Source: Fragilaria crotonensis (Eukaryota; Bacillariophyta; Fragilariophyceae; Fragilariales; Fragilariaceae). From it: a stretch of DNA of 43,682 bases. The notes below the pieces were generated by a model, which did no database searches, was not told where the DNA came from, and was given only the letters and a program-made list of their open reading frames with translations. The position numbers and the translations under genes are program-made. The stretch is taken from positions 1 to 43,682 of the forward strand of contig JAKSYS010000530.1 of assembly GCA_022925895.1 (NCBI GenBank), written 5' to 3'. Shown here piece by piece: positions 1 through 43,682 of the stretch. Position 1 is the first letter of the stretch, and each line of letters opens with the position of its first letter.

Positions 1-1048
1 GTCAGCGTGGAGACACCATCAGCCTCGAGCAGAGCACTCGCGGCACCACAGGCATACAAGGCGGACTGATATTCACCGTAATGAATAAGAGTATGCGTTA
101 CCTCTTGGAGAGGTTCAGCATATGGGGTTTTCACCATATGTTCTCTTGCCAGATTCAGTGTCTCCTCAGATGGTACTGCGTCCCTGTTATTGGGATCCAC
201 AAATTGTGAAGATCCTGTTTGGCGATAGCGAGCATAAACATTTAGAACATCTGGCACATGAGCTTCAACTGCCTGCTCCAACGACGTCAAGGCTTGTGTT
301 TCCAACACGGTTGTCTCGTCATCCCATGTCCATGCCAAAGCCGATAACATGACAATTGGCAGCCTTCCTGGCTCATTCGCCTTAGTCCAGGCCGCCAGCC
401 GCCGCAGCGTCACTGTAAAATTTCCAACCCTCCTTACGTCGGCGTTCCAGCTCTTCATTCGATTCTTTGACAAGCGCGCCAGCTCTGGCATACTCGGATG
501 CCGCAGATGCATAGCTTCCGTTTCCCATTTGGCAGTCAGCACTCGCCACGCGATGCAAGCGCTCCAAGCGATTTTCTCCACACAGACCATACGCATCTGC
601 CGCTCTTTTTGTAGTAATTCGCGGCCATGACGGGATCGGGTCGCGTAAAGAGCCCACGCTGCATGAGTTTGGTCGCCTGATCACGAAAATTCTCTGCTTC
701 TTTCAACTTGGCCATCTTTGCTGAGCCTGTCAGAGTCGAGCTGACCTTGGGCTTGGCGTCACGAGAGTATCCACGAGAAATATTGCTGGAATCATTGTTT
801 GATCCTGATAGAGGTGCCAAAGTGGAAGGTGAAGACGAGGATTTGATTTTGGACGCAGCGCTTGTTCCAGCAGCTGCTCGAGTTCGGCTTCCACTCGCCT
901 TCTCCTCTACACCTCCAAAAAGCGCATCTCGATTGGCTTCATTTTCTCGCTTGTGCTTAGGGCCAGAAGGTGCAGCGCTGCCTTTCTTGGGTGGACCGAA
1001 CAAGGCGTTCCGATCTGTCTCGTAATTAGTGCGTTTGGAACTGCTCAT
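1..1048 (-). CDS. Gamma-SNAP-like vesicle-fusion adaptor, 5' part, two frameshifts
   Basis: The protein starts at the ATG on 1046-1048 and runs off the left edge. A low-complexity Ser/Lys/Ala-rich N-terminus of about 120 residues is followed by helical repeat sequence (AENFRDQATKLMQRGLFTRP, then NYYK, RAADAYGLCGEN, ASAASEYARAGALVK). This resembles the TPR-like array of SNAP proteins, gamma-SNAP more than alpha. SNAPs recruit NSF to SNARE complexes at membranes. The frame breaks at a five-T run on the plus strand (606-610) and again near 389-400. Sequence of the same character continues in a new frame each time and stays open to base 1, so each break is one inserted base and not an intron. The N-terminus repeats a short RNALFG/RDALFG motif. 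The family call rests on pattern only; another TPR protein is possible. Confidence 0.55.
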
Positions 1049-1495
1049 GGTTGTTCGTTGATTTTCGATTTTTTTGCTGATGACTGATGAAGCTTCAGCG
1101 GAGCAAAATTTGAGACTAAATCCTTTCACGCAAAGCCGGCTTGCAGGGGTTTTCAAATTGCAAGGATAGAAGCATAGTCCAGATTTCAGGATATGATAGA
1201 GCAGACACCGAACTACCGGTAGGTAGTAGGTACAGTAGTACATTTACGTGCCACGTGCCATTTGGGCTTTCGAGTTGCGACAATTTTTGGGTTATGCTGC
1301 TTTGCTATACACCAGTGTTCATTAGGCTACACTGTACTGGATACTGGAGTACTAGTACTAAGAGTTCCAGGTTCCTGGTATGTACTTTTTTCGGCTTCCT
1401 CTTCCCTCTTTCTATGAACGAAACAGGAGCAACTATTTGGAGACGTCGTGTATATTAACAAGATTTCAATCGAGAACTACAACCATCATGGAACC
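1049..1495. other. Intergenic, GTAC-rich
   Basis: No convincing gene. About 1210-1385 is dense in GTAC/AGTACT words (tactggagtactagtact, ccaggttcctggtatgtact), part of the dispersed intergenic palindrome family described under findings. Confidence 0.5.
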
Positions 1496-1921
1496 ATGCC
1501 GCAAAAGACCACGATGTGCTCCCTTGATGCAATTTCCTCCGTCTCTAGATGCATGGAAAGAAACCAAGGTGGATGTGCTGTCGTTGTGTCCAACTCTACT
1601 GCTACATTTGGTGTATGTCTCATATCAAGGGGACGCCGGCATCGTCTTGCAGGTGATGTGTCACCACTGAAGTCATTTGGCAAGTCAGCAGCTGTCCTGA
1701 ATAGGGAACTTGAAATTGAATTGGCAATGCATTTTTTGGGTGTGGTAAAAAATGAAGTCAGTGTCGTGTCGATCATCCTTTGTGTCGCTTCTGGCTTCAA
1801 ACCAACGTCCGCACTTGACAATCTCGCCAAGGCACTGATGCAACATGCGGAAAAGTATGAAACAGCAGCAAATCTCCTTCATCAGCATGCAAAGATTGCA
1901 TCGGTGGGATGCGAGTTATAA
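1496..1921 (+). CDS. Hypothetical open frame, 141 aa, possibly spurious
   Basis: This is an ATG-initiated open frame with an amphipathic helical C-terminal half (ALDNLAKALMQHAEKYETAA). No family is recognised. It lies at the left edge of an AT-rich island with decayed sequence beyond it, so it may be a remnant of a mobile element and not a working gene. No splice sites or regulatory signals are evident. Confidence 0.2.
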   Translation: MPQKTTMCSLDAISSVSRCMERNQGGCAVVVSNSTATFGVCLISRGRRHRLAGDVSPLKSFGKSAAVLNRELEIELAMHFLGVVKNEVSVVSIILCVASGFKPTSALDNLAKALMQHAEKYETAANLLHQHAKIASVGCEL

Positions 1922-4639
1922 TGAGCATTTTGTGTGATGCAGAATAAATCCTGTGATGATAGCATCAACCAGACTCTGAAGGCTCTTGGTATCAGCCTTC
2001 AAAAGGATGTTGAGCCAATAAATCAAGCTGTATGATGTCCAATTGCCACATTAATTGTCCCGTTCACACCACCATGTTCTAGTCCAGTAAATCCATCAGT
2101 ATTGATTGTCCCAACCATGTCAATAAACTCTGCTCCATGATCACCTGACACCATCACTGTCATATTCTTGATTGGATTCAACTCAGCATGAAAGTCAGCA
2201 CTGAAACATGTTCCCATTCCAAGAGTACTTCTTGATTAAAATCCTTGCCTTTGGATTCCTCACACCTGAGTAAAATACTAAATGCAGCTTGAATTGTGGC
2301 CTTAAACTTGAGTCCGCCTTCAGCAGGAACATGTACACCACTAATCACTGATATAAAATGCACAGCAAATTCATTGCTGTTAGTTTTGATATCAAATCCA
2401 ATTCAAGCCACAAAGCAAGTGAGCAAAGAACACCATACACAAGATGGAGGGACCTTCACCCAATTTGCACCATCAACCTTGTTTTCAGAGTGCTTGTAAA
2501 CTTGTCGTGCACTCAAATGTGTTCCAATACTAGTTGTGTTGAGTCATCCACCACCACCTGAGCTATCAAGAACACAATACCTTTTCCAGAAAACGTCATG
2601 TCACAAAGAAGTTTGCACATGCCAACATTGGGTTTGTCCAAAATGTCTTCGTGTTTAGATACCTCTACCCATCACTTGGAGACATAGCAGGCAACAGCAC
2701 TACCATTGCATGTACATGATCATGAGAATCCTCACTTCCAATGGGATGATTTTGGACAAGCAACATGAAGGGGGGAAGAAGAAATTTGACCTTCATCAGC
2801 TTTTGGTGTCAACTTGTTTCCATAGCTATAGTAGGAAGCAGATGCAGCAGATGTTGCGGTTCCAAAAATGCTGGAATAATCGTTTGGAGTTGATATGCCA
2901 AATGCAGATGAGCAAAAAATGTCATAAAGTAGGCTTCCCTTATCATGTATCGTAGTACTACCACTTCTACTTAATCTGGAGGATCCGTGGATTGGATAAT
3001 ACAACACTGGTTTCATTCCTGAGGTAATCATACCATAGTAGTTCTCCAGCAAAGATGACCTAGGTACAATACTCCGCACCCTTAGTAATAGTACAACTAC
3101 TCTGTATTGTGTTCCTCTACAATGACGTGCATTCTGTACACCAACTACTACCGCATAGTGAAAGGCATTTGAATATTTGAGATGGTGTAGAAATACGGTA
3201 CATGTTGCTGCAGCTGGTACTTGTCATTTCGAGGTAGAACATAACCAGCTATGATAAAGAAATCGGTTCAATTACTGCCAGTGATATCTATAATTGAAAG
3301 TTTTCCGTTATTCATTGTGTTGATGCATGTAAATCACGTTGTACCTGATAGTGGCTAAATTGTAAATGTACCACATGGAATAAGTACTGTGTGTGGCACA
3401 CACATGTCTATTGTTGATATAAGTAGAAAAGCATCATGCATTTGACAGCATGAATGCTGATTGGGCTGCCTCACAGTCACAATACTGTAGCATTCAAAAG
3501 ATGGCACCATGTCCTAATTGGGGCTGCTTGTGGAGGGACGCAGGATGATGGCTGATCTCTAAGTTGTCTGTTGTAAAAATTCCAGGAAAAACATTGTGAC
3601 AGATGGAATGCTTTTGTATGAAAGCCCAGAAATCTGAGATCAAAGGAAAAGATGCCATTGACTAATGAGAGGATGTGGTTGTCCTGTAGATGTGCGCTAA
3701 AGTTTTGACATGATCATGGGTCATTAGTGGAAGCTTAGCATAGTAACCCTCTTCGTGAACATCCTGATTATGTCAGCATCAATGGCGAACAGCCAAATCA
3801 ATACCTCCAATATCAGACAAGAAGTATTCTGGATCAACAACACAGTCATTCTTCAAAAATTTGACATGTTTGGGTATGGAGGTGGAATTCTAAATGAATC
3901 TGCATTTTGGCATTCGAGTCACTGCTTCCTTGACCTTAAGGAAGTCAGGAATGAAAAATCATTTCAAGCACCCCCCTAACAAGATCTGAGAAGGGTGAAT
4001 GCTGCGCAAGAAAAACCCAAATGGCTTGAATGGTAAATGGTATGCATAGTATTGTAATACAGAGTAATTGAGCAGAGCTACATCGTGGCATGAATGCTAT
4101 AATCAGTGATTTTGGATCTGCTGATCAGGAATTGTGAATGTAGTTCTAGATCTTCTTTAAGCTTGAAATTAAATCAGGCCAAAACAGTGGTATGATTTTG
4201 GAGGTATTTGTATGTGTACCATTATAAAACACTAAGCTGAACAACAGCACAGCCCTCTGCTGGGCATGCTCTTATCTCTTATTAGTAGATGTTGAATGGA
4301 AATGATTTTTCTTCATTCACAATTCATTCTTATAGCAAGACCTACTATTTGGCAAGAGTTTACTTTTTGCTAGGTGTTCAACCACCTGTGAAAGTAGTGC
4401 TGCATCACCGGAGATATAGCCCAACCCGTAGTATTGATCATGATGTCCAGGCATGGCCCCTTGGTTGGGTTGCTCAATGTTCATCTGACTTTAACATAAT
4501 TCTTGATCGGTTACGTACAAAGATGTCCTTTCAGGCAATCGAGCCCGGAGAGTCGAACACTTCAAACATTGCCGATTGATTGGATTACAAGTTACAAATA
4601 TGTACTTGCAAGTAATCAAACCCGGAGAATCAAACGGAT
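1922..4639. other. AT-rich gene-poor island
   Basis: No intact gene. Base composition is visibly more AT-rich than around the flanking genes. Short open frames on both strands are broken every few dozen codons. The only stretch with protein-like texture is on the minus strand at 2023-2400 (separate entry). A similar AT-rich stretch lies at about 21750-22710. Confidence 0.5.
2023..2400 (-). pseudogene. Decayed coding remnant, unknown family
   Basis: On the minus strand two overlapping frames join by a single-base shift near 2200 into one protein-like segment, containing HFISVISGVHVPAEGGLKFK, then LLRCEESKGKDFNQEVLLEW, then MVSGDHGAEFIDMVGTINTD. A TGA lies in frame just upstream, near 2409. 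The family is not recognised. The AT-rich setting suggests a relic of a mobile element. Confidence 0.25.
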
Positions 4640-4660
4640 AGTTGAATAACGAATCATGAA
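4616..4660. repeat. R1 dispersed repeat, copy 1
   Basis: AACCCGGAGAATCAAACGG followed by ATAGTTGAATAACGAATCATGAA. It matches copies at about 5536 and 15326 in the same orientation. A shorter, weaker relative (GAGCCCGGAGAGTCGAA) begins near 4540 and another (TCGAACCCGGATATATCGAA) near 33322. Confidence 0.5.
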
Positions 4661-5500
4661 CTGTGAGAGCATTATACGTTACCACCAATACAATATAAGT
4701 TGCGACCAATACAATATATTGATATTGTTGAAGTAGCCAATACAATTATATTGGTAACAATATATTGAATGCAATATATTGCAATATATTGTCCTTTTTA
4801 CCTCGCATCAGACTTATCGTTGTGTTTGTTTAATCGCTGTTTAAAACACCCTGTTTTAAACAGCTGTTTAAAACAACTTTTTTCCAAAAAACAATTTGTT
4901 TAATTGAAATCAAGGTTAGGGTTAAGGTTTTACGGTTATGATGCGGTTTTTTCATGGACAAGTCTCATTGCTCATCACATATACTGTTTATAGGTTGTTG
5001 AAACAGCATCAAAATGCATAACATCATTTAAGTGATGCATGTGAGACAATTCAATACATTTTGATTCAAGAATGGTGAGACTAAAGGATGTTATCAGTGG
5101 ACACTTAGGGGATCCATACCATTCAGTTGGTGAGAAACCTGCATTCAACAAGGCAGAGTATTGTCAGGCATAAGTGCAATTATAAGTTCATGCTGATTAG
5201 TCCTTACTACTGTGAACTGTGGCTGTTTTAAACAAAGTTGTTTTAAACAAAACTGTTTAAAACAAATTCAAAATCTGAATTTGTTTTAAACACAACGATA
5301 ACAGAGTTCATGAAAGTGGTGTACTCCGAGTACAATATATTGTATCTGGTACAATATATTATTTGTATTGTCAAGAGGTAACAATACAAGTTCAACAATA
5401 CAATATATTGCTATTGTTGGACCGACCAATACAATATGTATTGGTAACAATATATTGTAATACAATCCATTGTTGCGCATCCCTGTTTACAACTCCGTTC
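4640..5500. mobile_element. Small non-autonomous repeat element (MITE-like) made of palindromic boxes
   Basis: Two outer clusters of CAATATATTG-type boxes (about 4680-4795 and 5330-5480) surround two inner clusters of GTTTTAAAC/GTTTAAAAC boxes. These are at 4839, 4853 and 4866 on the left and at 5225, 5240, 5255 and 5283 on the right. A perfect 14-bp inverted repeat, TTATCGTTGTGTTT, pairs 4814-4827 with 5288-5301. About 60 bp of the outer arms repeat directly (near 4709-4771 and 5400-5462) with scattered mismatches. There is no coding sequence. Terminal inverted repeats around a non-coding core are typical of MITEs, but the exact ends and a target-site duplication could not be fixed. Confidence 0.5.
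4853..4874. repeat. Perfect 22-bp palindrome
   Basis: Two GTTTTAAAC boxes head to head around CAGCTG form a perfect 22-bp palindrome inside the left arm of the MITE-like element. It could be a binding site or a cruciform-forming sequence. Confidence 0.8.
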
Positions 5501-5535
5501 ATGCTGGCCGATCGATCAGGGAATGTCCTTCGCAA

Positions 5536-5600
5536 AAAGTCGAACCCGGAAAATGATACAGATTGTCGAATTACACAAAAGATTCGCATTTATTTTGTGA
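5536..5600. repeat. R1 dispersed repeat, copy 2
   Basis: GAACCCGGAAAATGATACAG then ATTGTCGAATTACACAAAAGATTCGCA. Same orientation as copies at 4616 and 15326. The preceding cttcgcaa also resembles cctcgcaa before the 15326 copy. Confidence 0.5.
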
Positions 5601-6419
5601 ATAGGTACCAGGTACAGTAGACAAATGCTCGGAGTAGACTACAGTACTTGTACCTGGCTACCTGGGACATGCGGAAATTCATCTTAACCCTATTCTTCGT
5701 CATTTTTGGGGTTTTCATTAGCGAGTCTTGTACGTTATGAAAACGGTGTTAATAACGTCTTTTTGGGTCGTGTTCAGCACTGAATCCTTGCGAGCCAGCC
5801 ATCCGCACATCAAAAGAATCCTATGAGAAGGCAAATTCCACGTTGCTTTGCACGAAGCAGATGTCTTCGATGCTTCTTCGCACGAAGCAGGTTTTGCTGT
5901 GACACGAAGAAGGTTTTGATGTGACATGAAGAAGGTTTTGTTGTGCGGACTACTACCATTGTACTTAGTGATGCGTTCCCTATCAACGTACTGGGTTGTA
6001 TACTTGTACTACCGGTCGTGTAGAGTACTTGCACTAAGCATATCATACAAAACCACAGCTTAAGGGTAAACGTACTTGTACCACTCCCAACTCGGAACAT
6101 ACAACGGTCGTGGACAGAGTAAACTTGAGTACTAGTTGTAGTAGTCGGAGAAGCACTGCAAAATGCAAGTTTGAATAAAGGGCTGAAGCTGCGGAGAACA
6201 CCAACACACAACACACACACTCCAAACAACTTGTCATCATGTTGTTCAAGCAGGAGTCCTCAAAGCAAAAGTGGTTTCGATGTTGTGCATGCATCACACA
6301 CAACCAACATCGCACGATACTCACAATACTTGAATAGGTCACTTGGTTGGGTCACTTGACACACCAGTCTTGTGGTTACCCGATCTGAGAGCCTGTCTGG
6401 TAATCGTCAGTTTTGTGCG
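5601..6419. other. Intergenic with GTAC words and R2 repeats
   Basis: No gene seen. 5604-5665 contains GTAC words (aggtaccaggtacagtag, acttgtacctggctacctgg). 5840-5945 holds the R2 cluster (separate entry). The remainder is low-information sequence with an AC-rich tract near 6200-6225. Confidence 0.45.
5840..5945. repeat. R2 short repeat cluster, left copy
   Basis: Imperfect tandem units of CACGAAGCAG and CGAAGAAGGTTTTG occur, ending with two clear GAAGAAGGTTTTG copies. The same words with the same internal GTCTTCGA occur at 14985-15060 on the other side of the pseudogene block. Confidence 0.55.
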
Positions 6420-6782
6420 AAGTTGATTTGTTTGTTGCTGATCATGACGTCGCCGCTCTGCTGACTGGCACTGATCATGATTCCTGCTTTGATTCAGCTG
6501 CCGCCTTGATTGAAGACCAAGAACTCACGAAGGACATTTATCATGGTAAGTTCTCCTGGGTTCCGTTGACCGATGAGGAAATCGATAGACTTCAAAATGA
6601 TTTTTGTTGGAACCTAAACGAATCCATCTCGCCAAAGGCGACGTGATCGTATGGCGGTCCGACCTGGTGCATGCGGCGTTGCCTCCATCAGGATCTAATC
6701 CTCGTTTCAGAGCAGTTGCGTACACCAGTATGCAGATCGGGCTCGTGAAGTCGCTGGCATGTCAGTTTGGAGCCAACGTTGA
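6420..6782 (+). pseudogene. Fragment of phytanoyl-CoA dioxygenase-like (PhyH) protein
   Basis: Reading through two single-base frameshifts (near 6607 and 6730) gives a segment with WVPLTDEEIDRLQ and then KGDVIVWRSDLVHAALPP. The latter fits the C-terminal strand of 2-oxoglutarate/Fe(II) dioxygenases of the PhyH type. There GD.(V/I).W...L.H carries the last iron-binding histidine, followed by an Arg (NPRFRAVAY) that would hold 2-oxoglutarate. The N-terminal half with the HxD motif is missing and the tail ends at a TGA on 6780-6782. It is truncated and frameshifted, hence called a pseudogene. It is first in a run of gene pieces. Confidence 0.45.
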
Positions 6783-7640
6783 CCTCGCTGGGCAGTCTAT
6801 CTTCCGCATTCTTTCGTCAATTTGTTCATATTACTCGCAATTCCTCCTCTGTCGCTTCGCGACAGAACGCAATGCGGAGTCCACTTGAATCCAAGCTGAA
6901 AGACGAAGTGAAACTTGCGAAGTGGGACGAGCAATCTTACTATGCCCTCGTCGAGTCGACCGAAAGGAATCATCGAAAGCTGATGAAACACCTTCGCGGG
7001 TATGACGACGTCCTCGAAGTGTCTCTTTGTCGCTTCTGGAGGAATACTACAGCGAAGGTATTCGAGCTCCAGATAGCGCCGGCACCGAATCGTCGACGAA
7101 AGTTCCGAGCAATAGGGAAATTTTCCTCTGATTGAGAATTCGGTGGAGATTCATGATGCTGAATCGATAGCCTATTCGACGACTCCGGTTCGAAGGAAGT
7201 GGGAATCCGCTCTCAACGTCGGACTTGATTCTGACGAGTTCGTGAGAAGAATGAGTCAATATCACAAAGAGATGCATTACGATGTTACTACGGGTGGAAA
7301 CTGAATACCGGCAATCTTGGGCTCAAATGGGATCCCAGCTCTCCGCAGATGTATGCGTAGCCATCTTCGACCGCATCCAGTCTCTAAGGAAGGATAAAAC
7401 TCACAACAGATGAAGCAGCGAGCTGTGTCGGATCTTTTCAAGGCCCTCAAGACAGTTCCGGGTGAACTGCGTGACATGAAACACATGTTTCTTTTGCCTG
7501 TCCCATCCCCTTGTGGCTCCCTTCTATCCGAGGGCGCCATGACCCAGCTTGCGAACGCAAAATCCTATTTTGAACGGTCTCTGCTTGAGGTGCAGCGACT
7601 GCGGGCGGACGTGTCTATTTCGGAAATGCAGTGCGGCTAG
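6783..7640 (+). pseudogene. Fragment resembling midasin (MDN1), a ribosome-assembly AAA ATPase
   Basis: Coding sequence continues across several frames. One segment has KDEVKLAKWDEQSYYALVES followed by TERNHRKLMKHLRGYDDVLE. A second (about 7139-7304) has HDAESIAYSTTPVRRKWESA. A third (about 7360-7640) has IFDRIQSLRKDKT, MKQRAVSDLFKALK and AKSYFERSLLEVQRLR. This order and style fit the long linker of midasin, where a W.D..YYAL..S...HRKL segment precedes an MKQ.A...L...L block. There are at least four frame changes plus stops. The AAA ring and the C-terminal MIDAS domain are absent. The last stop (7638-7640) overlaps by four bases the cut end of the next fragment on the opposite strand. Confidence 0.4.
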
Positions 7641-9604
7641 ATCTGCAAGATACGCAATTCGTTCTCAGCCGAGGCGTTGGTAGGATCAAGCGCCAGTGGG
7701 TCTTCGTAAATGATCCAATTCATCGCCTTGGACTCCGACGATGATTCATCCGAAAGTAGCGAAGGATCCGCCAGAGAATTTCCCACAAGAAGAAGTTGAC
7801 TGAATTGTGTCTCACGAGTCTCGCCGCCTGTGGAAGGTCCCTCCATCGCATTGCTACTCGCGCTTTTCGTCCCGAAGACGACACTGATGGCAATAATTAT
7901 CGCGAGAACAGCGAGACCGATGCAGATCAAGATATAGCACTTTCGACTCCAACTTCCAGTATCCTTCGATTGTGCGAACGCGTCGCGGGTCTTTGAGTTA
8001 TCAGGTGGTTGCTCCTCGTCAATGAAATGTTCTTCTTCTGAGACCCCGTCGTCGCGACTCGTTCACAGCAGTCCCGACCGGGTAATCATGGCTCGCATTC
8101 ATATCCTCGTTAGTGGGGTGTTTATGAATCCATACCATAGCTTCGGGATGCTGGGGATCACGAGAGGAATCATCGATGGATCCCACAACATAGGCTTCCC
8201 CACTGGACATGGTTTCCTCCGCCGACGCGCCTCTTCGGATAGGAATATCAATGGGATCTACTCCTTTGGGAGCAGCCAGTCGCTCATCTTGCGGTACGTC
8301 GGAAAGACGATTCGATATCTTCGGGCCCAAGCCCAATAGAGCTGCGCTCAATGCAGCGCTGCTCAGAATAGAATTGGTAGCCTCGGCATCCCTCTCAGCT
8401 TTCAGCATCTTGTCCTCGTAGGACGGTTCGTCTCCAGCCTCCTCTGCTTCTGATTAGGTTCCGATTCGTCGCCGGCAACGACATTCGGCAAAACGAGCAC
8501 CTCATCCTTCTCGCCAACCTCTGCTGTGTCTGGCTCCATGTCTTGGTTGCTGAAATCCAATTCACGGTCGACGGTTCCAACGTCTTCATCCTCGAATACG
8601 TCTTCGCCAAGAAGAGACGGAACTGCAGGCAGCGGACTGTGGGTGACATCGTACTCAGTTGGGTACTGCAGAAGTGATCCCTCTTCCGAAGGGTACGCCG
8701 GGATTTCCTGAGGGTCGTAGGGCGTTGTGTAGGCGTGATTGAGTTCTCCGGTGGGTCGGGGTCTGTTGTTTCATCGGACTGTGGAACAGCATCCGAGTTT
8801 GAGGGAACCAAGGAAATTTCGTTTTCCTGAGTCAGAATAGCCTCGCCTTTTTGTAAGTTATCTTCTTCAGCCCCAGCGTTGGAATCTTGACGCTTGCGAT
8901 TCTCCTCGACACTATTGTAGATTTCACCCGCCATTGTGCCAACCTCAGTGAGACACGCGCTGACAGGAGAGCATTCTCTTGCGATTTCCTCCATAATCTC
9001 TTCGTCATCTTCTTCCTCGTCGTCATCATCATCGTCCTCGTCGTCGTTGTCAATTAGCATGATCGAGTCAACTTTGCTTCGATCATCCTCGTCTTCTGAT
9101 TTGCGGGTGAAAACGGCTTTGTCGGCAAGCGTAGGTTCATCACTCACTGCCAACCTCTCGTCTTCTGGCTCCTTGCTTCGCCAGTAGACTGCGTTGCTGC
9201 TGACGCGTTGCTTGGATCTTCACCGTCACTACCATTCGATTTGGGGACGTCCGATGTCGGGCTGGTGTAAAGCCCAGCGTCGACGGCTGGTAGTGCCGCC
9301 GTTCTCATCTCACCTGATGCGTCCGTCCTATTCTTGATCAGTCCTTCAAAGTATGTCGCTGCAATTCGTTCTCTCGTCTCACTGGGAGTATAAGGTGCGC
9401 CATCTTCATAACTAAATAGCTTTATGTCAGTGACGATGTCTTTATCCCATGCAACGGAACGTTCGCTGATGTGAGGGCTTTCTCCATTGTTCCATCGTCG
9501 TTCGGGTCATCTTCAGCGGCTCCTACGGACCTGCTGTACGTCGTCGTTGATCTGAAAACATCGACCACGAGAATATTTGTTGCCTCAACACCGCGGTCGT
9601 AGTT
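7637..9604 (-). pseudogene. Fragment of a diatom-type single-pass membrane protein (acidic cytoplasmic part, TM, start of LRR ectodomain)
   Basis: Read from 9604 downwards in several frames. First comes a segment near 9460-9600 (GVEATNILVVDVFRS), then KLFSYEDGAPYTPSETRER, then a strongly acidic tract (near 9000-9060). A Pro/Tyr-rich stretch follows (AYPSEEGSLLQYPTEYDVT), then a region with DIPIRRGASAEETMSSGEAY, then one transmembrane helix (IGLAVLAIIIAISVVFG, about 7870-7930). It ends with LADPSLLSDESSSESKAMNW and IYEDPLALDPTNASAENEL, the lead-in that precedes the leucine-rich repeats in diatom LRR membrane proteins. The LRRs themselves are absent; the frame ends at 7637. At least three frameshifts occur. 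Both ends abut other gene fragments. Confidence 0.5.
9001..9052. repeat. Trinucleotide run encoding Asp/Glu tract
   Basis: GTC/ATC/TTC-rich triplets on the plus strand correspond on the minus strand to GAC/GAT/GAA codons, which give the acidic tract of the membrane-protein fragment. Confidence 0.6.
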
Positions 9605-9607
9605 TCA

Positions 9608-10132
9608 ATGTTAGCGAGTCGTCGCCGTCAGCTTTCTGGGGTCATCCGCGAGCTTAGGCGATTAGATACAAGAGAAAAGGATGCAGTCTCCACAGGTCAC
9701 GAGTTGGTTCGAGAACGCGAGGCATTGCTGTCGGCGTCTATGAATCAGCTTGAAATTTATGATCAAAAAGTCCCACCTTTTGAACGATATCGAGGGCTAT
9801 CTTCTATTCTGGGTGATCATGCAGATATTTTGCCCAATTTTCGAGCACTTTTATGGTTCTGGTCCGAGTATTACACGCACCGAGGACGAGACCGACTTTC
9901 GTTGGAGTACTCATCGCACGTGCGGTTTGAAGAGTGGTTCACAGTTGTATCAACACTCTCCGCAGATGATGGTTCTAGCACTGGTGCACTGGTTCGCAGG
10001 CCCCCGAGAATGCCAAGAAGTCCATATCAGCGCGCTCCTCGAATCGTTGATAGTCCAAGGAGAACTGCATAGGCTCGACTACTCTGGTACTATTGAGAAA
10101 ACTACCTGTTATTTAGTCAGGGTCGCTTTGTA
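9608..10132 (+). pseudogene. Unrecognised gene fragment
   Basis: This open stretch starts four bases after the cut end of the opposite-strand fragment. One frame gives a charged helical part (RRQLSGVIRELRRLDTREKD) and then FRALLWFWSEYYTHRGRDRL and SLEYSSHVRFEEWFTVVSTL. A second frame, open to 10132, gives HWFAGPRECQEVHISALLES and LIVQGELHRLDYSGTIEK. Either could be the true continuation, and a frameshift near 9970-9990 would join them. No family is recognised. Its neighbours suggest another truncated host-gene copy. Confidence 0.35.
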
Positions 10133-10329
10133 GTTTAAGTATTACGTGGTCATCAGATGTGATCGTGACTTGGTGTTTGGACGCACTTCATGACTTATTG
10201 GGGTTTACACACTCTGCTCTTGCTTCCTATCTAGTCGCCGTAGCACGACGAAAGAACAGCTCACCCTCTTTCATCCTGTCTTAGCTCAAGAATGGTGGGA
10301 TTTCAGTTTCATCGGATCGATTGAGTTTG
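10133..10329. other. Spacer, nothing recognised
   Basis: About 200 bases between two gene fragments with no supported feature. Confidence 0.4.
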
Positions 10330-11341
10330 TTTTGTCAAAGCCTTTATGAAAAATGTGCTCAGATTGGGTGAAACAAGCTGCGCAGTACAAACTTCTTGAC
10401 GACGAGTACAGACGAGGAAGACGTCCCGGTTTTGCAGTCAACCAGAACGAGAGAGAGCAAGAAGAAAGTTAAGGAAAGGAAGAGTAAAAGTCCACGCGAT
10501 GACAGCGATGAAGAGGGTTCAACCACAATCCTAAGACCCGACGATGAACGAAGACGGCGACGTCAGCAACAAGAACAAGAATCTGGGTTGACAAAAGAGG
10601 AGCAAGCAAAATTAGATTGCGAACGTGATCTACAAGAGCGTGACGAGTTCGTTAAGCGCATGTTGGCAAAGGAGAAATCAAACACGAAAGTGAAGACTGA
10701 AATAACAGCAGAGAAAGCGCAACGACAGGTAGACATGGAGCAGCGCCTTCTAAGGGGTGAAACTGTTGTAACTGACACACACTGGTGAAACCATGACGAT
10801 GGAGAAGTTGCGTGAACAAAGTCGTCCAGCTTTCTGAAAAAGCGAGAAGAGCGAGAAATCACCTTGCTGGAACAGGAATTGGCGGAAGACTAAGAACTCT
10901 TTTGAGGTGTGAAGCTCACAAAAGCTGAAAAACAACGTCGGCAACTAGGTAGGGAGATACTGCGCATGGCCAAGGAAAAGAAGGGCGACGATGAGAACAA
11001 GAATGATGATTTCTACAGACTGCCAGATGAATTCAACGAAAGAGCCAGTAAGTCCGAACAGGTCTGAGCGCTCTTAACTTCCCGATACGTTGAGAGCAAG
11101 GGAGAAAAGATGGAGCAGGAGCTTTGGGAGGAGTCACAGACCCTCAAGGCCGGAGCTTTGACGACGAATCAGAAAAAGCAGAAAAATGACGAAAAGGAGT
11201 ACGAACTCGTCTTCGTTGTGCAAGATACTCAAAAAGGCTACGATCACCGTGATTAAATGCATCGTAGACTCCAAAACTTGGACCAGGAATCCCGGAGCAC
11301 GTATGTTCAACTACGACGTCATGAGTTGGAGGTATTGTTGT
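10330..11341 (+). pseudogene. N-terminal fragment of a Prp2/DHX16-like DEAH splicing helicase
   Basis: The protein text follows the non-catalytic N-terminus of Prp2/DHX16. An Arg/Lys/Glu-rich start is followed by ERDLQERDEFVKRMLAKEKS, a frameshift near 10790, then FLKKREEREITLLEQELAED and GVKLTKAEKQRRQLGREILR. FYRLPDEFNERASKSEQV and EQELWEESQTLKAGAL come next. In-frame stops interrupt it: TAA and TGA around 10890-10900, TGA near 11066, TAA near 11255. It ends before the helicase core, so no ATP-binding motif is present. In the family this segment binds spliceosome partners; here it cannot make an active enzyme. The stops are substitutions, so this is genuine decay and not only indel error. 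Confidence 0.6.
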
Positions 11342-11990
11342 GAATCGTGATCTTACTCGATGTTCTTTGTTACAGCCACTCCACATTTCGATTGAGGGAC
11401 CGACAACGGAAGCCTGTGAGAATGCCGAACAGCTAGTTGAGGCTCCCTTCGTTGCTAACGCAGACCAGGCCGAGACCATGGTGGACGATGCGCCTTCTTC
11501 GACGGTTTCGGCTCCTACTGCTGTTAATGGTGCTTGTGCAGAGTGGATGGGTACAAGCCAGCACCCGTGGCCAGTTTCACTCACAATGCCGGCATGGCGG
11601 TCGGAGGTACTCTCTTGGAGGAACAAATTGGTGTCCCGAATGAAATTGTGGGTTCAATTCTTGGGAGAGGAGGTGAATCCATTGCGTCCATGCAAGCGAG
11701 AGCCGCAAGGTTCAGATTCAAAAGAAAACGAGATGCAACCAGGTCAGACGCAGCGTGTGATTACCCTTCAAGCTGCTACCAAGGAGGCGATTGATCAGTG
11801 TCGATCCATTATTCAAAGCATGGTAAACGAGCGAACGCAGACCACCTCTACAGACATGCCCTTTGAAAATAACTCCCAAGAGTCTGGGCTTCAAGAAGCA
11901 CTTTAGGCTGGTCACGTTGTTGTGACTGTGGCTGTCCCAGATACCGATGTAGGACTGATCATTGGCAAGGCTGGATCTACCATCAAGGAT

Positions 11991-12418
11991 ATTCAGGATC
12001 GTAGTGGTGCCAACATTCAAATCCCTCAAAGTGGTGATGTTGCCAACCCGAACATTCGAACTGTGGCTATCACTCATCCGCACGTAGAAGGAGCTAGATT
12101 CAGGATCGTAGTGGTGCCAACATTCAAATCCCACAAAGTGGTGATGCTGGCAACCCGAACATTCGAACTGTGGCTATCACTCATCCGCACGTAGAAGGAG
12201 CTAGATTCAGGATCGTAGTGGTGCCAACATTCAAATCCCACAAAGTGGTGATGCTGGCAACCCGAACATTCGAACTGTGGCTATCACTCATCCGCACGTA
12301 GAAGGAGCTAGATTCAGGATCGTAGTGGTGCCAACATTCAAATCCCACAAAGTGGTGATGCTGGCAACCCGAACATTCGAACTGTGGCTATCAGTCATCC
12401 GCACATAGAAGGAGCTAG
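11991..12418 (+). repeat. Four tandem copies of a 107-bp coding unit
   Basis: Units begin at 11991, 12098, 12205 and 12312 with ATTCAGGATCGTAGTGGTGC and end with CGCACGTAGAAGGAGCTAG. They differ by only a few substitutions. The unit encodes the middle of KH2 in its first frame. Because 107 is not a multiple of three, each copy shifts the frame, and a TAG in copy 2 stops translation at 12192-12194. Three extra copies add 321 bp, so the last copy is back in the original frame. Confidence 0.9.
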
Positions 12419-12507
12419 ATTGGCCAAGCAGATGATCGAAGATATCTTGGTTTCAAAGCGACATTAGGCTCCACATATTACAATCCAGGTAGAGATTCCG
12501 AACAAAG

Positions 12508-12573
12508 GTGAGTTTGGCTGGTGCAAAGGCGCATGCAGCATACCTATTTCGTAGCTAACGCTGCTTTTTTCAG
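12508..12573 (+). other. Intron in the KH-protein copy
   Basis: GTGAGT donor and a T-rich TTTTTTCAG acceptor. Splicing joins the frames into NK-DVGMCIGRAG. Its presence shows the copy came from genomic DNA and is not a processed retrocopy. Confidence 0.7.
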
Positions 12574-13553
12574 ATGTTGGAATGTGCATCGGTCGTGCTG
12601 GATGTGTTATTCAGGAGATGCAGAACCAGTGGGGTACCAAGATCCAGATTCCATCCTTTTGACCCCAGGTATGCTCACTCGTATTGCAACCGTGACTGGG
12701 CCTGCCGATGGATGTGAACGCGTCAAGCAAACGATTGAGCGTATTGTGCTGGAACAGTCATCCCAATCGGTAATGTCTGGGACGGGACCCCAAGCTCATG
12801 TTCAGTACGGTCATGGATATGCTGGAGCAGGGCAGCAGAACGGACAAGGGATGGGCGGGTATGACGTTGGCGGTAGTGGTGCTTATGGCGCTGTGCAGCA
12901 ACAAGGGTATGGCAATCAACAGTCTCAGGTTGGAAGTCAAGGTTATTCAAAGGAGTGGGCAGCATACTATGCAGCGCAGGCAGCTGCAACTGCTTAGAGC
13001 AATCACGGGGTAGTCGATGCTCAAGTCGTTTCTCATGCAGCTCCAGTTGCGGCTCCGGCGCCAGCTCAAGCTCAAACAACGCTGGATACATACCACGAGG
13101 AAGTCTTTCGCTATCCCTTCTACTACGGCGAAGAGGCGGCTAGAGCTTATTATGGTGCTTGGAGTCCTCCGCTCGGAACTCCAAATCGATACGGTGTTAA
13201 TTCGAATGGAATTACACCTGCTCCGGCACCAGCTCCAGCGTACGAGGATCCAGTTCAACAGGCTCCAGCGCCAGCGGCCGCCAGTTATGTGTCAGCGCCG
13301 GCGACCGCCAGTCAGGTGTCTGCGCCGGTGGCTATGCCAGTGAATGTGAGCGACTCGTGTCGCCGTGGAGTTTCAAACCTTCCGGCCTGTATGACGAAGG
13401 ATTGAAAAGGTACATTTGGACTTGCTGTAACATTCTAACAAATGGGAGTATTCATGTAATGCAATTTAACTTTTTCCTATTCGCGTTTGAATCTTACAGC
13501 CCCGGTTGCTCCTGAGTACCTCCGAACAGAGTCGAGCCAAGCGCAACATTGCT

Positions 13554-13919
13554 GAGCGTTGTAATGTGTGTGTACTTTCAATGGTGTCAATTGATGTCTG
13601 TTTCATGTAGTCCGGCGATCACAAAATCTGCCGCGCCATGTAGTGATCGGGTATCACATGCTTTTCGGATGATGTACCAATGTGGTTGGTTTGACGATGG
13701 CATTAAATCGAACAACGCGCACACCCTTCTCACGATCCATGCTACAAATCTGTCTCCTCGGTCATTTGCTGGAGAATAGCGTCGAGTTGCGTCGTTTCCT
13801 GCGTCTCACTGAGGTTGTTGTCGACGGCTCACCCGGGCCTTCATCTTCGACATAATCACAAGCGTTGGTCGCACAAGTTAATCAACAATATAACCACTAT
13901 CCTTGCAACAACAAAAGGA
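13554..13919. other. Degenerate sequence downstream of KH copy
   Basis: Short open pieces occur on the plus strand (for example NNAHTLLTIHATNLSPRSFA near 13715-13780, followed by stops) without a recognisable family. It may be one more gene fragment. Confidence 0.25.
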
Positions 13920-14411
13920 GCCATTGCTTTCCTACTTCTTCACCACTCGGGTCATGCAGTAATGCCGCGAAATCATTCGTCCTCGGCTTCGCTCATACGC
14001 ATACGTTTTGCAGCAACGTGGGATCCATTGTCGTAGTGCAATCGATCAATTTCCTGATCATGAGTTCCGGATGCCTCGTCCTCTTCAACCCCGCTGTCTT
14101 CTGCAAACTAGATTTAATGCCAACGTCTGAACTTCCATCATGGTTGTCCTCTTCTTCCACTTCGTCGTCATGTTTGCTCTCCTCTCCTTTGAATCTTCTT
14201 CTTCTGAAGCGTTGTCCTCAGCCTAGGAAAGCATTGTTGACATTGCAAGAGGGAGACAGGTGGATCGACGCCAAGTAAGCAAATTTGAGCACACTGTGTG
14301 ATCTACCTCCCCCGCCTCACCATCATCATCTTCTTCGTCGTCATTCTCTGGCGGTTCGTCTTTCGTCTCGTCTCTTTCCTCGTCGCTATTATCATCCTCT
14401 TCCTCTCCCAT
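13920..14411 (-). pseudogene. Decayed acidic protein fragment
   Basis: On the minus strand a strongly acidic opening (MGEEEDDNSDEERDETKDEP, 14411 downwards) is followed in other frames by EDNASEEEDSKERR and SGVEEDEASGTHDQEIDRLH. Next comes DNGSHVAAKRMRMSEAE and, after a TGA near 13970, DFAALLHDPSGEEVGKQW. Frame changes and stops break it. No family is recognised. It is the last recognisable fragment of the block. Confidence 0.35.
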
Positions 14412-14984
14412 ACCTTCTACTTGAAGACCTCATCGTAGACACTTGACTTGAAATGTTCCAAAGGCACTCCTTCATAGTCATAATTCCCCGTTGGTGTGCA
14501 ATTGAATTCTTTTAGAGGAAAGATTTTTCTTATTGGCAATCCCGCGCGCCTCATTGCAGATCAACGGCAGGGTGCCTGTATTTTTCGATTCGTCCTCGGA
14601 GAATTGTAACTCGGTGGTAAGTTGTTTGTTTTCATCGAGGAAGAGCGCTTACATCTTGCTTTGCAGGTTGGCAATTTGTCGATTGAGCTCCTAGTTGTCC
14701 GTAGTTGGCACACCACTAGAGCTACTATAGAGCCGGTCGTGCTGCTGTAAGCCAAACGGCATGCATCTTCGATCCAAAGAATGCTGTCGACCAACGACAT
14801 CGATGTTTAAAAAATCAAGTCTTGAATCAGATAACAAACATTACTGAACAGGGCGACACGACGCATACACCGTCGCAAGAGGAGAGCATGAACAATGTGA
14901 GACAAAATAGTACAGATATTTATGTGAAGTGTTTCTTGGAAAACGACGACGAATGAAGAAGAAAATGTGCAAATGCTACACACG

Positions 14985-15060
14985 AAGAAGTTCGGAAGCA
15001 AGCGTCTTCGAGCGAAGAAGGTTTTCCTTACCATCTTCGTTTCTAAGAAGGTTTTGGAAA
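14985..15060. repeat. R2 short repeat cluster, right copy
   Basis: CACGAAGAAGTTCGGAAG, CGTCTTCGAGCGAAGAAGG with TTTT, and CTAAGAAGGTTTTGG repeat the words of the cluster at 5840-5945 in the same orientation. Confidence 0.5.
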
Positions 15061-15325
15061 CGCGCAGGCCAAGCTCATGCGCGCGAGTCAGACTTTCTCC
15101 GAATTCTCTTTTATAAAAGTAATCGTTGTGAATAATGAGTTAAAATATATTTAACGGTGAAAACGGTTATCTCTAACCCCAGTAAGAAGGATTTCCGCAT
15201 GTCCCTGGTGCATGCATACAAGTTCTCTCTACTCTCCCTACTCCATGCTTGTACTCAGTATCGTCTACTTTGCCATCGATTTTGTTGCACATTACACGCA
15301 GACACGTGCGCTCCTCGCAACGAAG

Positions 15326-15395
15326 GAGAACCCGGAAAATCAAACAGAAAGTCGATTTTCGGGTAACAAAATGATTCGTATGAGAATATTTTAAT
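15326..15395. repeat. R1 dispersed repeat, copy 3
   Basis: GAGAACCCGGAAAATCAAAC then AGAAAGTCGATTTTCGGGTAACAAAATGATTCG. Closest to the copies at 4616 and 5536, same orientation. Confidence 0.5.
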
Positions 15396-15628
15396 AAATT
15401 CTCTGCACCGACAATCCCGATATCCTGTATGCATACTCGCGCACGTACTCGTAGTGCACATGTACAAAGTAGTATGGAACTCATGGAGTATTGAGTGTAT
15501 GGAGAATATAGTAGTGCTGCGTTACTTTGTATGCATAATGCATACGTATGTGCATATGTGAGAGATTGAATGATTTCGTTCGCGAACCCATATGTCACAC
15601 AATTGCACGTATGATGTTTGCAATGTTC

Positions 15629-15636
15629 TGACGTCA
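15629..15636. promoter_or_regulatory. TGACGTCA (CRE-type bZIP site) upstream of the peroxiredoxin
   Basis: A perfect 8-bp CRE palindrome about 290 bp before the peroxiredoxin ATG. In Phaeodactylum TGACGT/ACGTCA are known CO2/cAMP-responsive elements bound by bZIP factors. Use here is inferred. Confidence 0.3.
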
Positions 15637-15745
15637 GCGTTCCCGTAGAAAATATACATACACACTACGAGAGTATACATATTAGTATGTATCCTGGAGA
15701 ACCAGGTATGCATAGTCATATGTACTACCGGTTGTACAATACTTT

Positions 15746-15766
15746 TACCTGGTACTGTACCAGGTA
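15746..15766. repeat. GTAC palindrome (10-bp arms)
   Basis: TACCTGGTAC-T-GTACCAGGTA, perfect arms with a one-base centre. A strong member of the dispersed GTACCTGGTAC family. Confidence 0.8.
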
Positions 15767-15925
15767 TGTACGATATTCCATATGTCCACATTCCATTCTG
15801 GATTCTGGCAAAGACGCCAAGGGATCGTTGATATTCTCTGAAATGCATCTGACTGTCTTGTGAACATATCTACTAGACTATACGTCGTATTTAGCTTGTG
15901 CTCCAAGTACAATTCTTATCTCATC

Positions 15926-16510
15926 ATGTTCCTCCCACAGCGCCTGCTCTCCATCACCAAAACGCGGACAACGTTTATGACGATGCGTTCTATTACCATT
16001 GGATCGGACCTCAAGACTTGCGAGGCGACCTGGCAGAAGGCTCGTCCCTGGTACAACAGCGCCGAGGAAGGACTGAACACGGCAGTAGACAACGTCCAAA
16101 CCATGAAAGATGTCTTTGCTGGAAAGACGGTGGCCGTCTTTGGTGTTCCAGCTCCCTTCACCGGCACGTGCACGCACGCGCACTATCCACCCTACAAGAG
16201 GTTGGCGGACGATTTTCTCGCTGCCGGTGTCGATAAAATCCTTTGTTACTCCGTCTCGGATCCGTATGCCATGCACGGGTGGGCCAAGACCATGGGCAAC
16301 GATTTTGACAAGATTCAGTTTGTGGCAGATGTGGATGCTTTGTGGGCAAAGGAAATGGCCTTGGATCATGATTACTCAGGAGTGTCGCTGAGTGTTCGTT
16401 CCAAACGATTCTCCATGGTGGTGAAAGATGGCATTGTCAAATCATTTCATCTTGTGGGCGAAGCCGAGAAAGACGCTGATGTCTTGTTAGAGGACGTCAA
16501 GCAGTTGTAA
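15926..16510 (+). CDS. Peroxiredoxin, Prx5/AhpE-like thiol peroxidase
   Basis: Intact 194-residue protein from the only suitable ATG. It reduces hydrogen and alkyl peroxides through a peroxidatic cysteine. FGVPAPFTGTCTHAHYPPY (about residues 72-90) holds the T..C catalytic motif, with Cys82 as the peroxidatic residue and Pro75/Thr79 preceding it. DKILCYSVSDPYAMHGWAK follows as in the Prx5 subfamily. Cys107 lies where many Prx5 proteins have a non-catalytic Cys. I see no clear C-terminal resolving Cys, so a one-Cys mechanism is likely. The first 26 residues are basic and hydroxylated with no acidic residue, suggesting mitochondrial or other organelle targeting. It sits 3' to 3' with the rhomboid gene; the stops are 77 bp apart. 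Confidence 0.85.
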   Translation: MFLPQRLLSITKTRTTFMTMRSITIGSDLKTCEATWQKARPWYNSAEEGLNTAVDNVQTMKDVFAGKTVAVFGVPAPFTGTCTHAHYPPYKRLADDFLAAGVDKILCYSVSDPYAMHGWAKTMGNDFDKIQFVADVDALWAKEMALDHDYSGVSLSVRSKRFSMVVKDGIVKSFHLVGEAEKDADVLLEDVKQL

Positions 16511-16587
16511 CTCCATTCATTATTGCAACGATTTTGGCTATTACGCAGAGTTAGCGTCTGGGTAAGGTTTCTATGCGCGCTAGAGCG

Positions 16588-18007
16588 TCAGTGCCAATTC
16601 ACAGAATGCATCCATTCTATCCTCCTCCTCCTCCTCGCATGCATCGGCACTCGTAGTCTTCGTAAAACTGTTGATAATAACCACACGTCTCTCAATTCTT
16701 CAGCTGGATCCACAGCGCCACTGTACATGTATACGAATGCCGCTCCAAACGATGCCACCGCTACTACTACACCGACAACGAACCATAGAATACGCCACAC
16801 CATAGTCTTGATAGAGCAGGAGAAAATGGGAATGCCAACAACCACTCCTGCCACGAGCCCTCCCAAGTGAGCAGCCCAATCCACTAGAGCATTCCAGCAG
16901 GGGTCCTCTTGTTAGTGCATGACAATTCATCATAGACATGTACTGCACAACCACAAATCGCAACTCAACGTACCAAACGGAATGAATGAAAAAGCCATCA
17001 CCAGGGTCACAGCGCAGAGTGTTCCACCCAACTGTTCTTTGCGTACTGACGCCGCCACCTTGGCCTGGGGTGTCTTTGTTGATTCGCAGGCACGACAAAG
17101 GACTTCGGCTAGCTTTCCACCAAATAATCCCATGACAGCACCACTGGATCCAACAGAAACGGAGTTGGGCATGAAAATAACGGACAAGGTGGAGGACCCG
17201 ATCGCTGACGTTAAATAAATCACAAGCCAATTAGCTGATCCCCATTCGCGTTCGAAAAAGGCCCTGTTTCCAACTGGACTGCAATGTTACAAAGCAAGTG
17301 AATGACACCGGCGTGTAGTAAAATCGGGGTCAGCAATCGCCAAAATTCACCATCGTCCAAAATGTTGACGGCATTCTTGCCACCCCATTCTGACAATGCG
17401 TCTGTTGTTGAGAATAAGAAAGCGCCCAAGTCAGATTAGACGTTTTGGTCAGTATTTTGACGTATACAATATGTAATAGCTTTTTGCGGCAAATGGAATC
17501 GTTCCAGAACAACTCACCTGGATATGGCCCGACCATGGGATTAACATTGATGGGAGCGACCCCACATCGAGCCATCATGATGATCAAAATGACTGTCTGG
17601 GCCAAAGAAAAGAGAATGGCTAAGTATCCGTATGATTGTTTGACAATGTAAACCTCTTCTTCCAACTCATCGAACGCTTCCGAATCAACTCCAAACGAAG
17701 ATGGTTGTTTTTGATAGTGCGGTTTCGAATGCAAGGGATCTTGCATCTGTTCGTAATCCGTCGCTGCCGTGGCGGTAGGGTTCGACATGATTTCACGGCG
17801 GCTGGTGGATTTGAGATGTGCCAACCAAGCCTGTTGCCGATCGGTTCGCGCCACACGTTTCTTTCGTTCGAAAGTGTTGTTGCGCTTGCGATTGAACTGT
17901 TTGGGGAAGTAGAAGCAGCCGCAATTGCTGTTGCTGTAGCTGCTGTTGTTGCTGTCGCTGTTGGCTTTATTGTTGTGGAGTACTGGTATGTTGCTGAACG
18001 ATGGCAT
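16588..18007 (-). CDS. Rhomboid-family intramembrane serine protease, three exons
   Basis: The exons are about 18007-17518, 17401-16974 and 16883-16588. Introns of 116 bp (GTGAGT..ACAACAG) and 90 bp (GTACGT..CTCTAG) rejoin the frame. The catalytic serine lies in VGSSGAVMGLFGG and the histidine in VDWAAHLGGLVAG, together the rhomboid dyad. EFWRLLTPILLHAGVIHLL matches the conserved W-R-..-F/L-H-....H-L..N loop and helix. An acidic, Asn/Ser-rich N-terminus precedes the first membrane helix (YLAILFSLAQTVILIIMMA). Rhomboids cut membrane proteins within the bilayer. One base seems missing in a five-A run (17255-17259, plus strand): adding one restores LETGPF to a continuous frame. A second start at 17788 is possible. 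Confidence 0.75.
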
Positions 18008-18532
18008 ATACTCCGAGGACTTAGTCCTGTCAAGTAATTCGGCAGTTGTTTGTTGCGGGAATAATTGTTGGCAGCACAAAGCCTACGCAACGAAAAGGTG
18101 AGGGTGATGTGGAAGCGGAGAGGGCTGAGAGAGAATTGAAAGAGGTCGGATTACGGTTTCGCATGTGTCCATTACCACAATCCTGACCGATATTGAACGA
18201 TAAGGCAACGCTTGCCAGGTTTTAGTGTATGATTATTTTTATTCACTCACAAATTTGCCGTTGAGGAAATGGCGAGAGGCATTCACTATGAAACAATGTC
18301 ACAGTACCTGGTACTATGTACCTGGCACGAGTTTCCTTGTACTATGCTCTACGGTTGGCCCATACTACAGTACTAAATATTTCTGTACCAGGTACTCTAC
18401 TAGTAGTGCAGTACCATGATTACTGGAGCACTATTTTGTCACACTACCGGTAGAGCTAAAACAACCGTTATACAATGATACAGTAATCCAGTACTACAGT
18501 ATTCACAACTTTGCATCTATACTCCAGTACAG

Positions 18533-18556
18533 GTACCTTGTACAAGTACAAGGTAC
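18533..18556. repeat. GTAC palindrome (11-bp arms)
   Basis: GTACCTTGTAC-AA-GTACAAGGTAC, perfect arms, two-base centre. Confidence 0.85.
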
Positions 18557-18674
18557 TTTGTAGAGGAGTGCGAAACGTGTCTCTCGTCTCTCGTCATGGC
18601 CTGGTTGGTCCTCGACGTCCGTCCTTGAATGCTTGACAACCCTGACGCTTCATCACTCATCACCCTGACCCTTC

Positions 18675-18770
18675 GAGGTCCGGCAATGTACGATGTCCTA
18701 CTGCTTCGTATTAAGTTTATGCAGAAGCTACGTCGGATGTCATACAAGAAAAAAGATTTTGCCGGACCTC
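18675..18770. repeat. Inverted repeat, 12-bp perfect arms
   Basis: GAGGTCCGGCAA (18675-18686) pairs with TTGCCGGACCTC (18759-18770) across a 72-bp loop. It may be a transcript hairpin or the ends of a tiny insertion; no coding. Confidence 0.5.
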
Positions 18771-18949
18771 CTCCCCTTGGACACACACGCCATCATTTGA
18801 TTCTCTACAGTACTGGAGCACGCAAGTATATTCTACGGTACTAGACTACAAGCATTTCTGTAGACACATGTTACATCCAACATCCATCGTCAGAATTCGT
18901 AACATCAAAATCGCAGTCCATCACCACATAATCAAGATCCTGTCCAACA

Positions 18950-19705
18950 ATGAAGGTGCTCGCACTCCTGATCCACCTCCCTTTCATGGCTGTTGCCTTC
19001 CATTATCCAATAATGCGTACCAGGCTGCAACCCTCGTCAGCTTCATCGACGGTGCTGTATGCTGCTGATCGTCGCGACGTTTTGGCATCTTCAGCTGTTG
19101 CCCTCGTGTCGACATTCCTCCGACCACTTGATGACGCACGTGCCGACGACAATCTGAGTGGGAAAATAGTTCAATTCCAAGTTGCCAACCTCGACGATGG
19201 TTCCTCCGGAACCATCAAAATCCAATTGGAACCCGACTGGGCTCCCAAGGGCGTTGCACGGTTCGAAGAGCTCGTTTCGATTGGATTTTACCAAAACTGT
19301 CGCTTCTTCCGTGTCTTGCCCGGTTTCGTCGCGCAATTCGGGATCAACGGTGATCCGGCCATTCAGGCCAAGTGGAAATCAAATCCCATTACAGACGATC
19401 CCGTCCGGGTCGGCAATGATCGGGGGACTGTCGTCTTTGCGACGGCGGGCCCAAACACAAGGACGACGCAACTCTTTATCAACACTAATACAAGTGGCAA
19501 TGGATTTTTGGACAAGCAAGGATTCAGCCCAATCGGTAAAGTCATTGAGGGAATGGACTTGGTGGATAAGTTTTATGCAGGGTATGGCGAGGGTGCGCCG
19601 TCCGGACGAGGACCGAGTCAAGGCCTCTTGCAAGTCAAGGGGAATACCTATTTGGAAGAGGGGTTTCCAAAGTTGACATACATTACAGATGCTAAATTCT
19701 TGTAG
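18950..19705 (+). CDS. Cyclophilin-type peptidyl-prolyl isomerase, probably thylakoid lumen
   Basis: Intact 251-residue protein. The N-terminus is a hydrophobic signal peptide (MKVLALLIHLPFMAVAF) whose AVAF-HYP resembles the ASAFAP plastid motif, with Phe17 at the cleavage site. A Ser/Thr/Arg-rich transit stretch follows. Next come a twin arginine (RR, residues 40-41), a hydrophobic run and an ARA|DD cleavage site near residue 64, as in Tat signals for the thylakoid lumen. The mature part is a cyclophilin fold: GVARFEELVSIGFYQNCRFF with the active Arg, FVAQFGINGDP for the usual FM.QGGD, and TTQLFINTN. The usual catalytic-loop residues are partly changed (F for M, FGIN for GGD), so isomerase activity may be weak. 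Role: folding of plastid proteins. Confidence 0.8.
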   Translation: MKVLALLIHLPFMAVAFHYPIMRTRLQPSSASSTVLYAADRRDVLASSAVALVSTFLRPLDDARADDNLSGKIVQFQVANLDDGSSGTIKIQLEPDWAPKGVARFEELVSIGFYQNCRFFRVLPGFVAQFGINGDPAIQAKWKSNPITDDPVRVGNDRGTVVFATAGPNTRTTQLFINTNTSGNGFLDKQGFSPIGKVIEGMDLVDKFYAGYGEGAPSGRGPSQGLLQVKGNTYLEEGFPKLTYITDAKFL

Positions 19706-20326
19706 CAAATAACTTGAAAGAAAAATGTTGCTAAGTCTTTTCCTACAGCCAGAGACGCCAGTATGAGTGCAAGATGGAATGCTCCTTGGGAGCCAGTGTC
19801 TGTCATCAGGCAGCAGTTTTCCCTGACAAACATGAGACTGCATTGCGAACGCTTGAAAATGGTAACAATACCGGATCACGATAACACTATGAAGAGCATG
19901 TGGGTGCTTCTGCATTGCGAAGCATACTGAGCTCCACTGCTGCGTACCCCGCGATTTGATCTCGTGGGGTCAAGCAATGTGTACGTGTGCATTACCGAGA
20001 ATCCATGCACGATTGCAACAATTTGTGAGGTCCGAGAATTTCTCTCGTGTGTCATGCAGATGGGTACTTGCGCTTTAGTCTGAGTACGTAGGATAAGCGC
20101 ACGATTGTGACGAATTGTGAGGGGTCGCGAATTTGGATTGAGGGGTCGCGAATTTGGATTAGCCAATAGCCAAGATTGAGAATCGTGTGAAGGACCATGG
20201 CGGAACAGCATCCAACGAGTCTTCCCTCTTCCCGTTCGATAATCAGCATAGTTATCTTTTCTCATGTAAAAGTAATTCATAGAGTAAAGTGTGCACTGCA
20301 GATAAAATTACATGTAGCCAAGTAGT
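19706..20326. other. Intergenic between convergent genes
   Basis: No gene seen. A 21-bp unit (GAGGGGTCGCGAATTTGGATT) is duplicated exactly in tandem at 20119-20160. Confidence 0.5.
20119..20160. repeat. Exact tandem duplication, 21 bp x 2
   Basis: Two adjacent identical copies, 20119-20139 and 20140-20160. Confidence 0.9.
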
Positions 20327-21037
20327 CTATAATGCTGGATTAAAGTGTACATTCGGCGAGATGTTCATCTCAGCGCCGTGATATTCGGCAGCTGCAACCG
20401 CATGCGCATCAGCAGCGGCGATTGCTAAAGCAAATCTCGCTCCCGGTGCTGAATAGTGCTCTGAAAGTTGTCGCAAGACCAGATCCTTATCATAAAATTG
20501 GTTCTGTTGCACAAAAATGACATCTTGAACCAGAGCATTTCGCCGATCATGTCTGGACCAGCCAATCGACGGGACGCTCCATCGTTCAAGGCCCCTCCGG
20601 GAGTGACCATGTTGAATCCACAGAAGCAGCCCCATATCGGGTTCGAACCGTGCAGAACTCTCCAACGAGTGGAAATACGCACCTTCAATAACGTTCTTGT
20701 ATGACAAACAATTCCCCTCCATATGTCGATTTCTCGATATCTCCATCGCTAACACCTTTCCTCGAGATCGGAAGTGTGAGAGTTCTTCATCACGAAACCA
20801 TCTGCGATCAGGGTCGTCCTCGCAAGGGATCTCGCGAAGCTCATGCATTGCCGAAAACCGAACCTTTTTTGTTCCCTCGCGGTACTGTCGGGCTATTCGT
20901 CTGCGTTTCTGTGGCTGTGTTGCATTAGCATCCATTTGAGTGTAAGAAGAGGCGAAGGAGTTCCCTACGGCTTGCCTGTGAGAGATGCTCCCATCAGGGC
21001 AACAAGGTGGTGGCGTTGTGGGAAGCTCGACAGCCAT
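20327..21037 (-). CDS. RGLE-type conserved diatom protein of unknown function
   Basis: 236 residues from the ATG at 21035-21037. A basic patch (QKRRRIARQYREGTKKVRFS, near residue 45) precedes a helical region. That region holds the signature seen in a large diatom family: DRRWFRDEELSHFR, then HSRRGLERWS, then SRHDRRNALVQDVIFVQQNQ. The pattern W(Y/F)...E..., RGLE, and R.....V...Q..Q is what I recognise; the family has no known activity to my knowledge. It is intact and has no targeting sequence; the basic patch could be a nuclear localisation signal. It ends with an Ala-rich segment. Confidence 0.6.
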   Translation of the reverse strand: MAVELPTTPPPCCPDGSISHRQAVGNSFASSYTQMDANATQPQKRRRIARQYREGTKKVRFSAMHELREIPCEDDPDRRWFRDEELSHFRSRGKVLAMEISRNRHMEGNCLSYKNVIEGAYFHSLESSARFEPDMGLLLWIQHGHSRRGLERWSVPSIGWSRHDRRNALVQDVIFVQQNQFYDKDLVLRQLSEHYSAPGARFALAIAAADAHAVAAAEYHGAEMNISPNVHFNPAL

Positions 21038-21597
21038 GAAGGATAACAAGCATTTATTTCACGCCCTTTTTATGGGCTTCAACTGTGACGAATGAACTTC
21101 CAACGGAACACTTGCTAGAGTGCTCAATTCTTTTGCGCACCAGTCGCGGGTCGCGGTTGTCAAGTTGACTACTCGTACCGGTAATATGTTGAGAAAGTCC
21201 AGTTTTTAAAAATGTTCGACGAACGTTACACTTCGTGCAGAGTGCCGCTGGGGCATGATTCCTTTTGCACCACTTCACCGGTTCGAAATAACGTCTTATC
21301 AGCCCCCATGGTGTGCTTCACTCGCCGAAAATCCATAACATAAACCATCATGAAGATCATGTCATCGTGTCACCCCGTGACCACGTCACGTTTCACGTTT
21401 CCTGTCAATGTCACAATTGGCAACTCCGGAGTTGATCCCCGCACGAATAGCAGGATACATACTACATACGTCGGACGTCGGACCTCATGACGACATCCGG
21501 AAATGCACCTCTTCTGGTAAGCTATTTGTGACGTACCTGGCAATTCACGGGTGAAGCTACACAAAACGCAAAACAGGCAGCATTTGCCGGAGCATAT

Positions 21598-21613
21598 TAC
21601 CAGGTACCTGGTA
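21598..21613. repeat. Perfect 16-bp GTAC palindrome
   Basis: TACCAGGTACCTGGTA, its own reverse complement. Member of the dispersed family. Confidence 0.85.
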
Positions 21614-23785
21614 CTCGCCGTAGTACAGTGCAGCTGCAAAGTTTTTGAGACTGTTCCCTTGTCAATACACTGTTGTTGAGACTCTACTTTTCTTCTCACT
21701 AAAAGGACGATGACAGCAACTTCCACTCAATCCTAGATGAAAACCCACAGCAGGATGGCAATGTTGTTGTAGCAGACCCAATCCAAAATCAAAACATGGT
21801 CCAACATCAAAGGTATCATCTCTGATGTCAGCTCAATTTGGTGTCAGCATCAATGGCCTTCTGGATGAAGCAATTCACGACGTTGTATAATGATGCAGAG
21901 GAAAGTCAGCATAATGGCGGGCTTGAAATAAAGGTGGGTATCTGCATACCCTTGCAATCGATAGCCGCCAGCAAGAGTGCATATGACGTAGTAGTCTACC
22001 TATGAGAAACTCTTCTAACTCTATAAAAGAACAAGGAAAGCCTGTAAACCTCCCTCCCATCCAAGAATTTGAACTCAGCACCACCATGAGTGTTTGTCAT
22101 ATGTGATCACATGTACCTATGCCCTACTATACATGATTGAGCAGATCTTAGTAGAAACGTCAGAAATTTGGTACAACATGAAATGGAAAGGCAAGCCACT
22201 TCAAATTGCAGCAACTGTCACTTCTATGACAAAAAGAATGTAGTAATGCACTTTTTCCACTTTCAGGTTTCATGTTTCAACAGAACACAGACAATTTGAG
22301 CATAACCACCAGCTTTTAATATCCTTGAGGATAGCTGGCATGCGTTAGATTGCTTCCATATGCAGAAGCAAGCAGAAACAGTGTTCCATTATGACCTTTC
22401 TACTTTGTTTTTTGTCTCCTATTCACAATCAATATCGGACATGCTGGTCAGCTTTAGCTAATAGCACCTAGTAATGACACCCTCTCTAAAGCATCACGGA
22501 TATCAAGGCAGATGCTGGATAGTAGCTTGCCAATCATCTGAACAAAAATTGTCATACTAGGGTTGCTCATCCTCAGCAATGATGCTCAGTTAAAAGATTG
22601 ATCTATTTTGATGCTAACAATATTAAGTACAGTTCTCAGATGCCTGATTTGTAGCTCTCCTTACAGCATGCTACGGTACATAGATAAAACCAAAAGGAAA
22701 GAAATCTCCAAAGCTTACTCTCTGCTCACCTTCCGAGCTATTACTAGCAAGGAGGTCATCTGCAATGAAGTTGCTTTGTTGTAAGAGTAGAGGAACGACC
22801 TCCTGTGCCGTTTGAGTATAAAGTATACATATAGGAGTGCCTCCCGGTAATCCAGTGCAGTTCTACTCCGTACTCCTTTATTCGACGAGAACCGAGTCCG
22901 CGGCATGCATTTCGTGTCAGCATGACATCATAGAATTCTGCTCATGCGGAATCTTGATTTATTTCTTGTCGCAGTGAGCTCTTTTTCCGGAACCTTATCA
23001 ACATTTACAAGTTTGTATATGTTATATAATAAAGGTGGTTTTGAATTAAGCCTGCGGAAATTCCGATATCTGCATTGTACGTAGAAAAGGTAGTACTCGT
23101 ACAAATTTGAATTCCAGAGTGCACGAAACATCCCACAATCGTAATTTGTAGGACCACATGGACCCTCAACCCTCAACTGCACACAATCTATTTGTAATAA
23201 CTTTGTAGTTCACCCTTGACTTTACTTTCCAATCTGTGTCTTCTGTTCATGTAGCAACTGTAGTCAGTTGATGTGACAATGGGAGTGAAGCTTTTTGTTT
23301 TTGATTGATATTCAATGCCTTTTTTGAAAGGGCCTCATGACAACAACAACCACTGGTGTACCGAGTTCGACGTACAAACTGTGTACTCCAGTACAGTACT
23401 CGAAGTATGAAAATCTACGGTAGGCAGTGCTACTGGAGAGTTACAGTAGAGCCGCCAATCGACAATTTTTTCCTGTAGAATTGCAGTATTGTTTGGTAGT
23501 AGGTTCGTCTTCGAGGAAATCGGAGCTGCAGTACCACCATCACATGGCAGTTTCATTTATGAAGGATCTCGAAAGGTGTTCATACATGTTAAACATCTAT
23601 ACATATTTTATGCCAGTCTACTATGTGGCTTTCTCATGTATGTATATAATTGTGTATCATTAAAACGGGCTTGGCATGCGCGTTGGGGATTCTTGAAACA
23701 ATGAAACACTAAAGATTCCGTCTTTTGTCTGGCCTCCACGTGTCCAAGCTTGTCCACAGGTTCGATGTACTAAGCATCATTACTG

Positions 23786-23868
23786 TGACGTCATGATGAC
23801 GCGAAATGCATGCCGCGGACTCCGATCCTACATATTGGAACAGTCCCACACGAAACCCGGAGACGTCA
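23786..23868 (+). promoter_or_regulatory. Cluster of CRE/CCRE-like bZIP sites
   Basis: TGACGTCA at 23786-23793, TGACGC at 23797-23802 and ACGTCA at 23863-23868, all 135-220 bp before the ATG of the plastid membrane protein. These three words equal the three CO2/cAMP-responsive elements described for the pyrenoidal carbonic anhydrase promoter of Phaeodactylum. That they control this gene is inferred from position only. Confidence 0.4.
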
Positions 23869-24004
23869 ACTTGAACAGGTCGATGGAAGCCAGCACATGC
23901 TGTGTATGTATTTCAAGTCAGTGATGTCGAATTGACTCACTCACCATTGTGCATTCACCGAACTGTAGGAGTTGCCTCCTTTCGATAAACTAGCGAGAAC
24001 AAAC

Positions 24005-24736
24005 ATGATGTCAAGTACTTTCATCGCCACCTTCTTGCTGCTGGCGAGCTGTAAAGGATTTCAGGGACCAGCATTCAAGATAAAGTCGTCCGTGTCCCAT
24101 TTGCTGGCAAAGAAAAAGACTGCCACAAGTTCGGGGCAAGGATTCGGGGCTGTGCCATCCCCAGCGCCTAGGAAGGATCCTGACAATGGTTCAAGCGTGA
24201 TTTCTGGTAGCGGTCTGCAGAGTATCGAGAATGGAGGATCCAACGCCATTCCGACGTTTGCCCAGTCCACCGCTCCTCCGCTTGACCCAAATCTACCTGT
24301 CGGAGAGCGCACTAAGAAGATCTTGGCAGATCAGTACGGCCTTCGAACATTAGAACAACAACGAATGGAGGAGAAACTCCAGGAGCAGCGACTCAAATTT
24401 GAGCGCCTCAAGCAAGAAGCTGAGAAAAATGAAGATTTCGACATTTTGACAGTGCTGCCAGCACCACTCATCATTGGAATTGATCGATTTCTCAAGATTG
24501 GGCTTGCAGTTTGCGTGGTTCTCTTTGTTGCCGGTGGTATTGGAATAACTGCCGAGGCCTGGTCGGCTGCTTCCGGTTCCCCTCTCCCGGAAGATTTTGA
24601 CTCGTTCATCGTCAACGTCGTCGAACCCAACTTTACACCGGGTTTGCTTGTACTATTGGGCTTCTCTGTTTCGTTGGGAATCTTTGCATCAGCACAACTT
24701 GGTTCGAGCGCTTCAGTATATTCGGAAGATCGCTAG
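24005..24736 (+). CDS. Probable plastid membrane protein, unknown function
   Basis: Intact 243-residue protein. A signal-peptide-like start (MMSSTFIATFLLLASCKGF) ends at a Phe with flanking Gln-Gly-Pro that resembles the plastid ASAFAP site; a Ser/Lys-rich transit stretch follows. A charged coiled-coil segment (about residues 115-150, LEQQRMEEKLQEQRLKFERL) leads into a first membrane helix (FLKIGLAVCVVLFVAGGIGI). A second helix follows near the end (LLVLLGFSVSLGIFASAQL). The two helices and short tail suggest an integral plastid or thylakoid membrane protein. I do not recognise the family. The upstream region has a cluster of bZIP-type sites that could link it to CO2 or light. Confidence 0.6.
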   Translation: MMSSTFIATFLLLASCKGFQGPAFKIKSSVSHLLAKKKTATSSGQGFGAVPSPAPRKDPDNGSSVISGSGLQSIENGGSNAIPTFAQSTAPPLDPNLPVGERTKKILADQYGLRTLEQQRMEEKLQEQRLKFERLKQEAEKNEDFDILTVLPAPLIIGIDRFLKIGLAVCVVLFVAGGIGITAEAWSAASGSPLPEDFDSFIVNVVEPNFTPGLLVLLGFSVSLGIFASAQLGSSASVYSEDR

Positions 24737-24887
24737 AGGGCACTGTTTGCAGTGGTGTAGCGCAGAATGGTAGCGCATGCCGCAGTAACTCAAATCCGCC
24801 TTGGACATGTGGTAGAAACTACAGGAAAGAATGCCCTCGTAGCAAATGGTGATTTTATGATAGTACAGGTGCTATCCCCCTCGACCT

Positions 24888-26423
24888 CTATGACAAGGGT
24901 TTGTGCAGGCGTCGTTCCAGAAATAGCTCTTTTAACTCGCTAGTTTCTGCTGCTTCCACCGTTTGGCGCGACGTAAGTGTCCACACTTCCATCCTGTCAA
25001 TAAAGAACTCGTTTCCCACGCAATCCCCATCCCTTCCGAAGAGTTTCGGATTACAAAAAGTGGCACACGAATTGGATTCCCCTCCCCTAACATCCCCATC
25101 AAGTAATAATCCAATGCCACTCGACTGTTGCTTGTAGGGCGAATCGCCCGGGTGCAACCATGCCCCACCGCCGACTGCAAGAATTTGTGCGGAGCAGTAC
25201 TGAACGTGCGTATCGCTGCCTGTATACGGATACACTTCGATCTTGTCGTCGTAGGAACGAAATAAGAATGCTTCCCCGGCTCCAAACCATCCCTTTTGAA
25301 GTCTCCAAGGAGTATTGGTGAATGAACCAAAGACTGTCCCATCGGTGGCCTTGATGGCAAGGATCGTACTTTGTGAAGCACGAATCTTGGTGAGGAGTGA
25401 AACCATGGATGATTCGTCTTGTGTAGAATCAAATTTTAGCCAGTAATTGCGAGTGGCAAGGTCATCCGGCAGAAAACCTCGCAGTGCATCCATCAATTTT
25501 TCGGATAAGACGCGATCGACTGGGATGTTTCCAAGAAGATGTGGTGCAAATGTTTCGGTCGCGCGAGCACGATCAGGCACATCAAGCCCTTGCACCGAAT
25601 GGAGCGGACTAGGAAGGTGGTCTGCGTATTCTTCTCCGTCGTCATATGAGTGACTTGCATACAAGGTCTGTTCAAAGGATCCACAATTGTTGAAGAATAT
25701 ATCTTCTTCGCGAGACCGATTGAGTGAAGCTGATTTCAAGGCACCGTCGACGCTAAAATGTGAAGAGTCTGCGGACATGACCTCTATTCTCGAATTATTG
25801 TCGTCCCCGGTTGGTGATTGAGACCGCGATTGCTTTTCGGAGATCGTGCGTTGGCTTATCGGCATGCTTTTATCTGGCGAGGAAGGTGGAGTCGTGAACA
25901 AGGGATCTTCCTTGAGTTGGTGAAGGGAGCTCTCAATCTCGGATAGTCGATCCGACATCGGGTCCACTGACGACACGTCACTCGCATCTGTATCGTTGTC
26001 ATTCAACAGGCGGTGTAGGAAGGAAAGCTCAGACACTGTTAAGCGATGCTCCTTCTCAAGTATTTGCTTGTGGAGGAGTTGACACGCACTTTCGAACCGG
26101 GCTCGCGCCACCAGTGCCAGCTCCACATCATTATTTGTTTGCTGCTTGATAGGTTGCCTTTGCCTCGTCTCTTTCTGCGTGTTCAGATCCGGTTTCGCAT
26201 TCTCGCTCGTCGCTGTTTTCGTTCGATCGATGCTTGCGACATTCAAAGAAGCCAGGGCATTACCCGGAGCGCTTTCTTGCTTGCTATGTAAGTTTGGTTC
26301 GCCCAGCGTTCGCGACGGCTGAGCCACAAATTTTTTTGGCAGTTGGGGTTCATTCTCCAACGCAACGTGTGCATTATTGTAACCATTCGACCCTGGAAGC
26401 TTCGGAAAGCATCGAAAGGGCAT
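24888..26423 (-). CDS. TLDc-domain protein
   Basis: 511 residues, intact, from the ATG at 26421-26423. The first about 290 residues are polar and low-complexity, with one helical segment (ARARFESACQLLHKQILEKE). The C-terminal 200 form a TLDc domain: YWLKFDSTQDESSMVSLL, then ILAIKATDGTVFGSFTNTPW, then WFGAGEAFLFRS, then GGGAWLHPG...GIGLLLDGDVRGGESNSCAT and ending DRMEVWTL. In animals TLDc proteins such as OXR1 protect against oxidative stress and bind the V-ATPase. In this protein the GGG-insert-GLLLD order is kept with an insert of about 14 residues (LHPGDSPYKQQSSG). Stop to stop it converges with the plastid membrane protein gene, 150 bp apart. Confidence 0.8.
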   Translation of the reverse strand: MPFRCFPKLPGSNGYNNAHVALENEPQLPKKFVAQPSRTLGEPNLHSKQESAPGNALASLNVASIDRTKTATSENAKPDLNTQKETRQRQPIKQQTNNDVELALVARARFESACQLLHKQILEKEHRLTVSELSFLHRLLNDNDTDASDVSSVDPMSDRLSEIESSLHQLKEDPLFTTPPSSPDKSMPISQRTISEKQSRSQSPTGDDNNSRIEVMSADSSHFSVDGALKSASLNRSREEDIFFNNCGSFEQTLYASHSYDDGEEYADHLPSPLHSVQGLDVPDRARATETFAPHLLGNIPVDRVLSEKLMDALRGFLPDDLATRNYWLKFDSTQDESSMVSLLTKIRASQSTILAIKATDGTVFGSFTNTPWRLQKGWFGAGEAFLFRSYDDKIEVYPYTGSDTHVQYCSAQILAVGGGAWLHPGDSPYKQQSSGIGLLLDGDVRGGESNSCATFCNPKLFGRDGDCVGNEFFIDRMEVWTLTSRQTVEAAETSELKELFLERRLHKPLS

Positions 26424-27494
26424 GACGGCGATAGCTCACGCAAGGAATGTTCTTGGTCCTCAGAGGTGCATGTATGCAACTCTTGATATTTTCATTCTGG
26501 TTTCATCGATTTGCTGTTGCTACTCGTACCATTTGTTGCTGTATGTGCAACGGATGCACTCCGGTGTGGCGTGTGGCATGCGGAGTTTGGCTGCCTCCTG
26601 TAAATGCAATCGAACTCACATGCTCCACATACGCGCCTGCCAACCCTTCCCACTTTTAGATATATCAATTTATTCATATCATGTGTCCAACATGACATCG
26701 AAACAGTCTATTTACGTCGTTTTCGTTTGCACCTTTCGATGCTAAAAATCTGTGGGTTATCGGCCGAAATCAAAAACGAGTTCAAAAACGGCGATAGTGA
26801 GGCGCTCGTATTCTACATATTTACATAATTGTCAATATGGTCGGTAAATGACGGGTTGCCGTAGAATACGAAAAAACCCGAATTCTAAAATCGCCCGCAC
26901 TCATGTCCTGCGCATACTGAAGAAGTTCGACATCCGTTTAAACAAATCCACCGGTAGGGTGTTTGCTTCCTGGAGGATGATTAAAGGCGAACTGTCTTGA
27001 GCCGAGAGCCGAACAGACAGAATAGTCTATCGGTCAGCATTCAGCATGACACTTGCCTGCTGTCAAATAGGACCACCTCCTATGCACTATGCACCGTTGA
27101 GAAAGTCTGGCCTCTCACAGTACACATGAAAACAATGGCGAGCTTAATTACAGTTTGTGAAGGATCGGCGAAACATGCAAAACTATTGCAAATACATAAA
27201 AACGTTTGTCATTCAATATAATTCTTGACTCTTGACCAATTCTAATGAGCAACACCAACAACACGCGTTCTTAGGATGCAAGGTCATGGTGGTATGGCGA
27301 TGCTTGGAAGGCAGACTTTCATCGAGACAAGATTCTTCAAGGATGAACGATAGCGCCATGCAAATTATGTGATGATGCCATTTAATCCAGACGGATTATC
27401 CTTTCACTTTAAGCGATTCGCATGGTAGACCCTCATTTGGATAGAAAAGCACTCCAAGGATCGATGCTTTTCCGCGCGCGAGACTGATGCCAAC
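26424..27494. other. Intergenic with a hairpin
   Basis: No gene seen. A hairpin-forming inverted repeat lies at 26807-26870 (separate entry). Confidence 0.5.
26807..26870. repeat. Two-stage inverted repeat (hairpin)
   Basis: CGTATTCTAC (26807-26816) pairs with GTAGAATACG (26861-26870). Inside it ATTTAC (26819-26824) pairs with GTAAAT (26844-26849). It could be a structured RNA or chance; no homologue is known to me. Confidence 0.4.
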
Positions 27495-28405
27495 CTAGTT
27501 GCATGAAAGCAAAGTAATGTCAAAGTAGAGCATCGCACCGGCCCCAGCGCCGATGTCTTGCGAGCCATATCCAGCCTTCGGCGGAATAATGAGCTTTCGT
27601 TTTCCACCAACTCTCATACCTTGGAGACCAATATCCCAACCCTGAATGACTTCACCTTTTCCCAATCGAAATGAAAATTTGTTGGAGCTGTCCAGCACAG
27701 TCCCGAATTTGCCTCCAGTCAATCGGTACTTGACAGTCACCGCCATCTTGTCTTGAACTAATACACCTGTTCCTACTACAAGATCCATGTATTGAACTCC
27801 CAATCGAAGGGTAGTCATGCCCGTGGCATCGTCAGTACTCCGTGGAACACCTTATGAAAAATGTCAAGATCCCGATCATCCGTAGGTTTCGCTGTATCGT
27901 CTTTCTTGATCATGCTGGCTTTAGCATCCTTCTTTGCCTGCACCGCTTTGGTCCCACCAGGGGCATTCATTTCCCTCCGCAACTTCTTCTGCTGTCGAAG
28001 TTTCTTCTCTTTTCGCAATTCCTTGGCAAGAATATGCTGCTGTTCCTTGAGATATTGCTTTCGTTCTTCCTTTTTCCGACGACTCTTCTCCGCCCTGGCT
28101 TCTTCAGGCGTCAATGCCACCGATGACAACGTGCCATTAGTGTCGTCAGCTACGGTACTTTTTTTCTGAGCCGCCTTCTTTGCCGCACGAAGTTCCTTTT
28201 TACTCATGGGTCGTACCCCATCATCCAACTGAGATACTACAACTCCGGCAGGAACCGGAGCGCTCCCGCGATCTTGAGGGTTGTTGTCGTCAGCACTACC
28301 ACTAGAACCACCAGTCGTCTTGAGTCTCTTTTGAACCCTCAGGTGGTCGAGGTCGTTGTCCCCTTGTCGTATTCGCACGCTCATGTTGGGTGATGCCGGT
28401 TTCAT
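27495..28405 (-). CDS. Nuclear-type FKBP peptidyl-prolyl isomerase with Lys-rich N-terminus, one frameshift
   Basis: The ATG is at 28403-28405. About 190 residues of highly basic sequence (MSKKELRAAKKAAQKK and EKSRRKKEERKQYLKEQQ) are followed by the FKBP domain. That domain has VVGTGVLVQDKMAVTVKYRL, LGKGEVIQGWDIGLQGMRVG and GKRKLIIPPKAGYGSQ, which cover the core Tyr, Phe, Val-Ile-Trp and Tyr pocket residues. A charged N-terminus plus C-terminal FKBP is the layout of nucleolar FKBPs of the Fpr3/4 and FKBP39/46 kind, which act on histones or ribosome assembly. The two halves are in different frames: near 27815-27835 one base appears missing, since DDATG before MTTLRLGVQY reads on in the new frame. 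No splice sites explain it. Confidence 0.75.
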
Positions 28406-28877
28406 TCTTTGCGGGCTAAAATGAACAAAGAACTTAACAACTACTCCGGAACTCCGGAGTACATGTACACATGTACCACGTACAAGAACCTTCAGCGAGA
28501 CAGTACAAGTAGTTGAGAATCTCGTCGCATGAGATACGGTAGGTTTCGCTAGCCGTAGGTCTACTTGACGTTCCTAAGGATGCGCCATAATTTTCGTGGC
28601 CCTGAGACTCGACTCACCAATCTGGTACTGAGCACACATTCAAGTCGTGTGTTCAATAGATACAGCTTTTCCGACTTCGGAGGGGGTGTAGTATTTAGTA
28701 GTACAGTACAAGGTATGCATACCACGGGCGATCAATTCCCACCCCGTCAAAAGCGAGGTTTCACACTCCACACAACAAAGTTTGACGGCCGATAGTCTAT
28801 GATAGGGTAGTAAGAGATGTGCATTGACAACATACTGCATGGACATAACGTAAATGGGGTCATAATTAGATCACCCT
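28406..28877. other. Intergenic between two same-strand genes
   Basis: No gene seen. GTAC and ACTCCGGAGT words occur at about 28440-28475. It would contain the FKBP promoter, downstream of which lies the TatD 3' end. Confidence 0.4.
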
Positions 28878-30353
28878 TTAGGGTCCCATGTCAGCGTCCA
28901 TGAGTATGGAAGCTAAAATGTCATCGTCGATGTTGCGTTCTGTATCATCTTTCTGCACCTCAACTGCCCCTTCTTTTCTTCTTCTTCTTTTGTTTGCTCT
29001 CTATTTGTTCGTCAGCAATCTCACCTCCGGCAGCAGCTGCTTCTTCTTCCGCTTGTTCTTTATCCAGCTGCTTCTGTTTCGCAACTCTAGCGCTTGCTTC
29101 TTCAATTGCTTGCCGCGCCCTTTCTACAAGTCCCTTACCGTACAAGCGAATGGTGTTTTCCGACGCTGCTCGGGCGACTTGTTCTGGTGAAATTTTTTGG
29201 GTTCGGCCACGGCAATAGCACAATACGTGACCAATGCACTGTGGGAGAATGCCTTGCGACCCATGGATTTCGCCCGGCAGGAGCCGGAATGACGTTATCG
29301 GTTTCCAACAATAGTCGATTCAGTGGAACGTCAAAGGCACATTCGTGTGCGATGGCAGCTTTGGCGAACCCGACAGTCGGATTCATGCCAATATATAATG
29401 AGTCCGGAAAGGCAGCCAGCAGTTTCATCATGGTTTCTGACTTTCCAGTCCAACAGGACAAGTGTATTTGTAGTGGTGGTGAGGGCGTCTCCTTCTGATG
29501 ATCCTCGTCACCATCGGGTACCGCGTCCAACAACACCTTGGCGAGATCCTTCATAACTCGCTTTTGCGTTTCGTCATCCTCCACGGTCCCCACCCGGATT
29601 TGTACCGGAACACCTTCTTGCAATGCCGCTTGGCAGGTTGCCTTGAGGCGGCGGAGTTGTGTGTCTGCACTAGTTCGAGCAAGGCAATCGGCAGCGTAGT
29701 CCAACTTGGCACAAAATCCAACGACCCGATCGTCTTCGTCCAGGGCATCAACCAGAGCGTCGACTGCCACATTGTACTGTTCTTGTTCGGGATCGTCGTC
29801 GTCATCTCCTCCTTCCAGAAAGGCATGTCCGAGACCAATAACAAAGAATAAATTGGAATCTGCTTCCAACATTGTCGTAACGCGTGGTGCATTCTTCGTC
29901 CAAGGTTTGTTGGCCTTAATGTATTGTCTGCAAATGGCGCCTCCGTACAATGGAGTAGATATCGCGGTGTTGTAGGTGGAGACACATTTTCTTTCGGAGA
30001 GCTTCAACAAGATTGCGAGACCATCAATTGATGCCCCCACATCGCAGCCAGCGTCAAAGACAAAGTATGGATTGTCGTTGTCGACACTAAGGCCGACCGG
30101 AAGTTCACCAACAGTAGCGTCGTCCTTAGCGACGGTTGTAGAGGACGCCTTTCTGGAAGTCTTGTGCGAGATTCCTGCCGGCCCCACTGATGACAGCCGG
30201 AATAATTGGAATGGTTGAAGTAGAGCTTTTCTTGGGACAGGCATCGCCGTCGTGACCCTTGGCTCCACAATAGGGACATTTAGGTTTCTTGATGTTACTG
30301 CTGTTTACTTTCTTTGATCTACCCGCTCGACCCCCGAACTTTGACGAGTACAT
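28878..30353 (-). CDS. TatD-like metal-dependent hydrolase with N-terminal zinc knuckle, several frameshifts
   Basis: The ATG is at 30351-30353. Residues 27-40 form a CCHC zinc knuckle (CPYCGAKGHDGDAC, spacing C-2-C-4-H-4-C). The TatD barrel follows with FVFDAGCDVGASID, FFVIGLGHAF for the usual GLHP, QIHLSCWTGKSETMM for the HC..G motif, and LLLETDNVIPAPAGRNPW with the metal-binding Asp. A Lys/Glu-rich tail ends in NIDDDILASILMDADMGP. TatD enzymes are metal-dependent nucleases linked to DNA repair and apoptosis-type DNA breakdown. Four frame changes lie near 30175, 29225, a six-T run at 29193-29198 and 28970. Each continues sensible family sequence in the next frame, so one-base indels are the likely cause. 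Confidence 0.65.
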
Positions 30354-31067
30354 GGTTGGAATGTGGATGAATGTTACTAGTTATAGTGTGACTGACGTTT
30401 CTCGGCTTCAGTGCTGCTCCGGGCATGACAGATGATCCGACAACTGAAATGCCGATTGTGTTTTTTTTTTGTCATGAGGGTGCTTGTATGATACAGTACC
30501 TGGTGCTCCGAGGTGTCCGTACTGCAGTCATAAGAAGTTCTCGCCATTGAAAAAAATGGATGGTCACTAGCCTGCAGTCTGCAGTAATGCGAACTGTGCA
30601 TAAGCCACCGGTACATACAGTTTAAATCCGGTATGAGCACATACATAGCTACTTCTAACTTGTCACTTAGGAACTATGATACAATCTCTATGACACAGTA
30701 GGTCGATATTGCTCGTTCTCTTTACTCTGGATCTGGAGACCCTGGTATCGTGGTATTGCAAGGTGCGAGGTGCAAGTTCTCCAGAAGGATTCATTTCTGT
30801 AAGCTACTCAACTGGTTTATTCCAACTTCTTGTTCGGTGGATCCACCGCTGTCACCCTTACTTTTGTCACAGATGTCGACGCTTTAATGCGCAATCTTGA
30901 GGTGTTGTTATGCTTAAAGTTATATCTCTACTCTCAGCTATGACATTCATCAGTAGATTTACTAATCCTTCCGTCATAGATTGCCGTACCAGCAACCTGT
31001 TACTTTCACTTCTTCTACTTCTTCTATTACTGAACCGCAATGACGCGTTTCTCGCAAAACATCCACA
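30354..31067. other. Intergenic
   Basis: No gene seen. A long T run lies at about 30462-30470 and a GTACCTGG word near 30496. The preceding gene's promoter would be at its left end. Confidence 0.45.
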
Positions 31068-32033
31068 TTATTGGCATGCGCTTCCGCTGCTGGGTCCTTC
31101 ATCGTCCACAGCAATGGACTGTTCAAGTTCATCAAGCTTGGCCTGAATCTTACGTTCAGCCGCTGCATCCCCTCGTTGTCGAGCGATGCGCAGTGCTCCA
31201 TGGAGCTTGTGGATCTCCAATCCAACTTCTAGATTCTTGGAGACGCGCTGACTAGTTCGGCGGAGTCCTTCAATTGTGGAGTACAGTGGGAAGTGATCCG
31301 AAATACATGTCAAAGTGTTGGTAGGCGTCTCGTGAACGATTATCGGCGCTCGATAACGGAGTGCGAGGGATAGGGATATGAACTCTGTCGATGACTTTGG
31401 ATCAAAGTTCCAACAAACGGCTTCAATGGAACGTGAAGATGGCGTGAAGGATAGAGGGCCTAGACCCTTCACAGATACATCGAGCCGAAGAGGATTCAGC
31501 GTTAGCTCATCGAGTGTGACATGAGGCAGACGCATCTTGCTTCGTTGCCAATCATTGGTTTCAGAGTAGGAAGCGATGCCGTCCGGTAGTTCAAGAAGAG
31601 CCGTCAATTGTCTTGCGTACAACGCATGAGGATTTTCTTCTGCATGAAAGATAACCAGTTTAGGCAATACATCAGGAGGTAGAATAGCTCCCGCCATATC
31701 AACCCCAGCAAGAAGTTGCAACACAGTCAATGCTTCTGGGGTTGTTGCAGAGTGAGCGTCGTCATATGATGTCGTTATTTGAAGGGGCCAGTATCCTCCG
31801 CCAGGGATTCCCAACATGGCCCAGAAGCCACTGGGGGAGACTGAGACTCCGGCGACTGATACGCGACGGCATTGAGTCATCGCTCTATGACTGTAGCATT
31901 GGTGCACTTTACGTTGTGACTGCCGATAATGTGCTTTCAGTGAGGCGAAGCCTTGCACTGTGGCGGCCATGATCCACCAAACCAATACGACGGCGGAGCG
32001 CCCAATGCGAGTATGTGGACAAGATTTCGTCAT
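31068..32033 (-). CDS. Plastid-directed bifunctional-nuclease-domain (BFN/DUF151) protein with UVR-like motif
   Basis: 321 residues from the ATG at 32031-32033, chosen because it places a signal peptide (SAVVLVWWIMAATVQ) directly before GFASL, an ASAFAP-like plastid cleavage site. The central domain has WPLQITTSYDDA, EALTVLQLLAGVDMAGAILP and SLALRYRAPIIVHE. This matches the end of bifunctional-nuclease domains (..RPSDAiaLAlR..API.V.E), although the usual RPSDA is replaced. The last about 45 residues carry a UVR-like helix pair (LHGALRIARQRGDAAAERKI). A BFN domain plus UVR helix is the layout of plant BBD1/BBD2. No frameshift is visible. The family is reported to cut single-stranded DNA and RNA. 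Confidence 0.6.
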   Translation of the reverse strand: MTKSCPHTRIGRSAVVLVWWIMAATVQGFASLKAHYRQSQRKVHQCYSHRAMTQCRRVSVAGVSVSPSGFWAMLGIPGGGYWPLQITTSYDDAHSATTPEALTVLQLLAGVDMAGAILPPDVLPKLVIFHAEENPHALYARQLTALLELPDGIASYSETNDWQRSKMRLPHVTLDELTLNPLRLDVSVKGLGPLSFTPSSRSIEAVCWNFDPKSSTEFISLSLALRYRAPIIVHETPTNTLTCISDHFPLYSTIEGLRRTSQRVSKNLEVGLEIHKLHGALRIARQRGDAAAERKIQAKLDELEQSIAVDDEGPSSGSACQ

Positions 32034-33507
32034 TCTTCCTGGAACTCCGAACTCGGTGTATTGTATCATACGATTGACGAGTCTGATGTCGCGTTCGCAA
32101 TATGAAGGCATTTCATTCAAAACATGAGAACAACACAACATCTGGGCACGATTGGTCGGAATTCTAATACTCCCAGTTGTAGGTATGTGGGGCAACGAAT
32201 GGGGCATGGGGAGTGGCGTGTACTGCTGTAAGAGTAGAGTGTACGGAATACAGTATGACCTCGTACCTGGTAGCTGGTACCTGGTACTCTGAGTTGTGTA
32301 CAGTGTTTCATACAACTCCAAGTCTCCGAGTACAGCTGTATAAATGGACAGTACCAGTACCGTTCGTCGGAAAGTTGAATGCAGCACAAAGGTCACCAAT
32401 GCCATCAGAATGCAGTGAAATCATGTCCTTCACAGTATGATACTGTACCTGAGCGGAGTATACTCTTCAATACAGGGATTTTCCCGAGAGTCTTACAATT
32501 TATAAGTATGATATACTTTCCGATCTGCCCTGAGCCGTGAGGTCCAGTTGTGCGTTCATTCGAATAAAGTCACCCCTGAACTCGTGGATCAAGGTGGTGA
32601 TTGCCTACTAGTTTGAATTGGCAACAAAGAGTGAGATGTTCACTGGTGAGGTCACCCACCTATTCTTGCTAATTATTTTAGCTAGAGATACGCTTATAAT
32701 ACAAAACCTGAGAGGATGCGTCCGACTGAGAGTAGAATAACTCCAGTTATTTTCTACAAAAATCAAATAACTTGAGTTATTTGCCGAGGTTGTCCCTTCA
32801 TTCAACCCAGCTAAGGTTGACAGCATTTAGTCACTTGGTACTACTACTTTGTGCACGTGGAATACTTGGATTATCTCGGAGTACTCCAGTACTTGTACCT
32901 GGAGTAATTTGGCTACATACGTATGATACATACGAACATACGCATAGAAGCATCTACTCGGAGTTCATACAGCTCTGTACTCGGAATTGTGCTCGGAGTG
33001 CTCGTACGCCGAGTAGTTTGCTGGGGAAGATCTCGAGTGCACACATGCACACTGCACACACACAATGCAAGATGCCGGATGCGACATGCGAGCAAAGAGC
33101 AAGCTACTACTAGAGAGCTCGTTAATCGTTCATCATGATATGATGTGCAGGTACATACTGGTACCAGGCTTGTGGTGTTGGAACAAAGACAACCCCAAAT
33201 GAAGTACAGTGTGCCGGGTGTGGACACGTTTACTACAGAATATTGTGGCTGCGTTAGGAGCGGGGAGCGTTTATGCATAGATTTCTACTTCTTGATGAAG
33301 TTATGTTTGGTCGGCTATTTTCGAACCCGGATATATCGAACATAGAACCGAGACTCCCATACAAATAAGACGGGACGGGACTGAAAACAATTTTGCGTTA
33401 ATTCATTTCCGACCATGATGATGCAGAATGAACAGGAAGATGATGAAGGATTTGATTCCAAGTGATTTTGATGTGTTTAGAACTACTGTATTGAAAGGAT
33501 TGAGCCT
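32034..33507. other. Intergenic with several GTAC clusters
   Basis: No gene seen in 1.5 kb. 32263-32287 (GTACCTGGTAGCTGGTACCT plus GGTAC) and 32878-32905 are strong GTAC-family members. An R1-like word lies near 33322. The right part is the 3' flank of the transposase gene. Confidence 0.5.
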
Positions 33508-36215
33508 TTAAAGTTCTGTTGGTGCCGGGATGTATGTTGTCCAGTCCCTTTCCAGAGTCGCCAATTTTGCGATGATGGCCTCTTTTTTCTTCAAGTCTCG
33601 CATGAGACCCGACACCTTTGCCTCAGGCAGAACCCACCTCACAACGTCACCCCAATCCTTATCGGTCATTGACATTGCACCAGCTGTTCTGAACTTCTGT
33701 AAAGCTGTCTGTGCATTTGCCAGTAGCTTTGCCTGGCGATCCAAACGATTTTGACTTACAGTGTTGGCTTTCGCCTCGTCAATCGCCATTTGCTCACGTT
33801 GCGCTCGCAGCGTCACACGACAGTTACCCACCCTCGATTTGCATGTCGTCCACAGCGAACCTGCTAAGAAGGCACCTCTGGTCGCAACCAATTGCCGAAC
33901 CTGCTCATCCTCATCAATAGCTCTATCAAGCTTTCGAACGCGCTCGATAGATGCATTAAACACACCTTTGCTTGCTCCACAGCTCTCGGCGTTTGACACA
34001 AGGCCAGCATAGTCCTCCTGCAAATTCTCCAACTCAACATTGGCATCATCTTGACCGAGCTCGTGACGAACCTTCTTGTCATAAAGACATTTCCTTGTAA
34101 AGGGAACGAATCCAATCTTGTTCCAAGCTCGCAAGACTTTGTCGGTTGTGAAGCACTTACTGAATGGCCTCATACTCACATCGTCACCATCATTCCCATC
34201 TACAATCGTGGACAGATCCTCAAAACCCAAGGATACAATGGCTGGTCCCGGATCGTTCGTACCCTGACGCTCGCCTCGTTCCTTTATCTTCCTCATTACA
34301 ACCATCTCACCTCGACTGTAAGTTGCAGACTTGAACGGCCCATAAAGGGCGTCCATTTCTTGTTGAACGCTTGTTGCGTTGGGGAGACCAGCAAGAATGA
34401 TCAATCCCCTTTCGAAGTAACCTTCGCGCTTGAGGATACTCTCGTGCGACGCAACAATACGACCTGGGCCCGAGTCGAGCTTCAGGACAACAGGACCTGC
34501 AAGAAGCTTACCTTTGCATGCGACAATGAAAGCAGAGTAAGAAGTGGTGGGAGAAGGAACATGATGACGAATCAACGAACAAGAAGCATTCTTACCTGTT
34601 GCATCGAAAGATGCCGTTTTGTTTATGTTAGGATACAAGGGCAACAGAACGTCTTCAATATAACTGTTTAGTAGCGAGTCATCCATAGATCCTTTTGATC
34701 GCACGGCGTAGAAGCTTGATGATTCAATCAGGGTAGGACAGCCGAATCGTCCAGTTATTGTTGGAAGGCCTTCAAGCCAACTATTCTTGACACGAAAATT
34801 CTCGTCAGTCTTAGCATTCGAATCAAAGATGAACATGGGCGGTAGGACTTCACCTGCCGCATTAGTTGCATATACACCTGTCACGTGGCGAGAGGATTTC
34901 ACACTTCGTCGACAACCACGTTGATACTGTGGATTATGATACATCACAGCACGTGGTCCGCCGCGGTCGCCAGTGACCGAAAGGTCATGATGAGTCTCGT
35001 CCATGTTCACGAATCGACGTCGAACCTCATCAGAACGGAAATCCAGCTCTGATATAAGCATTCCACTTGCCGGATCTCTTACCTCTTGGTCCAGTACAAG
35101 CCCAGTATTGATGATGTCGGTCTTGACATCATTGAACCATTGCTGCAGATTGGTGAAGGTTGTCCACTGCGCTCGAGAATCATCGACGCTCATTAATTTA
35201 ACAGGTTGAAGCTTCTCTGGATATTCCCGCTTCATCTTCCTCCAAACCGTTTCCACCTTGAAGGCGTTCTCCATATGCGTTCCCAAGATGGCGGCTCCTA
35301 TCGTACGTTTGATGTCTACACTCTTCAGCTCTCCACCTTTACCCGCCTGACACACTTCTGCATGAACAGCCGCCGTCTCAACCAAAAACGACGGGACTGT
35401 TGGAGGCGGACCCTTTTTCAGAGGACTCTTACCTGCAATTCCCTTTGCTATGGCGCAATAGACAGTGCTCTTTGCAAGCTTCCTTTTCCCATTCGCAATC
35501 AGATAGTATTTCAAATTCAACTTGTTGATCAACTCGGCAGTTCCATCGTGACAACCTGAGGAGATCAACCTTGTTGCTTCCTTGAATGCGGCACTGTAGC
35601 GTTTATAAAATTCTGATGACGCTGCTTTGCATCGATTCTCTCCTGATTTGCCTGTTTAGGGTTTTCCTGATTTTGCTCCTTCCACTTGCTGAAGTTGAGG
35701 CTCCTTGATCCTTCTGTTGACGAATTTGTTGTTGGCGTGGTCAATGGGGATACTTGTTCCTCTGTCGCATCTGTCCCACCGTTGCAAGTGTCCGCCTCCT
35801 CTTCATCTCTTTTGCCAATTGCAACATACATTCCCACTTTTCCATTCTCCTCTTGTTTCTGCATCATCCTCCGCTCCAGTTCCTTCCTCACATGGTACCT
35901 GAGAGTTTGTCTAGTGACGGTGTCAAACAAACGACAAGCCCAGATTGCTTCATCGTAAAGCAGATCTTTATCGATAACCTGCAAAGAATTCCCAGTACAA
36001 ATTGACCGTAGAAAAAAATTAATTCTACACGAACTTTGAAATACGTTTATACAATCACCCACCAAAAAATGGCGTACATTGAGCCCACATTTCTCAAACG
36101 AAGCACTTACCATTCTTACTGCATCATCTATGCAATGTTTCTTTGTAGGTCTTCCTGCTTGCTTCTTCAGTGCAGACTTTCCTGATTGTGCGGTTGCTTT
36201 CCGCTTCGCGGACAT
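33508..36215 (-). CDS. DDE-superfamily transposase (pogo/Tigger-like), with two 3n introns and one frameshift
   Basis: The ATG is at 36213-36215. A basic N-terminus with GRPTKKHCIDDAVRM leads to a helical DNA-binding region (GKRKLAKSTVYCAIAKGIAG). The catalytic core has Asp in FVNMDETHHDLS, Asp in VVLKLDSGPGR and a third acidic residue in SVQQEMDALYGPFKS. This is the D..D..D/E order of pogo-like elements with the usual LP.N.T....D..YGP.K. Splicing GTAAGT..TTTGCAG (35979-36110, 132 bp) and GTAAGA..TTGCAG (34497-34595, 99 bp) joins conserved text cleanly. Both introns are multiples of three and free of stops. One T appears missing (A run 35607-35610, plus strand). I found no terminal inverted repeats, so it may be a decaying copy or a host gene derived from a transposase. 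Confidence 0.65.
34497..34595 (-). other. Predicted 99-bp intron, multiple of three
   Basis: The donor GTAAGAATGC and acceptor TTCTTGCAG flank a non-conserved insertion between SFDATG and PVVLKLDSGP. A nearer alternative acceptor (..ATGCAAAG) would remove 84 bp and also keep frame. Confidence 0.6.
35979..36110 (-). other. Predicted 132-bp intron, multiple of three
   Basis: GTAAGTGCTT donor and TTCTTTGCAG acceptor. Removal joins DDAVRM to VIDKDLLYDE. Confidence 0.65.
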
Positions 36216-36521
36216 GATGAAGCGTGCACCAATTTATGAAAAACTCCGGTCCATGCTGGAGTATGAATTCAGTGCACTTCAGTGTGCTGTAAGTTCTGAG
36301 CCGCGCCGACTTTTCAAAATGCACCTACGCAACCCCCCTTCCCAAATCAAGAGAAGAATCAGTACTAACGCGACAGAAATGAAAGTATTAGTGTATGGTT
36401 ATGCTTTTTCAGGCTCTGGCAGAATTCGTCTCACTACTGTTTTACTAAACCCTGTCTCACTACTATGTTTATACTTGTACTCATCATCTCTCTATACTTG
36501 AGTACACTCTACACAGATACT
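36216..36521. other. Flank between transposase and copia element
   Basis: 306 bases with no supported gene. It is the 5' flank of the transposase gene and ends at the left LTR. Confidence 0.4.
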
Positions 36522-36829
36522 TGAGACTATCACCGGAGATGATACTCTAATCGTAGAAAATAGTACGTAGTACCGTAGGAAAATTACTGTAGGAAGGGTT
36601 CACACAAAGTACGTTCTGAGAAATTATAAGCTACAGTAAAATTCGGCACTCGATCGTATGAACGACAAACTCGTCGAACGTGTCAAGTGGCACTTGACAT
36701 TTCGGGTAGTTCGTACGAAATTAATTAGAGACCGGACAGTACAGCGTATCATGTTTCACATTTCGATGGATGACCTCACAGTAGCACAGTACAACGATGG
36801 CATCGCAGTCCAGTGCAGCGTAGGTTTCA
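36522..36829 (-). repeat. 3' LTR (left in window), 308 bp
   Basis: It starts TGAGACTATC and ends GGTTTCA on the plus strand. 307 of 308 bases match the right LTR. It contains GTCAAGTG-G-CACTTGAC (36682-36698), a palindrome that may be a factor-binding site. Confidence 0.95.
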
Positions 36830-36840
36830 CCTTTTCATCC
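36830..36840 (-). other. Polypurine tract
   Basis: On the minus strand GGATGAAAAGG directly precedes the 3' LTR, the expected primer site for plus-strand DNA synthesis. Confidence 0.6.
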
Positions 36841-36937
36841 ATAAATGCTGAAACAAAACACAAAACGTCAGTTAAAATATATATGAGTCAAACGAGGGTT
36901 ACAGTTTGAACAAGAGACACAAGGGTTTGGGTGGCCG

Positions 36938-37777
36938 TTACCATCCTTGGACCAGTTTGCGGACGCGTTCGAAACTCTCACGATTTAGTCCTTTCGTAAG
37001 AAAATCTGCCCACTGCTCCTGAGTGTCGACCTTCACAATGGCAACCGTCCCATCACGCACGTGCTGCCAGAAGAAGTGCCACTTCACCTGGAAGTACTTC
37101 GTGCGGTTGGTAATGCGTTGGTTTACGGCGAGAAGAAGCGCGCCGTTATTGTCTTCGAAGACTTGGCACTTGATCGTCGACGTGAACGTGCGAGGAAGTT
37201 TGATGCCGGAGGCGACTTCCTGGAGCATGGAACGGAGAGGCAAGAGCGTACGCATCGCGGAGCTGAGAGCGGAGTATTCGGCTTCGAGCGTGGACAAGGA
37301 GATCTCACTTTGGAGGTGAGATTTCCACAAAATGGGACATCCGCCGAGCGTGATGATGTATCCAGTTCGAGACTTCGCGGAGGTCGGAGAACGATCGGGA
37401 TCACGGCCATGGAGACCGGCGAAGTCGGCGTCGACATAACAGTCGAGATCCAGCGTGCCGGTGGGCTTGACGATCATGCCCATGTCGCTCGTGCGATGCA
37501 AGTAGCGAACGAGAGTTTTAACGGCGGACGCGTGGCTTCGTTTCGGGCTGTGGCAGAACCTGGCGACCTGGCTGACGGCGAACGCGATGTCGGGACGAGT
37601 GTTTGTGGACAAATAGAGGAGCATGCCGACGATTGAACGGTAGCTCCACGTTTCCGTCATGGGAGGTCCATCGGGGTCGATTCCAAGGGCGGCCTGAGCG
37701 GCTGGCGTCCAATTGTAATTGCTGTCGGACATGCCAGTCGCTTCCTTGATTTTCTGGATGAGTCCTTTCTGGGTCAA
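36938..37777 (-). CDS. Copia RNase H and C-terminal part of reverse transcriptase
   Basis: 279 open codons. YRSIVGMLLYLSTNTRPDIA and AVSQVARFCHSP form the end of the copia RT. RNase H follows with DCYVDADFAGLHGRD (first Asp), LSTLEAEYSALSSA (Glu), EDNNGALLL (Asp) and EQWADFLTKGL at the end, the full copia RNase H order. RNase H removes the RNA strand after reverse transcription. The frame to its left starts mid-domain because of an upstream frame change near 37800-37850. Its stop lies about 100 bp before the polypurine tract. Confidence 0.85.
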   Translation of the reverse strand: MTQKGLIQKIKEATGMSDSNYNWTPAAQAALGIDPDGPPMTETWSYRSIVGMLLYLSTNTRPDIAFAVSQVARFCHSPKRSHASAVKTLVRYLHRTSDMGMIVKPTGTLDLDCYVDADFAGLHGRDPDRSPTSAKSRTGYIITLGGCPILWKSHLQSEISLSTLEAEYSALSSAMRTLLPLRSMLQEVASGIKLPRTFTSTIKCQVFEDNNGALLLAVNQRITNRTKYFQVKWHFFWQHVRDGTVAIVKVDTQEQWADFLTKGLNRESFERVRKLVQGW

Positions 37778-38560
37778 CGTGAGCGTGCCATTCGTAGCGT
37801 CGCGAGTAAAATTGATGCCGAGGAAGTCAGTAAACGCGTTCCTCGCGAGTAAAAGTTAAACCCTTCGCTTCCAGGTTGGCGAAGAGCTTGTCAAGGTCGT
37901 TCTGGTCGCGATAGGCGATACCCAAATCATCCAACATAGGACCACCATTATTGTATCTTTGTAGAGCAGACACGGGTCGTTAGCGCAGGCTTTAAAGCCT
38001 TCCTCGCGCAAAGCCTCCGACAAGTGTTGGTACCAAAGTCGTGGCGCCACACTCAAGCCATAAAGGCTTTTCAGGAGTCGAAGGCACGTGGCGTGCCTCC
38101 GGAGAGTGGAATCCACGTGGCAAATGGATCCAGACTGGATCCGAAAGGGCCTGAACGAACGCGCTGCTGAAGTCAATGTGCAAGTTTTCCAGTTCAAAGT
38201 AAGTGAGAGAACTAGGAACAACCGTACAGTACCAAGCCACGACTGGGGCAAAAGTCTCCTGAACGTTTTCTTGAGATCGCCTCTACACAGTAGCGTGCCT
38301 TGTACTTACTGATAGTACCATCGGGAGTACGTTTGCGACGAAACACCCAAGTACCGGGCAAAATTCGAGTCTTGGCTTCCGTGATCGGCACTTCGATCCA
38401 TGTACCGTTTTTCTGCAAACTTTGAATTTCGTCGTTTGCAGCCTTAAGCCATTTGTCGATGTTGTCGCGATCCGCCATTGCTTCGGCGAAGCTCAGAGTG
38501 TCAGGATCGCTGACACTCGCCTTATACGATGAGGGAGGTGGCGAGAGACACTCGGCGACT
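37778..38560 (-). CDS. Copia reverse transcriptase core, frameshifted
   Basis: Read across frames on the minus strand: WLKAANDEIQSLQKNGTW and PGTWVFRRKRTPDGTISKYK open the copia RT. LENLHIDFSSAFVQALSDP supplies the first catalytic Asp. SLYGLSVAPRLWYQHLSEAL matches the conserved LYGL.Q.PR.W. The YVDD box (about 37921-37943) is present but split by one extra G near 37931. Frame changes also lie near 38240 and 38100. RT copies element RNA into DNA in virus-like particles. Confidence 0.75.
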
Positions 38561-39126
38561 TCGTTGTACAGCCATTCGAGGGAAGTTCCATCGAATTCGG
38601 CCATGTAACCGTGTCCTTGTTGTCCGTCGTATCCGAGGCGGACAGGTGCAGAACGATTGCGAGTGGAGCGACGAGGTTCGTGTTTAACAGGTGTGCTCTT
38701 TGCTTTTGTTGCCTTTGGAGCGACTGGTTGCTCGCCCACTTTCTTGTCGTTTTCGTTTGTAGGACGAATTGGAGTCGGCGACGATGGGAAGAGTTTGACC
38801 GGAGTTGGAGTCGGGAGTTGTGGCGCAATCGGCGTAGGCGGTTGCGGAGTCGCCTCCCTTGGAGTCAGCAACGGAGTGGCAGGGGGAGGAGGCACAACGA
38901 CTGGTGGTGGCGTTGCGATTTGCTCCCTTGGAGGCTGCAACGGAGTTGAAAGCGGAGGAGGTGCAACTGGAAGAACCTGAGGAGGAGTTGCGTTGTCAAT
39001 AGCAGTTGCGACGCGTTGCATCTGGGAGAGGAGCTCGTTTGCTTGCTCGTAGTCAGTTGACTCAACAATCAACCTTTCTTCATCTTCGTCGTCGAGGACG
39101 TACTGAAACGTAGAGTCCTGGAACAT
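38561..39126 (-). CDS. Proline-rich linker between copia integrase and reverse transcriptase
   Basis: About 190 residues very rich in Pro/Thr (PPPVVVPPPPATPLLTPREA) and ending RRSTRNRSAPVRLGYDG, the usual basic RRS.R....P.RLGY segment that precedes copia RT. It is open in the same frame as the start of the RT. Confidence 0.7.
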
Positions 39127-39990
39127 TCGTTTCCCAGCTGTCGTCGTTGAAGTTCGGAAGGTCGTCGGCAGAAGCGGGAACCGTGGCGAACCAATCGTCG
39201 AAGACGATGTGAAACTGCGGAGTGATATAGCCTGTCTGCGGATTGAGAACGAGAGGGACCGAGCTGGCGTGTTTGTCGGAGAATCCGAGGTTGACGGTGC
39301 GAGTTGAGCGAGGAGTCCAACGTGGCAATTTCTTGCCGTCCGAAATCATTTTGTCAAGAACGTAGACTGGACATCCCCAAACGTGGACGTCCATCAATTT
39401 CTTCTGTTCCCAACGAGTCTTTGTGAAGACGTCGTGCGGGGACAAGCCAGTTCGTGGGTCAGGCATGTGGTTCACTAGGAACACAGCATGCTTGACGGCG
39501 AGGGGCCAAAGTGTGGGATCGGCGACGTCCGGCCAATGAATGGCCGAATGCAACATCATGGTTCGTGCAATCGCCATGATGGTTCGGATGTTGCGTTCGG
39601 CGATCCCGTTGTGATGGTGAGCGCCGACGCCAGCGAATCGAATGACTTGCTGGAAGTCGGAAAGGTTGCGAGAGAACTCGGAGGACGTAAACGTTTTCGA
39701 GTTGTCAGCGAGATACTCTTGCGGTGTGACTCCTGTGTTGCGACACATTCGCTCGAAGCTCTCTTTCGCTTTGAGAGTCTCGTGCGAGTTCAAGCTGACT
39801 TGGTGCTCGACAAAAATGTAGCCGGAGGCGTGGTCGACGAAGATGCAGCCGCCGGTATACATGTCGTCGAGTTTCGTTTTCCCGGCGGAGGTGAGCAGAC
39901 GTCCGCGAGTGCTGCAAATAAAGTGGTCGACGGAGATGCGTTGACCCGGCAGAAGATTGTCCGTTTTGAGAGAGCGTGCGCTCTATCCTT
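39080..39990 (-). CDS. Copia integrase catalytic core
   Basis: GQRISVDHFICSTRG (first catalytic Asp), EYLADNSKTFTSSEF (second) and GAHHHNGIAERNIRTIMAIA (Glu) give the D..D..E triad. HWPDVADPTLWPLAVKHAVF and VWGCPVYVLD follow as in copia integrases. It inserts the DNA copy into the genome. A frame change near 39965 separates it from the zinc-binding HHCC segment encoded just upstream, and another lies near 39120. Confidence 0.85.
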
Positions 39991-42111
39991 GACGATTGAA
40001 GAAGGCGTCGTGCCAGGAATCGGACGTCTGTGTTGTTTGCCATATTGGCAGGCAGCACATTTTGGGAACGAGGTAAGTCGACACGCAGCAGTTTGCAATC
40101 GGCGACTTTCTTCCGTTTTGCTGACGACACCGGAACGCAGGATAAATTGAACCTTTTTGAAGCCGACATGCCCCAAGCGATAATGCCAACGAAGCAATTC
40201 TTTCTCTGCTTCGTTAAGGTTGAGGTTCCTTTCGTGGACGGTGTTCACGATCGAAACGAGAGCGTCAGCGGCCTTGAATGGATCGGTTGCGTTGTACGCT
40301 TCCGACGTTGGGAGATTGTTCTGCGGGTTGACGTTTGCAGTGACGGGTCCTCGATTGGCGTCGTTTGGAACGCCGCTGAGTGTGAGACGATTCGGTTCGA
40401 TGATGATCGTTTCGTCGGGGTAAGTCTGGAGGAGACTGGACGTTGAGAGGAGTCGGACTTTAATGTTGGGAACATGGAAGGCGGGGACCTTGAGAAGACG
40501 CAGATTTCCGAGTTGATCATGGACAGCCCAAGTGACTTCGCCTTGGCCTTTGATCTGGAGCCCCTTCGCGATACCCTTGAGTTGCGTTATCGTGCCGGGC
40601 GACGTGACGGGTCCCTCAAAATCGGAGAGGTCGGGAGTGATCGAAATGCTTGCGCCCGAGTCCCAAATGATGGGGCTCGTGTTTGCTTTGGGTCCGAGGG
40701 CTTCTCGCATTCGAGCGGGAGCCTGAAGAGCCATGCGAAGCGGCGTGGAATGACACGCAAGGTGAACATGAGAGAGGATCTTGTTGGCGGCAGCACGTTG
40801 GTGAAACGTCAGCGGAGCAAGCGCGAACGGGTCGGGCGAGTTGGCGGGTGCCACAGGGCAATACGTCGCGGTTCGTGGCGACGGACGGGGGCGTTTGGAG
40901 CACCAGGAAGGACACGAACGCTTGTTTTTGTATCCCTCTCCCTTTTGGCCTGTGGTAGGCGGCAACGGAGCAGGGCGACGAGAATTGCGAAGCTTGTCGG
41001 CTCGACGTTGGAGACGGAGTGCGCGTTCTTTGAGAGTCGCGAAATGAAGGAAGTCGTCGCGTTGAGCGAGCGTGGGAGGTCGCGATGCGACGTATCCTCG
41101 TTGTCGGAGACGAAGAGGATAGGAACGATGCAGCTTGTTAGCGCGAATACCCGAATTGAAGCGTGGCGGAGCGAACGACTTCTTGAGGAGTCGCGAGAAG
41201 CGACGACGTTGAATGCGAGTGAGCGGAGGCGAGGAGGGAGCCATCGAGGCAACGGGAGGTTGCTTCAGGAGCGTTGACGGGAAGACCGAGAGAAAGAGAA
41301 GGATAACCCAAACGGTAGGAGCGAACGCGAGCGTTGGGTGACGAAGAACAACTTGATGAAGATTGTTCGCGACCCAAGCCAAAATGGTGGACCATGGGAT
41401 CGCGGATGCCAAATAGATAGCAAGGTTAACCAAAATAGGGACCATTGCGCAAATGGCAAAAGAAAGGACAAGAAGTAGCCATGGGTTCGCACCTCGGATG
41501 AGGTTTAGAAGCGAACGAGGAGGAGACGCGATGTTTGGCTTGACTGGAAAGTCAAGCATCCAAACGGAGGGATCCGGCGCCAACATGCTGAGATTTGCTC
41601 TTGGCGACGGTGTCGGAGCGGGAGGACGACGTTCTCCACCGGTGTGAGTGGCGGTCGTGTGCGTGACAGTCCAACGACGACACTTCTCGCACCAGTTGAA
41701 GGTTTTATCCTTCACTTTCTTGGAATTGCTAGTTCCGGGAAGAGGTGGAATTGTGCGCCAGGATTTATGTTTGTTGGTGCGATCCTGGCGGGACCCAGAA
41801 GGGGAGGACGATCCGGACTTACGATTGAGCTCCGGACACTTGTTCGCCCAATGACCGGGTTTTCCACACTTGTGGCAATTGCCCTTTTTCGCTGGAGTTT
41901 CGGTCCCGGATGCCTGGGACTGAATCAACGTAAGTACCTCAGCTCGAGAGAGACCAGTGGGGGCAGTTGCGACATTGCCAAACGTCGCAGACGGAGCTCG
42001 GACATCAGGTGCATGACTCGCTGGAGGCCATTCCTTTCTGTCAAATTGCGTACGGTACGCGTCTTCAGCTTGGCGACAAATATCTTGGAACGTCAATTTC
42101 TCGGCGACCAT
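39990..42111 (-). CDS. Copia polyprotein segment: zinc motifs, membrane-like insert, protease, integrase zinc domain
   Basis: One open frame of over 700 codons. In order: CHKCGKPGHWANKC (nucleocapsid CCHC), then a second zinc-like motif WCEKCRRWTVTHTTATH, then three or four hydrophobic segments (WLLLVLSFAICAMVPILVNL, and WVILLFLSVFPSTLL). A basic stretch (RIQRRRFSRLLKKSF) follows, then the aspartic protease motif IIWDSGASISIT and the integrase zinc domain (WHYRLGHVGFKKVQF ... FPKCAACQYGKQHRR). The protease is expected to cut the polyprotein. The hydrophobic block between nucleocapsid and protease is unusual for copia. The frame stays open beyond the homology to 39790. Confidence 0.8.
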
Positions 42112-43004
42112 GTGAGCATGGGCGCCTGACTTTTCCTTGTATCCGATGTCGAGGAGCGCCTGATCAAGTCGCTGCCGTCGAACGGAGAGGAAAGCGGAAG
42201 TCCGTTCCGGCTCCTCCGGCCAAAGAAAGTCTTGAGCATCGTGAGCGTGAGGTTGTGGTCGTACTGACCTGCCGTCGTGAGCTCACGTGCGTCCTTGCGA
42301 TAATCAGCGGCGAGGGCTTGAGGTTTTCGCCGGCGTACTGGGACGGGTGGCGAGCCTTGATCGCGGCCTTCAGGTCTTCAAAGCGCGATCGACGTCGACT
42401 GGATCGTCTTGATGAGCTGGAGCCAGACGACGTGAAACGAGTCGTCGTCGTCCATTTCTCTTTGATCTTGCTCATGAGAGCGGGATCGAGACGAGAGAAG
42501 GAACTTGGTGGCGAGGTCGTTCGACTTGTCGTACTTGTCGTAACGAAGAATCTGCTGGGAGCTGAGAGTCTTTGCTGTCGCGACGGTGTAGCGAGAGTGG
42601 CTCCTGACGACGTTCGTCATCACGGAGGCTTTCGGGATCGGGGAGATAAGCGATGGTATCCATCCCACAACGAGATGGTCCCAAACGGCGTTCTGGAAGT
42701 CTACGAGACTGCTCGCTTGGGTAAATAGGTCGTCATGCCGGTACGACGGTTGTACCCCTTTGTGAGGCGGAGGCATGGACAGGGCGGAGTTGATTTGGTG
42801 ACGTGATGTCGTCGGCGCTCGGATCGAGGCCGACCCAACCAGGAGCTGGCTTACCGCCAGTCCAAGCGGACCAATCGTCCCTGGAAAGGAGACAATGTTG
42901 CCCATAATGGGCTTATCGGGCCTATCAGAGGCGACGATAGGGTCGGAGACAGGTGGCGTCGGGGACGCGGTGACGGGGTCAGAAGTTGGTGTCGGAGACG
43001 CCAT
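42112..43004 (-). CDS. Copia gag (capsid), frameshifted
   Basis: It starts at the ATG on 43002-43004 (MASPTPTSDPV). A Pro/Ser-rich head leads to a UBN2/gag-like helical region. Parts are ILRYDKYDKSNDLATKFLLS, then after a frame change near 42450 RFEDLKAAIKARHPSQYAGE, and after another near 42320 QYDHNLTLTMLKTFL. It assembles virus-like particles. The frame changes are single-base. Confidence 0.7.
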
Positions 43005-43304
43005 CTCGGAGATGGAACGAAGAGCGAGCTTGGAAGGTCTTAGAAAGCAAAGCACGGCGTGCTTTTAGATAAAATAGGTAGCCTAGTTGGTAACTTAGGC
43101 GCTCGGAGAGACTTGCTTGTAGGTTGGAAACCGTAGAGAAGATCAACGGGAGTTGACTTAGAGCTGCAGCGTAGACGATTGCGGAGCAATCGGGAAACAG
43201 ATCCTTGGAAAGGATCAACCTAAGTGTCCTTGGAAAGGAAACAACGAATTCCTTTAGAGAGGAATTGGCTTGCCTGGAAGGAAGCGTGAGGGGGTTAGCC
43301 TATA

Positions 43305-43324
43305 GATTGGGCAAAATAACCACT
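43305..43324 (-). other. Candidate primer-binding site
   Basis: On the minus strand AGTGGTTATTTTGCCC directly follows the 5' LTR, where copia elements bind a host tRNA. The tRNA could not be identified by eye. Confidence 0.35.
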
Positions 43325-43632
43325 TGAGACTATCACCGGAGATGATACTCTAATCGTAGAAAATAGTACGTAGTACCGTAGGAAAATTACTGTAGGAAGG
43401 TTTCACACAAAGTACGTTCTGAGAAATTATAAGCTACAGTAAAATTCGGCACTCGATCGTATGAACGACAAACTCGTCGAACGTGTCAAGTGGCACTTGA
43501 CATTTCGGGTAGTTCGTACGAAATTAATTAGAGACCGGACAGTACAGCGTATCATGTTTCACATTTCGATGGATGACCTCACAGTAGCACAGTACAACGA
43601 TGGCATCGCAGTCCAGTGCAGCGTAGGTTTCA
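43325..43632 (-). repeat. 5' LTR (right in window), 308 bp
   Basis: Matches the left LTR at 307 of 308 bases. It should hold the element's promoter, transcribing leftwards. The palindrome GTCAAGTG-G-CACTTGAC is at 43485-43501. Confidence 0.95.
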
Positions 43633-43682
43633 ATTCAGATGAATTTGATTTCAGACGAGCACTGATTCCAAAACATTTCTTT

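Follow-up and report, generated by a model that had tools for sequence, protein, structure and literature searches.

Introduction

Fragmented, non-processed pseudogenes that stem from segmental duplication are a recognised kind of genomic remnant, and the gene-carrying Helitrons of maize are known to hold multi-gene, intron-bearing slices over several kilobases. Gene-carrying Helitrons of maize are mentioned in one report (PMC13317346), and the examples of Pack-TYPE elements (Pack-MULE, Pack-CACTA) in another include pieces of 58 nt and 280 bp (PMC8903248). Within the stramenopiles, dispersed pseudogenes have been described in the oomycete Peronosclerospora sorghi, in a pattern that its authors regard as consistent with retrotransposition (PMC9997571).

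Here we describe a block of gene pieces in a 43,682-nucleotide stretch of the Fragilaria crotonensis contig JAKSYS010000530.1, the whole of which was analysed and is called the window below. The block is real, though probably without function, and belongs to a known type of dead sequence. At a probability of roughly 0.4, we regard it as a pseudogene graveyard, in which duplicated host DNA was cut by deletions to abutting pseudogene fragments.

Results

From ~6419 to ~14790, coding-like sequence is almost continuous while gene, strand and frame keep changing. Seven pieces follow one another in the order PhyH-like, midasin, acidic membrane protein, DUF3689, DHX16/Prp2-like, KH protein and acidic gene (Table 1), five of them on one strand and both strands being used. 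A codon-usage path through all six frames of the window, trained on its open genes and with penalties lowered by hand, called coding sequence on the + strand at 6419-7130 and 10375-13400 (with two gaps) and on the - strand at 7655-9596 and 13976-14646. Frame changes are frequent along the block, and the same path called no coding at 1908-6418 or in the ~300 bp after the DUF3689 stop. By eye, the slices meet within ~20 bp at the midasin/acidic and the acidic/DUF3689 junctions. The pieces have codon scores like those of the open genes on which the model was trained, and the flanking host ORFs are open.

The codon-usage path, the family matches and the frame changes largely agree with the original prediction of truncated gene pieces on both strands. 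It had also described six or more unrelated fragments lying almost end to end, and seven pieces do lie so, but the PhyH-like match is weak and the piece labelled 'LRR-type' brought no family to its cut-off. Of the proposed limits, 6420 and 14411, the start holds (6419) and the end lies further on, at 14646 by the codon-usage model or at ~14790 by eye. The claim that no piece is complete goes too far: several slices are truncated, but by eye the DUF3689 and KH pieces each seem to retain a 3' end, and the acidic gene may be whole.

Table 1. Gene pieces, candidate introns and repeats of the block and its flanks (window coordinates).
Feature	Position	Strand or arrangement	State
PhyH-like (phytanoyl-CoA dioxygenase) C-terminal piece	6419..6800	+	5' truncated; one frameshift near 6602
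Midasin (MDN1/Rea1) internal slice	6860..7636	+	Truncated both sides; 3 frameshifts by codon-usage model
Acidic protein, one hydrophobic (transmembrane-like) stretch	7640..9596	-	Truncated both sides; 5 frameshifts
DUF3689 protein C-terminal piece	9597..10072	+	5' truncated at junction with - strand piece; stop kept
DHX16/Prp2-like splicing helicase, N-terminal-region slice	10375..11230	+	Without helicase domains; at least 3' truncated
FUBP/KHDC4-like KH protein	11235..13512	+	5' end lost; 3' end apparently present; disrupted by frameshifts and stops
Candidate GT-AG intron 1, KH pseudogene	11332..11375	+	GTATTG...TTACAG, coding resumes; by eye
107-bp tandem unit, 4 copies, in KH pseudogene	11991..12421	+	Tandem Repeats Finder, 98% matches
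Candidate GT-AG intron 2, KH pseudogene	12508..12573	+	GTGAGT...TTTCAG; by eye
Candidate GT-AG intron 3, KH pseudogene	13410..13499	+	GTACAT...CTTACAG; by eye
Acidic, coiled-coil-like gene	13654..14790	-	Decayed, possibly both ends; ends by eye; path 13976-14646
Candidate GT-AG intron, acidic pseudogene	14223..14306	-	GTAGAT...TTCCTAG; by eye
Flank repeat A	5526..5603 (+) and 15312..15396 (+)	Direct pair	Score 65, 0/300 shuffles
Flank repeat B	5660..5679 (+) and 15190..15209 (-)	Inverted pair	Inverted score 56, 0/300 shuffles
Flank repeat C	5843..5943 (+) and 14973..15057 (+)	Direct above inverted	Direct 52, inverted 36, each 0/300 shuffles

The PhyH-like piece, with which the coding path begins at 6419, matches PF05721 weakly and below the cut-off (E=0.039, profile positions 184-211 of 213). 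A 61-residue query from the midasin slice returned ten PDB sequences at E up to 10, six of them midasins, with the best match (E=0.0013) at residues 3343-3392 of a 4717-residue chain and the other five midasins at E 0.046-0.1. A longer read-through matched residues 3343-3462 (E=0.006). For this read-through designed repeat proteins (5byo, 1.4e-10) outscored midasin, over another stretch and with each repeat match weak; a repeat-protein identity was rejected, the 61-residue query having ranked midasin first. The acidic membrane piece, which may be of LRR type, has five frame changes and no stop along the codon-usage path, and matches no Pfam or NCBIfam family above the cut-off.

A fragment previously listed as an unknown proved to be the C-terminus of a DUF3689 protein, presumably TRPC4AP-like (PF12463, E=7e-8, profile positions 281-314 of 315, above the curated cut-off), and the codon-usage model found it open to its stop with no disruption in 470 bp. 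The DHX16-like slice is colinear with residues ~173-362 of the 1041 in human DHX16, at a score of 203, where the highest of 1000 shuffles reached 133. A tblastn search of the window with human DHX16 is not significant alone (E=0.6 with composition correction), and its alignment crosses five stops in one frame, four of which the codon model takes as local frameshifts. The PhyH-like and DUF3689 pieces matched nothing in the PDB at E up to 10, and neither did the DHX16-like slice (phmmer).

Among the remaining pieces, the KH protein matches KH_1 (PF00013) at E=1.3e-27 (two stretches) and 4.7e-12 in read-through letters and the FUBP2 structure 2jvz at E=7.8e-14, and as a query against the genome contig collection it found 17 loci with bacterial titles at 30-39% identity. 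Its frame is broken by the tandem unit, whose 107 bp are no multiple of three. The acidic, coiled-coil-like gene has 5 frameshifts in 726 bp by the codon-usage model and no Pfam family above the cut-off. These two genes are convergent, with 3' ends ~0.1-0.15 kb apart, and the pair looks like ordinary neighbours in a compact genome. Neither Rfam models (at gathering score) nor tRNAs were found in the window, NCBIfam gave no match above the cut-off in ten stretches, and a few weak Pfam matches of single open stretches to unrelated families fell below the cut-off and were set aside. Four queries found no relatives among viral contigs in a search that reaches close relatives, and the midasin/acidic junction has no exact match there.

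Rather than the one spliceosomal intron foreseen earlier, four GT-AG introns can be read by eye, three in the KH gene and one in the acidic gene. Because these introns remain, at least two pieces derive from genomic DNA, and the proposal that the pieces were copied at the DNA level is upheld for the KH and acidic pieces. The absence of introns that is a trait of processed (retro-) pseudogenes is accordingly not what these two pieces display by eye; in the other five pieces no intron was noticed.

The codon-usage model needed 23 frameshifts and 3 stops to read 11 trimmed stretches of the block (6868 bp), compared with 5 frameshifts in 12 control ORFs elsewhere in the window (10380 bp), whose zero stops follow by construction from their having been picked for openness. 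The block therefore holds 26 of the 31 disruption events (p=7.5e-7), at a density ~8 times that of the control. This density is even across the 11 stretches (p=0.73), as if the pieces had lost function together, where the age of a piece is judged by disruption density only and the DUF3689 piece has no disruption. Since the model places in-frame stops at 11065, 11904 and 12995, the decay did not proceed by indels alone. Of the 23 frameshifts, ten have a homopolymer run of at least 4 no more than 20 bp away (random mean 6.4, fraction 0.085; not significant), and runs of at least 6 are absent from the tested pieces.

Around the block stand the degenerate repeats A, B and C, in mirrored order and mixed orientation. 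Inverted, repeat A scores 27, which 3 of 300 shuffles reach, against 65 when direct; repeat B contains an identical 15-mer in opposite orientations, the sole two exact copies in the window; and one inverted alignment (score 56) spans B through C, pairing 5632-5897 with 15234-14969. The likeness of the flanks to each other (direct 65, inverted 56) exceeds that of either flank to 38 other window stretches (best 48 and 49), and 5400-6500 shares with 14300-15900 a total of 113 inverted 12-mer pairs that differ at no more than two positions, where ten shuffles gave 46-92. The flanks were at first weighed as a clean terminal inverted repeat, a reading that was dropped, A being direct and C better when direct. 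Among exact matches, the best candidate for a target-site duplication is 5 bp beside B, a length also found in one of ten shuffles, and it belongs to the near-palindromic repeat itself. A strict pattern of little power for the Helitron-type 3' end (hairpin plus CTRR, with insertion before T) gave no candidates in 14301-16000 (+) and 4501-6500 (-), with a shuffle mean of 0.05, and Pfam scans of 18 block stretches showed no transposase family. These searches revealed no convincing transposon ends, and the strongest hint of an element's ends comes from the flank repeats, whose orientations disagree.

Discussion

Under the reading that we prefer, a host chromosomal stretch of several genes would have been duplicated as DNA with its introns retained, and the copy, redundant from the start, would have decayed. 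Large deletions, each spanning part of one gene copy and part of its neighbour, would then have removed most of the sequence such that the remaining slices abut. We infer the duplicated origin, deletion as the cutter and the lack of function. The genes for midasin and Prp2/DHX16 are indispensable in other eukaryotes, and therefore functional copies should exist elsewhere, an argument that supports a copied origin for these two slices as well.

In favour of a graveyard, the convergent KH/acidic pair and the DUF3689 stop with ~300 bp lacking a coding call are what a cut-down piece of ordinary genome should contain, and the excess of disruptions over the control, their even density, the four introns (by eye) and the lack of convincing transposon ends point the same way. 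Against it, about five large deletions would be needed in 6.4-11.3 kb, each ending inside a gene; little intergenic DNA is left, a fairly neat outcome for random erosion; the mutual likeness of the flanks is not something that a simple graveyard would lead one to expect; and the DUF3689 piece is undisrupted over 470 bp.

The scarcity of spacer at several slice junctions (by eye) would also fit a repair patch made in one step, in which successive slices of unlinked genes were copied by template switching to mend a double-strand break or a replication collapse, and the patch later decayed as a unit. Even decay across the slices, as from a single origin, the kept introns (by eye) and the use of both strands agree with such a patch, but 11.2-14.8 kb resembles two native convergent neighbours and would make it large and orderly, and we consider this origin rather unlikely. 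Less likely still is the capture of gene fragments by a now-dead DNA transposon, Pack-TYPE or Helitron-like, that would take up most of 5.5-15.4 kb. Such an element would account for unrelated gene slices, some intron-bearing, within ~8 kb and five of seven on one strand, and for the mirrored repeats, the inverted B-C alignment, an inverted C score (36) above all 300 shuffles and the surplus of inverted 12-mer pairs. However, A is direct (65 versus 27) and C more direct than inverted (52 versus 36), leaving no clean terminal repeat of either type, and the Pack-type or Helitron-like capture site that the original prediction put forward, beside a repair or rearrangement patch, gains no firm support from the tests for a target-site duplication, a Helitron hairpin or a transposase family.

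An assembly or sequencing artefact, with indel errors or a misassembled patch in place of decayed genes, might be suspected from the 23 frameshifts to 3 stops of the codon-usage model and from the window's copia element, whose LTRs are 99.7% identical and whose genes also run across several frames. However, the flanking host ORFs are open, indel errors would not explain why the slices alternate between strands, frameshifts show no significant enrichment near homopolymers, the tested pieces have no runs of at least 6 and some stops are in frame, so that we judge an artefact improbable. It is also doubtful that the block is the cargo of an undescribed gene-slice-collecting element, or that it arose in a diatom by one-step repair through template switching. 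Genomic slices of unrelated genes, among them midasin and Prp2/DHX16, would then have been cut out and directly joined between the arms of a composite repeat, with A direct, B inverted and C both, that forms a clean terminal repeat of neither the inverted nor the direct type.

As a graveyard, the block would document locally how a compact algal genome sheds duplicated DNA. Unlinked slices would instead mean that gene slices are collected, or breaks repaired by template switching, in a diatom; among the open-access papers listed, titles and abstract openings describe no such case in diatoms, which does not prove absence.

Compared with known systems, the block resembles the case of P. sorghi in that many gene copies have become pseudogenes in a stramenopile, but those copies are dispersed, whereas here introns remain in two pieces and the slices are stacked (PMC9997571). 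With the Pack-TYPE elements (PMC8903248), it shares adjoining slices of unrelated genes and a genomic origin, but its pieces are larger than the 58-nt and 280-bp examples, and no clean terminal inverted repeat with a target-site duplication was found. Like the maize Helitrons it carries multi-gene, intron-bearing slices over several kilobases, but no Helitron-type 3' end was found and its slices occupy both strands. Unlike a relic of segmental duplication, it has slices that touch with little spacer; like such a relic, it combines several host genes, introns in two of them, frameshifts as well as stops, and codon scores resembling those of the window.

Gene pieces within the block

The original prediction of an 8-kb block with gene pieces on both strands (6420-14411) largely stands. 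A six-frame codon-usage path over the whole window, with hand-set penalties and 12 open ORFs of the window as training set (3460 codons, including the transposase-like ORF at 33511), calls coding stretches on alternating strands between 6419 and 14646 and leaves 1908-6418 non-coding. Because homology places the rest of the midasin slice in the first gap of this path and the DUF3689 piece in the second, the model overlooks some coding sequence. At 0.05-0.18 per codon, the block pieces score within the range of the host ORFs on which the model was trained.

Several predicted identities are upheld. The FUBP-like KH piece, in read-through letters, matches KH_1 (E=1.3e-27 over two stretches, 4.7e-12 over one), KHDC4/BBP-type KH (E=9.1e-9, above the cut-off, and 3.9e-6, below it) and, as top PDB match, FUBP2 2jvz (E=7.8e-14). 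A 61-residue midasin query against PDB sequences (E up to 10) returned ten, six of them midasins (6or5, 6hyd, 5jcs, 6hyp, 6i27, 6i26) that presumably come from few species; the top E is 0.0013, at residues 3343-3392 of 6or5, and the others reach 0.046-0.1. Designed repeat proteins match the long read-through of this slice more strongly, over a different stretch. The Prp2/DHX16-like slice is colinear in one frame with human DHX16 (~205 residues, 24% identical; query segment verified against PDB 5z56_x), scoring 203 with BLOSUM62 against a maximum of 133 in 1000 shuffles (mean 86, sd 11), although tblastn with composition correction against the window gives only E=0.6.

Other labels needed revision. 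The PhyH family matches, but weakly: at E=0.039, over the final 28 domain residues. The supposedly unknown fragment matches PF12463 (DUF3689; E=7e-8) at positions 281-314 of 315, the extreme end of this profile, and then stays open until it reaches a stop at 10070-10072. Pfam/NCBIfam searches gave no family above cut-off for the acidic membrane piece or the acidic last gene, and 'LRR-type' is a tentative label for the former.

Decay and layout

A three-frame model counted disruptions in 11 stretches, 6868 bp in total after introns, spacers and extra tandem copies had been trimmed away. These stretches require 23 frameshifts and 3 stops that the model reads in frame (11065, 11904 and 12995), versus 5 frameshifts, the false rate of the model, and 0 stops, which follows from choosing open ORFs, in 12 leave-one-out controls (10380 bp). 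The block thus holds 26 of 31 events (p=7.5e-7), evenly over its stretches (p=0.73), with none in 470 bp of the DUF3689 piece. The DHX16 alignment crosses five stops in one frame, four of which are frameshifts under the codon model. A 107-bp unit, repeated four times with 98% matches, breaks the frame of the KH pseudogene, and these copies are young by identity.

Where one spliceosomal intron had been predicted, we find four candidates. Because GT-AG introns are readable in both, at least the KH piece and the acidic last gene were probably copied from genomic DNA, as had been proposed.

Features of the window
Feature	Position	Strand	Remark
Coding call	6419-7130	+	codon-usage path
Coding call	7655-9596	-	codon-usage path
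Coding call	10375-13400	+	codon-usage path
Coding call	13976-14646	-	codon-usage path
Path gap	7131-7654
Path gap	9597-10374
Path gap	10739-10905
Path gap	12067-12613
Path gap	13401-13975
Candidate GT-AG intron, KH gene	11332-11375	+	by eye, frame resumes
Candidate GT-AG intron, KH gene	12508-12573	+	by eye, frame resumes
Candidate GT-AG intron, KH gene	13410-13499	+	by eye, frame resumes
Candidate GT-AG intron, acidic last gene	14306-14223	-	by eye, frame resumes
107-bp tandem unit	11991-12421
Left flank	5526-5943
Right flank	14973-15396
AT-rich stretch	4600-5470
45-nt inverted repeat	22889-22933 / 23783-23827
715-residue ORF	within 33508-36233	-	transposase-like by eye
Upstream ORF	35565-36233		different frame
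Ty1/copia-type element	36519-43632	-

By eye, in the block sequence alone, the midasin slice meets the oppositely oriented acidic membrane piece near 7632-7648, the latter joins DUF3689 near 9590-9605, and DHX16 joins KH near 11230. Given these tight joints on the left, the retained DUF3689 stop with ~300 bp lacking any coding call, the convergent KH and acidic last genes (apparent 3' ends ~0.1-0.15 kb apart) and the acidic gene, which may be whole, the left half looks like a tightly packed mosaic, whereas the pieces on the right resemble ordinary neighbours. The claim that none is complete may fail for the acidic gene.

Flanks and neighbouring elements

The flanks have three degenerate repeats in common: A (direct, 65), B (inverted, 56) and C (direct, 52), each scoring above 300 of 300 shuffles. 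Inverted, C scores 36 (above 300 of 300) and A 27 (reached by 3 of 300), and a single inverted alignment links B and C (5632-5897 with 15234-14969). Against 38 other window stretches the left flank reaches at most 48 and the right 49; A recurs at 4619, and the core motifs of B and C have weaker matches elsewhere in the window. Repeat order is mirrored (A-B-C, then C-B-A) with inconsistent orientations, so the repeats amount to no clean terminal repeat, whether inverted or direct. A 5-bp match beside B belongs to a near-palindrome (CCWGG).

The AT-rich stretch carries palindromic repeats of TGTTTTAAACA type and repeated CAATACAATATATTG units. A cyclophilin with a plastid-type leader lies at 18953; this leader, the character of the acidic membrane protein and the copia-type element suggest a diatom. 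The two arms of the 45-nt inverted repeat are 87% complementary and separated by 849 nt, in a stretch without coding call; they could form a small inverted-repeat element. A Pfam search of the 715-residue ORF, which by eye resembles DDE transposases, found nothing at E up to 0.01. The copia-type element has 311-bp long terminal repeats (99.7% identical) and genes scattered over several frames, with zinc knuckle, GAG-pre-integrase and Pol beta-barrel above cut-off and integrase below; no 5-bp target duplication is visible by eye at its ends.

Origin of the block

Other eukaryotes cannot do without midasin and Prp2/DHX16, so the slices of these genes should be copies. We tentatively favour, at a probability of about 0.4, a redundant duplicate of host DNA: a stretch would have been duplicated and then pared down by deletions. 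This scenario explains codon scores and introns together with the even decay, the retained 3' ends and the convergent pair; it leaves the flank repeats unaccounted for and requires several deletions ending inside genes. Assembly in a single repair step, which would account for the tight joints as well, seems somewhat unlikely to us.

The Pack-type or Helitron-like capture originally proposed gives the best account of the flank repeats, but the block has no clean ends, and a strict pattern of little power found no Helitron-like 3' end in 14301-16000 (+) or 4501-6500 (-); we consider capture by a transposon rather improbable. That the block is an artefact appears very unlikely; its frameshifts show no significant association with homopolymers.

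Among the matches listed, none of the titles and abstract beginnings of open-access papers describes the capture of gene slices in a diatom. Our comparisons were Pack-TYPE elements, as in PMC8903248, and the gene-carrying maize Helitrons mentioned in PMC13317346. In the stramenopile Peronosclerospora sorghi, passages of PMC9997571 describe many dispersed pseudogenes, a pattern its authors find consistent with retrotransposition, whereas the Fragilaria block presents stacked slices with candidate introns.
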